Assembly: GCA_021799575.1 (NCBI GenBank)
Contig: JAJZAD010000001.1
Span: forward strand, 1-64,000
DNA from: a bacterium
GTDB lineage: Bacteria; Patescibacteriota; Saccharimonadia; Saccharimonadales; UBA4665
Reading direction: 5' to 3'
Length of the DNA: 64,000 nucleotides
The notes below the pieces were generated by a model that did no database searches, was not told the DNA's origin, and saw only the letters and a list, made by a program, of their open reading frames with translations. The position numbers and the translations under genes were made by a program. Below are positions 1 through 64,000 of this stretch, in pieces (position 1 is the first letter of the stretch; every line of letters begins with the position of its first letter).

Positions 1-29
1 CCTCGTTGCGCAGCCGTTAGGTGCTTCAT
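1..29 (-). pseudogene. 5' end of an IS30-family transposase gene, cut by the window edge
   Basis: The reverse strand reads a start codon followed by MKHLTAAQRG, the same N-terminus as the IS30-type transposase near 15.2 kb. The gene runs out of the window at base 1, so its completeness cannot be judged. Confidence 0.75.
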
Positions 30-66
30 AGTTAAATCCTCCTAGATTTAATATTATGAATTTATT

Positions 67-82
67 CTAACGGTTGCGTTTG
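67..82. repeat. Terminal inverted repeat of the left IS30 copy
   Basis: The sequence AACGGTTGCGTTTG lies just outside the transposase start. It matches AACGGTTGCATTTG at the same place beside the second IS30 copy (15209-15224). It marks the outer end of the element entering from the left. Confidence 0.6.
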
Positions 83-149
83 ATGTTAGAAGTTTCGTGA
101 TTGTGATTTGTTATACTTAATTTAAATAATCAATCGGGAGTAAATAAAG

Positions 150-827
150 TTGAGTAAGTCTTTTTGGGGAGTTATAGCGGCAATAGTGATAATTTTCGGC
201 ATCGTATTTTTTGCTACTCGCAGTAACAATACTGCCGGCGGTAGCGGTTCGACAGGATCATATAATGTTGAAGGTTTAGGTAAAGCCGGCGTAAAGCTGG
301 TCGAATACGGGGATTATGAATGTCCGTACTGTGAAGAATATTATCCGATCGTCAAACAAGTGGTAAGCGACGAGTTTAACAATATTACTTTTCAGTTCGT
401 TAATTTTCCCCTGACTTCAATTCACCCCAATGCTTATGCCGGTGCCAGAGCCGCTCAAGCTGCGGCCTTAATGGGCAAGTTCTGGCAAATGCATGATGCG
501 CTATATAATTCCGGCAACTGGCAGGTTTGGAGTACTTCATCCAACCCGATACCGTATTTCAAGCAATATGCTAAGAGCTTAGGTTTAAACGTCAACACCT
601 TCATGAAGGATTTCAACTCCAACCAGGTAAACAACATCATCGAGGCGGATATGAACAAAGGCAACAAGTTAAATATCCAGGGCACACCGACTTTCTTCCT
701 GGACGGCAAACAAATCTCCGTCGCGCCTCAAGTTAGCGCCTTTGAGAAGTTAATTAACCAAGCTATCGCCGCTCACGGTAAGGTCACCAACACTAAGAGC
801 GGAGCTACGGCCCAGACTAAGAAATAA
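150..827 (+). CDS. Membrane-anchored DsbA-family thiol:disulfide oxidoreductase
   Basis: Residues about 7-24 form one hydrophobic anchor, followed by a Gly/Ser linker and a thioredoxin-fold domain with the redox motif CPYC (C58/C61) in the context YGDYECPYC. A cis-proline loop (GTPTFF) follows near residue 179. The family (Thioredoxin_4/DsbA-like) oxidises cysteine pairs in exported proteins; the anchor places the domain outside the membrane. The start is TTG, supported by GGGAG at 136-140, and a TATACT box lies upstream near 112. The T4SS pilins and the large surface protein in this window contain several cysteines and are plausible substrates (inference). The C-terminal tail after the domain is low-complexity and polar. 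Confidence 0.9.
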   Translation: MSKSFWGVIAAIVIIFGIVFFATRSNNTAGGSGSTGSYNVEGLGKAGVKLVEYGDYECPYCEEYYPIVKQVVSDEFNNITFQFVNFPLTSIHPNAYAGARAAQAAALMGKFWQMHDALYNSGNWQVWSTSSNPIPYFKQYAKSLGLNVNTFMKDFNSNQVNNIIEADMNKGNKLNIQGTPTFFLDGKQISVAPQVSAFEKLINQAIAAHGKVTNTKSGATAQTKK

Positions 828-828
828 A

Positions 829-921
829 TTAGTAATAGATAAACTGCTGCCAGCTGGGGCGGCGTACCTTTACTTCTATAGTCTGAGCTTCGGGATTATC
901 CGTTTTAACCGATATTGACAT
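829..921 (-). CDS. Putative 30-aa microprotein with its own promoter
   Basis: An open frame of 30 codons begins MSISVKTDNPEAQ and ends QQFIYY. It is below the ORF-track cutoff. It is preceded by AAAGAAAGGATTAAATAA, a good Shine-Dalgarno (SD) at normal spacing. A consensus sigma70-type promoter lies about 140 nt upstream on the same strand (1059-1087). It ends 2 bp from the convergent dsbA-like stop. No family is recognised; it could be a short secreted or regulatory peptide, or the leader of an unannotated RNA. Confidence 0.4.
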   Translation of the reverse strand: MSISVKTDNPEAQTIEVKVRRPSWQQFIYY

Positions 922-1058
922 TTATTTAATCCTTTCTTTTGTTTTTTTTGGCGCCAGAATAGTTACCCATCCTTTATGCGCAGTTTTTGTTTTGGTTGTT
1001 TGTTTATCTTTCTTTCAAGGCTTCTTGGTTCCGGTCGCCTTGGATCAGATTGCCAAAA

Positions 1059-1087
1059 ATTGTAGCGGCCTCTAACTCCTATGTCAA
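1059..1087 (-). promoter_or_regulatory. Consensus sigma70-type promoter
   Basis: On the reverse strand TTGACA and TACAAT are separated by exactly 17 bp. Transcription would start near 1052 and run toward the 30-aa ORF at 829-921. Apart from that ORF, no gene is seen in 922-1190; the plus-strand track ORF at 987-1202 has no recognisable features. Confidence 0.65.
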
Positions 1088-1190
1088 GAAGTTAATTTGT
1101 GTATTCAGAAAAATGGTTATTTCCCACTCTCTAATACACCTTAATGTTCAGCTGTCCTTAAGATCTGAACAAATAATCTTAAAGGTTTAT

Positions 1191-1781
1191 TCAGGCAATT
1201 GAAATATACAGCCAATTCTGATCACTATACTTGCGCACGCTTGGCAAAATACCATCCGTTTCCTGTTGCCTTCTGAGCGCTTCACGAACTTTAGTGGAAG
1301 AGGCACCGGGAACAAAACTGTTGATGAGCTGTACTTTCTGTGGTTGGACAGGTAACTGGTTAAGCCATAACCGAACATAGTCCTTATCTCCTTCCCTGAT
1401 CCCGACGATTAATTCCGAAGATCTAAGCAGGCTCTCGACTTTAGGCCATTGTTTAAGTCTGGCCAATGTGTCCGACCCGATCAGGAAGACCAGAGTAGCT
1501 CCTTTAAACCGATAACTAAGCTTGGGTAAGGTATGTTCGACACTAAAACTAATAGAGCTGTCTTCTATTAGCCCCAACCGTTGATGCGGCCTAATAGCCT
1601 GACGTACCATAGCCACCCGATGAGCAAAGTGAGCCACGTCGGTTTTATTCCGGCGATAACGTTCCGGCATAAAATACACCTTGTCTAACCGTCCCAGATT
1701 AACCGCCTGTAAGGCAAAACCGATGTGTCCGGTATGAATCGGATTAAACGTACCGCTGTAGATTCCGATTCTCGCTTTCAT
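1191..1781 (-). CDS. nadD: Nicotinate-nucleotide adenylyltransferase (NadD-type)
   Basis: The 196-aa protein has the nucleotidyltransferase signature GTFNPIHTGH at residues 10-19 and the C-terminal motif ASSTKVREAL, the two halves of the ATP site in the NadD/CoaD superfamily. NadD adenylates nicotinate mononucleotide to deamido-NAD in the cytoplasm, the penultimate step of NAD synthesis. Length is normal for NadD. Its ATG overlaps the stop of the upstream zinc-ribbon ORF as ATGA, implying translational coupling. That places nadD last in a minus-strand unit behind a cobalamin-riboswitch-like leader. Confidence 0.88.
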   Translation of the reverse strand: MKARIGIYSGTFNPIHTGHIGFALQAVNLGRLDKVYFMPERYRRNKTDVAHFAHRVAMVRQAIRPHQRLGLIEDSSISFSVEHTLPKLSYRFKGATLVFLIGSDTLARLKQWPKVESLLRSSELIVGIREGDKDYVRLWLNQLPVQPQKVQLINSFVPGASSTKVREALRRQQETDGILPSVRKYSDQNWLYISIA

Positions 1782-1957
1782 TGATCCTGAGGTCCTCCTT
1801 CACAGCATTTAGTGATATAGCGACACTTAGGGCAGACATAATGGCCATGCACCGGCTCCAAGGGATAGGCACCGCATTTATCGCAAATTAGATATTCTGA
1901 ATAAGCGGGCTGACTAGGATCTTGGACTGGCTCAGGGGCTATATTTTCTCCGTTCAT
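1778..1957 (-). CDS. 59-aa zinc-ribbon protein, coupled to nadD
   Basis: This ORF is just under the track cutoff. The protein starts MNGENIAPEP and carries two knuckles, CDKCG and CPKC, followed by a CC pair, typical of a rubredoxin-like zinc ribbon. The stop TGA shares bases with the nadD ATG. The next gene upstream also begins NGE and also ends in a Cys-rich knuckle, so the two may be related or act together (inference). No specific function is known to me. Confidence 0.7.
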   Translation of the reverse strand: MNGENIAPEPVQDPSQPAYSEYLICDKCGAYPLEPVHGHYVCPKCRYITKCCEGGPQDQ

Positions 1958-1986
1958 GATTTATATTTTACGCTCGTTGGCTGACT

Positions 1987-3330
1987 TTAAGCTGCACATT
2001 TAACGCTAATATTGCAAACTCGGCACTTTTCTATTAGTCGGTTTCTGGGCCTGGTGTTTAAATGACCTTTGGGACAATAAAAGGTCAGCGAACCGTACTT
2101 GTCTTCGTCCGCTAACCCCTCACTCGTTTGAACGTTCTGTGAACTGACTTTATTGACCGGCAGTCCGGGACATGAATGCGAGTCCGCGTATCTCAAAGCC
2201 TGGTTGAGCTCTTTAACCTCCATAGTGTAATCGTTGACTGCGTTTGCCAGCCTTGCTTGATAAATATGCCATGCTGCTTTGGAGCCGAACACCAACGGGT
2301 CAATATCCCTGTCCGAAACCGACCGCACTACGGCGTAGCGCTGAGACAATTCGTGTAATTTGAGAACGGCATCCATCGGCGATTCAAGCTCGTCCGCCGA
2401 CGCAATCAGCTCATCGGCTATATCTGCGCAAATGTGTTTAAGCTCCAACTCATAGCGTTCACACTGAGCCTTATGGGCAATATAATCTTGTCCGGTTTGA
2501 TTGGTGCCGTAGAACGTACCGCCGGCGATCTCGTCATATAGACGCACTATATCTAAAGCACCGTTGGGTAACAAGCTGTTATGAATTAAGAGCGGCGTGT
2601 CAAGTATGCCTGCCTGATCAAGATCGGATATATCCACCCCAACCAGTCTTTTATATATCTCATTAACCGTGGATTTATCGTGCTGACGACCGGATTCGTC
2701 TTTGCCGGCAACAAAGGCGGTTTCGGTTCCGATACCGTTGTCATCCTTACTGGTTACTTGGATGGACAAGCTCATGGTAGAAGTAAAAAATCCGTATTCA
2801 GGCATATCCTCGGCCAAGGAGAAGACCACAAACGAATAATCATCGATTGTACCATGCCTTACCAGATCTTCGAGCCGAAAACAATTGTTATTCTCAGCTA
2901 ACATACGCCTACGCAGCACTCCCTTTTCATCTCCACCGATAAACTTAAGGCTATTGGCCTGTATGGAACGATCGCTCTGACCGTACTGGGCTAATGAGCC
3001 GTCCGCTTGTATCTGCCTATAGGCCTTGGGTCGTATGAAGCCGGATTTAAAGATCCGTTCGCTGAAATCCGCTTCCACATTTGAAATAACTAAATTCTTT
3101 CCGGTTTCGTCTCCCGCTCTCGCCCCCTTTAGAGCATCCAATAGCGAGTGAAACGGTTGATTGTCCGCCAGCTCTACTGTGCAGGCTTCAAGCGTAATTG
3201 CGCCGGCAAAGCTAGCAGCCTTAGCTAGTGAAAATTTATCGTCAGGAATTTCGCTGGCCAGCAGGACCTGAGAAGAAGGATAGGCTGCTAACTGCTCCGA
3301 ACCTTTTACTAATAAACTCTCTCCGTTCAA
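1987..3330 (-). CDS. Uncharacterised 447-aa protein with C-terminal zinc knuckle
   Basis: No catalytic family is recognised. The body is soluble with mixed alpha/beta character. A helical stretch lies around residues 280-390, and the C-terminus has cysteines 419, 436, 439 and 445 (CPKGH...CRVC), which look like a zinc site. The track start is TTG directly after a run of six T. An SD-like GAGAGGG lies just upstream, inside a stem that also looks like a terminator (3335-3365). The leader contains a cobalamin-riboswitch-like RNA, so expression probably responds to B12. The gene forms a unit with the zinc ribbon and nadD downstream. It lacks class II ribonucleotide reductase motifs, which were considered because of the riboswitch. 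Confidence 0.75.
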   Translation of the reverse strand: MNGESLLVKGSEQLAAYPSSQVLLASEIPDDKFSLAKAASFAGAITLEACTVELADNQPFHSLLDALKGARAGDETGKNLVISNVEADFSERIFKSGFIRPKAYRQIQADGSLAQYGQSDRSIQANSLKFIGGDEKGVLRRRMLAENNNCFRLEDLVRHGTIDDYSFVVFSLAEDMPEYGFFTSTMSLSIQVTSKDDNGIGTETAFVAGKDESGRQHDKSTVNEIYKRLVGVDISDLDQAGILDTPLLIHNSLLPNGALDIVRLYDEIAGGTFYGTNQTGQDYIAHKAQCERYELELKHICADIADELIASADELESPMDAVLKLHELSQRYAVVRSVSDRDIDPLVFGSKAAWHIYQARLANAVNDYTMEVKELNQALRYADSHSCPGLPVNKVSSQNVQTSEGLADEDKYGSLTFYCPKGHLNTRPRNRLIEKCRVCNISVKCAA

Positions 3331-3334
3331 AAAA

Positions 3335-3365
3335 CCCTCTCTTTGTTCAGCGTCTCGAGAGAGGG
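3335..3365 (-). terminator. Hairpin plus T-run: expression platform of the riboswitch
   Basis: On the reverse strand CCCTCTC pairs with GAGAGGG and is followed by TTTTTT, an intrinsic-terminator shape. The 3' arm GAGAGGG is also the only SD-like sequence for the downstream TTG start. The same hairpin could therefore act on transcription, translation or both. Confidence 0.6.
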
Positions 3366-3414
3366 GTAAAATACCGTGTCTTACGCTCTTGCTCGAGAGG
3401 CATGTGTTAGGTTA

Positions 3415-3510
3415 AAAAGCTTCGTATCTGGCTTGCTTTTGAGTAAATACTCAAGCTTACAGTTGCGGCACAGCTCAGGAATTACACCTGATTCCGAATA
3501 TTTTGGTTTT
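3415..3510 (-). promoter_or_regulatory. Cobalamin (B12) riboswitch-like aptamer
   Basis: On the reverse strand the region reads GGAATCAGGTGTAATTCCTG, then AGCTGTGCCGCAACTGTAAGC, then a hairpin TTGAGTATTTACTCAA, then AAGCCAGATACGAAGC. These match, in order, the conserved core of cobalamin riboswitches: the GGAA-GGUG stem, the B12 box CCGCAACUGUAA, and the 3' AGCCAGRNACC strand. The aptamer is short, resembling the compact AdoCbl-type variants. It lies between the LexA-like gene and the 447-aa gene, pointing at the latter. A covariance-model search would settle class and boundaries. Confidence 0.85.
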
Positions 3511-3560
3511 TAAGGTAAGTACAGTTTAGCATAAAAAAACTGTCCTGAGAGCCAATATGT

Positions 3561-4112
3561 TTATTTTAATCCTGGTCGTTGGTTTAATGCGGCCAGCCGG
3601 GACTGAAAACTCTGCGCCGCACCTTCCAGGCCGAGAACTTTTAGCGCACCGATCAGCACATACAAATTATCCACGTCCTGTTTAGGCAAAACAGCAGAGC
3701 GCTCAGCCTCGCGGAACAGATGTTCAACTTTTTCCACCAGCCATTTTTCCTGATTGGGTGTAACTTCGTTAGTTAGTAAGTGTTCTTTGGGTTTTTGTTC
3801 CACCACCTCTAACGAACGCGCGGAACGATCACGTTTTTTTAAATGCCCGCGTTTAATCAGGCTGTTAACATGCATAGCGACTGTCGCTACAGAATTGTAG
3901 TTTAATCCCAGCATAATCTCTCTATAGCTCGGACTGTATCCGTGCCTCTCTATGAAGTCGGTAATAAATGTCAATAGTTCCCGCTGTTTCTTGGTAGGCC
4001 TGATAGTTGCCTGGTTCGGTAATTGGGGAGGCATAAGCAACAGTTCTTTTTTAGTCAGCTTACTGATTAGTGTTTCTAGACTCGTCGATTCGTTCGATAA
4101 GCTGACCGGCAT
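3561..4112 (-). CDS. LexA-type winged-helix DNA-binding protein without protease domain
   Basis: Residues about 40-103 match the LexA N-terminal DNA-binding domain (TKKQRELLTFI, GYSPSYREI, then SVATVAMHVNSLIKRG). The remaining 80 residues are charged and helical. The self-cleaving Ser/Lys peptidase half of LexA is absent, so this is not a canonical SOS repressor; it is more likely a dedicated regulator with a different sensing or dimerisation tail. The start is uncertain: the track start overlaps the preceding ORF by 53 bp, and an internal ATG at 4034 would avoid the overlap. Confidence 0.75.
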   Translation of the reverse strand: MPVSLSNESTSLETLISKLTKKELLLMPPQLPNQATIRPTKKQRELLTFITDFIERHGYSPSYREIMLGLNYNSVATVAMHVNSLIKRGHLKKRDRSARSLEVVEQKPKEHLLTNEVTPNQEKWLVEKVEHLFREAERSAVLPKQDVDNLYVLIGALKVLGLEGAAQSFQSRLAALNQRPGLK

Positions 4113-4368
4113 TTAGCACGCCTTCAAGAAAACTTAAATCCGATCGGTCGTGCGAGTTCATACCGTTTAAGCGGTTGCATTCAGTTTCGGGTTTTAGCGC
4201 ATCATGCGAGGCAGGATGCGTATGTCCAACGGTGCCAAAATGGTTTTCTCTTGGCGAAGCCCAAGATTTACCGCCGCCGTTGTTGCCGAATTGAATGATG
4301 GCCTCGTCCAGCCAGTGGACAATTCTGCGTGGCAAAGAGGGATTCGACTGTTCAAAAAATTGTTCCAT
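4060..4368 (-). CDS. Hypothetical 102-aa protein
   Basis: This reading frame sits 8 bp after the O-antigen-ligase-like stop and overlaps the LexA-like gene, in the same transcription direction. The protein (MEQFFEQSNPSLPRR...) is polar and has no recognised domain. There is no clear SD, so it would rely on coupling to the upstream gene. It may be real or a chance frame. Confidence 0.4.
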   Translation of the reverse strand: MEQFFEQSNPSLPRRIVHWLDEAIIQFGNNGGGKSWASPRENHFGTVGHTHPASHDALKPETECNRLNGMNSHDRSDLSFLEGVLNAGQLIERIDESRNTNQ

Positions 4369-4376
4369 AATTTAAT

Positions 4377-5738
4377 TTATCGGTTTGGGACCGCGGTTTT
4401 AATAGTAGTAGAAGTGGTTGTCTCTTTCTCCGGCAAAGTCATTGCCAGCCCCGCAAGTCCCCACCAGACATATGACAGTGTATCATCTGTCCACGCAAGT
4501 GTTAACAGGTTAACGAATGTTATGCCGATAAAAGATACCAGTAAAGTCAGTGCGAAAGGCGAGCGACGGCGTCTCCAGAGCATATATCCTACCCAGACGT
4601 TGATGCCGATAAACATTGTAAAACCCAGCCAACCCGATTCCTGACCGATCTCTAAAAAGTAATTTTCGGGAATACTGGCCGGGAGGTCATGGTTGTACAC
4701 ACTTCCCGGACCGGCCGTACCCGGCCCGTCACCTAAAGGATGATCAGCCATTTGTTTAAGACCCTGCTTGATAGCGCTTAAGTGCGCTTGGTCGGATCCG
4801 ATAGTTTTAGACCCGGTTTGAGTATGGAATATGATGTTCTGGAAATGCTTGCTGCTGCCTAAAACGGCGGAGGCTCCGACTAGGCATAAGACCAGGGCAA
4901 CCGTTAGCAGCATCAACGGCCGCTTGTATTTGTTCAGCCTATCCCTATTGAACCATACCGCACCGGCACCTAGTAGCGACAGCAGCGCGCCTATCCACGC
5001 ACCTCTTGAGTAACTGCCGTACAACACGGTTAGAGCACCGACTAGAAATAATATTTTTATCCAGGTCTGACGCTTGGGAAACCTAACCAACAAAACCGCC
5101 AGCGCCGCTATGGGTAGAATTAGGTAGGCACCGAGTGGATCAGCTCCGCGCAAGGTAGACAGAATGCGTACGTAGTTAGGGTTATTGTTGATAGTCTGAA
5201 AAGGGGCGATTGTGGTCTTAGCGTTGTATCCGAAATGGGCCAGCACGTCTTTTGGCAGCACGCTCATTTGCAACAGGCCGAACCCGATTACTAATACCGC
5301 CGGCCAGAGGATGAGCTGCATCCAGTAATGGTTCAAGTTTTTAGCCTTAATAGAAGCTGCCCAGCAGATAACAAAGAAGGCCAGAAAGCGCAAGTCGTCC
5401 AATAAGCCGTAGGCCAGGGCTTTAGTACTGACCCTATGCGCCGAATGAGCCCAAAAACCAATACTTAAGTCTAAGGCAGCATATGCAAATATGAGCCAGA
5501 CCAATTTAGAATTCAGTACGCCTTTTCTAACCTTGGGATCGAATACCAGCCATCCGATTACAATCAGACCGCAAATCAGTACTAGAAACTCTTTCCATAG
5601 TCTAACCAGGGTATAGTGGCCGAAATTTGAAGCAATCCAAACGGTTAGAAAAGCATGGAAAGGCAAAAGTAAAATTACGATTGCAATCAGACCAAGCACA
5701 AGACTGGCGAGCCTAGATTTAGCGGCCAACACTTTCAT
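4377..5738 (-). CDS. O-antigen ligase / Wzy-type polytopic membrane protein
   Basis: The 453-aa protein has roughly a dozen hydrophobic segments. The motif SYSRGAWIG near residues 243-251 and a large extracytoplasmic loop follow the Wzy_C/O-antigen-ligase layout. Such proteins polymerise or transfer lipid-linked glycans outside the membrane. The surrounding GT and phosphotransferase genes support a surface-polysaccharide role, although a monoderm would attach to something other than lipid A. A TATAAT box lies 8 bp before the ATG with no SD between them, suggesting a leaderless mRNA. Confidence 0.8.
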   Translation of the reverse strand: MKVLAAKSRLASLVLGLIAIVILLLPFHAFLTVWIASNFGHYTLVRLWKEFLVLICGLIVIGWLVFDPKVRKGVLNSKLVWLIFAYAALDLSIGFWAHSAHRVSTKALAYGLLDDLRFLAFFVICWAASIKAKNLNHYWMQLILWPAVLVIGFGLLQMSVLPKDVLAHFGYNAKTTIAPFQTINNNPNYVRILSTLRGADPLGAYLILPIAALAVLLVRFPKRQTWIKILFLVGALTVLYGSYSRGAWIGALLSLLGAGAVWFNRDRLNKYKRPLMLLTVALVLCLVGASAVLGSSKHFQNIIFHTQTGSKTIGSDQAHLSAIKQGLKQMADHPLGDGPGTAGPGSVYNHDLPASIPENYFLEIGQESGWLGFTMFIGINVWVGYMLWRRRRSPFALTLLVSFIGITFVNLLTLAWTDDTLSYVWWGLAGLAMTLPEKETTTSTTIKTAVPNR

Positions 5739-5942
5739 TTCATTCCATTATACCGATTTTAAGCCAGGGCTGATTTACAGTTATGAGCCACGGATATGAT
5801 CAACTGTACTTTCGAAATCTGTCTGGAAAAACCAAACGGCTGTACAAATCAACTCCATCCAATGTATCCTTAGGATATCGGTTGATCATCTGCTATCTTA
5901 ATAGCCGCCAGTTTCCGCGCGGATCAATCTTAGCTTAATTCA
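5739..5942. promoter_or_regulatory. Divergent intergenic region with operator-like palindromes
   Basis: This gap separates two divergent polysaccharide genes. It contains the perfect inverted pair ATGATCAAC (5796-5804) and GTTGATCAT (5881-5889), plus the short palindrome TATCCTTAGGATA (5865-5877). These could bind a regulator or form a leader hairpin. No gene is seen. Confidence 0.35.
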
Positions 5943-7379
5943 ATGAAGAACAGTTCGTCCCTGGTTTACAATGTCTTTTTGGTAGTCGGCGATTTCTTAG
6001 CATTGGTGGGGGCATTCTCAATCGCCTATATTTTACGTGTCAGTATCAGCCACGTGGCTATAGCTACCCCAATACGGGCTAGAAATTACCTTGAAACTTT
6101 TTTGGCTCTGCTGCCATTCTTTATCTTGTTCTTCGCTCTGCTGGGACTGTACTCGCAGGAAACTTACGAACAGAGGTTCAAAGAAGTACAGCGGTTAGCA
6201 GTCGGCGTATTTATCGGCATCCTGTTTATTATTAGCTACGGCTACGTCTTTAACGTACCGATCTTCCCTGCCAGACTGGTGATAATATACGGTTATATTT
6301 TGGCGTTGTTTATGATCATCGTCTTTCGCAACGTTACCAGATGGGGAAGACGTATACTGTTTAAGAATGGCAGCGGGATCAATAATGTGCTCATTGTCGG
6401 CGATACTAAAATCAGTCGCGAATTGATAGAAGTATTATCCCCGGCAGATAAAACTGGATACCGGGTACTGGGGGTAGTCGGCGGCGTTAAACACCCTTTA
6501 AAAACCTCATCTCCCTATGCCCTGTTCGCTAGTTTCGAACAAGCTTGTAGCAAGATAGGCCCAGGTATGCATACAATCATTCAAACCGAACTATATAGCG
6601 ATGAAGCTAAAAACAGCCGGATACTTACCTATGCTCAGGAAAACCATATCGAGTACCGATTCGTACCCGGTAATAGCGAGTTGTTCGTTGGCAATTTGGA
6701 GGCGCAAATCTTTCACGGCATTCCGGTAATCGACGTCCATCAAACGGCCTTAATCGGTTGGGGGCGCATCGTAAAGCGAACAACGGATTTACTGATCAGC
6801 ACTTTATCACTGATCATTTTCTCACCGTTAATGCTATTGATCGCTTTGGCCATTAAAATCTTCGACCGCGGACCGATCTTTTTCAGACAGGTCCGCCTGA
6901 CCAGGTTTAACCAGGAATTCAGGGTCTATAAGTTCCGCACCATCCATATGAAATACAACGGTCTGACACCTGAGGAGGCATTTACTAAAATGGGTAAGCC
7001 GGAACTGATTAAGGATTTCCGTAAGAACGGGGACTTTATTGACAACGATCCTCGGGTTTCCAGAATCGGCAGAATCCTCAGAAAAACATCTCTTGATGAA
7101 CTGCCCCAACTCATCAACGTGTTAAAAGGTGACTTGAGTCTGGTTGGCCCGAGAGCCTTGATACCGGAAGAACTGGAGTTATACACTAAACGTCACGCCA
7201 TTTTAAGCGTCAGGTCGGGTATCACCGGTCTGGCCCAAGTCTCAGGCAGAAAAGATATTTCCTTTGATGAACGCAGAAAACTCGACCTCTACTACGTTCA
7301 GAATTGGACTTTCTGGAGCGACCTGGTGATACTGTTTAAGACCATCTGGGTGGTATTAAACCACAAGGGAGCGGAGTAA
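5943..7379 (+). CDS. Polyprenyl-phosphate sugar-1-phosphate transferase (WcaJ/PssY-type)
   Basis: The N-terminal ~140 residues hold about four to five membrane segments. A central nucleotide-binding-like domain (VLIVGDTK) follows. The C-terminal bacterial sugar transferase domain (about 280-475) has a re-entrant helix after KRTTDLL and the motifs KFRTI, RKTSLDELPQL and SLVGPRALIPEE. The family loads the first sugar phosphate onto undecaprenyl phosphate at the cytoplasmic face, initiating a polysaccharide repeat. Length is normal for the three-part family. It leads a plus-strand operon with a GT4, glmS and glmR. Confidence 0.9.
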   Translation: MKNSSSLVYNVFLVVGDFLALVGAFSIAYILRVSISHVAIATPIRARNYLETFLALLPFFILFFALLGLYSQETYEQRFKEVQRLAVGVFIGILFIISYGYVFNVPIFPARLVIIYGYILALFMIIVFRNVTRWGRRILFKNGSGINNVLIVGDTKISRELIEVLSPADKTGYRVLGVVGGVKHPLKTSSPYALFASFEQACSKIGPGMHTIIQTELYSDEAKNSRILTYAQENHIEYRFVPGNSELFVGNLEAQIFHGIPVIDVHQTALIGWGRIVKRTTDLLISTLSLIIFSPLMLLIALAIKIFDRGPIFFRQVRLTRFNQEFRVYKFRTIHMKYNGLTPEEAFTKMGKPELIKDFRKNGDFIDNDPRVSRIGRILRKTSLDELPQLINVLKGDLSLVGPRALIPEELELYTKRHAILSVRSGITGLAQVSGRKDISFDERRKLDLYYVQNWTFWSDLVILFKTIWVVLNHKGAE

Positions 7380-7381
7380 CA

Positions 7382-8518
7382 ATGGCTAAGAAGTTAAAAG
7401 TAGCGATCGTTTGTGATTGGTTAACCGGAACCGGCGGTGCCGAAAAAGTCGTTTTTGAACTGCACAAGATGTTTCCAGATGCCCCGATATATACTTCCCA
7501 ATACGACTCGAGCCCTAAAGTCTGGTACGGCTACAACTGGTTTGAAGACGCTGACATACGCACTTCTAAACTGCAGAACCTACCCAAAGGACTGAGGAAG
7601 TTCCTGCCGGTCTGTAGGGCCTTCGTATTCTCAAGATTAAACTTAAGCGAATACGATCTGATTATTTCATCATCAGGAGCCGAAGCTAAAGCCATACATG
7701 GCGGGCCGAACACATTGCACATTTGTTATTGCCACTCGCCCACTCAATACTATTGGTTCCGCTACGAAGAATACTTAAAACACCCCGGTTTTCCCTATGG
7801 TGCCAACTGGTTGGCCAGGTTAGGGCTCAAACTGTTGGTTACGCCTTTAAGGGCCTGGGACCGTCATGCCGCCAAACAGCCGGATATTATGGTTGCCAAT
7901 TCAACCCATACCCAAGCAATGATCAAAAAATACTACCGGCGAGATTCGGAAGTAATACATCCGCCCATAGATGTTGAACGGTTCAAGATCAAAGGAACCC
8001 CGCTCAATCGGCACGGTTTTGTCGTTGCCGGCAGGCAAACTCCGTATAAACGTATCGATCTCGCGGTACGGGCATGCAGCGAACTCAAGCTGCCTCTCGT
8101 AGTCATTGGTAACGGTCCGGAACATAGAAAGCTTGAACACCTTGCAGGACGCAGTGTTACTTTCTTAACCTCAGTTAGCGATGAAGACCTGCCCAAGCAC
8201 TTCAGCTCCTCACTAGCTTTAATCTTACCTTCCAACACGGAGGATTTCGGGGTCACGGCGATTGAAGCCATGGCTGCCGGCACACCGGTAATTGCTTATG
8301 CTAAGGGCGGTCCAAGAGACTATATTACTCCCAACAAAACAGGTCTATTCTTTGACAGGCTAACTGTTAAGTCGTTAGCTAAAGTGCTATCGGAGTTTAA
8401 CCCTGCTCGTTTTAACGCCAAAGAGATAGCCGCTTTCAGTGAAAACTTTTCGTCGGAAAAATTCATAAAGAACATGCGTACACTAATCAAAAGTAAGCTC
8501 GCGGAGTTTAACAAGTAG
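7382..8518 (+). CDS. GT4-family glycosyltransferase
   Basis: The protein is 378 aa with a GT-B fold. The N-terminus VAIVCDWLTGTGGAEKVV contains the GGAE donor loop, and the C-terminal half has FVVAGRQTPYKRIDLA and the EX7E-like EDFGVTAIEAMAAG typical of GT4. It follows the phosphotransferase stop by 2 bp, so the two are co-translated. It probably adds the second sugar to the lipid-linked primer made by the upstream gene (inference). Donor specificity cannot be read from sequence. Confidence 0.88.
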   Translation: MAKKLKVAIVCDWLTGTGGAEKVVFELHKMFPDAPIYTSQYDSSPKVWYGYNWFEDADIRTSKLQNLPKGLRKFLPVCRAFVFSRLNLSEYDLIISSSGAEAKAIHGGPNTLHICYCHSPTQYYWFRYEEYLKHPGFPYGANWLARLGLKLLVTPLRAWDRHAAKQPDIMVANSTHTQAMIKKYYRRDSEVIHPPIDVERFKIKGTPLNRHGFVVAGRQTPYKRIDLAVRACSELKLPLVVIGNGPEHRKLEHLAGRSVTFLTSVSDEDLPKHFSSSLALILPSNTEDFGVTAIEAMAAGTPVIAYAKGGPRDYITPNKTGLFFDRLTVKSLAKVLSEFNPARFNAKEIAAFSENFSSEKFIKNMRTLIKSKLAEFNK

Positions 8519-8519
8519 C

Positions 8520-10349
8520 ATGTGCGGCATTATAGGCTACATAGGCAACAAGTCAGCGTGCGACGTGGTACTTAATGGTTTACGAGCTTTAGAATACCGC
8601 GGATACGATTCAGTAGGTATAGCCTATATGGACAACCATGGAGCAAGCAAAGTCGTTAAGCAAGCCGGCCGTGTAGAAGGCATTTATCCTCTTATCAACA
8701 AAGCAAACCTCCAGTCTCATGTAGCAATCGGCCATACACGTTGGGCAACTCACGGTTCGCCCAACATCATTAATGCTCATCCTCATATCAACGGAGACGG
8801 TTCGATTTTAGTAGTTCACAATGGGATTATAGAAAACTACCTAGAAATTAAACAGGAACTGACTAAAAATGGATACACGTTTATCAGTCAAACTGACACT
8901 GAAGTCATTCCTCATCTGATTGATTACTATTCTAAGCACTTAGGCACTTTCGAAGATGCGTTAACCGCCGCCTTAAATGATCTGAAAGGAGCATATGCTG
9001 TAGCCGTTATAACTACTAAAGAGCCGGATAAAATTTATGCAGCAAAACTGTCTAGCCCTCTGGTAATAGGTGTCGGTAAGCACAACGAATATTTCTTAGC
9101 TTCAGACCCTAATGCAATCTTGGAACATACCAAGAAAGTAGTCTTTCTGGAAGATTATGACCTTGCGATCATAAGTCGAGATAAATTATTTCTTAAAGAT
9201 TTGCACAAAAATATACCCAAACACCCTAAGGCTGAGCTGTTGGACTATGATCGAGACAAAGTTGTTTTGGGTGACTTTCCTAACTTCACCCTCAAAGAGA
9301 TTTTTGAAGCACCGGTTGCTATCAAAGCCGCTACTTTGGGTCGCATACAGGCAGACAAAGGAATAGTTAAACTTGGAGGCTTAGAAATAGTAGCTACCCA
9401 ATTGAAATTAATTGATCGTATTGTGATCGTTGCCTGTGGTACTTCTTATTATGCAGGTTTAGTCGGTGAATACCTTATTGAAGAGTTTGCCAGCATTCCT
9501 GTTGAGGTGCAATTGGCTAGCGAGTTTAAGTACCGCAAGGAGCCATTTTCTCGATCCAGTGTACTGCTTACCATATCCCAGTCAGGTGAAACGGCCGACA
9601 CTATAGCGGCATTAAATAAAGTCAAAGATTACGGTTGCCTGCGTCTCGGTATAGTTAACGCCACCGGCAGTAGTGTAGCCAGGCTAACTGATGCTGGAGT
9701 ATATTGCCATGCCGGGCCTGAACAGGCAGTAGCCTCAACTAAAGCCTTTATTTCCCAAGTCACAGTACTAATCTTAATAGCATTATATCTTTCAGACGGT
9801 ACAAACAGTTACAGAAAACTGCTCAAAGAACTAGAGCTGTTACCCGGTAAAGCTCAAAAAGTCTTGGACCAAGCTGACAAAATTAAATCAATCGCTTTAA
9901 AATACAAAAACTATAAAGATTTTATGTACGTTGGTCGAAAATACTGTTATCCTTGCGCTCTTGAGGGTGCGCTTAAGCTTAAAGAAATCTCCTACATTCA
10001 TGCCGAAGGGTACGCTGCAGGTGAAATGAAGCACGGTCCACTGGCTTTAATCGATAAAGATTTTCCCACGCTCGCACTCGCAACCGACTCGCCAGAACTG
10101 GATAAAACTATATCCAATCTGGAGGAGATCAAAGCTCGCGGCGGGCCGCTTGTTATTATTGCAAGTGAAGGTAATAAAAAGATTACTAAACTAGCTGACG
10201 ATTTAATCTACCTACCGGAGACTATGGAACAAACCCAACCTATACTAAGTGCGATCGTCCTACAGTTATTTGCCTATTTTATTGCTGAAGCCAAACAAGT
10301 AGATATTGACCGACCGCGTAATTTAGCCAAATCGGTAACAGTTGAATGA
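8520..10349 (+). CDS. glmS: Glutamine--fructose-6-phosphate aminotransferase
   Basis: The 609-aa protein has full family length. It has an N-terminal class II amidotransferase domain with Cys2 as nucleophile (CGIIGYIGNK) and two SIS sugar-isomerase domains (ISQSGETADT, then YVGRKYCYPCALEGALKLKE). It ends at the conserved RPRNLAKSVTVE tail. It makes glucosamine-6-phosphate from fructose-6-phosphate and glutamine, the entry to UDP-GlcNAc. It begins one base after the upstream GT stop, so there is no room for a glmS ribozyme. Its stop overlaps the glmR/yvcK start. Confidence 0.97.
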   Translation: MCGIIGYIGNKSACDVVLNGLRALEYRGYDSVGIAYMDNHGASKVVKQAGRVEGIYPLINKANLQSHVAIGHTRWATHGSPNIINAHPHINGDGSILVVHNGIIENYLEIKQELTKNGYTFISQTDTEVIPHLIDYYSKHLGTFEDALTAALNDLKGAYAVAVITTKEPDKIYAAKLSSPLVIGVGKHNEYFLASDPNAILEHTKKVVFLEDYDLAIISRDKLFLKDLHKNIPKHPKAELLDYDRDKVVLGDFPNFTLKEIFEAPVAIKAATLGRIQADKGIVKLGGLEIVATQLKLIDRIVIVACGTSYYAGLVGEYLIEEFASIPVEVQLASEFKYRKEPFSRSSVLLTISQSGETADTIAALNKVKDYGCLRLGIVNATGSSVARLTDAGVYCHAGPEQAVASTKAFISQVTVLILIALYLSDGTNSYRKLLKELELLPGKAQKVLDQADKIKSIALKYKNYKDFMYVGRKYCYPCALEGALKLKEISYIHAEGYAAGEMKHGPLALIDKDFPTLALATDSPELDKTISNLEEIKARGGPLVIIASEGNKKITKLADDLIYLPETMEQTQPILSAIVLQLFAYFIAEAKQVDIDRPRNLAKSVTVE

Positions 10350-11350
10350 ACCCCAAGGTTGTTGTCATTGGTGGAGGTACAGGCAGTTTTACGCTTCTTC
10401 AAGTACTTAAATTTTGGACTCCTGATATTACAGCCATAGTCAACATGAGCGACGACGGTGGATCAACCGGCATTCTAAGGGACGAGCTCGGAGTACTACC
10501 TCCCGGCGACATCCGTCAATGCCTAGTCGCTTTAAGCAATTATCCCCAGGCTAGAGACCTATTCAGTTACCGTTTTGGCAAGGGTAAGTTAGCCAATCAT
10601 ACCGTCGGCAATATCGTGCTATCCGCGCTTGAGTTGCAACTAGGTAACTTTACTAAAGCAGTGGAGCTGGTATCCGATCTCTTAAACATTACGGGAAGAG
10701 TATTGCCTATAACTGAAGATAAACATGAGCTGGTGCTGCAAGACGGCAAAGAGTTAGTTCGCGGTGAGAACACCATCTCAAAACATGTCATAAGCAGCCG
10801 GGATGCAAGGCTATTCTTAAAGCCCAAGTCCAGAATCAACAATCAGGCCAAAACGGCAATCTCAAAAGCTGATCTTATTGTGATTGCTCCCGGCAATTTA
10901 TACGGATCACTGCTACCGGTTTTCTGTGTTAAAGGAACTGCTAACGCACTTAGCTCGAGCCCTGCACCCATAGTTATGGTAGCTAACCTAATCAACAAAC
11001 CTAACCACACTCTAAATTGGCACGTAGCCGATTACGCTAATGAAATTGAGCGGTATATTGGAGCCGATGCAATTGATTACATTTTATATAACAAAGTCTT
11101 ACCTTCAGCAGAGCTTCTGCAAAAATACGCGGCGGATAACGAGTTGCCACTTAGAATAGATAAGAGAGGATTTGAAAACATTAAAGCTAAAATAATTGGT
11201 GCCAACCTGCTTGCAAAAGAAATATATAAATCTGACCCGAAGGATAAGTTAATAAAACGAACGTTGATACGGCACGATGCACTAGCCGTAGTCAAACAAT
11301 TAAAGCGGCTGCTAAACACAACCAAACAACAAGATAAAATTAATGCCTAA
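10346..11350 (+). CDS. yvcK: GlmR/YvcK family UDP-GlcNAc-binding regulator
   Basis: The protein (334 aa) opens with VVIGGGTGSF and continues with NMSDDGGSTG and LPPGDIRQCLVALS, the signature of the CofD-like YvcK/GlmR family. In Bacillus, GlmR binds UDP-GlcNAc and stimulates GlmS when precursor is low. Here its ATG overlaps the glmS stop (ATGA), placing sensor and enzyme in one coupled unit and supporting the same link. The family resembles CofD, but without F420 genes nearby a regulator role is preferred. Confidence 0.92.
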   Translation: MNPKVVVIGGGTGSFTLLQVLKFWTPDITAIVNMSDDGGSTGILRDELGVLPPGDIRQCLVALSNYPQARDLFSYRFGKGKLANHTVGNIVLSALELQLGNFTKAVELVSDLLNITGRVLPITEDKHELVLQDGKELVRGENTISKHVISSRDARLFLKPKSRINNQAKTAISKADLIVIAPGNLYGSLLPVFCVKGTANALSSSPAPIVMVANLINKPNHTLNWHVADYANEIERYIGADAIDYILYNKVLPSAELLQKYAADNELPLRIDKRGFENIKAKIIGANLLAKEIYKSDPKDKLIKRTLIRHDALAVVKQLKRLLNTTKQQDKINA

Positions 11351-11505
11351 AAGCTTACTTAATCTAAATTTTGAGGTGTTAGGTGTTGGTTTCAGACCAT
11401 TCGGCTTTGTCTTAAACATAGGTTAACCTAGATCAACTGATAGTGAAACTTAAGCACAGCTTGCTCAAATGGTAGATAATAGTTTAGCGCGGAGAAAAGT
11501 TATAT

Positions 11506-11972
11506 ATGAGTGAAACTTATCCCACTAAATTTGTGATCAACCGTCAGAAATTCCAAACAAGATTGATCAGATGAGTTTGCGCAGTCAGGGCTACCGAGTT
11601 GTAACTGGTCTCAACCTCGACTTAGCACAGCAGCAGATTAAAGCCTCGCATGAAGACCATATCGTAGCCAATTGCCCTAAAGATGCGGAAGAACGATTTA
11701 CTTCTACCGAATCCATTGATACTAGGCTACGCAAAGGTCGCCTGGTTCTGCCTTTAGTTAAAGACACTGGTTATGGCAATCTAAAGCTCGCTGGTGTGAC
11801 TGACTACTAGAAGCGAAACATCCCAGCTATCAAGACATACGAACGGGCAGGATTTGTGAAAGCGGCTGAAGTGCCAGCTAAGTGTGACGGCACCAGCTGC
11901 TCTAGACTATATATGATACTGGGCAAATGGGCGTTAGCTTGGATAGAAGGCCCTCAAAAAATACTAGCCTAA
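11506..11972 (+). pseudogene. GNAT acetyltransferase remnant
   Basis: An ATG frame (MSETYPTKFVINRQKF...) runs into a stop at 11572. The next frame continues SLRSQGYRVV...HEDHIVANCP to a stop at 11810. It resumes in the same frame with NIPAIKTYERAGFVKAAE, a GNAT acetyl-CoA-binding C-terminus. The central part is missing. At least one frameshift, one stop and a deletion make it non-functional. The 155 bp between the yvcK stop and this remnant show nothing else. Confidence 0.65.
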
Positions 11973-11990
11973 AAAGTGCACTGTTTAAAT

Positions 11991-12764
11991 TTAAATGACG
12001 TGGACGATAGCTTTTAGAGCGATAGCTGTATCTTGCCAGCTGGAGACGGCAATGCATTCTATCCCCAACGCTTTCACAGGATAGTCGTTCCCGCCTTCCT
12101 GAAGTTTATCGCCAAAGAATAAAATGTCGTCTTTGGCTACTTTAAGCTGAGCTATCAGCTTCTGTATGCCATAAGCTTTGTCTATTCCCTGCTTAGTAAT
12201 GTCGATGGTGGTTGTACCGCCGCTTCTGACCTCAAATTCCGGTAATAATGGTGCTAATTTGGCTCGAATCCGTTCTTTCTTGGTTCCTTTCGGATCCCAG
12301 GCTTCTTTCTGCCTGATGCCTTCCGTTCCTAAAACATCGACTATATCCTGACCCAGCGCCGACCAGGAAATCTGACTTCCCCGATCCTCGATCTGCGCGC
12401 CGTAAGCCTTAACTTTGTCCAAACCCAAAGCGTGGGTTACTTCCTTAACAACCTTAACTATCTTAGCTTTCTGTGCTTTGCTAAAATCTTCAGCATAAAC
12501 TTTTTCCCATGACATGCTGTCTTTGGAAAACAAATAATACCTGGTGCCGCAAGTTGGCATAATATGCAGTCGCTTAAGTTTATCCGGTTCTACTTTTAGA
12601 TTGCCAAGCAGCTGATTATTAAACTGCTCAAACTTGCCTCCAGACATCACACATATTTGAAAATGCCCCAGTAACTCATCTAAAAGTTCAGCAATAGGAT
12701 CAGGTAGGGGTGACTTACTTGGCGCTAAAGTCCCGTCTAAATCAAAGGCCAGAACTTTCTTCAT
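11991..12764 (-). CDS. HAD-IIB phosphatase, phosphomannomutase-like
   Basis: The 257-aa protein has HAD motif I FDLDGTLAPS, a substrate-loop segment GGTTTIDITKQGIDKAYG and motif IV FFGDKLQEGGNDYPV. The GGND signature and overall length resemble the eukaryotic-type phosphomannomutase branch of HAD-IIB. Its start overlaps the end of the GDP-mannose pyrophosphorylase gene by 4 bp. It most likely converts mannose-6-phosphate to mannose-1-phosphate for that enzyme. A sugar phosphatase role remains possible. Confidence 0.8.
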   Translation of the reverse strand: MKKVLAFDLDGTLAPSKSPLPDPIAELLDELLGHFQICVMSGGKFEQFNNQLLGNLKVEPDKLKRLHIMPTCGTRYYLFSKDSMSWEKVYAEDFSKAQKAKIVKVVKEVTHALGLDKVKAYGAQIEDRGSQISWSALGQDIVDVLGTEGIRQKEAWDPKGTKKERIRAKLAPLLPEFEVRSGGTTTIDITKQGIDKAYGIQKLIAQLKVAKDDILFFGDKLQEGGNDYPVKALGIECIAVSSWQDTAIALKAIVHVI

Positions 12765-13801
12765 TGACTACCTCGAGCCGCTATCTTCTTAGCAATATCG
12801 CCGACTTTCTGAGACATATCTTTTCTAGACACTAAAATACCGTCTTTAGTGTTAATCACTACACAGTTATCCAGACCGATTACGGCAACCGGCTTGTCCT
12901 CATAATTTTCAATGTAGGAGTTGTTAACTTCATCGATTTCAACATCTCCCCTTAGATAGTTGCCTGCCTCATCAAGCGTTACTGCACTTGCTAAGTCCAT
13001 ATATGAACCAAGATCCAACCAGTCGAAACTGGCTGGGACAACCAATAGATCATCCACCTTTTCTATCAAGGCGTAATCAATAGCTTCATTTTCTAGACTT
13101 AAATAAACTTTCTCAAACTCTTCACCGGCATCACTTAGTTTTTTAAAACTGGCTAGCAAATCCGGCGCAAAATGCTCCATTTTCAGCTTAAACGTATTTA
13201 GGGAGCCGACAAAGTAACCGCAATTCCAGAGATAATTACCGCTTAGTTGGTAAGTTTGGGCTGTCTTAAAGTCAGGTTTCTCCTTAAAAGAACCGACTTT
13301 GTATATAAAATGCTCCTCGTCATATAGCCCGTCTTTCTCAATGTAGCCAAACCCGGTGGCGGGATAGGTAGGTTCTACCCCGACAAGTACAATTTTTTGT
13401 TCTTTAACAGATGCAGTAGTAGCTATCTTAAAACTGTGCGCAAAACCTTTGTGGTCACGAACAAAATGATCAGCATGAATAAAGGCAATTGGTTCGTTCG
13501 AATCATGAACACCGGACAGTTTCACCATGGCCGCAATAATGCAGTTGGCTGTACCCTTTCTAGCCGGCTCCACATAAAACTGATCGTCAGTTAGATTAGG
13601 AAGCTGGTGCTTAACCTCATTAATATGGCTCTGCTCAGAAACTATGTATATTTGATCAGTTAGGCTAGAAGCCCTTTCATAGGTTTTCTGAAGAATGGAC
13701 TGAGTGTCACTATTAATCTTCAGCAGATGCTTGGGATACTCTGAGGTTGATAGTGGCCACAGCCTAGTTCCAGCCCCTCCGGCTATAATAACGACAATCA
13801 T
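12761..13801 (-). CDS. manC: Mannose-1-phosphate guanylyltransferase
   Basis: The N-terminus VVIIAGGAGTRLWPLST is the nucleotidyltransferase pyrophosphate loop, with PKHLL, FVEP-like YVEPARKGTANC and FGYIEKD downstream, as in GDP-mannose pyrophosphorylases. At 346 aa it has the monofunctional length without the cupin isomerase domain of bifunctional ManC. It makes GDP-mannose, which Gmd and Rmd (27-28 kb) can turn into GDP-D-rhamnose. It is the first gene of a two-gene unit. Confidence 0.9.
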   Translation of the reverse strand: MIVVIIAGGAGTRLWPLSTSEYPKHLLKINSDTQSILQKTYERASSLTDQIYIVSEQSHINEVKHQLPNLTDDQFYVEPARKGTANCIIAAMVKLSGVHDSNEPIAFIHADHFVRDHKGFAHSFKIATTASVKEQKIVLVGVEPTYPATGFGYIEKDGLYDEEHFIYKVGSFKEKPDFKTAQTYQLSGNYLWNCGYFVGSLNTFKLKMEHFAPDLLASFKKLSDAGEEFEKVYLSLENEAIDYALIEKVDDLLVVPASFDWLDLGSYMDLASAVTLDEAGNYLRGDVEIDEVNNSYIENYEDKPVAVIGLDNCVVINTKDGILVSRKDMSQKVGDIAKKIAARGSQ

Positions 13802-13931
13802 TAGTTAAATAATAACAACTTTGAATAAAATCATTAATTAACATGGCCTTAATATAGGCCAAATATGATGTAGTAGTATTAGTCTAAACAATGACAATGC
13901 TCACATTTAAAGATTCAACCACGCTATCTAG

Positions 13932-14111
13932 CAAGAAGGGCTCAACTACACTTTCCCGGATTCTAAGACTATACAGAGACAACTAGAAAACTATCTTGCT
14001 TACTACAACGAAGAAAGACTACACTTTCTCTTGCAGTGCAAGACACCATTAGAAATGTTCAAAGGTGTTGAGCTAATCACGATATACGACTCGGTGACAC
14101 CTGCACCCTGA
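13932..14111 (+). pseudogene. C-terminal remnant of an IS481/rve-type transposase
   Basis: The frame reads TIQRQLENYLAYYNEERLH then QCKTPLEMF, the classic C-terminus of DDE (rve) transposases. It has no start, and an in-frame stop at 13929 cuts it off. The bases from 13880 look like further decayed parts. It is not obviously the missing part of the IS481 remnant at 57 kb. Confidence 0.7.
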
Positions 14112-14167
14112 ACCAATATCACTGTGTGATCTCAAACGAACACAATAGTGTTCCTAAATTCTAGAAC

Positions 14168-15224
14168 CAAACTCAACCTGCGTTAAGTCTAGCTGTTCGT
14201 CAGGGTTTTGCAAACACCAATCGTAAACTTTCCTTGATGGGTATGCCAGTTAAGCATTCTCCGAGGCTTGTTGTTTAACTCCCGGGCAATGTTATCTAGT
14301 TCTTTTTGGGTAAGATTTTGTATGTCACTACATTTTGGTAAGTAGGCTTGCAACCGACGGTTAGTGTTTTCGTTAGCACCACGTTGCCATGAAGAGTATG
14401 GGTCAGCAAAATAACCAGGTATACTAAGCGACTCAGTGATGAGTCCGTGTCGGCTAAACTTAAACTCAGATCCATTGTCAAAAGTAATGATGTAGGCAAT
14501 ATAACGGCTCAGCTTGGTAATAACGTCTTCTGCTGTTTGTAGAGCTGTCTTTCTAAGTCAGCTTGGTATAGGCAGCCAGACTATTGACTCGCTCATTAAC
14601 GGTGTTAATAGCATGTTTGTGGGTATAGACTATACTATCTTCCTCCCAGTTACCTATACGGCTTTTCTTGTCTACTAGTAGTACCCGCTCATGAATAGAC
14701 ACCCGGTTAGGTATCTTGGATCTCTGAGCTGATCTACCTTTATGCTTAGTCCGATGTTTCTTACCTTGGCGTAAGTATTGGTACAACTTCTCCGCAATAG
14801 CCCAAGCGCTGCTATATATCCACTTGAAGATAGTTTCGGCACAGACCACCAAGTTAAAGCCCTCGGCTTTTAACCGGTCGCAGATCATTGATGGATCCTA
14901 AGCCTTTTTTGCAAGCCAGCAACAATCCAGGACCTTAGTCTGTAATTAGCTCTGGATGATTCAGTTTCGGTATCTGCTTACAGTGTTTTGGGTTACTTTC
15001 ATAGGTTACCTGGGCTACCCAGGCATGGTAAACACCATTACCGTCAAGGCCTTTCTTAATCTCTCGGCTAATGGTACTAGGATATCTGTCCATTCGCCTA
15101 GCGATCTCGTTATTTATATACTTCTCTTGGAGCAATGTTTCAATATTGCCCCGTTGTGCAGCCGTTAGGTGCTTCATCTTAACCTCCATGTTATTGATGA
15201 TGTTATTTTTAACGGTTGCATTTG
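14168..15224. mobile_element. Decayed IS30-family insertion sequence
   Basis: The left end CAAACTCAACC(TGC)GTTAA at 14168-14186 is the imperfect inverse of TTAACGGTTGCATTTG at 15209-15224. The ends bracket a single transposase gene on the minus strand. The right end and N-terminal coding sequence match the partial copy at base 1. It lies between the GDP-mannose genes and the surface-protein genes. About 80 bp of unassigned sequence separates it from the IS481 remnant. Confidence 0.7.
14189..15189 (-). pseudogene. IS30 transposase, frameshifted
   Basis: The HTH part (LTAAQRGNIETLL, RYPSTISREI) is followed by frame changes at about 14930 and 14890. A middle part contains RLKAEGFNLVV and ETIFKWIYS. 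After another break near 14553 the DDE end continues with ITFDNGSEFKFSRH, YFADPYSSWQRGANENTNR and LNWHTHQGKF. All catalytic blocks remain recognisable but the gene is split over several frames. Confidence 0.85.
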
Positions 15225-15265
15225 GAAATGGAACCTAAAGTTATATAAAATACTCTATACGTATA

Positions 15266-15847
15266 TTGCGATACGATATAAAATATCTATGGGTGAATAA
15301 AAAGCAAAAAATACTAATAACAACCGCTTTTATCATACTGGCCGTCGCAATCGGCGTTGTTAGTTATTATTCATTTACTTCAAAAAAAACATATACATCC
15401 ACAGCGCCAGCAACTCCAAAAAGCACGCCAGCTATCAAAAGCAAAGGAACTAATTCATCGAATAGTCAGCAGGCGCCTCCTACTATTACAAATACTCAGA
15501 CCAGCCCTTCTTCGGCCAAATCTGCGCCTTTTAGCAACGAAGTAAGCGGATCACTTGAAACACCATATGGCCAATTCGTCAGCAACAACAGTCCCTCTAT
15601 GGGCTCCTACGAAGAATCAGAGTGTGAAACAACGCCTGGAGCAAGTTGTTATATAGATTTTGTAAGCTCTAGTGGCAAAACAATATCGCTACAGACAGAA
15701 ACTACCGATAGCCAAGGCGTAGCTGCTTGGAGCTGGTATGTAAGCAGCCAGATGGGCTTTAGCCCTGGAACCTGGAATATACAGGCGATCGCAAGTTTGA
15801 ACGGCCAAACAAAAACAGCCAGTTCTACAATGAACGTACAACAATGA
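15266..15847 (+). CDS. Membrane-anchored protein with Ig-like domain
   Basis: After a short basic N-terminus one hydrophobic segment (ILITTAFIILAVAIGVV) anchors the protein. A Ser/Thr/Pro-rich linker of about 60 residues follows, then a beta-rich domain ending GTWNIQAIASLNGQTKTAS, which resembles bacterial Ig-like folds. The track start is TTG; a GTG at 15293 is an alternative. The stop overlaps the ATG of the large surface protein, so the two are probably made together and act at the cell surface. Confidence 0.65.
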   Translation: MRYDIKYLWVNKKQKILITTAFIILAVAIGVVSYYSFTSKKTYTSTAPATPKSTPAIKSKGTNSSNSQQAPPTITNTQTSPSSAKSAPFSNEVSGSLETPYGQFVSNNSPSMGSYEESECETTPGASCYIDFVSSSGKTISLQTETTDSQGVAAWSWYVSSQMGFSPGTWNIQAIASLNGQTKTASSTMNVQQ

Positions 15848-18800
15848 ATAACACCAAGCACAAATTCAGAAACATAGGAGTATTCTTTGGAGCTCTAATC
15901 TTTATGGCTAGTTCATTTATGCTCATGACAAGAAGTGCGGGCGCCTCCTTTAATGCAAACAATATAATGGATGACGGCGTTTTCGATAACGTCAATACGA
16001 TGAATGCCTCGCAAATTGACGCATGGTTAAATAACAACTTCGGTAGCTCAAGTTGTATTAGTACGGATCATGGTTTTTCAGCTCCTCAACCTATCGGCTA
16101 CTCGCCAACCGGTCCTACGGCCACCGGTGGATTCAGTTATGGTGGAAACGTATCTGCCGGAACAGTAATTTACGATGCTGCAAAGGTTTACGGAATTAAC
16201 CCTCAGGTTCTCTTAACGACCTTAGAGGCACAAGAAGGATTATTGGATGGAACGGGTTATTATGGTTGCACGCCAACCGCTTATACGCAAGCTATGGGTT
16301 ACGATTGTCCCGACGGAGGTTCAATTTACCAATATTCAGGTTTTGAACTCTACGCCATAAATGGCACCCCAGTAACATCCACCGGTTCAACTGGCACTTG
16401 TGTAGACAATGCGGCTACTGCGGGATTTTCCAGACAGGTTGTGGTCGCAGCCTGGCAATTAAGTTATGATCAACAGCGGTCAGAAGGAAACGTCAACTGG
16501 AATGTACAGGTGTCTAACTTCCCTCTCAGCGGAGATATTTGGGACAACTCGGACGACCCGCCAAGCTGTTATCCATACTTGATGACCCAGGGCACATTTG
16601 AGCGTTCTACGAGCTCCAATTATTGTCCCTCCAGCTCCACCACGCCAGGCAACCAGGCTGTGTATTACAGCGGTAACGCAACAATCGATGGCACAAACAT
16701 ATATCTAGACAACGGTGCGACAGCTGCATTATATGATTACACCCCGCATTTTGCTGGTAATGAAAACTTTGACTCATTGTTCGAACAGTATTTTGGAGGT
16801 ATTTATGCATCGCCATATGTGGCTGTTTATTACAATCAGTCAAGCTATCCTCAAATTAATCAAGGACAACAAGCAACAGTATTTATATCTTACCAAAATG
16901 TTGGCAGTATGCCCTGGTATGACGATAACAGTTTAAACAGTGCACCCGCGGGTACAGATCCTGTTCATCTAGCTACCGCAAATAGTCTGAATAGAATTAG
17001 TGAATTTAGTGCAGGATGGCCCTCACCAAATAGGCCAGATGTTAACTTTTCTGCAGTTTATTTATCTGATGGATTAACATTAGCTTCTAATCAAAATATC
17101 GTAGAGCCAGGTCAGATTGCTGAATTTAGTTTCACGGTTACCGACCCCACGTTCTTATCTGCAGGCACCTACCAAGAATATTTTCAACCAATAGTCGAAG
17201 GTACTACAGACGGTCTGTTTCCAGACACAAATACCTTCTTAGATATTACCGTCAACCCTGCAACATCAGTAACTCTAACATCACAAAGTGCTAATCCCAC
17301 GCTATACGATAATGTTCCTAGCGCCGCATACGTTGAATATCAAAATACTGGTAACGTTCCTCTCTACGACAATATCAGCTTACCTACAGCACCAGCAGGA
17401 ACCTACCCTTTACATCTAGCTACTACAAACCCATTAAATAGCTGCAGCGCCTTTACTGGAAGTGATTGGTCTTCGTGTAGCAGACCATCAACGAACTTCG
17501 CGGCAGTATACGAATCTGATGGAACCACTCTCGCGTCAAACCAACACGTAGCTCAACCGGGACAGATAATTAAATTTATATTCAGCTTTTTAGCCCCAGA
17601 CCAATACGCCTCTGGGAGTTATCAACAGGAATTTCAGCCCATTCTTGAAGGAACTTCTAGTGGCGGGATTAGTCCATCGGTTTCTTCCTATAGTCTTACC
17701 GTTGCTTCATCGCCCTCGATAAGCTACACAGATACACCCCCTTCAAGCGTTGTTGCAAACGAACCTGGTCAGATTAGCATAAATATTACAAATGAAGGTA
17801 ACACTAGTTTGCCTTCGACGTCCGAAGTATACACATCCAATGGTGGAGCTTTCCAAGCTAGTAGCTGGGTCAGTAACACAATAATAGAAAATCTGGGTGT
17901 AAGTCTATCACCGGGCCAATCTATTAATCTAACCGTCCCCTTTTTGTCTCCAGCTATTGGTGGTAACTATTCCATAGAAATTTCTCTTGTAAGCTCGGGC
18001 TCTACTACTCCCCTGCCGGGATCTATTAGTTCATTTAGCGAAGTTGTTGCAAACGTCATAAATCAATTAACCTATATATCTCAAAGTAGTTACCCAACGT
18101 TAACGTATGACACACAAGGGTTGGTCTATTTTGAGTATCAAAATAGCGGAAACCAACCGTTTTATGACAATAATTCTATTGGGGCTGCAACATGGAGAAA
18201 TCCAGAACTTGTCCATATGGCAACAGAAAATCCATTAAATCGATGCAGTGGTTTTGATGATGGGTGGAGTTCATGCAGCAGGCCAGATGTTAACTTTTCT
18301 GCGGTTTATGATTCCAATGGGACAACCCTGGCCGCAAACCAAGACATTGTTATGCCCGGTCAGATTATGAAATACACCTTCTTGGTTCAACCAGAGTACT
18401 GGGTCCAGCCAAACATGTATAGGGAGTATTTTCAGCCCGTAATCGAAGGTAGTGTTTATGGCGGTTTTAATTTTATTGGTACATATATGGATATAAATGT
18501 ACAGACACCAATATATGCGGCTAAGTATATATCCGAAAGTCCCTACCCCACTATTAATACAAATGGCAACACAACTATATTTTTTAGGTTCCAAAATATT
18601 GGAAATTTAAATTGGTACGACAACAACTCTGTACCAGTTGGTAGATACCCAACACACCTTGCAACATCTAACCCAATTAACAGAATAAGTCCTTTTGGTG
18701 GCTTATGGCCTAGCCCCAATAGACCTAATTTAAATTTTAGCAAAGTATATCTATCCAATGGGACAACCCTGGCCGCAAACCAAGACATTGTAACTCCTGG

Positions 18801-18945
18801 AGAAATAGTTGAATTTGATATTAGCCTAAACGCCAACGTGGGAGCCGGAACTTATTATGAATATTACCAACCCATACTAGAAGGTGCCCCAGGATTTGAC
18901 TGGAACATCGGAGGAATAGTCTGGACGAAAATAGTCGTACAATAA
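15844..18945 (+). CDS. Large secreted repeat surface protein (1033 aa)
   Basis: A signal peptide (to about residue 35, ending SAGAS) is followed by an N-terminal domain of about 300 residues. That domain has the segment VSAGTVIYDAAKVYGINPQVLLTTLEAQEG, shortened here to its core GINPQVLLTTLEAQEG, which recalls lytic-transglycosylase-like domains of Patescibacteria surface proteins. Four strong copies and one weak copy of a ~130-residue beta-sandwich module follow. Each has YQNxGNxPWYDN, HLATxNPxNR, PNRPxxNFS, VYxSxGTTLAxNQ and QPIxEG. The modules at about 735-865 and 895-1033 share a 38-bp identical DNA segment. It is probably a cell-surface adhesin or stalk; the function is inferred from architecture only. 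Confidence 0.8.
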   Translation: MNNTKHKFRNIGVFFGALIFMASSFMLMTRSAGASFNANNIMDDGVFDNVNTMNASQIDAWLNNNFGSSSCISTDHGFSAPQPIGYSPTGPTATGGFSYGGNVSAGTVIYDAAKVYGINPQVLLTTLEAQEGLLDGTGYYGCTPTAYTQAMGYDCPDGGSIYQYSGFELYAINGTPVTSTGSTGTCVDNAATAGFSRQVVVAAWQLSYDQQRSEGNVNWNVQVSNFPLSGDIWDNSDDPPSCYPYLMTQGTFERSTSSNYCPSSSTTPGNQAVYYSGNATIDGTNIYLDNGATAALYDYTPHFAGNENFDSLFEQYFGGIYASPYVAVYYNQSSYPQINQGQQATVFISYQNVGSMPWYDDNSLNSAPAGTDPVHLATANSLNRISEFSAGWPSPNRPDVNFSAVYLSDGLTLASNQNIVEPGQIAEFSFTVTDPTFLSAGTYQEYFQPIVEGTTDGLFPDTNTFLDITVNPATSVTLTSQSANPTLYDNVPSAAYVEYQNTGNVPLYDNISLPTAPAGTYPLHLATTNPLNSCSAFTGSDWSSCSRPSTNFAAVYESDGTTLASNQHVAQPGQIIKFIFSFLAPDQYASGSYQQEFQPILEGTSSGGISPSVSSYSLTVASSPSISYTDTPPSSVVANEPGQISINITNEGNTSLPSTSEVYTSNGGAFQASSWVSNTIIENLGVSLSPGQSINLTVPFLSPAIGGNYSIEISLVSSGSTTPLPGSISSFSEVVANVINQLTYISQSSYPTLTYDTQGLVYFEYQNSGNQPFYDNNSIGAATWRNPELVHMATENPLNRCSGFDDGWSSCSRPDVNFSAVYDSNGTTLAANQDIVMPGQIMKYTFLVQPEYWVQPNMYREYFQPVIEGSVYGGFNFIGTYMDINVQTPIYAAKYISESPYPTINTNGNTTIFFRFQNIGNLNWYDNNSVPVGRYPTHLATSNPINRISPFGGLWPSPNRPNLNFSKVYLSNGTTLAANQDIVTPGEIVEFDISLNANVGAGTYYEYYQPILEGAPGFDWNIGGIVWTKIVVQ

Positions 18946-18956
18946 AAATCAACTCT

Positions 18957-20267
18957 CTAAATAACTGAGCTGATAGCCTTGTATGTATCATGCCATGATG
19001 TGATTTTGTATTTTTGTATTATATCCGTTTCTTTTTTTCGCAACAAACTTGTATTGTTATAGTATTTTAAAATAAGGCTTAAGCACTGATTAGTATCATA
19101 AGGAGAGAAATATTCAATTAGGTCTCCTGCTATTTCTGGAATTGAAGATGAGTGAGATGCAATACAGAACTTACCATTAGCAAGTATCTCAGCAACAGGC
19201 AGACCCCATCCTTCATACATACTAGGATAAATCGCGAATGAACAGTTTTTGTATACCCAAGCTAAACTGTTATCTCCAACATTATTCAATATAAAAAGTT
19301 TGTCCTTAAGCACTGGATCATTATCAATTAGGTATTGGATATCGTCACTTAACCAACCTTTAGAGCCTATAATTACAAGTTGTGGCAAGTCTAGGCCCTT
19401 TTCAAGACCTAGTTTATAAGCATAATATAGCTCGGTATAGTTCTTCCTTATCTCAATAGTACCAATGCTGGCTACGAAAGGCTGAATAATTCTGGTGTCA
19501 GGGCATTGAGGATCATTTTTTGTTTTTATGTTGTCTCCTAATCTAATTACTCTAATCTCTGGCGGTTGAATTGCTAATAGATTGGCGAACTTAAGAATAT
19601 CGTTACGGGTATTCTCAGATATGGCTAGTAAAAGATCAGAATTTGACACAGCCTCAAACATATTTTGGGTGTATTGTTTAAAAATACTCGGGTGGTGAAG
19701 TTGTGGATTGAAGGGAATTACTAGATCATAAACTAACTGCACTAACTTAAATTTTTTTTTATAGTGTTCTTCAATGAGCTTATCTTGAATTTTAATATTA
19801 TCCCAAGGCTTACCCATTACTAGTACTATGTCGTCTTTTTCAAAGTCTATTGGTATGAGCTTAGGCTGTTTGTGGAGGGATATGGTTTTCAGGATACTCG
19901 TTTTGTGTTTTATGGATTTCGTAGTTACTAGGATTTTGGATAAAAGAAATTTGGCTTGCTTATTTTGTTTTATGTTTGGTGGTATATAAGGGGATAATGC
20001 GTTTTTGATTTTTTGTTCAAAACTTTCTGCTACTTTTATATCATCTGTAACACGACCAGCTTCTTCCACCCTCTTAATTATAGGCTCAAAACTGCTCTCA
20101 AAAAAACTATTACGCTTTTCATTATAAGACATGAATCTTACATCGAAGTTCGAATCTTTGTCTGAAAAGAACTCTTTAGCAACACCATATACTACCCTCT
20201 GAGTACCCCCATGTATCCCGTGCCATTGCTCTAGGTCAGTAAGGTCAATGTATATAATTTTACTCAT
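18957..20267 (-). CDS. GT4-family glycosyltransferase
   Basis: The 436-aa GT-B protein has an N-terminal donor loop-like HGIHGGTQRVVYG and a C-terminal GT4 half with PFVASIGTIEIRKNY and YEGWGLPVAEILANG. It is the last gene of a minus-strand run of four GTs behind the Wzm/Wzt exporter, so it probably builds the exported polymer. It overlaps the next gene upstream by 4 bp and ends 11 bp from the convergent surface-protein gene. Confidence 0.85.
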   Translation of the reverse strand: MSKIIYIDLTDLEQWHGIHGGTQRVVYGVAKEFFSDKDSNFDVRFMSYNEKRNSFFESSFEPIIKRVEEAGRVTDDIKVAESFEQKIKNALSPYIPPNIKQNKQAKFLLSKILVTTKSIKHKTSILKTISLHKQPKLIPIDFEKDDIVLVMGKPWDNIKIQDKLIEEHYKKKFKLVQLVYDLVIPFNPQLHHPSIFKQYTQNMFEAVSNSDLLLAISENTRNDILKFANLLAIQPPEIRVIRLGDNIKTKNDPQCPDTRIIQPFVASIGTIEIRKNYTELYYAYKLGLEKGLDLPQLVIIGSKGWLSDDIQYLIDNDPVLKDKLFILNNVGDNSLAWVYKNCSFAIYPSMYEGWGLPVAEILANGKFCIASHSSSIPEIAGDLIEYFSPYDTNQCLSLILKYYNNTSLLRKKETDIIQKYKITSWHDTYKAISSVI

Positions 20268-21475
20268 AAATTTTTTACCGCATTAATTAACTCTTTAAGG
20301 CTATGCTCCCATGTTACTGATGCTGCTTTATGATTTTCTTGGTCTGTTCTTTGCCTAAATGGTGCTACTAAAGCGTCATTAATACTACGCCGAAAGTTTT
20401 CTGAGTCATTCGCAATCCATAGATTAGGAAAGGTATTGTACCACTCAAAAGATCTAAGACCATACTGAGTAGTAACTACCTTTTTGTTTGCCAATATGGC
20501 CTCAGCTGTCTTTAAGTTTGAACCGCCACCTTCTGTTATAGGTAAAATTATAATATCACTTAATTTAATTAGAGCGCCGAGACCTTCGTCGTTTATACGA
20601 CCAACTGTAAATGCTCTACGCCAAAAAGTTGCGTCATATATGGAGCGGTTATCGTCTTTAATATCGTTTTTGAAATAATCTCCGATGCTACCCGCTAAGC
20701 ATATTCTAGTATCATAAGGAATGAACCCTAGACCCTTGCCAACCATATTATAAAAACCGGTCCAGTTTGGCGGATGGGCACTGCCTATAAACATAATTAA
20801 GCGATATATATTCCTGCTAACTAATTTTTTTTTCCAATAATCTAGTTCTTTTTTAGACGTTTTTATGGGATTTATGCCGTTAACGGCCAAGACCGTAGTT
20901 TTGGCGCCGTATGACTTTAGCACTGCAACATCTTGTTTTGTACAACCAACCGATAGATCACTATTTTTTGTTAAATCCATCTCTACATTTTTTATCTTTT
21001 CAATACAAATAGTAATATCTTTGATGGGCAAATTTGCCCCTTTTAGAATAGACTCCTTCATAGGAGCCTCTATATTATAGCTATTGTAAATCAGCTTATA
21101 GTGGTGTCCTATTTCATTTAATATGCTTTTCAGACCCAGGTATATAAATGGTTGGTGGATATCTATAATGTCAGGATCAAAATCAAGTAGCTCTTTTGTG
21201 AGCTTCTTTTTTACGACAAGATCAAGATTAATAGCCTCACCGCTGACAATATCGCTTGTATACGGAGATTGTGACACAATAGGGTCATATCTGCTGCCTA
21301 GAGGGATGTCGGATTCCGAATAATCACTGTAGTATCCCTTATAAAAAACAGCTACGTGTCTAACATGAAATCCATTCGCGTTATAACTGTCAACAATTGC
21401 TTTTAGGCGTTTTTGGCCGCCGTGTTGAGCGTTTTTTATAGGGAAAGTTGATATAACAAATATTTTTTTAGTCAT
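20264..21475 (-). CDS. GT4-like glycosyltransferase
   Basis: The protein (403 aa) has the N-terminal pattern FVISTFPIKNAQHGGQKRL and a C-terminal region with RLIMFIGSAHPPNW, ITEGGGSNLKTAEAILANKKVV, matching GT4 or closely related GT-B enzymes. It overlaps its neighbours on both sides by a few bases. Specificity is unknown; position suggests elongation of the exported polysaccharide. Confidence 0.8.
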   Translation of the reverse strand: MTKKIFVISTFPIKNAQHGGQKRLKAIVDSYNANGFHVRHVAVFYKGYYSDYSESDIPLGSRYDPIVSQSPYTSDIVSGEAINLDLVVKKKLTKELLDFDPDIIDIHQPFIYLGLKSILNEIGHHYKLIYNSYNIEAPMKESILKGANLPIKDITICIEKIKNVEMDLTKNSDLSVGCTKQDVAVLKSYGAKTTVLAVNGINPIKTSKKELDYWKKKLVSRNIYRLIMFIGSAHPPNWTGFYNMVGKGLGFIPYDTRICLAGSIGDYFKNDIKDDNRSIYDATFWRRAFTVGRINDEGLGALIKLSDIIILPITEGGGSNLKTAEAILANKKVVTTQYGLRSFEWYNTFPNLWIANDSENFRRSINDALVAPFRQRTDQENHKAASVTWEHSLKELINAVKNL

Positions 21476-23201
21476 AATGCTTATTAAATGAAAGACGATT
21501 ACGCATTGTCCTCTTAAAAACTTTGGAAGAATTGTTTATGAATTGGATTCTTTGTCTATCATTTAAACAATTGTCTACCATTCTCTCTATCTTATTGATT
21601 TGTGATACATTATAATTCTGCAGTCTAACTGTGGCTAATTGATTGCTCATAACAATATTTTTCAATTTTTTATAGCTATTACCTGAGCTTAGGTTGTATG
21701 CTACTATACCAGGAAATAAAAAAGCTCTCTGCATAGCTCTAGAGGGGAAAGCAGCATCATCTATAAGATAAAGGATAATATCATAGCTTTGATAGTTTGC
21801 TATAGTTAGTTTAGATATGTCCATAACTTTGCATCTTTCAACAAAATCCAAAAAAGTGGGTCTCTCCATTTCCCATGGCATATAACCATTACCATCAAAA
21901 AAATAATCGATGTAGTATTTATGAATAAGCTTGTTGTACAGTGGTTCCGCAAGCCTCCCAATCTGATTTGGTATACCCGGATTTAGTGATACAATGGCTA
22001 TTTTTTGACCCAAGTTTTCTGGGCTAATTGGTGAATATCTGGTTTTTGCTAAACTGTTAATACTAGACATAAACTGGTCTACGGTATTCTCCCAACGGTA
22101 TTTATCCATAATGAATCTATACTGAGCAGTTTTCTGTTTAAACCCTCTGCCATTAATAGCCGCTTTGATAGATTTGGCTAATTGGAGAGGGTTATCGGGT
22201 TCAAAGAAATAGAATGCAGAATTAGACATTTCTTTAAATACGTCTACCTCGGACACTACTATAGGTTTATTGTTGGCCACAGCATCTAATACTGGTAACC
22301 CAAGGCCTTCATATAAAGACCCGAACACAATAACATCAGCGTGTTGATATAGCCACTCCAGCTCTTCATCCGGTACGTTGTTGCTAAAAATAACGCCCCT
22401 TGATATGTTTCTTAATTGATCTTTTGACCTTGAGCTGAAAGAGGAGGTAATGATGAGCTTAAGGCCAGAACCATTTGTCTTAATATATTCTTCGAACCCC
22501 CGTACCACATTAGCATTATTTTTATGAGGCAAGTCTCCGCTGGGAAAAAGAATATATCTCATGCCCTCTTCTATGCAGTTTGGACGTTTTGGTGTATCCG
22601 ATATCTTTGTATACCCACCGTTGATTGTACTTACTTTATCTGTACTTAACCCGAAAACCCTCAAAAAATCCTGTTTAGTGGTTTCTGAAATAGATAAGAT
22701 TAAGTCAGCTGTGTAAATATTATTAAATCTTGTCATGTATAGCTGTTGGGGGAAGTACCCGCCAAGTTCTTTCCAGAAGAGTAGAGGAATGATATCGTAG
22801 GCCAGTAGAACTTTTTGTGACTTATCATAGAATTCTGCAAAAAAATCAAAACTAAATATCGATGGTAGCAGGTGTATTGTTGCCTCGTTGTCCTTAGCTA
22901 TTTTTGATATATAAGTATTCTGTGCAGTGACAAAATCCTCCTTTTTGTAGTTTTTATTCTTAGCTACTGGCAACTCAACAAACATCAACTCAATATTCGG
23001 GCAAAGCATTTTTATGACGTTAATACGATCTTTATTGCAGTCTAGGCTTAAATTCAGCAACAATTTTATGTCAAACAAAGTGTGTGCTTTTTCGTCTAAA
23101 TACTTCAGTAACTGAAGGGTATATTTACCCATACCTCTATACCAAGCGTCTGTCTGAAAAATTTGACCATCAATAATTAAAAGTTTCATCACTATTAGCA
23201 C
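21468..23201 (-). CDS. GT4-family glycosyltransferase with extra C-terminal domain
   Basis: Residues 1 to about 390 form a GT4 enzyme (RGMGKYTLQLL, ILFPSGDLPHKNN, GSLYEGLGLPVLDAV). The last ~180 residues begin around KIAIVSLNPGIPNQIGRLAEPL and look like the N-terminal lobe of a second GT-B protein. The gene could therefore be a fusion or a truncated bifunctional GT. The track start is GTG; the ATG four codons in (23189) is an alternative that removes the overlap with the preceding gene. Confidence 0.8.
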   Translation of the reverse strand: MLIVMKLLIIDGQIFQTDAWYRGMGKYTLQLLKYLDEKAHTLFDIKLLLNLSLDCNKDRINVIKMLCPNIELMFVELPVAKNKNYKKEDFVTAQNTYISKIAKDNEATIHLLPSIFSFDFFAEFYDKSQKVLLAYDIIPLLFWKELGGYFPQQLYMTRFNNIYTADLILSISETTKQDFLRVFGLSTDKVSTINGGYTKISDTPKRPNCIEEGMRYILFPSGDLPHKNNANVVRGFEEYIKTNGSGLKLIITSSFSSRSKDQLRNISRGVIFSNNVPDEELEWLYQHADVIVFGSLYEGLGLPVLDAVANNKPIVVSEVDVFKEMSNSAFYFFEPDNPLQLAKSIKAAINGRGFKQKTAQYRFIMDKYRWENTVDQFMSSINSLAKTRYSPISPENLGQKIAIVSLNPGIPNQIGRLAEPLYNKLIHKYYIDYFFDGNGYMPWEMERPTFLDFVERCKVMDISKLTIANYQSYDIILYLIDDAAFPSRAMQRAFLFPGIVAYNLSSGNSYKKLKNIVMSNQLATVRLQNYNVSQINKIERMVDNCLNDRQRIQFINNSSKVFKRTMRNRLSFNKHYD

Positions 23202-24637
23202 AGCCTTTTCAATATGTGTTTAACAGGACTCGCGATAATATGTCTTAGTCGCAAATAAATCACAAGACCACTTTTTTGAATTAGGTTAGGCTCTTCATCA
23301 ATATAATCGGATACAAGTCTTGCTTTTATTTCCTCTTTGTTATCAAGATTACTGCCCAAACGGTATGGCTCCAGCTTATTTTCGCCTAATAGCTTCCTTA
23401 TGGATAAGTCACATTTATTATAAATAACAATTAATCTTCTTATAATTGGTCCTCTTGTATCAATGTTGGTGGCGACCAAATCTAGTACGTTGAATAATTG
23501 TTTGGCAGTATTTTCCCATGTAAAAATTTCACTACGCTTAATTCCTAGTGATACTTTTTTTTGAGTTTGAGCATAATTTGCAATAGCTTTCTTAATCTCA
23601 TTGGTCATTTCTTTAGCTGATTCGGGTCTAAAATAATAGCCAGCATCACCAACTACTTCACGATGTGGTGGTATATCAGAAACCAGAACAGGGACAGAAC
23701 ATGACATTGCTTCGAGTGGAGTCATACTAAAACCTTCATAATAAGATGGTTGAATAAATAAATCCGAGCCACTATATATCGCTGGAAGATCTTGATTAGA
23801 AATGATTTTGTCTGGAATAAATATTTTTTCATCTAAACTTTTAAGTTTTTTAATTGTTTTTATTATCTGCTCATTAAGCCAGCCATCACCGCCTACTAGA
23901 ACCAACCCGTACGTTTTTTTAAGTCTTTTTGGTAAATTAACGTAGGCGTCCACAAGACTCTCTAGGTTTTTCCTAGGTTCTATATTGCCCACAAAAAGCA
24001 AATATTTGTCATAGGTTATGTTATATTTCTTTTTAGCTGTCTCGATTTCTTCTTTCGACCGCCTGTAAAAATGGCTCTTATTCACACCCAAATAAACCAC
24101 ATTGATATTGTCGTATGGGTACCCAATTAGTTTTGCAATCTCTTTCTTGGTGAATTCCGAGATTGCTATAATAACTTGTGTTCGGAATGCCCACGTTTTT
24201 ATATATTTTTGTAAATACTTTAGATTCTTCGGTTGAATATATTGCGGATACCTCATAAATGCGAGGTCGTGAAAATACGTTACTGAGGGTGATTTCCAAA
24301 GCGGCCAATTTTTATAATTAGGAAATACGTATATGCCTTCTCCTACAATCAAATCAATAGGCAACATTAATCGTAATCTTAGGAGTGCCTCCATAATCTT
24401 AGCTGGGAGTGGCAACGTTTTAACAGAAACATTTTTGTAGTTATCATATTCTGCTAGATATCTCTTTTTGAATAGTGTTACAAGGATTTTTATTTCACAA
24501 GTGTCATCGATTATATTACTTAAGGATTTTATTGTGTTATCAAGTGCAACGCCAACACCGCTTTTAAAGGGAATAACTAGGCTCATCCCATCTATAAATA
24601 TGCTCTTCCCTATATTATTTTTTTGGCTGGCTGACAT
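23195..24637 (-). CDS. GT4-family glycosyltransferase
   Basis: The protein is 480 aa. GT4 motifs are clear: LLFVGNIEPRKNLESLV, YYEGFSMTPLEAMSCSVPVLVSD and DAGYYFRP. The last ~80 residues form a charged tail beyond the usual GT4 end. It is the first GT after the ABC transporter ATPase gene and overlaps it by 23 bp, implying co-expression with the exporter. Confidence 0.87.
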   Translation of the reverse strand: MSASQKNNIGKSIFIDGMSLVIPFKSGVGVALDNTIKSLSNIIDDTCEIKILVTLFKKRYLAEYDNYKNVSVKTLPLPAKIMEALLRLRLMLPIDLIVGEGIYVFPNYKNWPLWKSPSVTYFHDLAFMRYPQYIQPKNLKYLQKYIKTWAFRTQVIIAISEFTKKEIAKLIGYPYDNINVVYLGVNKSHFYRRSKEEIETAKKKYNITYDKYLLFVGNIEPRKNLESLVDAYVNLPKRLKKTYGLVLVGGDGWLNEQIIKTIKKLKSLDEKIFIPDKIISNQDLPAIYSGSDLFIQPSYYEGFSMTPLEAMSCSVPVLVSDIPPHREVVGDAGYYFRPESAKEMTNEIKKAIANYAQTQKKVSLGIKRSEIFTWENTAKQLFNVLDLVATNIDTRGPIIRRLIVIYNKCDLSIRKLLGENKLEPYRLGSNLDNKEEIKARLVSDYIDEEPNLIQKSGLVIYLRLRHIIASPVKHILKRLC

Positions 24638-25841
24638 GTTGTACCGTTAGTTTATATTGTGGGAAAATTAAGTATGGGTTTTGTTCTCTTTTTTCTACAC
24701 TAAACTGGACGGCCTCTTCCCACCAATCATATACGTCCTCATAACTTTCATTTTGTATCGCTAAATCAATATAATACAGCCCCGTGTTTAGTATGTTCGG
24801 AACTTGCCAAACAAGCTCTATTTTTTGGCCTTTAGTGAATTTACTAAACGAATGATTTTTGAGTTTTGTGTTGGTTCCCATAATAGCCTCGTCTTTTTCA
24901 TTTCGAATTTTAAAACCAAAAACACACTCATTATTAATATAATCAGAAGCTAAAGCCAACGTTTCAAGAATAAAGAATGTTTCTTTGTCGGTCAGTTTTG
25001 TACAATTTATAGAAACGCTTGTGTACTTAACGCGCCAATCGCCCCATCTTTTTTTTCTATTATAGACATCTCCTTTGGATTCTTTACCTTGGTTTTGTTC
25101 TATAAACATTCTTGTGTAGGCCATTGATACATCATATGCCGCCCCTGTGATTACGGGCCTGCTTCCCTCTATTAACATGGCTCGGTCGCAATATTCTTGA
25201 ATGGCATTCATATCATGACTAACAAAAATAACAGTCTTTTTTTCTTTTTTTAAATTCTTGAAGTAACGAAAACATTTTTTTTGAAAATCAGCATCACCGA
25301 CAGCTAATACCTCATCAATTAATAATATTTCAGCTTTTGCTCGAATAGCCAAAGAGAACGCTAGCCTGACCTGCATCCCTGAAGAGTAGTTTTTAAGCTT
25401 CTGGTCCATGAATTTTTCAAGTTCTGCGAAACTAACAATGTCCTTATACATAGAATTTATCTCAGCTCTACTGAATCCTGTCATCGCCCCATTGAGGTAT
25501 ATGTTTTCTCTGCCAGTCAACTCACCATTAAAGCCAACGCCTAGCTCGATAAACGGCATTAATTTGCCGTTTATTTGAACTTGCCCTGTAGTTGGCTGGT
25601 AAATTCCGGCAATAATTTTAAGCAAGGTGCTCTTGCCGCTGCCATTGCGGCCCACAATCCCAAAAAATTCCCCCTTTTTTATCTCTAGGTTGATATCGCT
25701 AAGAGCATGTTGTATTTCAACTGGACCCTTACGCATTTTTAACATAGACGTGAAAGTACCTTTAAGAGTATTGGCTCGTTCATGTGGTAATTTAAAGACT
25801 TTGCCTACATTAGTAACTTTGACCGCTAGATTATTGTCCAC
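24615..25841 (-). CDS. wzt: Polysaccharide ABC exporter ATPase (Wzt-type)
   Basis: The protein carries Walker A GRNGSGKST (residues 64-72), signature YSSGMQVRLAFS, Walker B EILLIDEVLAVGD and the switch FVSHD, as in ABCH-type polysaccharide exporters. A C-terminal domain of about 140 residues (from about 265) resembles the carbohydrate-binding Wzt domain that recognises a finished chain end. Together with the permease it moves a lipid-linked polymer across the membrane. The permease gene stops 2 bp before its start. Confidence 0.93.
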   Translation of the reverse strand: MDNNLAVKVTNVGKVFKLPHERANTLKGTFTSMLKMRKGPVEIQHALSDINLEIKKGEFFGIVGRNGSGKSTLLKIIAGIYQPTTGQVQINGKLMPFIELGVGFNGELTGRENIYLNGAMTGFSRAEINSMYKDIVSFAELEKFMDQKLKNYSSGMQVRLAFSLAIRAKAEILLIDEVLAVGDADFQKKCFRYFKNLKKEKKTVIFVSHDMNAIQEYCDRAMLIEGSRPVITGAAYDVSMAYTRMFIEQNQGKESKGDVYNRKKRWGDWRVKYTSVSINCTKLTDKETFFILETLALASDYINNECVFGFKIRNEKDEAIMGTNTKLKNHSFSKFTKGQKIELVWQVPNILNTGLYYIDLAIQNESYEDVYDWWEEAVQFSVEKREQNPYLIFPQYKLTVQHVSQPKK

Positions 25842-25843
25842 TA

Positions 25844-26647
25844 CTAAATCTCCTCAGCAAAATTTCTTGATCTTTTTTTAAAATAAAGCATAGACAAAAC
25901 CGTAAGTATCAATGTTATTCCTATTGGTACTAGCCATACATAACCTGAATGATAGAGCTGACCTATTGTTTGTGTTCTTCTTGTAACTAAAACATATCTT
26001 GCATCTTGAATTATTTGTGCAAGCGGGTTCAGTATTGCCAATACAGCATATTTATGAGGTAATCTGCTTAGTGGGTAGAAAATGGGGGTCGCATAAAACC
26101 CAAGTTGAAGCAAAACCTCCCACACATAGGAAAGATCACGAAACCTTACATAAAGAGTGCTAAGAAAAAATGACAGCGCGATTGAAACAAAAAACAACTC
26201 TACAATAAGAGGTATCAGCCACAATGCTCTTATTGTCACTCCTACATGACCTACTATCATAAACACAGCAATAATAATAAAGTTAAGGAAAAGGTTTATC
26301 AGCGCCGACATTGAACCCGACAATATCACAGTATATCGAGGGAAGTTGATTTTACGCAGCAAATCTCCCCGCCCCACAATAGCCCCAACACCACCTCCAG
26401 TTACTTCTGTAAAATAATTCCATAAAACAATGCCTAGTAGTAGATAGACAGGATAGTGTGGTACAGCGTTTCCTACCTTAAGCAGTTTAGTAAATACCAC
26501 GTATAAGATTAAAAACAATAGGAGTGGACGCAAAAGAGACCATATATACCCTAAAATAGAATCTTGGTATCTCAGTTTAAAATCGGTCCTGACTAGCTCT
26601 CTCAACAAAATAACGGAATATCGATAGCGCTCGCGAATTTTTCTCAT
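25844..26647 (-). CDS. wzm: Polysaccharide ABC exporter permease (Wzm-type)
   Basis: This 267-aa protein has about six membrane helices and the ABC-2 pattern (LVRTDFKLRYQDSILGYIWSL near the start, then YVWEVLLQLGFYATPIFYP). It matches the Wzm/TagG family in length and layout. It is the first gene of a six-gene minus-strand operon with Wzt and four GTs, divergent from the rmd-like gene. Confidence 0.93.
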   Translation of the reverse strand: MRKIRERYRYSVILLRELVRTDFKLRYQDSILGYIWSLLRPLLLFLILYVVFTKLLKVGNAVPHYPVYLLLGIVLWNYFTEVTGGGVGAIVGRGDLLRKINFPRYTVILSGSMSALINLFLNFIIIAVFMIVGHVGVTIRALWLIPLIVELFFVSIALSFFLSTLYVRFRDLSYVWEVLLQLGFYATPIFYPLSRLPHKYAVLAILNPLAQIIQDARYVLVTRRTQTIGQLYHSGYVWLVPIGITLILTVLSMLYFKKRSRNFAEEI

Positions 26648-26747
26648 TGTTTAACCTATTTTACCCTGAATGGTACCACTCAACAATTTGATTAATTAAT
26701 CCTTTAAGGTTGTTGTGACTTCGACTAATCTAATATAGCCTATAAAC

Positions 26748-27665
26748 ATGAATACCGTATTAGTCACCGGCGCCAACGGCTTTGTTGGCAGTCATTTAGT
26801 TCAAGATTTAACTGAAAATGGTTATAGGATAGTTGGGGTTGGCGGTAAGGGTGGCATACAGGCAAAGTCATCGCACATCAGTCAGCATCTTGTTTTGGAC
26901 TTAACTCAGGCTAGTGAAGCTCAAACTATAGACTTTAAAAGGATTGACTATGTTGTCCATTTAGCCGGCCTAGCTGCTGTCGGAGATTCTTTGAATAAAC
27001 CGATGAAATATATTCAGACCAATATGGGTATTGAGCTGAACCTGTTTGAAGTTGCACTATCACAAAACTGTTTCCCGAAGTTTTTAATTATCAGCAGTGG
27101 CAGTTTATATGATCCGCAAGACCCGTTACCTCTATCTGAAAATTCTAAAATATTACCGACCTCTCCTTATGCCGTGAGTAAGATCGGGCAAGAAGAGCTG
27201 TCAAGGTATTACATGAGCCGAGGTTTTGAGTGCATCATTGCCCGACCCTTTAATCACATCGGTCCTGGCCAAGGACCGGGTTTTATAGTGCCTGACTTAG
27301 CCAGACAAATCATGGCAGCTAAAAGACATGACAAAAAAGACATAACTGTCGGTAATCTCGATACAAAGAGGGATTACACCGACGTAAGAGATATAGTGCG
27401 GGCGTACCGGCTGCTACTAGAAAAAGGTAAGCCTGGAGAAATATACAATGTCTGCTCTGGTAAGTCGATGAGTGGTAACGAAATATTTGAGATCCTAATG
27501 GCTACGGCTGGCATAAGATTAAAAGCCGTGGTAGACAAAACTAAGCTAAGACCAACCGAAGCAACAGATATATTCGGATCACATGAAAAAATAACCAGAG
27601 ATACAGGTTGGAAGCCGGAAATCCAAATTAATAAAACTTTAAAGGACGTTCTACAAACTATTTAA
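26748..27665 (+). CDS. rmd: GDP-4-keto-6-deoxymannose reductase (Rmd-like)
   Basis: The short-chain dehydrogenase (extended type, 305 aa) has the NAD(P) loop GANGFVG (residues 8-14) and catalytic YAVSK near residue 141. The segment ARPFNHIGPGQGPGFIVPDLARQI is characteristic of Rmd/GDP-mannose-related reductases. It would reduce the Gmd product to GDP-D-rhamnose. It converges with gmd, overlapping it by 8 bp. There is no SD; a TAATAT box ends 11 bp before the ATG, suggesting a very short or absent leader. GDP-fucose synthase or another SDR is the main alternative. Confidence 0.82.
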   Translation: MNTVLVTGANGFVGSHLVQDLTENGYRIVGVGGKGGIQAKSSHISQHLVLDLTQASEAQTIDFKRIDYVVHLAGLAAVGDSLNKPMKYIQTNMGIELNLFEVALSQNCFPKFLIISSGSLYDPQDPLPLSENSKILPTSPYAVSKIGQEELSRYYMSRGFECIIARPFNHIGPGQGPGFIVPDLARQIMAAKRHDKKDITVGNLDTKRDYTDVRDIVRAYRLLLEKGKPGEIYNVCSGKSMSGNEIFEILMATAGIRLKAVVDKTKLRPTEATDIFGSHEKITRDTGWKPEIQINKTLKDVLQTI

Positions 27666-28653
27666 GCTTTGCAGGATCTTCTAAACCTAGGTCGTAATCT
27701 ACCATCATATTAACCAGTCCTGTGAAGTCTACCTTACGCTTCCATCCTAGTACTCTTTCAGCTTTTTCCGGATTTCCTAGCAATATATCAACCTCTGCCG
27801 GCCTTAAGAACTTTGGGTTTTGTTTAACATATGGGTGCCAATCATTTATACCTATCTTTTTGAAAGCCAGCTCAAGGAAGTCCTGTATTGAGTGTGTCTC
27901 TCCGGTAGCCAGAACATAATCGTCTGGTTTTTCTTGTTGAAGCATTAACCACATGCCTTCGACATAATCTCCTGCATATCCCCAGTCTCTTTTTGAGTCC
28001 AGGTTTCCAAGCTCTATATGTTCTTGCAAGCCCAGGTGAATTCTAGCTACCGCATTGCTTATCTTTCTAGTAACAAACTCTATGCCTCTTCTTGGTCCTT
28101 CATGATTGAACAAAATTCCACAGCTGGCATGCATACCATAGCTTTCACGATAGTTCTTTGTGATCCAATGCCCATAAAGCTTGGCTACGCCGTATGGGCT
28201 ACGCGGATGAAATAAAGCACTTTCATCGTAACCTTTTCCCGGACGGTTATAATCAAGGCCTCCAAACATTTCAGAAGTAGACGCCTGATAAAACCGGACC
28301 TTCTTTGTACCACCCACTACTCTTATGGCTTCCAAAAGGTTAAGAACGCCTTTGCCTGTAACTTCAGCAGTTAGTATTGGATTTCTAAACGAATATCCGA
28401 CGTGACTTATAGCAGCAAGATTATATATCTCATCAGGTTCAGATACTTCAATAGCATTAACTAAAGATGATTGATCTGTTAGGTCTCCCTCAATAAGCTT
28501 TATATATGGTTGTTCTTGTTCTACCCTAAGCAGCTTAGGGTTTTGCTGTCCTCTTATTAAACCGTAAACATCATAGCCCTTATTGTTTAATAGTTCGGAT
28601 AAGTGATAGCCGTCCTGGCCGGTAATTCCAGTTATGAGTACCTTTTTGGCCAT
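27658..28653 (-). CDS. gmd: GDP-mannose 4,6-dehydratase
   Basis: The protein (331 aa) starts KKVLITGITGQDGYHLSELL, with STSEMFG, SPYGVAKLYGHW (YxxxK) and NHEGPRRGIEFVTRKI, all Gmd hallmarks. It dehydrates GDP-mannose to the 4-keto-6-deoxy sugar used by the adjacent Rmd-like enzyme. A 74-aa gene precedes it on the same strand. Confidence 0.95.
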   Translation of the reverse strand: MAKKVLITGITGQDGYHLSELLNNKGYDVYGLIRGQQNPKLLRVEQEQPYIKLIEGDLTDQSSLVNAIEVSEPDEIYNLAAISHVGYSFRNPILTAEVTGKGVLNLLEAIRVVGGTKKVRFYQASTSEMFGGLDYNRPGKGYDESALFHPRSPYGVAKLYGHWITKNYRESYGMHASCGILFNHEGPRRGIEFVTRKISNAVARIHLGLQEHIELGNLDSKRDWGYAGDYVEGMWLMLQQEKPDDYVLATGETHSIQDFLELAFKKIGINDWHPYVKQNPKFLRPAEVDILLGNPEKAERVLGWKRKVDFTGLVNMMVDYDLGLEDPAKLK

Positions 28654-28664
28654 ATGATCTCTGT

Positions 28665-28889
28665 TTAAATTAATACTTCTGCTTGTTCTTGATTGGTAGT
28701 AATCGCCAGTTTACTAGTATCCCTGGGAAAATCACCTTCGTGAAGCTGATCTTTTGTAATACCCAAAATAGACGCTAAATTTTCTCTGTACTCATCCAAA
28801 AGACGAGAATAAGAGCTACGCGCCATTTCTATAGTCAATCCGTTATTTTCTGCAAATTGAGTAAGTGAACCTGGTTTCTCGATAGCCAT
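28665..28889 (-). CDS. Hypothetical 74-aa protein upstream of gmd
   Basis: A strong SD (AAAAGGAG) precedes the ATG. The protein (FAENNGLTIEMARSSYSRLLDEY...) is mostly helical, with a possible helix-turn-helix in the first 40 residues. It sits 11 bp before gmd and is probably co-transcribed. No family is recognised; a small DNA-binding regulator is one possibility. Confidence 0.65.
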   Translation of the reverse strand: MAIEKPGSLTQFAENNGLTIEMARSSYSRLLDEYRENLASILGITKDQLHEGDFPRDTSKLAITTNQEQAEVLI

Positions 28890-28937
28890 TTCAAAATTCT
28901 CCTTTTATTAACTTTCTCCAATATAATATAACTGACA

Positions 28938-30026
28938 ATGCCTAGAATAGTAATTGACGCTAGAGAATACTCCACTTCAACCGGCAGATATACATCAAAA
29001 CTAATTGATAATTTGCAACGGATTGATAACAAGAATGAATACGTTGTTTTGCTTAGAGAGAAAGATTTTGAGTCGGTTAGGTTTTCTAACCCTAATTTCA
29101 GCAAGGTATTAACTCCGTATAAAGAGTTTACCTTCGGTGAACAAATAGGGTTTGCTTGGCAGTTATATAGACTGAGGGCAGACTTGGCTCATTTTTGTAT
29201 GACTCAACAACCCTTGTTTTATCTAAAACGCTCAGTTACAACCATACACGACCTTACTACCGCCAGGTTTACCAATCCAGATAGAGATCCGCTGGTGTTT
29301 TTTGTCAAGCAGCAGATATACAAGATTGTTATCTGGTACGCTGCACACAAGTCAAAACACATAATTACCCCTAGTGGCTACGTTAAAGACGATCTCGTAA
29401 AATTCACAAGGATCAGACCAAAAAAGATTAGTGTTATATATGAAGCAGCCAACCCAATTGAAGACAATCCTAAACCCATCAAGAAGTTAGAGGGTAAACA
29501 GTTTATTATGTATATCGGCCGACCTACGCCACATAAAAACCTCTGGCGGCTTATAAAAGCGTATGACGCTCTAAAAGGTATGCACCCGGATTTACTGTTG
29601 GTCTTAGCCGGTAAGTTTGATGGTAACTATAGCCATATTGAGAGACGTGTAAGTAGCAACGGTATATCCGGCGTGGTGTTCACCGACTATATCAGCGATG
29701 GCGAGCTTAGGTGGTTATATGAAAACTGCCAGGCATACGTCTTTCCTTCCTTAAGTGAAGGCTTTGGTCTACCGGGACTTGAAGCTATGGCTCATGGTGC
29801 GCCGGTAGTATCTTCAAACGCAACCTGTTTGCCTGAGATATACGGGAATGCCGCCCATTATTTCGACCCGCTAGACAAACAATCTATGGTTAAGGCTATT
29901 GCCGAGGTTTTGGGAGATGCCAAACTTAGGTCCCGGTTAACCGCAGAGGGCAAAAACCGGGTAGATAAGTATTCATGGCGCAAAACGGCTGAAGAAACAC
30001 TTAAAGTATACGAACGTTGGACTTAG
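28938..30026 (+). CDS. GT4-family glycosyltransferase
   Basis: The 362-aa enzyme has FIMYIGRPTPHKNLWRLI, PSLSEGFGLPGLEAMAHGAPVVSS and CLPEIYGNAAHYFDP, the mannosyltransferase-like branch of GT4. A TATAAT box lies at 28922-28927, ten bases before the ATG, with no SD. The mRNA is therefore probably leaderless or nearly so. It converges with jag, overlapping by 4 bp. A mannosyl- or rhamnosyltransferase role fits the nearby GDP-sugar genes. Confidence 0.87.
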   Translation: MPRIVIDAREYSTSTGRYTSKLIDNLQRIDNKNEYVVLLREKDFESVRFSNPNFSKVLTPYKEFTFGEQIGFAWQLYRLRADLAHFCMTQQPLFYLKRSVTTIHDLTTARFTNPDRDPLVFFVKQQIYKIVIWYAAHKSKHIITPSGYVKDDLVKFTRIRPKKISVIYEAANPIEDNPKPIKKLEGKQFIMYIGRPTPHKNLWRLIKAYDALKGMHPDLLLVLAGKFDGNYSHIERRVSSNGISGVVFTDYISDGELRWLYENCQAYVFPSLSEGFGLPGLEAMAHGAPVVSSNATCLPEIYGNAAHYFDPLDKQSMVKAIAEVLGDAKLRSRLTAEGKNRVDKYSWRKTAEETLKVYERWT

Positions 30027-30496
30027 TCTTTGCCGTTACCGGGTGTAAGTACAATATGCCTGCTCCTACCCTCACCCGCGGACTCGCTTGTAAGTCCATA
30101 CTCAGATGCCAACTGGTGCACTACCCTTCTGTCCGCCGCATTCATCGGCTCAAGTTCAAGGGGTTGTTTGCTGTCTTTAACTTGTTTAACCCAGACTTCG
30201 GCTTTTGCCCGCAGTCTATCGGCACGCTGTTTTTTGTAGTCCGCAATGTCTACATTGACCCTGTTATAATCATAGCCGTTATTTCTTAGGGCGGTTGAGG
30301 TAAGATACTGCATTGATCTCATGTTGTCGCCGCGCTGGCCAATTAAAAAACCGTTTAGGTGTGTACTAGGTACACTGAGTTGGATGACTTCGTCGTCGCT
30401 AGTGGCATATACATCAGTGTTTAAACCAAAAAAGGACAATAAGTCCTCTAGATATTTTTTTGCAAACACGATCGCTTTCTCCATTGACTCGTTCAT
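30023..30496 (-). CDS. jag: Jag/KhpB RNA-binding protein (KH + R3H)
   Basis: Residues about 40-110 form a KH domain with the GxxG loop IGQRGDN, and the end carries an R3H motif (AADRRVVHQLA...SRHIVL). It is shorter than many Jag proteins because the N-terminal Jag-N domain is absent. Its ATG overlaps the yidC stop (ATGA), the classic yidC-jag order. The family binds RNA and affects cell-wall and division genes in Firmicutes. Confidence 0.9.
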   Translation of the reverse strand: MNESMEKAIVFAKKYLEDLLSFFGLNTDVYATSDDEVIQLSVPSTHLNGFLIGQRGDNMRSMQYLTSTALRNNGYDYNRVNVDIADYKKQRADRLRAKAEVWVKQVKDSKQPLELEPMNAADRRVVHQLASEYGLTSESAGEGRSRHIVLTPGNGKD

Positions 30497-31479
30497 TTCT
30501 TCTTCCTCCTTTTCTTAGCCTTGTTTTTGGAAGAAGGTTTGGTTTTATTATTGGTCAAGGGTGGTGTATTTTTAAGCGATTCTTGCTTGGAAACAAAGGC
30601 TGGTTCGGTAACCACTTCACCTTCCGGAATTTTGGCCAGGTCTTTTGATGGCGTATCAGCAATGGCTTCAAGTTCAGTCTCGTCCCTTGAAAGCACTCTC
30701 CATTGTTGAATAAAGGCTATGGTACCACTGGCTAGCCAATACAAACTTAAGGCTGCCGGAAGGCCGACAGTTACAAAAAAGATCATAACCGGCAATAAGT
30801 AGCGGGTACTTCTGGAAACTGCCGCGTTAACCTCAGACTGATCAGCTTTCTGGCCACTGGTGCCCGCTTCTTTTAGGATGTCCCTGAGTTTACGGGCGTC
30901 TTTTGATGTCGGCAGAAGTTGTTTGCTCTGGTAATACTGGGCTATTGCACTGCCAAGTACTATAATCATGGCCGGCCAGTAAATATGTCCTCCTGAGGTG
31001 GCACTTTTAGTTAGATTAATAAACCCGAATAGTGTGTCGTCGAAACGGTGTATGTTGTGAGCTAGTGTTTGCATCCACGACAAGTGATGGATACCGCTGT
31101 AAGAGAGAGTAAGTAAGGACTTAGGGTTTGAAGCTACTTGCCTAAGCGCATCATATAATCCCCAAAGAATAATGAATTGGGGTATTAGGATTCCGATTGA
31201 GCCGATCGGATTGACCCCTTTTTCTTTATACAGCTCCATTAGCATAACCGATTCTTTTTGTCGGTCTCCAGCGGCTTTCTTTTTAATCTCTTTAAGCTGT
31301 GGCTGCAGTTCCCGCATAATCTTGGCTTGCCGGAGTTGTTTTTTAACCAGCGGCCACATCAACAGACGAACTATAAGGGTAAATATTATAATCGCTAGTC
31401 CAAAATTGTGGCCAGGAATTAAAGCATAAATTAAGACCAATAGATTAAACAGTGGTTTGACAATAATGGTTGTAAACAT
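30493..31479 (-). CDS. yidC: Membrane protein insertase YidC
   Basis: The protein (328 aa) is of the short Oxa1/YidC type, with about five membrane helices, LIVRLLMWPLVKKQLRQAKIM and GLPAALSLYWLASG, and a basic tail ending KKRRKKK that can contact the ribosome. It inserts membrane proteins alone or with Sec. It sits in the conserved rpmH-rnpA-yidC-jag run; yidD is not seen between rnpA and yidC (85 bp gap). Confidence 0.95.
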   Translation of the reverse strand: MFTTIIVKPLFNLLVLIYALIPGHNFGLAIIIFTLIVRLLMWPLVKKQLRQAKIMRELQPQLKEIKKKAAGDRQKESVMLMELYKEKGVNPIGSIGILIPQFIILWGLYDALRQVASNPKSLLTLSYSGIHHLSWMQTLAHNIHRFDDTLFGFINLTKSATSGGHIYWPAMIIVLGSAIAQYYQSKQLLPTSKDARKLRDILKEAGTSGQKADQSEVNAAVSRSTRYLLPVMIFFVTVGLPAALSLYWLASGTIAFIQQWRVLSRDETELEAIADTPSKDLAKIPEGEVVTEPAFVSKQESLKNTPPLTNNKTKPSSKNKAKKRRKKK

Positions 31480-31564
31480 GTGTAAGTAACTAAGCTTAAC
31501 TTTCTTCTTAAATAACTATAGCAGACGTGCTTTTAAACATGCCTAATAAGTTTATAAAAAGAGT

Positions 31565-31909
31565 TCAAATAATCTTCGCCTGTTTTAACAAAACACCTAT
31601 CAAATCAGAGACTTGGTTTATGTCCATATTGGCTATTTCGTCGCTGTATACGTTAAATATTAAATCAAAACCGCCTTCGATTTGTTTATCGTACTGCCTG
31701 ATAGTTTCGTATATTTTTCTTCTGATACGATTCCTGGTCACCGACGATTTATTGATTTTTCTGGATATAACCACCGCCGCCCGGTAACCAGTCCTCTTGG
31801 GGTTAGGTGCAAACTTTAGTGTTAAGAGTTGGCTACGAACGGTTTTGCCATACTTATACGCCCGGTTCAAAGAGGTCCTTCCGTGAAAACGGTGAGCCCT
31901 GTTTAACAT
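31565..31909 (-). CDS. rnpA: Ribonuclease P protein component
   Basis: The protein (114 aa) has the RNase P protein pattern: RAHRFHGRTSLNRAYKYGKTVRS, RAAVVISRKINKSSVTRNRIRRKIYE, whose RNxxRR box binds the catalytic RNA. It supports 5' maturation of tRNAs. It lies 13 bp after rpmH, as in most bacteria. Confidence 0.95.
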   Translation of the reverse strand: MLNRAHRFHGRTSLNRAYKYGKTVRSQLLTLKFAPNPKRTGYRAAVVISRKINKSSVTRNRIRRKIYETIRQYDKQIEGGFDLIFNVYSDEIANMDINQVSDLIGVLLKQAKII

Positions 31910-31922
31910 CTTCTAGGTATTT

Positions 31923-32060
31923 TTAAGCTGATAGTTTAACTCTGCCTTTGTTGCGGCGCCGTTTTAAGACGTTATGACCGTCTTTGGTACTCATGCGTTT
32001 TAAGAATCCATGTTCTTTGGCACGGTGAATTTTTTTGGGTTGGAATGTTCGTTTGGGCAT
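31923..32060 (-). CDS. rpmH: Ribosomal protein bL34
   Basis: This 45-aa protein is too short for the track. It begins [20 protein letters not shown] and ends [10 protein letters not shown], the universal bL34 pattern. A good SD (AGGAG) precedes the ATG. It is divergent from dnaA and marks the leftward side of the origin region. Confidence 0.97.
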
Positions 32061-32303
32061 AGCTCTCCTGGAAATTTAGTGAAAATAACAATGTTTAACC
32101 TATTAATCTTAGCAAGTTTTCCACGTTGGTGCCAGTTTAATCCACAATTTTATAGATGTATATATTACCTGTGTATAAATCCACCTCAGTTTAGTAGAAT
32201 GGTTATTATAACGATTTTTACAATCGATTAGGGTGTGGAAAAAGGTCGATTATGGGTTTAAACTAAGTGTCACTAAGTTAGAGACAGAGAGTTTAAAAAA
32301 GAA
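32061..32303. other. rpmH-dnaA divergent intergenic region with degenerate DnaA-box-like sites
   Basis: Near-matches to TTATNCACA are seen: TAATCCACA (near 32139), TTTTCCACG (near 32118) and, on the other strand, TTTTCCACA (near 32232). The region also holds promoters for two divergent housekeeping operons. It may be part of the origin or an autoregulatory DnaA site. Confidence 0.4.
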
Positions 32304-33653
32304 ATGAATAGTCCTTTGTGGCAGGCGGTTTTGGGAGAAATCGAACTTTCGGTGTCCCGTGGAAACTACCTAACGTGGTTTAAAAACACCCAGCTTGTTG
32401 AACAGACTGATGAAATGGTAGTAATCGGTGTACCGAATGTATTTATAAAACAGCAGCTTGAGAAGAAATTTAATGACATTGTCAGCCAGACACTGAAGAA
32501 AAACGGCGTAAACCCAAAGGTTATAGAGTATCGGATTGTGGCTATGGATATTAAGAAACACGACGATCCTGATCCGATCCTAACCCAAAAACCCCAAACC
32601 TCCACCTTTACAGGGGTTGAGACTATTAATCATTCTTATCGGCAAGGGTTAAACAACCGCTATAATTTTGATAATTTTATTGTCGGATCATCGAATGAAT
32701 TGGCTTTTGCAGCCTGCCAATCAATAGTTGCCAACCCGGGCAGTAAATACAACCCGTTAATGATTTACGGCGGTGTCGGTATAGGTAAGACTCATCTTAT
32801 TCAGGCGGTAGGTAACGCTATCCTGGCCAGTAACCCTGATGCTAAGGTGTTATATATTACTACCGAGCAATTTGTTCAGGAATTCGTGGACGCCTTAAGA
32901 TACAGAAAAACCACCGGTTTTGCCAACCATTATCGTTCAGCGGATGTTTTAATTGTTGACGATATTCAATTTATAAGTGGTAAGGAAAAGATTCAGGAAG
33001 AGTTTTTCCATACTTTTAACGCCCTATACCAGGCAAATAAGCAGATTATTATTAGCTCAGATCGGTTGGCTAGAGAAATTCCGATTGAAGAAAGGCTCCA
33101 AAGCCGCTTTGCTCAAGGTATGAGTATAGATATGCAGACACCGGATTTTGAAACCAGGTGCGCGATAGTGCAATCTAAAGCTAATAGTAGCGACATAGCT
33201 CTACCTAACGATGTGGTGGAATATTTGGCTACAAATATTAACACTAATGTACGGGAGTTGGAGGGGGCTTTAAACCAATTGCTTGCTTTCTGTGAAATGC
33301 GCGGGTTATCTCCTAATTTAGATATAGCTGTAAGTGTTTTAGGAAACAGTAAGAATCGGCCGAAACACTTGTCTGCTAAACAAATAATTGAGCGGACTGC
33401 AAAACATTTTCAAGTATCAATGGAGGATATTTTAGGTCCTAAAAGAGATAAAGACATTGTAGTACCGAGACAAATCGCTATGTATATGTTAAGAAGTGAG
33501 CTTCATTTAAGTTTTCCTAAAATAGCTAGGGAACTTGGTCGCAAAGACCATACTACGGCTATTCATTCGGTTGAGAAGATATCTAAAGAAACACAACTTG
33601 ATGCTTCGTTAAGGTCGGCTATATCCGAGATTAAGGACAGGTTATATGCTTGA
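32304..33653 (+). CDS. dnaA: Chromosomal replication initiator DnaA
   Basis: The protein (449 aa) has domain I (WQAVLGEIELSVSRGNYLTWF), AAA+ domain III with Walker A GGVGIGKTH and Walker B VLIVDDIQFI, and the domain IV signature RKDHTTAIHSVEKI that reads DnaA boxes. It melts oriC and recruits helicase. Domain II is very short. No strong SD is present. A perfect stem-loop follows the gene (33712-33736). Confidence 0.98.
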   Translation: MNSPLWQAVLGEIELSVSRGNYLTWFKNTQLVEQTDEMVVIGVPNVFIKQQLEKKFNDIVSQTLKKNGVNPKVIEYRIVAMDIKKHDDPDPILTQKPQTSTFTGVETINHSYRQGLNNRYNFDNFIVGSSNELAFAACQSIVANPGSKYNPLMIYGGVGIGKTHLIQAVGNAILASNPDAKVLYITTEQFVQEFVDALRYRKTTGFANHYRSADVLIVDDIQFISGKEKIQEEFFHTFNALYQANKQIIISSDRLAREIPIEERLQSRFAQGMSIDMQTPDFETRCAIVQSKANSSDIALPNDVVEYLATNINTNVRELEGALNQLLAFCEMRGLSPNLDIAVSVLGNSKNRPKHLSAKQIIERTAKHFQVSMEDILGPKRDKDIVVPRQIAMYMLRSELHLSFPKIARELGRKDHTTAIHSVEKISKETQLDASLRSAISEIKDRLYA

Positions 33654-33922
33654 GCAAAAACCTACCTATATTTGTTTATATATCTACTCAGGTTGTTTAA
33701 AACCCTTATATAAAACCACAATGGGGTTGTGGTTTTTACTTAAGGCTGTGGTTTTTAATAAATTTTTCACACACTTTAAACTTCAATTAAACACATATAG
33801 AAAGTTTAATTTAACAGTTGTTTTTTATAATTTATACACATTAACCACAGGATTAACTATAAATATAAAGTTAAATACTTAATTTTTATTATTTTTGTAA
33901 CCATGGAAAGGATTTAAATCTC
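33654..33922. other. Candidate replication origin (dnaA-dnaN spacer)
   Basis: The spacer is extremely AT-rich. It holds an exact DnaA box TTATACACA (33832-33840) directly followed by TTAACCACA (33841-33849), with further CCACA/TGTGG elements near 33715, 33728 and 33746. Gene orientation flips on the rpmH/dnaA side. The track ORF at 33646-33882 is a chance frame. Strand-skew analysis would test the assignment. Confidence 0.6.
33712..33736 (+). terminator. Stem-loop after dnaA
   Basis: AAAACCACAA, loop TGGGG, TTGTGGTTTT: ten perfect pairs ending in a T-rich arm, about 60 bp after the dnaA stop. It can act as an intrinsic terminator; its CCACAA/TTGTGG arms also resemble DnaA-site cores. Confidence 0.6.
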
Positions 33923-35014
33923 ATGAAACTCCAAGTCACACAAGAAAATCTAAACCAAGCCTTGAGTTCAATCGGTAGAATCGCTAATAGCCGAAATACT
34001 CTTCCTATACTCTCAAACGTGCTAATCAAAACCTCTAACAACCGGCTTAGTTTAACCGCAACTAACCTGGATATTGCGATAGTACACTACATTGGAGCTA
34101 AAATCAGCGAAGAGGGTGCTATAACCGTACCCGCTAGGTTAATGCAGGATTTCATAGGTAGTTTACCTCAAAGTGTTATTGATCTCGAATTAACCAACAC
34201 AAAACTTAAAATCACCACCGATAAATACCACTCAATAATAAACGGTATAATTGCCGATGATTTTCCGGTAATGCCGACAATTAAAGACGCTAAGAATATA
34301 AAACTTAATAACGGTTTATTAAAAAAAGCCTTAAATCAAACGGTTTTTGCAGCTAGTAGTGATGAGGCTAGACAAGTGTTAACCGGTGTTTATTTACACA
34401 CTAAAGATGATAAGTTGTTTATAGCAGCAACCGACAGTTTTAGATTAGCGGAAAAAGAACTAGGTAAGAATAACCAACAAATTGCTATTTTAATTCCAGC
34501 TACTGCTATGCAGGAACTGTTAAGAGTAACACCAGACCAAGAAGGAGAGGTTGTTATTTCTTATAACGAGCAACAGGTTTTATTCCAGACCGGAGATATA
34601 GAATTAACAGCCAGGCTAATTGAAGGAAATTATCCGGATTACCAAAAACTAATACCCACAATATTTAATTCCTCAATCCAACTTAAAAGAAACGACCTAA
34701 TAAACATAACTAAAGTGTCTAATTTATTCGCTAAAGAAAGCGCCGGTAGTGTGACAATTGAATTAGATGAGAAAACCAATAAATTGAGTATTAACTCTAT
34801 TGCCTCACAAATAGGTGAGAATAACGCCACGGCTGAGGGTAAAGTTATTGGCGGGGGTAGTATTACTATTAACTCACGTTACCTACTAGATGTCCTTTCG
34901 GTTTTAAATGGTGACGAAGTTTACTTCGGTTTCAATGGTAAACTTGAACCAACCATCATAAAAGACCCCAAAGACCCGAGCTATAAACACATAATCATGC
35001 CTTTAAAAAGTTAA
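33923..35014 (+). CDS. dnaN: DNA polymerase III beta sliding clamp
   Basis: The protein (363 aa) has the three-domain clamp layout, with RIANSRNTLPILSNVLI near the start, LTGVYLHTKDDKLFIAATDSFRLA in the middle and HIIMPLKS at the C-terminus (the usual ...MPMR/K end). It tethers polymerase to DNA. An SD AAAGGA precedes the ATG. It is 3 bp upstream of recF. Confidence 0.97.
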   Translation: MKLQVTQENLNQALSSIGRIANSRNTLPILSNVLIKTSNNRLSLTATNLDIAIVHYIGAKISEEGAITVPARLMQDFIGSLPQSVIDLELTNTKLKITTDKYHSIINGIIADDFPVMPTIKDAKNIKLNNGLLKKALNQTVFAASSDEARQVLTGVYLHTKDDKLFIAATDSFRLAEKELGKNNQQIAILIPATAMQELLRVTPDQEGEVVISYNEQQVLFQTGDIELTARLIEGNYPDYQKLIPTIFNSSIQLKRNDLINITKVSNLFAKESAGSVTIELDEKTNKLSINSIASQIGENNATAEGKVIGGGSITINSRYLLDVLSVLNGDEVYFGFNGKLEPTIIKDPKDPSYKHIIMPLKS

Positions 35015-35017
35015 ACC

Positions 35018-36052
35018 ATGATTGCCGAAATCCGGCTACAACAATTCCGATCCTACCCAGATAAAACCTTTAAACTCTCATCTGGTTTAAATGTGGTTGT
35101 CGGACCGAACGCAAGCGGTAAAACCAATCTATTAGAAGCGATTATGGTTATATGTACAGGTAATTCATTTAGAGCTCCAGACAATGAACTGGTTATGTAT
35201 GGTAAACAGTGGTCTAGAATTGATGCGAAAACCTCCCAAGGCAACAGAACACTTAAACTAACTACAACCAACAAAGAGTTTCTATTAGAAGGTAAATCAC
35301 ACAAAAACCTAAACCATAATACCCAAATACCATTAGTGTTATTTGAGCCCTACCACTTATTAATGATTTCTGGCGCACCGGAATTAAGAAGAAACTACCT
35401 AGACGGAGTCTTGGATTCCATTCAACCAGACTATAAAAAGATCCGGAAAAATTACCACAGAACCCTTAGGCAGAGAAACACACTACTAAAAAAGGGACAT
35501 ATTAACAATAATGAACTTTTCCCTTGGAATGTACGGTTGAGTCAAATAGGAGGTATTATAGCTAACTCAAGAGCAAAACTAATAACCAAACTAAATGAAA
35601 CCCTAACCGAGTCATATCAAAAAATTTCAGATGGTAAAGAGAAGATTACATTAAAGTATAAAACCAACATAGATCTAAGTAATTATGAGAGCCAACTGGT
35701 CAGGAAATTAGAGCAAACCATAGATCTCGATTTGATCAAAGGATTCACTATGTACGGACCACACAGAGAAGACATGAAGATACTAGTTAATAACAAAGAC
35801 CCAAACCTTTTTTATTCTAGGGGAGAAACCCGAACACTTGTAGTAGCGCTTAAAATAAGCGAACTAAAAACCGTATCTTTAATCAAAAAAGACCCTATTA
35901 TTTTATTGGATGATGTATTCAGTGAACTTGATTCCAAGCGCCAACAAGCTCTAGCTGCTTTTTTATCAACAAACACCCAATCTTTAATAACAACCACGGA
36001 AATAAACAATAATAACTTACATAAAAAAGGAGTAATTATTAAAACCACTTAG
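35018..36052 (+). CDS. recF: DNA replication and repair protein RecF
   Basis: The SMC-like ATPase (344 aa) has Walker A GPNASGKTN, the RecF signature LLDDVFSELDSKRQ and GPHRED before it. It loads recombinase at gaps with RecO/RecR. It forms the conserved dnaA-dnaN-recF run. Confidence 0.95.
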   Translation: MIAEIRLQQFRSYPDKTFKLSSGLNVVVGPNASGKTNLLEAIMVICTGNSFRAPDNELVMYGKQWSRIDAKTSQGNRTLKLTTTNKEFLLEGKSHKNLNHNTQIPLVLFEPYHLLMISGAPELRRNYLDGVLDSIQPDYKKIRKNYHRTLRQRNTLLKKGHINNNELFPWNVRLSQIGGIIANSRAKLITKLNETLTESYQKISDGKEKITLKYKTNIDLSNYESQLVRKLEQTIDLDLIKGFTMYGPHREDMKILVNNKDPNLFYSRGETRTLVVALKISELKTVSLIKKDPIILLDDVFSELDSKRQQALAAFLSTNTQSLITTTEINNNNLHKKGVIIKTT

Positions 36053-36075
36053 AAGTTTAGTTTGTTTAAAACCTG

Positions 36076-36768
36076 TTAAATTGGCTGGTTAGTAGCTGAA
36101 TTAATTAGTTGGTAAGAACTAAGATTATGTTGAGACAACCATTGTTTAGCGTTATTTATAGCTGCATTTTCAGCGCTATTGCCTTGAGTCGTGTCCCAAT
36201 AAGACGGCACATAGGTAAAATCAATACTTGGCGGGGAAGTACTATTAGAAATAGTTAATTGATAGTCTGTTCCTTCATATGGCAAATAAGACAAACCAGA
36301 TAAAGAAGGCTCTAAACTAGATTGAATACTTAGTATTTGGTTTTGTTGGTTTTGTGAAATTTGAGACCAAGTTACATATATGGGTTTAAAGTTTATTGTG
36401 GTTGTAGATGTAGCACTACTTTGAGAAGTTACAGAAATGTTAATAAAATAATTCTTACTCGCTTTCAATGGAGTCGCTAGTTGTAGGGACAACATTCTGT
36501 TTTTAACCACGGATTTATAAATTAAACCCTTGGAACCACTCACAGCTAACCTACTACTCCTAAGCGGTTGATTATATGAGACGTCTATTGTTGGGGTTAA
36601 AGTATTTATGGACGAAGGATTGGGATTTATAGAAACAACATCAAAAGTTTGGCGACTAAACAACCATAAAACAATCGCCATAATCAACACAATAGTTATT
36701 CCCAACACAAACAGAAACTTTCTGTTATGAAGTGCAACACTTAAACTCTGATTAGTTTGGGGAAACAT
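36076..36768 (-). CDS. Membrane-anchored protein with SbsA-type Ig-like domain
   Basis: One N-terminal membrane segment (FLFVLGITIVLIMAIVLWL) precedes an extracellular beta-rich domain with INPNPSSINTLTPTIDVSYNQPL, the opening of Big_5/SbsA-like Ig folds. The C-terminal part (PYEGTDYQLTIS...NAKQWLSQHNL) is found with T4SS genes in related genomes as far as I recall (not checked). It overlaps the CHAP protein gene by 17 bp, so it belongs to the T4SS unit. Confidence 0.7.
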   Translation of the reverse strand: MFPQTNQSLSVALHNRKFLFVLGITIVLIMAIVLWLFSRQTFDVVSINPNPSSINTLTPTIDVSYNQPLRSSRLAVSGSKGLIYKSVVKNRMLSLQLATPLKASKNYFINISVTSQSSATSTTTINFKPIYVTWSQISQNQQNQILSIQSSLEPSLSGLSYLPYEGTDYQLTISNSTSPPSIDFTYVPSYWDTTQGNSAENAAINNAKQWLSQHNLSSYQLINSATNQPI

Positions 36769-37999
36769 ATCCTATTATTCCATCTGATGTGGATGGCTCC
36801 GGTCCGACTTCACTTACAACACTGGTGTCAAGCGTCCAATAACCAACCACCGGGTTTGTCTGGTCGCCACCTATTAATGTTACATTTCCGCTTGAATCTA
36901 CCGACACCACAATATTCACATGCCCCATCCAATCATATCCATTACCTGAATGTATAGCTAGATCTCCAGGTTGAGGAGTATATGTGCCGCTTGGATGCCA
37001 AGAAAACCCCTGCCCGCTTAGCCCCAAGTTGTATATCTCGTCCACCGCAGGAAGATCCCAACCGTCATTACCACCACTGAACGGATAACCCGCCTGTTTA
37101 TAAACCCAACTGACAAAATCAGCGCACCATTCTTCGTCAGCACCGTTATAGTCATAGATGGGGGCTCCAGGAGGCTGAACCGAACCGATTTGCCAGCAAC
37201 CTAACTGTTGTTCGGCTATAGCCACAATCCGCTGCCTCAAACTGGAAGCAGAAATATTGGAGTCACAACTAAGAGCGACTGCCGCTGTAGCATTTCCATA
37301 ACTTACAGTCACACTATTGCCAGCTGCTGCAATCATGGCATTAATTTCATTGGTTAGATAACTTATGTAACCACTAGGATTATTACCCTCTCCCGCGGGA
37401 GCGTATTTATTAACAAACTCGGGTATAGTATTAATGCCTTGGTCAATATAACCAACTTTCAAGAATTCTTGTTCATCAGTGTTTGGGTCACTGACACTTG
37501 CCAACCACGAGGGCCACGCATACCAATCGGTTGTCTTGTTTGTTCCTGCAGCTGTAGCTGCTACAAAGGGTTGTCCCGAAGCAGCAGTACGTCCGAACGT
37601 ATTGTATGAGCCTGGCGGCGGCGTTACAGTTCCTAAACCTTGTTCGTGCCAACCTATAGCAACCACCAAAAAAGGGTTAACATTCTCAGCAATAGACCCG
37701 CTAACGATTGCCTGCGCCATCTTTGTACCATCGAATGGAGAAGAACTACTAAGGTTTTGTATAAAGTTCGCTATTGCGGCAACAAGTGCATTTTCATTAT
37801 TAACAGTAATACACGACATTGATACACAGATACCGTTGTAAGGAGAGCTTACGCCACTATTATTATTGTTTTGTGAACCGTTATAGTAAATACTATCGTT
37901 ATACAGGCTAAATAAATCTTGGTTGGAAAGAGCGGAAACCCGTCCAAAGTAAAAGACGTTAACAATAGTTACCAAAGCTATTACTACAACGCGCTTCAT
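36752..37999 (-). CDS. Secreted CHAP-domain cell-wall hydrolase, T4SS-associated
   Basis: After a signal peptide the middle part (MAQAIVSGSIAENVNPFLVVAIGWHEQG) resembles a lysozyme/glucosaminidase-like domain. The C-terminal CHAP domain carries the catalytic Cys in EEWCADFVSWVYKQAG and the His in GHVNIVV. It is a VirB1-like enzyme that opens peptidoglycan for the secretion channel. It overlaps both neighbouring T4SS-region genes. Confidence 0.85.
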   Translation of the reverse strand: MKRVVVIALVTIVNVFYFGRVSALSNQDLFSLYNDSIYYNGSQNNNNSGVSSPYNGICVSMSCITVNNENALVAAIANFIQNLSSSSPFDGTKMAQAIVSGSIAENVNPFLVVAIGWHEQGLGTVTPPPGSYNTFGRTAASGQPFVAATAAGTNKTTDWYAWPSWLASVSDPNTDEQEFLKVGYIDQGINTIPEFVNKYAPAGEGNNPSGYISYLTNEINAMIAAAGNSVTVSYGNATAAVALSCDSNISASSLRQRIVAIAEQQLGCWQIGSVQPPGAPIYDYNGADEEWCADFVSWVYKQAGYPFSGGNDGWDLPAVDEIYNLGLSGQGFSWHPSGTYTPQPGDLAIHSGNGYDWMGHVNIVVSVDSSGNVTLIGGDQTNPVVGYWTLDTSVVSEVGPEPSTSDGIIGYVSPN

Positions 38000-40632
38000 G
38001 ATGCAGTACTTTGGAAGTCGCTTATAAAGTTCGTTACTTCGTCATCAAGAATATACTGTCTGTAGCGGGTTATAATATCATTCTGGTTAATAAAATTCGT
38101 GACAGTACTATTGCAATTCTGGTTGTTTGTACCATAACCCATACCATTACAAATAACATTAGAAGCTACGTTTGAGGCTTGAATCGGCTGCACGGGTATG
38201 TCGGTAGAAAGGTTACCCATAGTGCCACATATTGGGTCAGGAGCACTTTGGCCGCTTTGCTGTTGCCAAAGGAGAGATGATGACATTTGCCCATTTTGAC
38301 CATATGGGCTTAAAGCAAAACAATGTAATAGATCATTCTGGTTATTGTCATATGATCCATAAGGATAGTTATTTGGATTACCCAGCAACTGGATCAGCGT
38401 TTTGCTGTTATTTTGATATGGCACAACAGTGTGAAATAGGTAATATTCGTTGTTAACCGGATCATATTTAGTAATATCATTGGTAGTAAAACCATATTGC
38501 GTGATGTCATAAGGGGCTCCAGGGTCAGTAGTTTGTGCTGCAAACGCTCTAGCGTCAATTAAATCTGCAAACGAATGAGCCAATAAAACCGGAGCCTTAA
38601 TTATGTCACTAAACATTGAGTTTATAATCCCCATTCTTGACAAAGGCAAATTGACTGCTAGCTTGGAAACCAAGGATTCGGGATTACTGAACGAGAAGGT
38701 TCTGTTTATGAATGATTTATTGCTTTCTTCGATATTGGCCAATTGGGTACCCTTTGAGTATAAAGTGGCTGATTGAGTGGATGTTAGGGGCACACCTCCG
38801 AGTCGTTGCATATACATATTGTTAGCAATATTAGTGCCTGCGTCCGCGTTGTTCATCCACTGTACAGAATTCTCGAGACCATCCATCGCTACGGGTGTAA
38901 AGTACTTAACTATATCCGGAATAATAATGTGCTGAGCCACTTGCTGCGTTCCTACAACCGCTCCACCAATAAGAATTTGTGCTGCCCCGAGTGAGGCAAA
39001 ATCTATAGTGGCGGTAGCGAGAGCGCCAACAACCATAAATATATGTCCAAAAATAGAGTTATTTAAGAGGGAGCATAAGAACTTGCCACCAGTGATGCTT
39101 AGTATGTTGTTTATGTCTCGAACAATATAACTGCCAGCATTTTGTACTGGTAGCAAGGAAGAACTAAAATCAGGATTATACCCAGGACTGCTTTTGTCCG
39201 AATTTACCGGTTTGCCTTCTATTCGCTGCCACGCAGCAGAACTCGAAAACGGCAAGGAGGCATCCTTAAGTGTTTGATCAGGAACTTTAGACTTTGTGCT
39301 GGTTTTTATAGTTGGATTTCCGTTAAATAAGCTAGTTACCTTACTAATCTGTTTACCAGACAGTTTCCCAGGGACCTTCATCTCATCCGCAAAACCTAGT
39401 AGCGTAGAGCTATGACGAACCAGAAAAGCAAGAATTGTCGGTATCCTGTCCTTTGATGCGGTGGTAGCGGCCTTATCTATGGAACATAAAGTAGAAACAA
39501 TAGAAGCTACAGTTAGTGAGTCAGCCAACTCAGGCTCAGCAGCAGCTTCGGTTTTTTGTAAAACTACGGCTTCTGAATCCCCTGAGGCGATTGCTTGATC
39601 TGCTGTGTTGATAATAGTATTGTCTTCAGCCGCTGTAAGAGCTTCGGAAGCAGCTTGAGCATTTGGTTCGTTTTTCGGCGCCTGCCCATCTTCTACTTGG
39701 GCGTCAGCAAGCTGTTCTGCCTCGTTTGTGGCGGTACCGTTAATATCATCTTCAATGTCATTTTCAGGTTTGGGATCTTCAGGGCTTGGTATGGGATTCC
39801 AGTTAGCCCCTTCGTCGACAGTAAGCAGGCTTCTATAGGCTTTAAGTTGCCCGATATCAAAATCTGGTATGGCAGCTTGAAATCGAGCTATCATTTCCGG
39901 TGTTTCGAGATCACCATAAGTAATAAGCTGCCCGGTGTTTTCATCTTCGAAGCTAATCTGGTTACCTTCGTCATTAACTTTAATACCTTGATTAGACAAA
40001 CTTTTCTGCACTTGGGGATCAGTGAACTTAAAAGCATCGATTTCAGCCGTCATAGGATCTTGATCTTGAGCGAGCTTCTCTGCTTCATTTTCAGTTCCAT
40101 CTTGATTGGCTATTTTCTCATCTGCGTTTGAGTTGGAACACCCCGTAAGAGTCGCCGTAGTCCCGGAAAGACCTCTACAATATATACGTGAGATAATACT
40201 GTTAGCAGCTTTCTTTACTACATAAGAAACTGCCTTGTCCTCATATCTGAGCATATCCTTCTCTATTGTGATCAACTCATAAGAAGCAAGAAAACCAAAG
40301 AAAAAAACCAGAGAGACAATAAAACCAATTAGGCCCCCACCTCCTATACCAATTCCCTTTTTATGTTTGCTGGCAAACTTAAGCGCTTTGCCAGCCGGTG
40401 TGAGGCTGGCTGCGGCCATTAGCCCCTTGGAGGCTAATCCGGAACCACTTTCTGCTCGATATAAGCCCCCTCTATCTATGGACGCTGTTTCTTGTTCCCC
40501 GGCTTGTGACCCATTGCCGTTATTGAAAGACCGCTCACTGTTTTGTAAGTCTTCTGAAGAAGCAGATGCTTTTTGATCTTCTTCCGTATCTCGATGATAG
40601 AAGCCGCTATCCGACATGTTTGTTATATGCAA
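37996..40632 (-). CDS. Large T4SS-associated membrane protein (878 aa)
   Basis: An acidic, polar N-terminus of about 90 residues is followed by a glycine-rich membrane segment (GIGIGGGGLIGFIVSLVFFFGFL). A long acidic Ala/Glu-rich region and a second hydrophobic cluster near residues 565-600 come next, and then a large Asn/Gln-rich tail. No named family is recognised, but the gene lies between the CHAP hydrolase and VirB6-like genes. The track start is TTG; ATG at 40617 is an alternative. A TATACTAAAACTAA promoter lies about 60 bp upstream. It is likely a channel scaffold or surface component (inference). Confidence 0.65.
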   Translation of the reverse strand: MHITNMSDSGFYHRDTEEDQKASASSEDLQNSERSFNNGNGSQAGEQETASIDRGGLYRAESGSGLASKGLMAAASLTPAGKALKFASKHKKGIGIGGGGLIGFIVSLVFFFGFLASYELITIEKDMLRYEDKAVSYVVKKAANSIISRIYCRGLSGTTATLTGCSNSNADEKIANQDGTENEAEKLAQDQDPMTAEIDAFKFTDPQVQKSLSNQGIKVNDEGNQISFEDENTGQLITYGDLETPEMIARFQAAIPDFDIGQLKAYRSLLTVDEGANWNPIPSPEDPKPENDIEDDINGTATNEAEQLADAQVEDGQAPKNEPNAQAASEALTAAEDNTIINTADQAIASGDSEAVVLQKTEAAAEPELADSLTVASIVSTLCSIDKAATTASKDRIPTILAFLVRHSSTLLGFADEMKVPGKLSGKQISKVTSLFNGNPTIKTSTKSKVPDQTLKDASLPFSSSAAWQRIEGKPVNSDKSSPGYNPDFSSSLLPVQNAGSYIVRDINNILSITGGKFLCSLLNNSIFGHIFMVVGALATATIDFASLGAAQILIGGAVVGTQQVAQHIIIPDIVKYFTPVAMDGLENSVQWMNNADAGTNIANNMYMQRLGGVPLTSTQSATLYSKGTQLANIEESNKSFINRTFSFSNPESLVSKLAVNLPLSRMGIINSMFSDIIKAPVLLAHSFADLIDARAFAAQTTDPGAPYDITQYGFTTNDITKYDPVNNEYYLFHTVVPYQNNSKTLIQLLGNPNNYPYGSYDNNQNDLLHCFALSPYGQNGQMSSSLLWQQQSGQSAPDPICGTMGNLSTDIPVQPIQASNVASNVICNGMGYGTNNQNCNSTVTNFINQNDIITRYRQYILDDEVTNFISDFQSTAS

Positions 40633-40689
40633 AGTCCTTTAATCCAGATTATACTCCATAGTTTAAATGGTTAATTAGGACGTTTCTTG

Positions 40690-40703
40690 TTAGTTTTAGT
40701 ATA
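40690..40703 (-). promoter_or_regulatory. Promoter with conserved TATACTAAAACTAA
   Basis: The reverse strand reads TTGGTATACTAAAACTAAC: an extended -10 (TGG-TATACT) followed by AAAACTAA. The same 14-mer occurs before PrgI (48766-48779) and hsp20 (52282-52295). The rest of the 244-bp gap (40633-40876) shows no gene. Confidence 0.6.
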
Positions 40704-40876
40704 CCAAAAACTAAAAGCCTTATAATAAACTACCTTCTTAGTTACATAAAGCCTAGAGTCTTTCGGTAAAAGAACTATACACTATTTAGAATAAATACAA
40801 TGGACTTAGGCACAATAAAGTACCAACCAGACACCTTACCCCCTAGGGTATTTAGAAACAAATAGATCATATGAGA

Positions 40877-41749
40877 TTAGCGTAAGCGTCTAGCGTACGC
40901 CACTTCGGACATTAGTCCACCGTGACGTTGCATACGGTCGTGATTTTTGATTATTCGGTAGACAGCACGGTTTCTACGCTTATCCCGCCAAAAAGCAGCC
41001 GGAGAGGACACCGTCTGATGAAGCATCCATTTTTGACCAGGTTCAGGATCATTGGTGTAAATATGCCTTATAGAAGAGCGAAGTGCTGACCCTTTACTTC
41101 TAACCTCATTAATTACAGGTACGTAAGTTGATCTACCTTTCTGATAAGGCAAAGCATCAATTTCTATCCTTGCTCTCCTGGCTTCTCTTACAGTATATTC
41201 CCCATCTTTGGTTTGTTCCTTAACTATTCTCTTGAATTCTTTTTTATCGCGCTTATTAAAACCTTCAAGCTTTGGACCGTGGATCTTCTCATCCAATCGA
41301 CTTGAAAGGACACTTCTTCTTCCCAGCGACTCAACCATAGGATCATGCCCCAGGATAATTTCTCCAACAGAAAGTACCGACTCCTGTTCATACGGACCGA
41401 ATACTTTGTCAAACCGATACTTGCGGGTATTAGCCCATTCAACTTTCTGTGCTCTTTTATCAAGATGCCTATCTACCATTCGCTCTAATCTTGTTCTAGG
41501 CTTTGCTGGAACAAAGTCAAACTGACCACTTTGGGAATTATAGTCTCCTCGATGACTTGTGGGAGTAGGTACTAAGTTTTGACCCAGAGCCACCTGGCCC
41601 AGGTCATGATAGAGTGCATCTTTGTGGTCCATTTTTTCTAAGATGTGCCCGGCACTCTCCATGCGCCGAATAGCTAAATTAGCCATGGCTTTATGATATT
41701 GACTAGTGACTTGCTGGGGTATGTCTTTTATAGACTCAACAGATACCAT
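40877..41749 (-). CDS. Hypothetical T4SS-region protein (290 aa)
   Basis: The protein is soluble, very basic and rich in Arg/Lys, with no membrane segment and no recognised domain. It sits between the 878-aa membrane protein and the VirB6-like gene in the same direction, 47 bp after the latter. High charge and helical content suggest nucleic-acid or protein binding on the cytoplasmic side (inference). Confidence 0.6.
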   Translation of the reverse strand: MVSVESIKDIPQQVTSQYHKAMANLAIRRMESAGHILEKMDHKDALYHDLGQVALGQNLVPTPTSHRGDYNSQSGQFDFVPAKPRTRLERMVDRHLDKRAQKVEWANTRKYRFDKVFGPYEQESVLSVGEIILGHDPMVESLGRRSVLSSRLDEKIHGPKLEGFNKRDKKEFKRIVKEQTKDGEYTVREARRARIEIDALPYQKGRSTYVPVINEVRSKGSALRSSIRHIYTNDPEPGQKWMLHQTVSSPAAFWRDKRRNRAVYRIIKNHDRMQRHGGLMSEVAYARRLR

Positions 41750-41796
41750 ATAATTATATTAGCATAATTTGTTATTTAATCAAGTTGTTGTTTTAG

Positions 41797-44700
41797 CTAT
41801 AATTCGCTTGGATTAGGACGCTGCCAACCTCTGGCCCTTTCTCTAACAACATCATAGTTTGTTTTTTGTGGAGGAGGAGGTGGTGGTCTCATCTCCATTC
41901 TATAACCTCTTGCTATATCATTACGATCCCAATCAGATATGTTTGTCACTCCTTTAATATAATCTACACGAGTTGGAATAGGTGCGGGAGGAGTGGCTGT
42001 GGACGGTGGAGGTGTTGATACCACTGTTGTTAGGTATTTTGTTCTGTCGTTACCGTAAGTGTTTCCGGTTGATGCATTAGTTTTTGACAGTTCAGCATCA
42101 AATTTAGCCAATGCTTCTAGGGCCGCTTTTTGGTTAGATCCAGTAGCATTTTGCGCTACAGACTGTAGTTCTAAACGATGTACTTCAGCCTGTTCAAAAT
42201 TGCCACTATGAAGAGCCTGCATCATTAGGCTACCTTTGGCTTTAATTGCCGGAGGTTTAGCTCTATTACCTAGAGTCCAAGGATCGGCTTTTGCAAGACC
42301 AGCCTCAGGATCATAAAAAGCTCCATCATTAATTCCAGCTAGGTCATATCTACCAGCTTCCTTAAGGAAGTACTGTGCTGTATTCATTGCTGATGCATAA
42401 GCGGCATCATCATCTCCAACTATATTTCTAACACTGCTGGCCAATTCTTTATATCCTGCCTCTCCATCACTGAACTGATAGCCCGTTCTAGCAAGTGCCT
42501 GTAAAGCCATAAGTTGTGTCCCCCGAGATCTCCTAGACTTGACTTGATTTGCTAAGTTCAGCCCATTTTGCCGCGCTTGAATCTCAGCCTGGTATAGAGC
42601 TTTTTCATCCGAGTTGGGCGCTGCAGCTTCATACTTAGCTTGGGCCTCACGGAGCTTATCTTCAGCCAACTGCCTGTTCGTCATAGCAACTAAAAACTTG
42701 TCATCGTTTTGATGAAGTTGATAAGTTTGATCATCTTTAAGCTCTGCGGCTCCCTGAGCAAGCGTGCTAGTATATCGTCCGGCATTAATACCAGCTCGAC
42801 CACGTCTTAAATCGCGCATAGGATGAGTAGCAGCTCCTAACATAGTATTTATGCGACGGGTTACGGCGTTTCGGTCGCTAAAACGATTATAGTTTCTGGT
42901 CTTATTCCAACCCTTACCTAACTCTCTTGTGGCAGCCCTCTTTAACGGTTTATTTGCACTTGAAGTAAGCTTGGAAACAGCTCCTTGTACAGCCCCTATA
43001 ACACCGCCGGACATTTTGAAAGCGAATGGCACTAGGAACAATGGTGCAACTACAGCCAAAACAGCAATCGATTCAGACAACATTTTATCGTTTCCATTAT
43101 TTGCAAGATTACTCATAATAATGCCGGAGATGAAAGATATTCCAAATACGGCCATTACAATCGGATAAACTGCTAAAGTTTTTACCAATAGATCCCACCA
43201 TTTCTTAAAATACTTCTCGGTGTTTGGTAGTACGTATAAAGCAAACGCTACTGGCGAGATTATCAAAAGAAAAACTAATAGACCCTGTCTGATGGCAATT
43301 GTTACCAATATTCCTAGGGCAGCTATAAAACCTGCCAGTACCGCCATAAACAAGATGCCGATAACACCCGGCAAAACAACTACCAGTCCAGCAAGTCCTA
43401 CCAAACCCAAAGAAAATGGCAGAGCACCGCTGTTTGATAAATGGATATGACTCGTTAAACTTCCAGCACTCTTAAACGGATCCTCCAAAAGGTTAACTAT
43501 GCCAGAACCTAATATATTGAATATGTCTTCCAGCCCTGCGATTATATAGATAGAAAGGTTAATTAAAATGGCCGCCGCCAATATGCGGGGCAAGACCTTC
43601 CTGACGGTATAGGCATCTATTAATCCACCCCCGGCCGCCTCACTAAACACAACTATCAACAAGGCAATAACCAGTACAATGTCACCGTATGTCCTAAAGT
43701 TTGACCATACGCTATAAATCGCTGCACTAACCTTTTGATTACTACAGCTTGTACTGTTACTAGTACAGTTAGCGTTAGCGTTGAACACGAACGGTTGGGT
43801 TTTTAGCAGGTTGCCTATTATTCCTTCAATACTGTTTTCAGCACTACTTATTAGATTAATAGCTCCACACACAATCCAGGATATTACAAAACCAGAGGAT
43901 TCGCAGGTTGGAGGTGTTGCTGTGCCTTGAGTTTGGGTTGATTGTTGGGGTAAAGGTGAAGGATTACCGCCTAGAGCATAGGTTAAGGTGACGGGGATAG
44001 TCATGTCCTTTGTGGAATTAAGTGTATGTGTGGCTTCAGATGCTGCTACTGCATACGGTGCATTTCCTAGATCAGCGTCGTAAGTAAGCACTATGTTGTA
44101 TTGATCATTATGTTTGCTGAAAGGCACATCATTCGCAACAAAAACACCGTCACTAGTTGGAGTTAGGGTTATACTACCGTTAGCACACCCCTTTGACGTA
44201 TTAGATGGATTGGAGGTGTCATAAGGAACTAAACATGCCTGAGTATTACCAGTTTGCGAATATGCAGGAACTTTTTGGGTTCCGGTGCAGGAAGACGTAC
44301 AACCGATAGGGGTAGTATAAACTGCGTCAACAGTGACTTTAGGCACGTATTGCTGATTACTAGAACTTAACGTAATACTAGAGGTTTTATGGACCATTCC
44401 GTATTCTAATCCGCATAAGTTTACACTGGCAATCGCAGAATACGAGCCATCTCTAACCCTTATGGTATAAACATTTTGAGGTTTATCCTTATCCATTCCA
44501 GCGAGACAATTTGTCGGTGGATCCAAACCTATAATTCCGTCTGTAGTATCAAGCGTTACGCTGGGTGAACTGGGTATTTTATTGGTCAAAAAACAATTAT
44601 TCGAACTATCGTATTTCTGAATCGTAGTAGATGTTCCGGCATTTGATGTGATTGAAAAGCTATATTTAGATTGATTTGATGAGTTTGCACCGGATACTGG

Positions 44701-44901
44701 TATGCATAACTCGATACCACTTGTATAGTTGTCCAGCCCATAGACTTCCGAGCCCCCCATCGGACCAGTACTTACGCTAAGATTCTGAACATTGCCCGAT
44801 GAACTCGCAGCATTAGCTGAAACGGGGATTTGAGAGGTTACTATAGAAGTCAATAGAACAGCCAAAGATAATAACCAGAAAAGTACTTTTGGTTTTTTCA
44901 T
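41797..44901 (-). CDS. VirB6/TrbL-like T4SS channel protein (1034 aa)
   Basis: A signal peptide (to about residue 32) and a ~300-residue extracellular beta-rich domain precede about six to seven membrane helices at roughly 350-640 (for example DIVLVIALLIVVFSEAAGGGLIDAYTV). A long cytoplasmic helical tail ends in proline-rich PPPPPP stretches. This TrbL/VirB6-type core is expected to form the inner-membrane channel. The fused extracellular domain is typical of large monoderm versions. VirB4 lies immediately upstream. Confidence 0.8.
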   Translation of the reverse strand: MKKPKVLFWLLSLAVLLTSIVTSQIPVSANAASSSGNVQNLSVSTGPMGGSEVYGLDNYTSGIELCIPVSGANSSNQSKYSFSITSNAGTSTTIQKYDSSNNCFLTNKIPSSPSVTLDTTDGIIGLDPPTNCLAGMDKDKPQNVYTIRVRDGSYSAIASVNLCGLEYGMVHKTSSITLSSSNQQYVPKVTVDAVYTTPIGCTSSCTGTQKVPAYSQTGNTQACLVPYDTSNPSNTSKGCANGSITLTPTSDGVFVANDVPFSKHNDQYNIVLTYDADLGNAPYAVAASEATHTLNSTKDMTIPVTLTYALGGNPSPLPQQSTQTQGTATPPTCESSGFVISWIVCGAINLISSAENSIEGIIGNLLKTQPFVFNANANCTSNSTSCSNQKVSAAIYSVWSNFRTYGDIVLVIALLIVVFSEAAGGGLIDAYTVRKVLPRILAAAILINLSIYIIAGLEDIFNILGSGIVNLLEDPFKSAGSLTSHIHLSNSGALPFSLGLVGLAGLVVVLPGVIGILFMAVLAGFIAALGILVTIAIRQGLLVFLLIISPVAFALYVLPNTEKYFKKWWDLLVKTLAVYPIVMAVFGISFISGIIMSNLANNGNDKMLSESIAVLAVVAPLFLVPFAFKMSGGVIGAVQGAVSKLTSSANKPLKRAATRELGKGWNKTRNYNRFSDRNAVTRRINTMLGAATHPMRDLRRGRAGINAGRYTSTLAQGAAELKDDQTYQLHQNDDKFLVAMTNRQLAEDKLREAQAKYEAAAPNSDEKALYQAEIQARQNGLNLANQVKSRRSRGTQLMALQALARTGYQFSDGEAGYKELASSVRNIVGDDDAAYASAMNTAQYFLKEAGRYDLAGINDGAFYDPEAGLAKADPWTLGNRAKPPAIKAKGSLMMQALHSGNFEQAEVHRLELQSVAQNATGSNQKAALEALAKFDAELSKTNASTGNTYGNDRTKYLTTVVSTPPPSTATPPAPIPTRVDYIKGVTNISDWDRNDIARGYRMEMRPPPPPPQKTNYDVVRERARGWQRPNPSEL

Positions 44902-45020
44902 TTCCGATTCGTATTGTTTCCTATCTTAATGTGTATGTGCGACGATCCGCTTCTCTTACCATTGAATTATAAACAAAAGCGTTAAAAAAGACATTACCCT
45001 TTAATATATTTTATAAACCT

Positions 45021-46949
45021 CTATGAACTGGGGGTAAGTCGATTTTCCAGGTCTATAGTTCCGGCTACAACTTCTGATCCGTTATTCTGTAAATCAATAT
45101 TACTTTCAATAACATTAGTGCCGGTTGTTTTAGGGTTAGTTGTTATTAAAGATGTTTCAGTAGGGCTGGCAATGACCTGTATGTGAACGTGGTTTTGTCC
45201 GGCAAAGAACAATCCCTGTCCAACGGGGAACTGACTTAAACGTTTCTTTTCCTCAGAAGTCAGTTTGAACACGTCGGTTAAAACGTCAACCGCTGAGGTT
45301 GACTGCTTCATTAAGAACTGCATTGAGGCGTTGGCTACGATTGCCCGCCCCATCCGGCTGCCCATAAAGTCCTCAACATCCTGAGTTACGGTAGTTATGC
45401 CGAGCCCGTATTTTCTGGCTCGTTTGGCCACACTAAACAAAAAGTTTGCAGAATCTTCATATTTCATTAACTGCCAAGCTTCGTCCACGATCAAGATACG
45501 TTTTTTCAGGTCAGTTTTAGTTTTATTCCAGATGTAATTTAGAACTATATACATCGCCACTGGACGCAATTCGTCTTCCAGGTCGCGGATATTAAACACT
45601 ACCATCGGGTTATTAATGTCAACGTTTGATTGCTGACTGAATATCCCAGCAAAGGTGCCGGAGGTGTATTTACGCAGTCGCTGCGCCAGTTGGGGCCCCG
45701 TACCGCCCATGTGCAGCAAAGTATCATACAAATCGTTTATAGTCGGCGGCACACCAGTGTGTGTCAAAGGGTCGTTAGTTATCCCCACCTTGGCGTAGGT
45801 GTCGATCAGTGCCGTGTCCAAATCGGATTCCTCGGCCGGTGTAAGTGCTGGCATAAGTGTCGCGTTACCTCCGACTAGCTGGGCTTGTGCACCACCCATC
45901 ATTAACCTAAGCAAGCCGTGCAAAGTTATTATATTGGACCGCAGTGCATTGTCGGCTTCCTCACTGTCTATAACCTTCGGCAAATCAAATGGATTAATCC
46001 TAACCGAACTGTTTAGACTTAGACGCACATAGGCTCCGCCTACCGCTTCGCACAAACGTTGGTATTCATTCTCCGGATCAACAATAAAAATTTCCGTTCC
46101 CATCATCATGGAACGTAACGCTTCAAGCTTTACACTAAAAGACTTTCCAGCTCCCGACTTGGCAAATACTACGGAATTACCGTTTTCCAAACTAAAACGA
46201 TCGAAAATGACTAATCCGGAATTATGCATGTTTATGCCATATAAAATACCGTTGTCCTGACTTAAGTCCGCCGAAGTAAACGGAAAGCTAGTGCTTAATG
46301 CTCCGGTACTCATATTGCGCCTGATTTGTAACTGATCTGTTAATTGCGGCACAGTGGAATTAAAGGCTTGCTCCTGTTGAGATGTAGCTGGTTTAGAATA
46401 TACCAGTTGCTGCCCAAGCAAAGACTCGACTTTATTAGACACGAACTCCAATTCATCCTTGGATTGGGCATAAATCGTGAAATATAAGGCAAACCGAAAA
46501 AAACGCTCTTCGCCGACCTGTAACTTGTCTCTTATTTCCTCTGCATCCATAACCGCCGCCTGTTTACCCGGGTCTCGAACCTTGCCCTTTTCGGCATCCA
46601 GTTGCAGCCCCGCCTCGAGCTGAGTTACTTTTTTACGCAGATTTTCCAATACTACCTGACTTTCAACCGGGTATATGTACATGCTGATATCCATAACTTC
46701 GTCCAGGTTCACCATACTGCTTAACCAACCGGTATATACCTGTCTGGGATACCCATATACATAAAAGGTACGAGCAAAACGGGTACCGATCTGAAAGTAG
46801 GAACTGTTAAACTCTACCGAACTCGGCGCTATAAAGTCTCTAAGTGCGGTGATACCCTTCTGGAATGCGGCATTAACCTGATTAGCTTCTTGAGCTTGTT
46901 GGGCTTGAGCGATTGCTATGGGATCGGTTGCTGGTTTTCTAAAGGCCAT
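45021..46949 (-). CDS. virB4: VirB4-type T4SS ATPase
   Basis: The protein (642 aa) has Walker A FAKSGAGKSFSVK, Walker B RILIVDEAWQLM and the TraC/VirB4 segment AKRARKYGLGITTVTQDVEDF. It powers substrate transfer or pilus assembly at the inner membrane. The usual N-terminal CagE/TrbE-like part is in the separate upstream ORF 3 bp away, so the ATPase appears split or two-subunit. Confidence 0.92.
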   Translation of the reverse strand: MAFRKPATDPIAIAQAQQAQEANQVNAAFQKGITALRDFIAPSSVEFNSSYFQIGTRFARTFYVYGYPRQVYTGWLSSMVNLDEVMDISMYIYPVESQVVLENLRKKVTQLEAGLQLDAEKGKVRDPGKQAAVMDAEEIRDKLQVGEERFFRFALYFTIYAQSKDELEFVSNKVESLLGQQLVYSKPATSQQEQAFNSTVPQLTDQLQIRRNMSTGALSTSFPFTSADLSQDNGILYGINMHNSGLVIFDRFSLENGNSVVFAKSGAGKSFSVKLEALRSMMMGTEIFIVDPENEYQRLCEAVGGAYVRLSLNSSVRINPFDLPKVIDSEEADNALRSNIITLHGLLRLMMGGAQAQLVGGNATLMPALTPAEESDLDTALIDTYAKVGITNDPLTHTGVPPTINDLYDTLLHMGGTGPQLAQRLRKYTSGTFAGIFSQQSNVDINNPMVVFNIRDLEDELRPVAMYIVLNYIWNKTKTDLKKRILIVDEAWQLMKYEDSANFLFSVAKRARKYGLGITTVTQDVEDFMGSRMGRAIVANASMQFLMKQSTSAVDVLTDVFKLTSEEKKRLSQFPVGQGLFFAGQNHVHIQVIASPTETSLITTNPKTTGTNVIESNIDLQNNGSEVVAGTIDLENRLTPSS

Positions 46950-46952
46950 ACT

Positions 46953-47810
46953 CTATCCTAATTCTCTTTGTAAATGAGGTTGGGGTGCAACTCCTGTTCC
47001 TTTGGTAATTACATCAGCGTTTAAGTTATTGAAGTCTCGCAATTCCTGTCTTGTAGCGGTGTCCGGATTATAAACGTCGTAGTATAGTTCGATCAGCTCC
47101 TGGGTGTCTAATGGTAAACCTTGTATTCCCGCCTGGATTAAGCCGCTTAACACCGACTGAACACGATTGCGCAATTCGGTTTTAGCGGTTTCCAGTTGCG
47201 CCTCATTAATAACTACATGTTTCTCATTCTTGCTAAACATCTGCACCAAACCAGTTACAAAACTCTTGCTTTGAGCGATGGTTTTGGATTCATCACCAAG
47301 GGTAATATAGTAAGGGATTACCACATAGAACTTCTTATCCATTATGTTAGTCTGTTGACTGAGCTGATAAATGTAATTGATATAATCGTCCATTAATACC
47401 GCCAGCAGCATGTTGTCATGCTCGCTGCGAATTTTATCCAATTTTTCAATGTATGGCTGCATATCTACTCTTTGAGTACGAATACAAATTTGTACCGGAA
47501 ACCCAAGAGAGTTTAAAAAACCTTGGTAAGAAAACTCTACACTTTCTTGCTCCTGCGGACTCATAAGATCGAAATTAATACTCTTTACCATAACCACACT
47601 TCGGAAACTGCCATCATTCATGATCACTATGCCATCACGAATCTCTGCTACATCCAGCATGTTTTGGGTACTGTTAGGGTTGGACTTAATAGGCGGCTTC
47701 CCTGGTGGAGCTTGAAAAACCTGTGGACCATAAATAAGAGTGCGCAGTTTCCCCGGGGAACTGTTGGTTGGGGTTTGGTTTTGACCGACGCTGATATTTT
47801 GCGGATCCAT
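46953..47810 (-). CDS. VirB4 N-terminal-like protein (TraC-type)
   Basis: The protein (285 aa) contains DVAEIRDGIVIMNDGSFRSVVMVKSINFDLMS, the opening beta-structure of VirB4/TraC proteins, and SFVTGLVQMFSKNEKHVV. It stops 3 bp before the ATPase ORF. It probably forms the N-terminal lobe of a two-gene VirB4. The split recurs in Patescibacteria as far as I recall (not checked). Confidence 0.75.
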   Translation of the reverse strand: MDPQNISVGQNQTPTNSSPGKLRTLIYGPQVFQAPPGKPPIKSNPNSTQNMLDVAEIRDGIVIMNDGSFRSVVMVKSINFDLMSPQEQESVEFSYQGFLNSLGFPVQICIRTQRVDMQPYIEKLDKIRSEHDNMLLAVLMDDYINYIYQLSQQTNIMDKKFYVVIPYYITLGDESKTIAQSKSFVTGLVQMFSKNEKHVVINEAQLETAKTELRNRVQSVLSGLIQAGIQGLPLDTQELIELYYDVYNPDTATRQELRDFNNLNADVITKGTGVAPQPHLQRELG

Positions 47811-47823
47811 AGCTCTTGAATTA

Positions 47824-48765
47824 TTAATGATGTAGGTTAATCACTACTTCGTTGTTATCGTTTGTTGTTCTCGCTTCCTTAGCCAGAGTCTGAATACTTA
47901 GCCCTGGATTATTAAGGGCGAAATTAAGTTTAGCATGATCTATAGGCGGTGTTTGATCGGTTTTAGGTTTGCTATTAACTTTATGTTGTGCCGCAGAATG
48001 TGTAGCTATGGTGTGGAGATTAGATCTTGCAAGATTGGAAGCGGATATATTGTGTTTAAGAACCTCGCTTAATGCTTTCTCTTTGGTTTTATTAGTATAC
48101 GACTGGCCGTCTGAGCTATTATCTAAACTGTTTAACAAGGAAACTAAATCCTGTCGGTTTGCTGTAGAAGTTCTAGATATGATATCCGCGATATGTACCG
48201 ATTGCGGGTTTTGGTCGTCCAATATGTCTTCTTCGGGAGTTACGTTATAATCTGGTACGGGGCTAGGTATAGTCCCCAAACCTATCAACCGGTCGGAATC
48301 TGGAGTATAGATTTGCGCTTCTTCAGGCGTCGCTTCCAAGTTCTTTATCGCCCACCCCCTGGTATCCAAAGTCAAAGCCAGAGCTTGCAATCTGCTTTTG
48401 ACCTCCGTTTCAGACAAGCCGTTGGTTAGATTATGCTCAAGTTTTTTAGGAGCGGTGATGGTTACTAGTTCTTTAACACCGCTCTGGCTCCAGATACGCC
48501 TTCGCGGCTTTAACATAAATTGCAGCCTGGCCAATGCCCAAACTTCAGTCGGCTGGTCACGTTTAAACGGAAACGCAAAAAACGTAGCTAAAAGTGCAAG
48601 CGGTAGAAACAAAACCAGCAGTACTTCTACGTGTTTGGTAATCAGGATAAAACAAACATAATAAAAAAAGGCTGCTATCATCCCGTAAATAAATTGTCTT
48701 AGCGTTAAAGGACCGAGAATATGGTCCTCTGCCTCAATATCTTGGATCAGTTTGTATGTTGCCAT
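47824..48765 (-). CDS. PrgI-family T4SS membrane protein
   Basis: The N-terminus DIEAEDHILGPLTLRQFIYGM followed by two close membrane helices (to about residue 70) is the PrgI family, a VirB3-like partner found next to VirB4 in Gram-positive T4SS. The remaining ~230 residues are a cytoplasmic extension with no recognised fold. A TATACT box ends 8 bp before the ATG and no SD is present, so the operon mRNA probably starts leaderless. Confidence 0.87.
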   Translation of the reverse strand: MATYKLIQDIEAEDHILGPLTLRQFIYGMIAAFFYYVCFILITKHVEVLLVLFLPLALLATFFAFPFKRDQPTEVWALARLQFMLKPRRRIWSQSGVKELVTITAPKKLEHNLTNGLSETEVKSRLQALALTLDTRGWAIKNLEATPEEAQIYTPDSDRLIGLGTIPSPVPDYNVTPEEDILDDQNPQSVHIADIISRTSTANRQDLVSLLNSLDNSSDGQSYTNKTKEKALSEVLKHNISASNLARSNLHTIATHSAAQHKVNSKPKTDQTPPIDHAKLNFALNNPGLSIQTLAKEARTTNDNNEVVINLHH

Positions 48766-48782
48766 TTAGTTTTAGTATACCA
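48766..48782 (-). promoter_or_regulatory. Leaderless-type promoter of the T4SS operon
   Basis: The reverse strand reads TGGTATACTAAAACTAA directly followed by ATG of the PrgI gene. The extended -10 sits 8 bp from the start codon, leaving no space for an SD. It diverges from the pilin operon. Confidence 0.6.
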
Positions 48783-48883
48783 GAGTAAACGGCTTGGGTA
48801 TGAATTAGAAGGATTTAGAACGGAATTTTATTCTAGATGAGAACTGGAGTATATTTAATGCTAAACTGTAACTTGGAAACAAG

Positions 48884-49372
48884 ATGTATAAAATCAAAAA
48901 GATTGTTAAATACCTAGCAATTATGCTGCTTGCATTATCTGGTGTTATGATTGTTGCTCCAGCAGCTTCCGCTCTTCCGTTAGGCATCAATAATTTTGCA
49001 ACTTACCAATGCGGGAGCGAGGGAACCGGAAGCAACAAAGTTAAAAGCGATAAAGTAATAACCAGCATCGACTTCGGATGTTATGGCAACCAATGTGTTT
49101 CTAATAGTAATAGCGCTTATTGTCAAACTCCACACAATCCAATTATTGACCTAATGTTTGCCATTATTCGTTTTCTGTCCGACGGTGTTGGGTTAGTGAT
49201 CATTGCCTCATTAATCATAGCCGGCATTCAATATACCTTTTCGGCAGGAGAGCCTCAAGCGGTGGCTAACGCCACTAAACGCATTCATAGTTCAGCGCTA
49301 GCTTTGTTGCTATTTATTTTTGCCTATGCCTTACTTAACTTTGTAATTCCTTACGGAGTTTTTGGACAATGA
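48884..49372 (+). CDS. VirB2/TrbC-like pilin paralogue 1
   Basis: A signal peptide of about 31 residues (ending ASA) precedes a Cys-containing loop and two membrane helices flanking YTFSAGEPQAVANATKR, the pilin-type turn. It is the most divergent of the six tandem paralogues. SD GGAAA lies 7 bp before the ATG. It opens a plus-strand operon divergent from PrgI. VirB2-like proteins polymerise into T4SS pili. Confidence 0.75.
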   Translation: MYKIKKIVKYLAIMLLALSGVMIVAPAASALPLGINNFATYQCGSEGTGSNKVKSDKVITSIDFGCYGNQCVSNSNSAYCQTPHNPIIDLMFAIIRFLSDGVGLVIIASLIIAGIQYTFSAGEPQAVANATKRIHSSALALLLFIFAYALLNFVIPYGVFGQ

Positions 49373-49854
49373 GTATATTATCTTTTGCTGCAAAACGGAT
49401 ATCTGTTATAAGTTTTGTTATTTTACTGACCACTTTTATTATGCCTATTATGCCGGGATTGGTTTATGCCAGTAGTTCGTCAGGTAGCGGTTCGTGTAGC
49501 CTCCCTTCACGCACCTTTTTCGGAATACCGACATGGTATGAATACCTGCAAGGGCAGCCAACACCACCTACAACCGGTTCAACCGGATCCAGCACGTCAT
49601 GCCAACCCAAGTTCGATAGTCTGAGCGATGTTTGGTTAGTAGTTGCAGCGGTGATTGACATGCTGTTGTATGTAGGCGGTATAGGAGCAGTTGTCATGGT
49701 TATTTACGGCGGAGTCAAGTTTACTACCAGTATGGGTAGTCCGGAGGCTACCGCTTCAGCCAGAAAGACGATAATCTACTCAATTACCGGACTTATAATT
49801 GCCATATCTGCGTCTTTTCTGGTGACCTTTATAGCTAAAAGTGTAGGAGCATAA
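49369..49854 (+). CDS. VirB2/TrbC-like pilin paralogue 2
   Basis: It overlaps paralogue 1 by 4 bp (ATGA). A signal peptide, a Ser/Gly/Thr-rich loop with two cysteines, and two helices around YGGVKFTTSMGSPEATASARKT match the pilin layout. The extracellular loop is longer than in paralogues 3 and 4. Confidence 0.8.
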   Translation: MSILSFAAKRISVISFVILLTTFIMPIMPGLVYASSSSGSGSCSLPSRTFFGIPTWYEYLQGQPTPPTTGSTGSSTSCQPKFDSLSDVWLVVAAVIDMLLYVGGIGAVVMVIYGGVKFTTSMGSPEATASARKTIIYSITGLIIAISASFLVTFIAKSVGA

Positions 49855-49858
49855 ACTT

Positions 49859-50182
49859 ATGCATTTGCTGATACGCATTTTTGCTGCCTGTAGCGGAAGC
49901 CAGCTTTACGCTGGAGCTAACGAGAGTTGTTATAGCACCAACCTACCTACGGTTAGCGCCTCATCATCTACTCTGCACACGATGTTGCAAATTTTCTTTG
50001 CCATATTAGGTGCGCTGGCGGTTCTGTTTGTCGTGATCGGCGGATTAAGATATACCGCATCCGGAGGGGATCCTAAGAGTATGCAAGAGGCGAAGAACAC
50101 CATTCTCTATGCCGTTGTAGGACTAGTTGTCGCTATTTTAGCCGAAGTAATAGTAACTTTCGTGCTGGGGTATGTTAAGTGA
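49859..50182 (+). CDS. VirB2/TrbC-like pilin paralogue 3
   Basis: The protein is 107 aa with a minimal loop and two helices around GGLRYTASGGDPKSMQEAKNT. The N-terminus (IRIFAACSGSQLYAGANESC) is only weakly signal-like. The next gene starts GTG inside its stop codon. Confidence 0.75.
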   Translation: MHLLIRIFAACSGSQLYAGANESCYSTNLPTVSASSSTLHTMLQIFFAILGALAVLFVVIGGLRYTASGGDPKSMQEAKNTILYAVVGLVVAILAEVIVTFVLGYVK

Positions 50183-50568
50183 GGCGGGCAATGTTGGTCA
50201 TCGGGCTATTAGTTCTATTTATAGCCAGTCTTATGTCAACGACTATCCCCTCTGCGGAAGCCAGCTTTATACCGGCGTGTGGCCCTACCGGCATAGCCAA
50301 GCAAACTAGTGTGTGTCATGACGTACAAAGCCAGTCAGGTAATCCGGTAATTAGGATAATTAAAGACGGCATAGACATTTTATCCTTTGTTACTGGAGTT
50401 GTAGCAGTCATCATGATTATTGTCAGCGGTATCCGCTTTATTGTATCCGGCGGAGACTCTAACGCGGTAGCAGGTGCTAAAAAAAGCTTAATCGGTGCAT
50501 TGATCGGAATCGTAGTTGTAGTGCTGGCCCAATCAATAGTAATATTTGTATTGGATAAAATAAAATAG
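50179..50568 (+). CDS. VirB2/TrbC-like pilin paralogue 4
   Basis: The start GTG overlaps the previous stop (GTGA). A signal peptide and two helices surround SGIRFIVSGGDSNAVAGAKKS. A 29-bp stretch in the first helix is identical to paralogue 5, pointing to recent duplication. Confidence 0.8.
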   Translation: MRRAMLVIGLLVLFIASLMSTTIPSAEASFIPACGPTGIAKQTSVCHDVQSQSGNPVIRIIKDGIDILSFVTGVVAVIMIIVSGIRFIVSGGDSNAVAGAKKSLIGALIGIVVVVLAQSIVIFVLDKIK

Positions 50569-50573
50569 GTAAA

Positions 50574-51110
50574 ATGAAAAAAAACCTTTTACTATTACTT
50601 CCGCTGCTGGTCTCGTTTGTGTCAGCTACCTCCTATGCTTATACGTATCAAGCGTCAGGTAATATAACTACTCAGGGGCAAAACTACCAGTCGTCTTACC
50701 GGGACACTACCATGACTTTAGCCTCAAGCCAACCTCCATCGAGCGGTACGAGTTATTCATCCGCCGAAAACAGCGCCTGCAGCGGTATATCCCAACTGAA
50801 TTTAAATGGTTCACAGAATTGTACTTCGGGCTCAGTATCATTAACCAAGGTCATCAGAACCGTTATTCAAATTTTAAGTCTAGTCCTGGGCGCACTTGCC
50901 GTCATCATGATTATTGTCAGCGGTATCCGTTTTGCCACTTCCGGAGGCGATGCGAATAGCGTAAGTGCCGCTAAAAAGACATTGATCTATGCTCTAATCG
51001 GCTTAGTGTTAGCCTTTTTAGCCCAGGTTATCGTACGTCTGACCTTGTCTACGGCCAACGGAGTTACTAGCAGTATCCTACCAATATTTATGAGCAACAT
51101 CTTTTTATGA
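50574..51110 (+). CDS. VirB2/TrbC-like pilin paralogue 5
   Basis: The 178-aa protein has a signal peptide, a Ser/Gln-rich loop of about 80 residues with two cysteines, and two helices around SGIRFATSGGDANSVSAAKKT. The longer loop would be surface-exposed. Confidence 0.8.
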   Translation: MKKNLLLLLPLLVSFVSATSYAYTYQASGNITTQGQNYQSSYRDTTMTLASSQPPSSGTSYSSAENSACSGISQLNLNGSQNCTSGSVSLTKVIRTVIQILSLVLGALAVIMIIVSGIRFATSGGDANSVSAAKKTLIYALIGLVLAFLAQVIVRLTLSTANGVTSSILPIFMSNIFL

Positions 51111-51176
51111 TTGATTTTATACTGATGCGTGATAATATTAAGTCTAAGGAATAAAAAGAAAGGTATAGAGAATCGA

Positions 51177-51650
51177 ATGCGCCAAAAAATAAAACAACAC
51201 CTGGCTATTATACTGAGCATGATAGCACTTATATTTCCTATGTCAGTGCCCATAACCGTGTACGCTGATTCTTGCGGCAATGCACTTCAGTCCGGCATAA
51301 ACACAGGAACTAGCACTGGGGGCGTTAGTGTGTGTAGTACAGGCAGCTCTGCATCCCTTGCGGATACGGTTAAGAACATCGCTAAATTAGCAATCAATAT
51401 ATTGTCAATTATAGTTGGAGCGGCCGCGGTCATCATGCTAATTTACGGAGCATTCAAGTACATAACTTCCGGAGGGGAGAGTAATAGCGTATCATCCGCT
51501 AAGAATACTCTACTCTACGCAATCATAGGGCTAGTAATTGTTTTCCTAGCGCAAGTTATTGTCCACTTAGTATTAAATACTGCAAATTCTGTAGTTACTC
51601 AGACTTATACAGCACCCCAAGGTGTAATCATTCTCCATGTTTTTAGGTGA
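51177..51650 (+). CDS. VirB2/TrbC-like pilin paralogue 6
   Basis: The ATG at 51177 is preferred over the track GTG at 51129 because it begins a clean signal peptide (QHLAIILSMIALIFPMSVP...) after AAAGAAAGG. Two helices surround YGAFKYITSGGESNSVSSAKNT. It is the last gene before a terminator. Confidence 0.8.
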   Translation: MRQKIKQHLAIILSMIALIFPMSVPITVYADSCGNALQSGINTGTSTGGVSVCSTGSSASLADTVKNIAKLAINILSIIVGAAAVIMLIYGAFKYITSGGESNSVSSAKNTLLYAIIGLVIVFLAQVIVHLVLNTANSVVTQTYTAPQGVIILHVFR

Positions 51651-51673
51651 ACAACCTAGGGCTTAAGTTACTT

Positions 51674-51707
51674 AATCACACCCCTCGTTGATAGTAGAGG
51701 TGTGATT
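51674..51707. terminator. Terminator between pilin operon and hsp20
   Basis: AATCACACCCCT pairs with AGAGGTGTGATT (one mismatch) around a 10-nt loop, followed by a T-rich tract. It lies between convergent genes and can serve both directions. Confidence 0.75.
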
Positions 51708-51738
51708 ATTGGTCTCTTCCTATATAGCTTAAGTTGCC

Positions 51739-52227
51739 CTAGAGAACCTGTATCTTCTTTACAGTGTCTTGCTTAACCTTACCAAAACTTATGGTTAGGA
51801 CACCGTCTTGGAGTACGGCTTTAATATCATCCTCTTTGACTGGAACAGGCAGAGCGATAGTGCGTGAAAATTCTCCCCAATAGCATTCCTGAAGGAAATA
51901 ATTCTCAACATCATCCTCGTTTCCGGCGCTCAAAGTACCGCGTATAGTCAGTTGGTTGTCAGCTATACTGACATCAAGCTCGTCCTTTTTAACTCCCGCA
52001 GTCCTGGCTTTAACGACCAGTCTTTCTTTGGTTTCATATACATCTACAGCTAACTGTCCCGGAACATTAGCTGCGTCTTCGTCGTCCCACTGCTCATCTT
52101 CGGGCCTACCTGTAGGCTGCTGGACGTTACCTTCACTAGCTGCTGTTTCTTGCGTGTCGTCACCTAAAAAGGCAGTCAACTCATCTTCTTCTAATAATAG
52201 GTCATCGTCGTGATTTCGGCGTGCCAT
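51739..52227 (-). CDS. Hsp20/alpha-crystallin small heat-shock protein
   Basis: An acidic N-terminus of about 60 residues precedes an alpha-crystallin domain (LAVDVYETKERLVVKARTAGVKKDELDVSI, FSRTIALPVPV, GVLTISFGK). These chaperones hold unfolding proteins. A strong SD (GGAGGG) precedes the ATG, and the promoter 14-mer lies about 55 bp upstream. Confidence 0.93.
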   Translation of the reverse strand: MARRNHDDDLLLEEDELTAFLGDDTQETAASEGNVQQPTGRPEDEQWDDEDAANVPGQLAVDVYETKERLVVKARTAGVKKDELDVSIADNQLTIRGTLSAGNEDDVENYFLQECYWGEFSRTIALPVPVKEDDIKAVLQDGVLTISFGKVKQDTVKKIQVL

Positions 52228-52281
52228 TTCTTACCCTCCATTAGAGTTAATTTGTCTGTTGGCTCAATTTGCCTTTTTGTC

Positions 52282-52295
52282 TTAGTTTTAGTATA
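52282..52295 (-). promoter_or_regulatory. hsp20 promoter, TATACTAAAACTAA motif
   Basis: The reverse strand reads GCTATACTAAAACTAAG, the third copy of the shared 14-mer in this window. It implies transcription starting near 52283 and a leader of about 55 nt with an SD. Confidence 0.6.
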
Positions 52296-52406
52296 GCTAT
52301 AACCATCACTCTTAGCAACCAGCTATACCTTTATTTACAACACAAAAAAGACAACAGCGACTTTTATTTCCTATACTGGTATAATCTCATCTGTTATCCA
52401 CTGACT

Positions 52407-52495
52407 GGAAGGGTGTCCGAGCGGTTTAAGGAACTGGTCTTGAAAACCAGCGTGCCCATAAAGCACCGTGGGTTCGAATCCCACCCCTTCCGCCA
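52407..52495 (+). tRNA. tRNA-Ser(UGA)
   Basis: A complete cloverleaf with a class II variable arm and encoded CCA. The anticodon loop CTTGAAA between CTGGT and ACCAG gives UGA. The acceptor is GGAAGGG/CCCTTCC. A decayed serine-recombinase tail begins right after the 3' end. Confidence 0.97.
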
Positions 52496-52500
52496 ATTAC

Positions 52501-52735
52501 TAGCTTCCACTGTGTCTTTAAAGCATCAAACGGTGCTTTATAACGATAAGCTAGCTTTTCACCATCTAATTTCAATTTAGGAACTATGAAGTCTAGGAGT
52601 AAGCGTTTTTGAAGAATTTCATACGTTCATCATTAAAGATGTCTAGGCTATATTACAAACCTCAAGAATATAACTTGCACCCAATATAAAGACTTTGTTA
52701 GCATTATAAATGATTCTCTAGCTTCTGAAGTATAA
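52501..52735 (-). pseudogene. C-terminal tail of a decayed serine recombinase
   Basis: Reverse-strand fragments read ILGASYILEV, DIFNDERMK, QKRLLLDFIV and LDGEKLAYRYKAPFDAL in shifting frames. This is the usual C-terminal end of large serine recombinases. It is clearly homologous to the remnant at 56682-56942. It abuts tRNA-Ser(UGA), suggesting a former integration there. Confidence 0.6.
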
Positions 52736-52799
52736 TTTTATGCTTTAATTCAATCTAGTTTACCAACTTTTCCAATACTGACCTATACTACCGACTGTA

Positions 52800-53640
52800 G
52801 CTACCACAAAGATAGGAAAATTCCGGAGGCGCTAAGAGCGACAGTAAACAGTAAGAGACCAAGCTCGATCCAATACTTCAGATTAACTTTAGTGTAGAGT
52901 GTAAACCTGATAAGCCAGACCACTAGGTAAGGAATAGTCTGCGGAGGAATATAAAACATCTCCACTCAGCTATTTCAATATGGATTTTAGGATCGAATGA
53001 CATTTGAGTGATTTCCCGGTTAAGATTTATACCATACGGGGTGATTAGAGGTTACACCGATCATCAAGAATAAAACGCCTAGCAGTACTCTGCTTTGTTT
53101 AATAACTGCATAATAGATAATCAACGCTATACCGGCAATAAAACCGGCATGCAGATTGGCCCAGACTAAAAAATAATCAGCAACAACCAAACCAAGCTTA
53201 TCTTAACGCTTCGCAATACTTTTAGGGTGACAACGAATAAAAGAACATTCCAAGTAACCGGTCTAATACCTGCATAAGGAGCAATAGCTGAGACCACTAA
53301 AAATAATACTCAATTTTTTTGTTTCCTTCCCAGGATCAGTACGGCAACTGTCCGGATCAAGGAAAAAATATGGCCTCCTTCAGGTAGCCATCGATAGATA
53401 CAAAACTGCCATGATGATTCCCCTCTCATGGTCTACCATGGTAATCCTTAAGTGACAAAGGTATAAGTATCGTGTCGCGGCATCCCGTGTGTACCAAAGT
53501 TTCCGGTAACCAGATGCCAGCCGACCAGGTCCAATCTATTCCGGGAGCAAACGAAAAAGATTGCCAACTCAGCCAGAGCGGACAATATCCATAGCTATGA
53601 TAGATGTTGTTTTCGGAATTGATTGTAACTCTTAATCGGG
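52800..53640 (-). pseudogene. Decayed polytopic membrane glycosyltransferase-like gene
   Basis: On the reverse strand GWHLVTGNFGTHGMPRHDTYTF is readable near 53460-53525. Further on, APYAGIRPVTWNVLLFVV and ANLHAG-like hydrophobic stretches appear, interrupted by stops and shifts. The order matches GT39-like or related membrane proteins that start DxxGWHLxxG. No intact frame remains. The gap 53640-53716 shows nothing else. Confidence 0.5.
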
Positions 53641-53716
53641 CTGTTTATCATTTCACCCATCAATGCTTTTACTGATATAATACGACATCGATCATTCCCC
53701 ATTACCAAACAGATCT

Positions 53717-53809
53717 GGAGAGGTACCCAAGAGGCTGAAGGGGTCGGTTTGCTAAATCGATAGGGGGGAGTAATCCCTCGCGAGGGTTCGAATCCCTCCC
53801 TCTCCGCCA
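53717..53809 (+). tRNA. tRNA-Ser(GCU)
   Basis: Acceptor GGAGAGG/CCTCTCC, class II variable arm, anticodon loop TTGCTAA between TCGGT and ATCGA, CCA encoded. Its last 29 bases are identical to those of the oppositely oriented tRNA-Ser(CGA) at 63270. Confidence 0.97.
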
Positions 53810-53969
53810 GGTGGACTTTGGAGTTTTCACACTTTCTCGAGCCATATCCTTACTTATATAATTGAAAGTAAAAGCACTTACACTGAAACTCAGGAAGACA
53901 AATCCAAATGGCTGTGTTTCAAAAGCTATCTGAGGATGATTCATAACTCAATCGGCTCAATTTGATTTC

Positions 53970-54355
53970 ATGACTTCTATGTAGCCACTCCGGATAAAGG
54001 TGAGTTTGACGCGTTAGACAATGGATTCAACTCTTGTGCCTTCTACGTTAGTGCCATGCTGGTTATATTCAAAAAACTGAATGGAATATTCAGGTACTGT
54101 CTCGGAAGCACAGTTAAAGATTTGCAAGCTTCAGGGTGGACTGACGAAGATCAAGCCCAAGCCGGAGATATATTGGTATGGGAAGCGCTACAATTTAAAG
54201 ATGGACTTAAGGAACATACAGGCTTCTCGGTTGGTAACAGCCAGGCGGTCAGCACTTCTGAAAACGCCAAAGTATCGGTTGAGCATGACGGACATTTTGG
54301 TGAAACAAATTGCAAAGTGATTAACAGCTATAGAATGGCAAACTGGGATGATTAA
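53970..54355 (+). pseudogene. Decayed NlpC/P60-like or related small enzyme gene
   Basis: The frame ending at 54355 extends upstream past its only ATG as HDFYVATPDKGEFDALDNGF, SCAFYVSAMLVI, then meets a stop. A local shift around GIFRY/GTVS is followed by LQASGWTDEDQAQAGDILVWE, GFSVGNSQAVSTS. The Cys-containing SCAFYVSA and GD-VWE/GF motifs resemble cysteine peptidase-like proteins of Patescibacteria. The missing start suggests loss of function. Confidence 0.45.
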
Positions 54356-54678
54356 GTCTAGAAATAAATATATTGGACTAACGGCTCTCAGTAGAGCCTG
54401 GAGTTCATTATTATAAGTTATGACCTATCAAGGATAATGCACAATTTTTATCTATTTTGCACCGATCCATCAAGTCTAAAGTATACGTCTAGGCGGGCTT
54501 TAATTTTCGAAAACGACAAAATAAAGTAGTGTTTTTAAGACCCGTTAATACCTTAATCCATGTCAGTTGTCCGCCATAACCAAACTATAAATGCATATAT
54601 AAAATCAATTCTTTATCAGAAAAAGATACTCTTGACTCGTGTAGCACAAAAACAGTGCTATAAGGTAAAATACTGCTA
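54356..54678. other. Gene-free spacer
   Basis: About 320 bp with stops in all frames. It contains a small hairpin GGCTCT-CAGT-AGAGCC near 54384 and, at its end, TAAAAT seven bases before the next ATG. Nothing else is recognised. Confidence 0.4.
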
Positions 54679-55257
54679 ATGGAAAATAACAAACCGGAAG
54701 AACCTAAGACCGTCGAGACCGCTGTCGTTCAACCAACGGGACTGGATAAGAGAACTGGCGTTCATCCTCAATCGACCGCCATACCGCCAACTGGTTCCGA
54801 AGGATCGATTACTTGGACGGCAAGCGAGTTTATAGCCCACAATAAAGGACCGTTATGGTATATAACTCTCACGGCAGTATCGGTCGTTGTGGCATTTTTA
54901 GTTTGGCTTATTACCAAGGATAAAATTACGGCAAGCGTTTTCGTGGTAGCTGGGGTAGTTCTGGCTATCTTCGGAGCCAAAAAACCGCGTAACCAGGAAT
55001 ACCGCATCGACCGTCACGGTATACGGGTCGGCGCTAAGCAATATGATTTCAATAGCTTCCGGTCCTTTTTGATTGTTAAACAAGGCGCCTTTTCGAGCCT
55101 TGTGTTTTTGCCCCTCAAGCGTTTTTCATTAACCGTTTCAGCATACTACGACCCCGAAGATGAACAGAAAATTATCTCAATAATATCGAATTATTTGCCG
55201 TTAGAAGAACGTAAACAGGATATTCTGGACAATCTGATGTGGAGGATTCGCTTCTAG
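54679..55257 (+). CDS. Conserved-looking membrane protein with PH-like C-terminal domain
   Basis: A polar N-terminus of about 55 residues, two adjacent membrane helices (about 57-100), then a domain starting EYRIDRHGIRVGAKQYDFNSFRSF that resembles bacterial PH-like domains. It lacks an SD; a TAAAAT box sits 7 bp before the ATG, suggesting a leaderless mRNA. A 15-bp terminator follows directly, so it is probably monocistronic. Function unknown. Confidence 0.7.
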   Translation: MENNKPEEPKTVETAVVQPTGLDKRTGVHPQSTAIPPTGSEGSITWTASEFIAHNKGPLWYITLTAVSVVVAFLVWLITKDKITASVFVVAGVVLAIFGAKKPRNQEYRIDRHGIRVGAKQYDFNSFRSFLIVKQGAFSSLVFLPLKRFSLTVSAYYDPEDEQKIISIISNYLPLEERKQDILDNLMWRIRF

Positions 55258-55260
55258 ACA

Positions 55261-55300
55261 ATTTAATAACCGTGCACTTTTTCACGCACGGTTATTAAAT
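55261..55300 (+). terminator. Strong stem-loop terminator
   Basis: ATTTAATAACCGTGC and GCACGGTTATTAAAT pair perfectly over 15 bp around a 10-nt loop, starting 4 bp after the 192-aa gene. It can work in both directions and also ends the convergent 44-aa gene. Confidence 0.85.
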
Positions 55301-55329
55301 CTCCTCTGAGTTGCTTAAAGTATGTTCTT

Positions 55330-55464
55330 TCAACGACCTCTATGAAGGGATTTTTCGCGTTTAAACATTTTCTTTTCCATTCTGGATATGAAGTCGTGTT
55401 TGGCTCGTTTTTTGTCCCATTTTTCAAAATTTTCGGCTATTAGTTCTGCTTCTATTTCAGACAT
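55330..55464 (-). CDS. 44-aa charged protein
   Basis: Too short for the track. A strong SD (AAAAGGAGGG) precedes ATG. The protein (MSEIEAELIAENFEKWDKKR...) is highly charged and helical, ending HRGR. No family is recognised. It ends 30 bp before the shared terminator. Confidence 0.65.
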   Translation of the reverse strand: MSEIEAELIAENFEKWDKKRAKHDFISRMEKKMFKREKSLHRGR

Positions 55465-55645
55465 CTTAAGCCCTCCTTTTAGTTGTCTAATCTACGGTGC
55501 TACCGTGATTTAAAGTATCCCACTTATGGCTGGAAGATAGCTGTAAGCTTTGCTACAACCAACCCTGAAAGTCCAAACTTTTTACCCGCTGTTTGTTACT
55601 ATTTAGTTATAGTGAGCCGTTAAGATTTTAAAACCACGATTAACC

Positions 55646-56503
55646 ATGAATTTAGTAAAAACCTTTGACAACCTCCAATACAAACACTCAAGCCTAAGTT
55701 TTATAGTGGCAGTAATAAAACGCTATAGTGAAAATCGGGGAGGCAGAAATGCTGCACTCATAACCTATTATTTGTTTTTATCGCTTTTCCCTTTGCTGTT
55801 TTGGCTATCTCTGATCGCTAATTTACTAAATTCTCATTTTCCAGGTGCATCATCAACCTTAATTCACGGTGCGACCAATTATTTCCCCGTTTTAGGCCAA
55901 CAGCTGGATAAAATCGTCCACAGTACACACGATTCAACGGGAGGAATTATCGTCTCCGGCCTGGTTACTCTCTACGGTGTTAGGGGTTCAGCTATGGTTT
56001 TTAAGGAAATTGTCAATGACATGTTTATGATTCCACTTAAAGAACGTGACTCTTTTCCCGGTAACTGGCTGAGAAGCGTTGGCATCGTAGTTATCGGAGG
56101 AGGAGGGTTTGTTTTAACGGCAGTCGGATATAGTTGGGCATTGGCGCGCGGACATGGGATCGGGTTTAAGTTGCTTATGGGTATCACCGGTATTGTTTTA
56201 CTGACATTGGTATTCATGGCAATCTTAAAGCTCAGCCTGCCGGCTAAAGCTAAGGTACATAGAATACTTAGCGGGGCTTTGTCGATGGCAATAGGCTTAG
56301 GTCTGCTCCAGCTTGCAGGAGGATGGATTGTAACCCATAGCCTTAAACACTATACCGATTTTTATACGGCGCTGTTCGCGACCACTCTAGGTCTCTTAGC
56401 CTGGATATACTTAGAGGCTCAGATCCTACTCTATTCAATCGAGATCACCATAGTTGCGGAACGTAAACTTTGGCCCCGACACTTATTTGGTTCCGGGGAC
56501 TGA
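55646..56503 (+). CDS. YihY/BrkB-family membrane protein
   Basis: The protein (285 aa) has about six membrane helices. The motif GGRNAALITYYLFLSLFPLLF near residue 30 and LLAWIYLEAQILLYSIEI near the end identify the YihY/UPF0761 family. The family was once called RNase BN but is membrane-embedded, and its role is unclear (transport or lipid-related). Confidence 0.9.
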   Translation: MNLVKTFDNLQYKHSSLSFIVAVIKRYSENRGGRNAALITYYLFLSLFPLLFWLSLIANLLNSHFPGASSTLIHGATNYFPVLGQQLDKIVHSTHDSTGGIIVSGLVTLYGVRGSAMVFKEIVNDMFMIPLKERDSFPGNWLRSVGIVVIGGGGFVLTAVGYSWALARGHGIGFKLLMGITGIVLLTLVFMAILKLSLPAKAKVHRILSGALSMAIGLGLLQLAGGWIVTHSLKHYTDFYTALFATTLGLLAWIYLEAQILLYSIEITIVAERKLWPRHLFGSGD

Positions 56504-56535
56504 TCAATCGTTATTCCTCCACAGGCGCTTATCTA

Positions 56536-56559
56536 TTGACTACAATTGCTTGTAGTCAA
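56536..56559. repeat. Ten-bp inverted repeat
   Basis: TTGACTACAA, loop TTGC, TTGTAGTCAA. It lies 30 bp after the yihY-like stop. It could be a terminator (no T-run) or part of a lost element end. Nothing else is seen in 56504-56681. Confidence 0.4.
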
Positions 56560-56681
56560 GCTAATCAAGATCTCGAGACAAAAAGTTGGATCATGAAGGA
56601 ACTTTCTGTCCTCTTTGATTGTTCTGGTGCTTTTACTGAACCCTGTAAAAGTTTCACTTTCAATCTGGCGGGCCGTAGCAG

Positions 56682-56942
56682 TTAAGTTACGACTATATCG
56701 TTCCGCAAATTATTAGATTCCACCATATCTTTAGTAGCACCAAACGGTTCTTTATACTGATAAACTAACTTTTCACCGTCTAATTCCAGATTAGTAACTA
56801 TGAAGTTTAGTAGGAAGCGTTTTTAAGGGAGTTTCGCACGTTCATCATTAAATAAGTCTAAAGCTCTACTACAGACTTTAAGAATATAACTTGCGCCAAG
56901 TACAAAAGCCTTGTCACCATTAGAGTGGTCTTCTAGCTCTTG
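56682..56942 (-). pseudogene. C-terminal tail of a decayed serine recombinase
   Basis: A single frame reads QELEDHSNGDKAFVLGASYI, LDLFNDERAKLP, one stop, then KRFLLNFIVTNLELDGEKLV and YQYKEPF. This is a normal large-serine-recombinase C-terminus lacking everything upstream. It is less decayed than the homologous piece at 52.5 kb. Confidence 0.7.
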
Positions 56943-56984
56943 GGTACTGTCATTGGGCCTGTGTAATCTAGAATGTCTAGTTAG

Positions 56985-57731
56985 GATGGACTATGACTTT
57001 AGCCTTCTCTCGAAGTATCTACTAAACTCAAGACCATTGTCTGCTTGAACCATAGCAAACTTAAAGCCAAACTTAGCTTCAGCTCTCAGCACGACACCTG
57101 CGGCAATAACAGGACCTATACGGTCGTAACACTCGGCATAGGTCATCCTGGTATATATGTCTATGACCGTATAGACATATCTTCTTCTCTTGGTAATAGG
57201 GCATATGTAGTAGACGGTATCTGTTTGTATTAGCTCACCAGGAGCAGTCACGACCGGCCTCTTTGGATTATCTGGCCTAACTCGCTTCTTCCTGCCATTA
57301 ACCTCATGATGACGTTTTAAGATTCTATTGGACGCTACTAACACTAATTCTTATGCCATCTAGATGAACTAGATGCCACCAAATTACCTCGCCACAACGT
57401 TTGAGTGTCCGTCTCTGAGCTCTAGTACACGCTAAACAATTTCTGAACTAACAGCCCTAGGACTGACTCGTGGCCTAGAGCTAAGTGTAGGTATCCTCCA
57501 GGTACACCTAAGTAGATGGTTTGCTTGACTATACGTACGATTGGGTCGATTAGGGTTGTCGAACTGTACATTCTCGTTCAGCTTGCTCCATTTAGTCTTC
57601 CATCTGTAGATAGTAGACCGATTAACACCACACTTATTGGCTACTACTTGGACGGATAAACCCTCCATTAGTAGTAGCTTCATAGCTAAAGCTCTCGCTT
57701 TAGGTAGATTAGGGTTGATAGAATAAGCCAT
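56985..57731 (-). pseudogene. IS481-family transposase remnant
   Basis: The N-terminal HTH (GLSVQVVANKCGVNRSTIYRW) is followed by frame breaks near 57435 and 57350. The rve domain continues with PGELIQTDTVYYICPITKRR and FAMVQADNGLEFSRYFERRL, containing two of the DDE acidic residues. The C-terminal part with the last acidic residue is missing where the recombinase tail begins. Confidence 0.85.
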
Positions 57732-57856
57732 AGGTAGGCTCCTTTCCTTGTAATTATTGTTAGTAACTACAGTTTAGGACGCCTACCTTTTATGTTGCAA
57801 AGGTGGTGAGAGAATACGAATAACTTGTATATTGTTAAATAGTATTTCATAAAGTA

Positions 57857-57885
57857 TTGACAAAAAGATAAGCCTGTGTTATTAT
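57857..57885 (+). promoter_or_regulatory. Consensus sigma70-type promoter
   Basis: TTGACA and TATTAT with a 17-bp spacer. Transcription would start near 57892, some 600 nt before the next start codon, at the beginning of the stem-loop-rich region. Confidence 0.75.
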
Positions 57886-57891
57886 GTAAAT

Positions 57892-58476
57892 AATCGATTT
57901 GAGTGTAGAGGCTTCAATCGAGGATGTACCTTAACGGTAATGGAGTAACTAGAACACCTACGGTGTTAATCTGTTACGCACTCTAGTAGTCGAACGCCTT
58001 ACAGCGTTCCGGCAAAGAGACAGGTTACAGGAATGAGCCCCTGTTCTATCTGTTAACTTGCGATGTTGCCCCGACAAAGGGTCGGGACATTTCCGCGCTT
58101 TATCAGGCATGATAAGGAGTTAGCAAACAGGCTTGTCAACCGCTTATGCAGCGGAGCACTAACAGATGTACCTTAGGTGATACTAGCTATCTAATACCAT
58201 TTACCTCTATAAGATATGCAATGAATTCAGTCAGAGGTGCCACCTCAAGACTGGTAAGAGTGCCGATAGAAGGCTTATCTGTTATTCAGATGAGACATCA
58301 ATTGGGCATTCTTGCTCAAAGAATGTCCGTACATTGACAAGAGAAGATAGTTCCTCAAGATGGGATACCGATGTAGCTCGTGCAAGCTGCACCGATACCC
58401 CATCTTGAGAGAGAATGCTGTGCTCAAGCGAACGGATCATCCGTTCACAGGGGAGTCACGAAGACGCTTAGTCTTC
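57892..58476 (+). ncRNA. Candidate large structured RNA or long structured leader
   Basis: At least ten helices can be drawn in order. They include TCGATT/AATCGA, AACACC/GGTGTT (57953-57967), GAACGC/GCGTTC (57992-58009), ACAGG/CCTGT (58027-58044), CCCGAC/GTCGGG (58070-58086), and GTTAG/CTAAC enclosing CCGC/GCGG (58119-58163). Further on are GCATTCTT/AAGAATGT (58306-58326), a 56-nt hairpin starting CTCAAGATGGG (58354-58409), GAACGGATCATCCGTTC (58430-58446) and GAAGAC/GTCTTC (58460-58476) just before the SD. The 63-aa frame inside has no recognised features. No known RNA family is recognised. Confidence 0.5.
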
Positions 58477-58490
58477 AAAAAGGAGCCATC

Positions 58491-58841
58491 ATGGCCACCA
58501 TCCTGAACCTCACCCCGCACGCCATCAACCTGCTGGACGCCGAGGGCAACACCCTCGCCGTCTTCCCGCCCACCGGCACCATCGCCCGGGCGGCACAGCA
58601 GGATCAGCCGGTCGGCAAGGTCGAATCCGACGGTGTTGTCGTAGAGGTCGTACAGACCACCTACGGCGAGCCCGCCGACCTGCCGGCACAAGCCGAGGAC
58701 ACGTTCTACGTGGTGAGCATCCTCACCGCGCAGGCGGCCAAGGCCTACGGCCGGGACACGAGCGACTTGCTCGTGACCTCCGGACCCGTGCGGGACGAGA
58801 CCGGCCGGATCATCGGTTGCCGACAGTTCGCTGTCGTGTAG
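58491..58841 (+). CDS. Small GC-rich island protein (116 aa)
   Basis: The track extends to 58380, but the ATG at 58491 has SD AGGAG six bases upstream and starts the coding-like part (MATILNLTPHAINLLDAEGN). Similar NLTPH openings occur in short phage or plasmid proteins as far as I recall. The sequence is acidic and beta-rich with no known function. Its third-codon positions are mostly G/C, unlike the chromosomal genes here, indicating recent acquisition. Confidence 0.75.
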   Translation: MATILNLTPHAINLLDAEGNTLAVFPPTGTIARAAQQDQPVGKVESDGVVVEVVQTTYGEPADLPAQAEDTFYVVSILTAQAAKAYGRDTSDLLVTSGPVRDETGRIIGCRQFAVV

Positions 58842-58857
58842 CCGACCTGGTTGGGTT

Positions 58858-58916
58858 GGGGCGGTTGGACGAAACTTCGGTTTCGGTGGCACAAATGTGT
58901 CTTTACCAGCCGCCCC
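58858..58916 (+). ncRNA. Three-way-junction RNA element
   Basis: GGGGCGGTTGG (58858-58868) pairs with CCAGCCGCCCC (58906-58916) over 11 bp with one G-U pair. It encloses CGAAAC-TTCG-GTTTCG (a UUCG tetraloop hairpin) and GGCAC-AAAT-GTGTC. It lies 16 bp after the 116-aa gene and 51 bp before the hammerhead. It may protect or shape the 3' end of that mRNA. It matches no family I know. Confidence 0.55.
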
Positions 58917-58967
58917 ATGGCACCCCTAACCCCAGCATCTCCCGCTCACTCATCTATCTCTTGTCAA

Positions 58968-59023
58968 TAATCGTTCTGCGGGTGTAGCCCGCACTGATGA
59001 GTCCAAAAGGACGAAAACGATTA
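58968..59023 (+). ncRNA. Hammerhead ribozyme (type III), self-cleaving
   Basis: All core parts are present in order. Stem III 5' strand is TAATCGT, then U-C (cleavage after C at 58976), stem I TGCGGG-TGTAG-CCCGCA, CTGATGA, stem II GTCC-AAAA-GGAC, GAAA, and stem III 3' strand ACGATTA. Stem III has seven perfect pairs plus the A-U closing the core. The start codon of the kinase gene is two bases further on, and the only SD-like sequence (AAGGA) lies inside stem II. Cleavage would leave the downstream mRNA with a 5'-hydroxyl. Confidence 0.9.
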
Positions 59024-59024
59024 C

Positions 59025-59516
59025 ATGATATATCTAGAACAACAACTTGCGACTTTGCCCGAACCATACATTGTTATGGGAGTCGGCATACCCGGCAGTG
59101 GTAAATCCACCGCGCTTGAAGTTGTTGCTCAGCACCTTGAAATAGCCCGAATCTGTCCCGATGATATTCGGGAGGAAATGACTGGTTCAGCTGCCGACCA
59201 ATCGGTCAATGCTGAAGCGTGGGCAGAAGCCTACCGGCGTGTTGCCGTCAGCTTGCAGCTAGGGCATTCCGCCATCATAGATGGCACTCACACCGAGGCA
59301 TGGCGTCGTCCAAAGCAAGTTGCACAGTACCGTGAGCATGGCGCAGCAGCAGTTGCTGCGGTGGTTTTTGATACGCCACTCGCTGTTGCTAAGCGGCGCA
59401 ACCTTAGCCGGGAGCGCGTAGTGCCGGAATATGCACTTGATAAATTGCACACAGCCTTGCAGAAGGAGCCGGTTAGCCATAAAGAAGGGTTTGACGCAAT
59501 ATACGTTCTCCGTTAG
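59025..59516 (+). CDS. Polynucleotide-kinase-like P-loop kinase
   Basis: The protein (163 aa) has Walker A GVGIPGSGKST at about residues 19-29, CPDDIREEM (the DD.R acceptor site of T4 Pnk-type kinases), a DGTHTEAWRR segment and a lid region VFDTPLAVAKRRNLSRERVVPE. This order follows the 5'-hydroxyl polynucleotide kinase part of T4 Pnk. The wider AAA_33 family also contains other small kinases. The gene has no other SD than the one in hammerhead stem II, so ribozyme folding or cleavage should affect its translation. Confidence 0.8.
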   Translation: MIYLEQQLATLPEPYIVMGVGIPGSGKSTALEVVAQHLEIARICPDDIREEMTGSAADQSVNAEAWAEAYRRVAVSLQLGHSAIIDGTHTEAWRRPKQVAQYREHGAAAVAAVVFDTPLAVAKRRNLSRERVVPEYALDKLHTALQKEPVSHKEGFDAIYVLR

Positions 59517-59631
59517 GGCATGACGGTTCACAAGCGGGAAAAAAGTTTCCTGGTTGTGAGCTTTCATCCGTAAGGTTGGTAGCTCAGAACATTTACAAAA
59601 GCTTTGGAGTAGTTTTTGAGAGGCGTTGTCA

Positions 59632-59832
59632 TCAAGCGACGTAAAAGTCCTCTACACTCACCTTTACTCCGGTAAAGTTACACTTTTGCTTGATGAGTCT
59701 GTCATAGACTGCATAAGCTTTTGCGATGGGTACTGTGTTTATACGCAGTTCCCGGGCAAAGGCTGATGCTTTGACTGGCTCTCGAAAGAGAAACTACTCA
59801 TATAAAGCTATCGGTTCTTTGGTAGGTATGTG
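59632..59832 (-). pseudogene. Possible remnant of a small DNA-binding protein gene
   Basis: A reverse-strand frame reads KEPIALYE, stop, FLFREPVKASAFARELRINT, VPIAKAYAVYDRLIKQKCNF and ends EDFYVA. It looks protein-like and helix-turn-helix-like, but has no start and one internal stop. The rest of 59517-59882 holds a hairpin GGAAA/TTTCC near 59540 and nothing else. Confidence 0.3.
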
Positions 59833-59882
59833 TCATGGGTTCAGATAACCCGCCGACTTAAAGGGATTGTCCCTCATACCGC

Positions 59883-59901
59883 GTTTCCCTAAGGAGGAAA
59901 C
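59883..59901 (+). promoter_or_regulatory. SD-sequestering hairpin
   Basis: GTTTCC pairs with GGAAAC, which directly precedes the ATG at 59902; the SD GGAGG lies in the loop and 3' arm. Folding would hide the ribosome binding site. Confidence 0.5.
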
Positions 59902-61481
59902 ATGTCCAAGTCCATCACCATCGACGCAACCAAGCGGGGCATCCCGGCTATCTGGGAAACCGGTGGCGGTCTGACGTCCGGTGGCTCGGCGACAATCATT
60001 GCCAAGGCTGACGGCACAAAGCCCCGTGCGGTCTACGTCCGCACCCGAGGTCACCTGTCGAGAGGTCCCCACGCACTGGTCTGTGTGCACGAGGGATTCT
60101 ACCTCGTCCACGCTGGCGTCGGCCGCGGTGTTCGCCAATCGGCGCGCATCGAGCGCATCGTCAAGACGTCCGTCAAGGACATTCACGGTGAGAAGTTCGA
60201 GGCGACCGCTGAGGTTGAGGTGGTAAACACCTTCAGCCGTGGCGAGTGGGACAAGCCGCTCGAAGCCAAGTTCGAGGCCGCCGTTGAGGCTGCCTTCGGC
60301 AAGGCATTGACGTATCACTGTCGCAGGGCGGTGTACATCGACACGAGCGAGCGTTCCGCTGAGACGCCCGAGCAGCGCAAGCACCGCGAAGCCGAAATGG
60401 CCAAGCAGGACGGCGAGCGAGCTCGTCTGCGTGCCGACAAGGCAGCCGCTGACGCACAGGCGAAAGCCGAAGCAGAAGCTGCCAGCCGTGAGGCCAAACA
60501 GAACGGACTCGGTGCTCGTCTCGAAGCCGCTCAGGTTCGGCTGAACGCGCTGCAGTCGAGCAACCCGACCACCAGCTACTCCAAGCTGGAGCTGGGCGAG
60601 TCGTACTTCGTCTTCGGATGGGGCAACAAGCTCTACACCGAGGAGAACGTGCGGAACGTCGAGCACAACGTCGGGTACTGGGAGGAGCAGGTCGTCGAGT
60701 AGCTGCGCAAGCAGATGGCTCGGGCCGAGTTCCAGCCCCAGCTCGAGGCGTTCATCCTGCGTGTCGAAAACCTCGGACTGACTCTGAGCTTCGGCGAGGA
60801 TAAGGTCAACTGGGAGGGTGGCAGCTACTACGGTAGCTTCACCTATACCCAGGAGGGGCTCGAGTCCTTCAAATCCGACCTCATCCGCAAGGAGGAGGAA
60901 GCGGCTGCAGCTGCTAAGGCTTCGGCCGAAGCGGAGGCAGAGGTGCTCGGACTGCCCCAGAACATCCGTATCTGGAAGCGCACTGGTGGCGCAACCGGCT
61001 GTGGAATGGGCTGGGTCATCACGCCTGACGGTTTCGACCGCGAGCGTGACGGGCTCGAGAACGACAACCCGCGCAGGGCTGCTCGCTACGATGAGGGCAA
61101 CCTCGTCCTGGAAGCAGGTACTGCCGGGTGAACTCGTTCTAGCTTGGCGCAAGGCCTTCACGGCTGCCGAGCACGAGTTCGAGGTCGTTCACATCCCATC
61201 CGAGGGCGTGACCGAGGCACAGCTCGAGCGTGTCGCCGAAATCCAGCAGGAGCTGGAAGACACTTGGGCTGGCCGTCGCGGTCTGGCTTCGGGTCTCCCG
61301 AGTCCGGCTGTTGGCCGTGGTTGGGGGTCTTGGTGACTTCGAGACGCCTCCTGCACCGCCGCAGGTGTTAGAGACCAGTGAGTCTGACTCGTTTGACGAC
61401 GACACCCCGGCACCCGCCGAACACGTCAACATGGAGAACGCCTTGCAGCGTCTCCAGGACAAGTTCGGTAAGAACCGATAA
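59902..61481 (+). pseudogene. Large GC-rich island gene, interrupted (amber codon and two frameshifts)
   Basis: The frame from 59902 (MSKSITIDATKRGIP...) ends WEEQVVE at a TAG (60700-60702), then continues in the same frame with LRKQMARAEFQPQLEAF to 61131. Coding continues in the next frame (LPGELVLAWRKAF, VTEAQLERVAEIQQELE) and then in the third (GDFETPPAPPQVLE...LQRLQDKFGKNR) to 61481. Codon bias stays uniform across the breaks. The whole would be about 525 residues, with an Ala/Glu/Lys-rich coiled-coil region around residues 150-215. Function unknown. It may be freshly broken, mis-sequenced or recoded. Confidence 0.6.
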
Positions 61482-61710
61482 CAGCTACCCTTGCACCCAG
61501 CAAGGTAAAAACTCTCGCAGGTAACTGTGAGCATGAAGCCGTCAGGCTTTGTGAGGGAATGCTCGACGCGGTACGAGCTTGAGTGTACATTCCATTGCAA
61601 GATGGAACATGGCACAATACCGACTGGCCTCTCTCGAGCCCGGATTTTGACCAGTTCAAGGTCAGAATAAGTCGAGAGACACAAGCCCCAACCAACGCTC
61701 ACCAGCTCAG
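61482..61710 (+). other. Stem-loop-rich spacer before the recombinase
   Basis: Several helices are visible: CCTTG/CAAGG (61487-61503), GAGCAT/ATGCTC enclosing AAGCC/GGCTT, CTCG/CGAG, TTCCAT/ATGGAA, and CTCTCGA/TCGAGAG enclosing TGACC/GGTCA. CCCCAACCA (about 61686) is inverted at TGGTTGGGG (about 61735), bracketing the recombinase SD. The region could be an attachment site, a leader or another structured RNA. Confidence 0.45.
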
Positions 61711-61737
61711 GTGAATTCCGAAAGGAGTAAAGTTTGG

Positions 61738-63159
61738 TTGGGGTGTTTTCTTTGGTTTTACGCTGGACTTTGTAGGCAGTCGCGGTACCTTGTTCTTGAT
61801 ATGGATCAACCACCGATACAGTTCACCAATACCGCACCGCATTTGCTGCCTGAAGAACAAAATGGCAAACCTATCCAACTACCGGAAAGCAAAGCAGCTC
61901 GGGTCAATTATTGTCTCTATGCCCGTAAATCAAGTGAAGATGACGAACGCCAAGCTTTGTCCATTGACTCGCAGATCAAGGAAATGGCATTGCAGGCGGA
62001 GGCTCAAAGCCTGCGGGTTACTGAAATTAGAAAAGAAAGCCATTCGGCCAAGGATTCCGGTAAACGACCGGTCTTCAACCAGTTAATCGCTGATATTAAG
62101 AACGGCTTATTTAATGGTCTACTAGCCTGGAACGCATCGCGGCTGTCGCGCTGCGGTGGCGACTTAGGGTCAATCATCGACCTTATGGACCAAGGTAAGC
62201 TAGTGGAAATCAGAACTCATGGCCAGGTATTCACCAATTCGCCAAATGACAAGTTCTTGCTCATGATCTTATGCTCCCAAGCCAAATTCGAGAACGACAA
62301 CTGGGGTATTAATGTCAAACGGGGCATGAAAACCAAGTGCGAACTGGGTTTTCGGCCAAACATGACGCCACTTGGTTACGTTAACGACTATCGTTCAGGC
62401 AAAGGCCAAAAGAAAGTGTTCGTCGACAAGAAGCGAGCGCCTGTTATTAAGGAAGCCTTTGAGAAAGTAGCTTCCGGTGCTCCCGGCAGGGATATTTATA
62501 ACTGGTTCGCCGAAGTTAGCTTTAAGACTAAGCGAGGTAAGCTAGTCACACTTAGTATGGCTTACCGAATGCTCAATAATCCGTATTACTGCGGTATCTT
62601 CGAGTTTCCAGTCGGCAGCGGCAAATGGTACAAAGGTTTATATAAGCCGATTATTAACCGTGAGCTATTCGATGCCGTACAGCAAAAGATGGTGGTAGCA
62701 CCAAAAAGCAAGCCGGGCACCAAGCAATTTGACTATACCAAGCTTCTAACCTGTGGTGGCTGTGGCTCGGGCATTACGGCTCAGGAAAAATATAAGCAAA
62801 CCAAGAAGCATGGTCGGGTACGGTATGTGTATTATCATTGCACCCAATCCAGAAACTTTGACTGCCCCCAACCATACCTGCGGGAAGAAAAGCTGACGGA
62901 AGTTTTTATCCGCCTGCTAGCGGGCATAACGGTACAAGAAATTCAGAATAAAGATACTCTACGGACTGAGTTGGATAGGTTTAGACGATTATCCGCAGCA
63001 GTACTAGGCGATGCCCAGAGTGATGGACTGGGCATAGATTTGCATAACTTTGCGAAGTACATTCTGACGCAAGGCACCAGAGCCGAGAAACGAGCCCTAA
63101 TAGCCTGCCTCGAGCAAACGATTTACCTGAAGAACAAAGAAGTTACGACCGAAATCTAA
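61738..63159 (+). CDS. Large serine recombinase
   Basis: The catalytic domain has YCLYARKSSEDDERQALSID with the active Ser, then LLAWNASRLSRCGGDLGSII. A recombinase domain (GYVNDYRSGKGQKKVFVD, LNNPYYCGIF) and a zinc ribbon (LLTCGGCGSGITAQEK...YYHC) follow. It matches integrase-type serine recombinases, which move islands and phages. The TTG at 61738 is favoured because AAAGGAG sits ten bases upstream; GTG 61711 lies before that SD, and ATG 61801 has none. A terminator follows. It is intact, unlike the two recombinase tails nearby. Confidence 0.92.
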   Translation: MGCFLWFYAGLCRQSRYLVLDMDQPPIQFTNTAPHLLPEEQNGKPIQLPESKAARVNYCLYARKSSEDDERQALSIDSQIKEMALQAEAQSLRVTEIRKESHSAKDSGKRPVFNQLIADIKNGLFNGLLAWNASRLSRCGGDLGSIIDLMDQGKLVEIRTHGQVFTNSPNDKFLLMILCSQAKFENDNWGINVKRGMKTKCELGFRPNMTPLGYVNDYRSGKGQKKVFVDKKRAPVIKEAFEKVASGAPGRDIYNWFAEVSFKTKRGKLVTLSMAYRMLNNPYYCGIFEFPVGSGKWYKGLYKPIINRELFDAVQQKMVVAPKSKPGTKQFDYTKLLTCGGCGSGITAQEKYKQTKKHGRVRYVYYHCTQSRNFDCPQPYLREEKLTEVFIRLLAGITVQEIQNKDTLRTELDRFRRLSAAVLGDAQSDGLGIDLHNFAKYILTQGTRAEKRALIACLEQTIYLKNKEVTTEI

Positions 63160-63173
63160 GCCAAAAACAGATG

Positions 63174-63193
63174 ATCAGCCACAAGAGGCTGAT
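63174..63193 (+). terminator. Terminator after the recombinase
   Basis: ATCAGCC, loop ACAAGA, GGCTGAT, followed by TGTTCTTT. Confidence 0.75.
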
Positions 63194-63269
63194 TGTTCTT
63201 TGAGCCAGAATCAAAAAGCTCCATAATTTTATGCATTCAAGGAGTATTTAAGCAGTTCCAGTTTCTAGC

Positions 63270-63360
<91 letters not shown>

Positions 63361-63452
63361 ATTAACGTTTAAGATGTCTACATCATTGTAAGCTCTTAAT
63401 TTCCATTGTGGAAGCTATCATTAAAAGATGTTAAACTAACCTGTTGAAATGT

Positions 63453-63529
63453 GCGCGTGTAGCTCAGCTGGATAGAGCGTTGGCTTGCGGAGCCAAAGGT
63501 CGTAGGTTCGAATCCTGCCACGCGTACCA
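63453..63529 (+). tRNA. tRNA-Arg(GCG)
   Basis: A complete cloverleaf with encoded CCA; anticodon loop TTGCGGA between TTGGC and GCCAA gives GCG, decoding CGC and, by wobble, CGU. Most bacteria use ACG (read as ICG) instead. The acceptor ends in a G-U pair. Confidence 0.93.
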
Positions 63530-63657
63530 TACAGGAATTTAGTTTCTAATACATCTTTCAGATTGGTTCTGATATTTTCGTAAGTTTTGGTTTAACTTTA
63601 CAAAAACAGATTAAAATCGTTTCTAATCCTGTTCAATTAATCTGTTAGTATAAATAT

Positions 63658-64000
63658 ATGTTAGGAATTAAAGACTTAAAGCAGACTTTACAGTCTATTA
63701 AGGTTATTTGTGATGATGTAGAGTACGGCTTTGCTAGTATTGAAGACGAAAAGCTAGTATCTAGAGATAAGGTCTTAGCCACATTTCATGAGAACGGAAG
63801 GCTAGCAGTTATCGCACCGAAATCATATCTTGATTCAATGAGTATCGATAACGAAGGCCCCTACGCAAAACTAACAATTGACGTCAATACATCACTAGAG
63901 CTAGTTGGACTAACAGCTGTAATGGCGACTAAACTTGCAGACCACGGTATATCAGCGAATTTTGTAGCTACTTTTTATCATGACCATGTTTTCGTTCAAT
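63658..64000 (+). CDS. ACT-domain protein, truncated by the window end
   Basis: The visible 114 residues contain EGPYAKLTIDVNTSLELVGL and MATKLADHGISANFVATFYHDHVFV, which match small ACT-domain proteins of the CASTOR-like/ACT_7 type that sense amino acids. The start is ATG; a TAGTAT box lies about 6 bp upstream with no SD, another leaderless-type start. The 3' end is outside the window. Confidence 0.8.
   Translation, partial: MLGIKDLKQTLQSIKVICDDVEYGFASIEDEKLVSRDKVLATFHENGRLAVIAPKSYLDSMSIDNEGPYAKLTIDVNTSLELVGLTAVMATKLADHGISANFVATFYHDHVFVQ

Follow-up and report, generated by a model that had tools for sequence, protein, structure and literature searches.

Why should a single type IV secretion system (T4SS) locus carry six pilin-like genes in a row? 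The question is raised by 64,000 nucleotides of a Saccharimonadales genome (family-level lineage UBA4665; contig JAJZAD010000001.1 of assembly GCA_021799575.1, positions 1 to 64,000), referred to here as the window. Six plus-strand open reading frames (ORFs) lie in tandem at 48884-51650, exactly the span in which the original prediction had placed six VirB2-like pilin paralogues, with composite pili or antigenic variation on an epibiont as their possible uses. This article describes the array, its conservation among relatives and the readings that these data favor.

The pilin array and its secretion system

The six genes, named p1 to p6 by position, are as follows.

48884-49372 (+), p1: pilin-family protein of 162 aa with a signal-peptide-like N-terminus; PF18895 29.4 bits; class kept across the order
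49369-49854 (+), p2: pilin-family protein of 161 aa; PF18895 41.7 bits; private ectodomain motif FFGIPTWYEYL with Cys on both sides
49859-50182 (+), p3: short pilin-family protein of 107 aa without a clear signal peptide; PF18895 58.4 bits
50179-50568 (+), p4: pilin-family protein of 129 aa; GTG start codon that overlaps the stop codon of p3; PF18895 35.7 bits
50574-51110 (+), p5: pilin-family protein of 178 aa; PF18895 48.6 bits and TrbC/VirB2 29.7 bits
51129-51650 (+), p6: pilin-family protein of 173 aa as listed, 157 aa from the likely start ATG 51177; PF18895 48.1 bits

The genes overlap or nearly touch, as had been claimed: p1 and p2, like p3 and p4, overlap by 4 nt, and the p2/p3 and p4/p5 gaps measure 4 and 5 nt. 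The p6 start is better placed at ATG 51177, since a close relative (L059) has the same MRQKIK there, and the p5-p6 gap is therefore about 66 nt, next to a median of 72 nt in 46 relatives. Core identity among the six is only 0.20-0.55. The turn GG-(R/K)-xx-SGGD/E, described as common to all of them, holds in part: the strict SGGD/E occurs in p3-p6, whereas p1 has SAGEP and p2 SMGSP, and GG precedes R/K in p2 and p3 only.

All six proteins exceed the curated cut-off of the Pfam family T4SS_pilin (PF18895; 29.4-58.4 bits vs 26.6). The TrbC/VirB2 family (PF04956) is passed by p5 alone, p4 and p6 being sub-threshold and p1-p3 without a listed match. An AlphaFold2 (AF2) model of p6 has a helix at residues 2-39 followed by a helical hairpin (77-113/118-156; mean pLDDT 73), and that of a natural p1-p2 fusion has two hairpins (mean pLDDT 78, pTM 0.56); the latter was built from an alignment without single p1 proteins, which MAFFT had placed onto the p2 half. 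Foldseek searches of the PDB with both models, a kind of search that is uninformative for long helical hairpins, gave no significant match, so that the VirB2 fold assignment rests on family profiles and not on structure search. PDB sequence searches returned chance matches only, with no pilin among them, and a plasmid search a single distant pilin-like match.

The surroundings agree with this assignment.

47824-48765 (-): VirB3/PrgI-like protein; PF12666 45.9 bits
46953-47810 (-): TrsD-like, VirB4 N-terminal-like protein; NCBIfam TrsD E 2e-8, below cut-off
45021-46949 (-): VirB4-like ATPase; PF19044 98.3 bits
41797-44901 (-): extended VirB6-like polytopic protein of 1034 aa; weak NCBIfam Mbov_0396/MMCAP2_0566 matches and cluster position
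36752-37999 (-): CHAP-domain cell-wall hydrolase with a VirB1-like role; PF05257 49.7 bits
51739-52227 (-): Hsp20; PF00011; convergent with the array, which it flanks in most relatives by synteny

The array is thus divergent from virB3/trsD/virB4/virB6, convergent on hsp20 and downstream of dnaA-dnaN-recF. Large membrane proteins are also encoded on the minus strand of the cluster, together with the CHAP hydrolase and the VirB6-like gene. As in Patescibacterial (FATA-like) T4SS, VirB4, TrsD, PrgI/VirB3 and VirB6 genes, the last recognized by a weak match and position, adjoin the pilins. Neither a PF03432 relaxase nor a PF02534 coupling protein, the two families searched for as marks of a conjugative T4SS, was found in the source genome (805 kb, 92% complete). 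By family profiles, synteny and literature, the six genes are pilin-family genes of a T4SS, of a kind already published, as the original prediction had proposed. The nearest VirB4 loci, up to 91% identical, belong to Candidatus Saccharibacteria MAGs, and an epibiont lifestyle of the source organism would follow by analogy with relatives.

Other features of the window and its genome were recorded in passing. The genes dnaA (32304), dnaN (33923) and a RecF/SMC-type gene (35018), at 32304-36052, directly adjoin the T4SS cluster, an arrangement that agrees with the proximity to the origin reported earlier for Patescibacterial T4SS in a survey (PMC12102498). Broken transposase-like ORFs lie at 56991-57731 (-). 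The region 58000-63529 has a G+C content of 53-59% vs about 42% around it, holds a phage-type polynucleotide kinase and an ORF (61711-63159) that by eye resembles a resolvase/serine recombinase, and has tRNA-Ser/tRNA-Arg at its edge, which together suggests an integrated element. The same genome carries a second, compact T4SS (G000 contig C15, locus L047:4643-9600, minus strand) with overlapping or closely packed genes for a 113-aa pilin, PrgI, a TraC/VirB4-N-like protein, VirB4, a CHAP hydrolase and a 434-aa protein in which an N-terminal PF18895 domain is followed by TrbL/VirB6; several other members of the genus and further families have also retained this system. A VirB6 with a pilin-like N-terminus is already known for CedA/VirB6 (PMC9905601).

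Conservation of array size and gene position

Most near-complete genomes of the order and class have 5-9 PF18895 matches. Among 60 non-redundant arrays with virB3/4/6 attached, exactly six ORFs occur in 46, five in nine and seven in five. Five of the nine five-ORF arrays are explained by p1-p2 fusions and one by a p2-p3 fusion, and the other three lie near the end of the sequence examined; the additional genes of the seven-ORF arrays belong to the p5/p6 class. Differences in array size are due mainly to extra copies of this class.

A FastTree phylogeny of a 76-column core from 43 clean, complete six-gene arrays of the order groups the sequences by array position rather than genome: the copies of p1, of p2 and of p3 each form a single clade (43/43), p4 falls in one clade in 42 of 43 arrays, and p5 and p6 form one class (86/86). 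Position requires 14 label changes on this tree vs a shuffled mean of about 166, and only 17 of 258 pilins have a paralogue in their own array that is as close as, or closer than, the best sequence from elsewhere. A more careful maximum-likelihood tree of 16 genomes recovers p1 (100/100), p2 (100/98) and p3 (95/97); on its few columns p4-p6 do not resolve, and p4, p5 and p6 are not each of single origin. Class monophyly in both trees ruled out a lineage-specific expansion of p1-p3.

Seven further loci from families f21-f23, f25 and f26 have the order 1-2-3-4 followed by two to five p5/6-class genes; these overlap in part with the reference set, because L176 and L130 are apparently one and the same array. 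In f18, f20 and other orders the reference clades leave out most positions after p1, p1 being kept in part in f18 and the other orders, and full orthology is therefore claimed for the sampled families only. Across these, the comparison shows at least p1-p3 to be ancient, separate parts whose order is fixed.

The positions also differ in features of their own. A motif Cys...W[YFW]x[YFW]L...Cys ahead of the first transmembrane helix (TM1) is present in 50 of 60 p2 proteins and in none of 303 other pilins. A signal-like hydrophobic N-terminal part, scored by a simple hydropathy threshold and not by a dedicated predictor, occurs in 97-100% of p1, p4 and p5 onwards, in 49% of p2 and in 16% of p3. 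Natural fusions join p1 to p2 (L097, L108, L133, L138, L141) and p2 to p3 (L069, L044), and ORFs that encode two pilin domains are common in family f18 (noted in L158, L159, L162, L164, L160 and L161). These same f18 loci often have one pilin gene on the far side of hsp20, encoded by the other strand. The fusions show co-translation, not contact. Taken together, the position-specific features and the fusions are difficult to reconcile with interchangeable pilins.

Sequence exchange and ectodomain variation

A 29-bp identity between p4 and p5, pointed out at the outset, was confirmed.

50407-50435 (+): stretch in the TM1 core of p4, identical to 50901-50929
50901-50929 (+): stretch in the TM1 core of p5, identical to 50407-50435

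It is not due to shared amino acids, because none of 300 protein-preserving codon shuffles of the two genes reached 29 bp (mean 10, maximum 20). With shared stretches counted on genomic positions, which excludes the ORF overlaps at p1/p2 and p3/p4, identical stretches of at least 20 bp occur within 17 of 51 arrays, nearly all of them in the transmembrane cores of p4-p6; the 29 bp of the window are of the same kind. Tail duplicates of L105 share up to 240 bp, and p4 and p5 of L154 have 63 bp in common; the L154 p4 is also the sole one outside its clade, a placement consistent with conversion. Since the shared stretches are mostly in p4-p6 cores, conversion would homogenize the core and not reshuffle ectodomains.

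Variation itself is strong, in line with the claim of widely differing exposed loops, but it sits in the N-terminal ectodomains and the C-terminal tails of p5/p6 and not between the helices. Mean ectodomain identity among members of the genus is 0.24-0.31 (p1, p2, p4-p6) vs 0.54-0.75 in the cores. Tail duplicates in L105 and L075 have identical cores and different ectodomains, and such pairs would still permit the p5/p6 tail to diversify. Synonymous sites were saturated in the dN/dS comparison of the window with its nearest relative. No silent cassettes and no invertible promoter were seen.

A proposed composite machine and its alternatives

Position orthology, the p2 motif, the usual lack of a p3 signal, the fusions and the core-located exchange support a composite machine and disfavor cassette-type antigenic variation. 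The array is the pilin part of a chromosomal, relaxase-less Saccharimonadales T4SS, and its six proteins probably act as non-interchangeable subunits of one machine; we infer this non-interchangeability from sequence patterns. A more specific version, an obligate hetero-pilus or pilus-like channel of four or more distinct pilin classes, each with a fixed role, and with 1:1 coupling of p1, p2 and p3, is put forward tentatively, and it would differ from known VirB2-type pili, which consist of one pilin.

The array could instead supply alternative or antigenically variable pilins, used one or a few at a time to change the surface exposed to different hosts, as has been proposed for Patescibacteria in the survey (PMC12102498), and for the VirB2 families of Bartonella and Anaplasma. 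The divergent ectodomains suit this idea, as does the p5/p6 class, which reaches three to five copies, among which identical cores can carry different ectodomains. Positions 1-3, however, are ancient single-copy clades, the nearest relative of a pilin is seldom its own neighbor, identical stretches keep mainly to p4-p6 cores, overlapping and close-packed genes suggest co-expression, and neither cassettes nor an invertible promoter were seen. Antigenic variation, which calls for recombination between copies that reshuffles exposed regions, is thus improbable here; a residual form of it, fast ectodomain drift and p5/p6 tail duplication, may apply. Retention of redundant paralogues for gene dosage could appeal to the single fold family of all six, but the low core identity within the window and the position signatures kept across families make it very hard to credit.

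In a nearer alternative, p1-p3 would stay permanently in the membrane as two-helix subunits of the channel base, and p4-p6 only would form a pilus. It would account for the lack of a hydrophobic signal-like N-terminal part in 84% of p3 and about half of p2, for the restriction of TrbC/VirB2 matches to the later positions, for the fact that in the sampled families the head genes p1-p3 alone take part in fusions and for the pilin domain at the VirB6 N-terminus in the second T4SS of the genome. All six proteins belong to PF18895, however, with p3 scoring best, and this division of roles is considered rather unlikely. Composite pili, the other use originally envisaged, are favored by position orthology, the two kinds of natural fusion and the retained position-specific features, the filament itself being a prediction.

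In the composite machine, p4-p6 would be exported by Sec and make up most of a short pilus or surface channel, with their variable N-termini facing the host. The p1-p3 proteins may be specialized head or base subunits that either cap the filament or connect it to the VirB6/VirB4 platform; p2 would contribute its conserved Cys-bounded loop and p3 would probably enter the membrane without signal cleavage. Extraction of the subunits would be driven by VirB4, as in VirB2 pili, whose pilins reside in the membrane before assembly; for those systems VirB4 has been suggested to lever the pilins out, and VirB6 to serve as the base on which they assemble (PMC9259494).

The closest published likeness, by description, is the cluster SEML1_0006-0019 of Ca. 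Southlakia epibionticum ML1, a different, cultivated organism, which also has six divergent VirB2-like pilins in a T4SS cluster (PMC10633639, PMC12857230) with, as in the window, no relaxase or coupling protein recognized; its six-pilin array is essential (PMC10633639). The Patescibacteria survey reports arrays of 2-11 tandem PF18895 genes near virB4 with a mean identity of 25% and stresses variability and host adaptation; position orthology, fusions and the p2 motif are not described in the parts consulted (PMC12102498). Conjugative VirB2/TraA pilins and the archaeal CedA1/TedC pili share the two-helix pilin in a VirB4/VirB6-type system, but are one-pilin polymers with lipid, and the reports on them mention neither six classes nor long N-terminal ectodomains (PMC9259494, PMC9905601). 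Bartonella and Anaplasma likewise have tandem VirB2 paralogues in a host-dependent bacterium, taken as antigenic or host variation (as cited in PMC12102498), whereas the head positions here are fixed orthologues.

The kind of array is therefore already published, and what is new is the evidence for fixed, non-interchangeable positions. Position orthology weakens the published suggestion that the array serves mainly variability, and positions held by conserved orthologues make the question "why six?" testable gene by gene in a genetically tractable relative.
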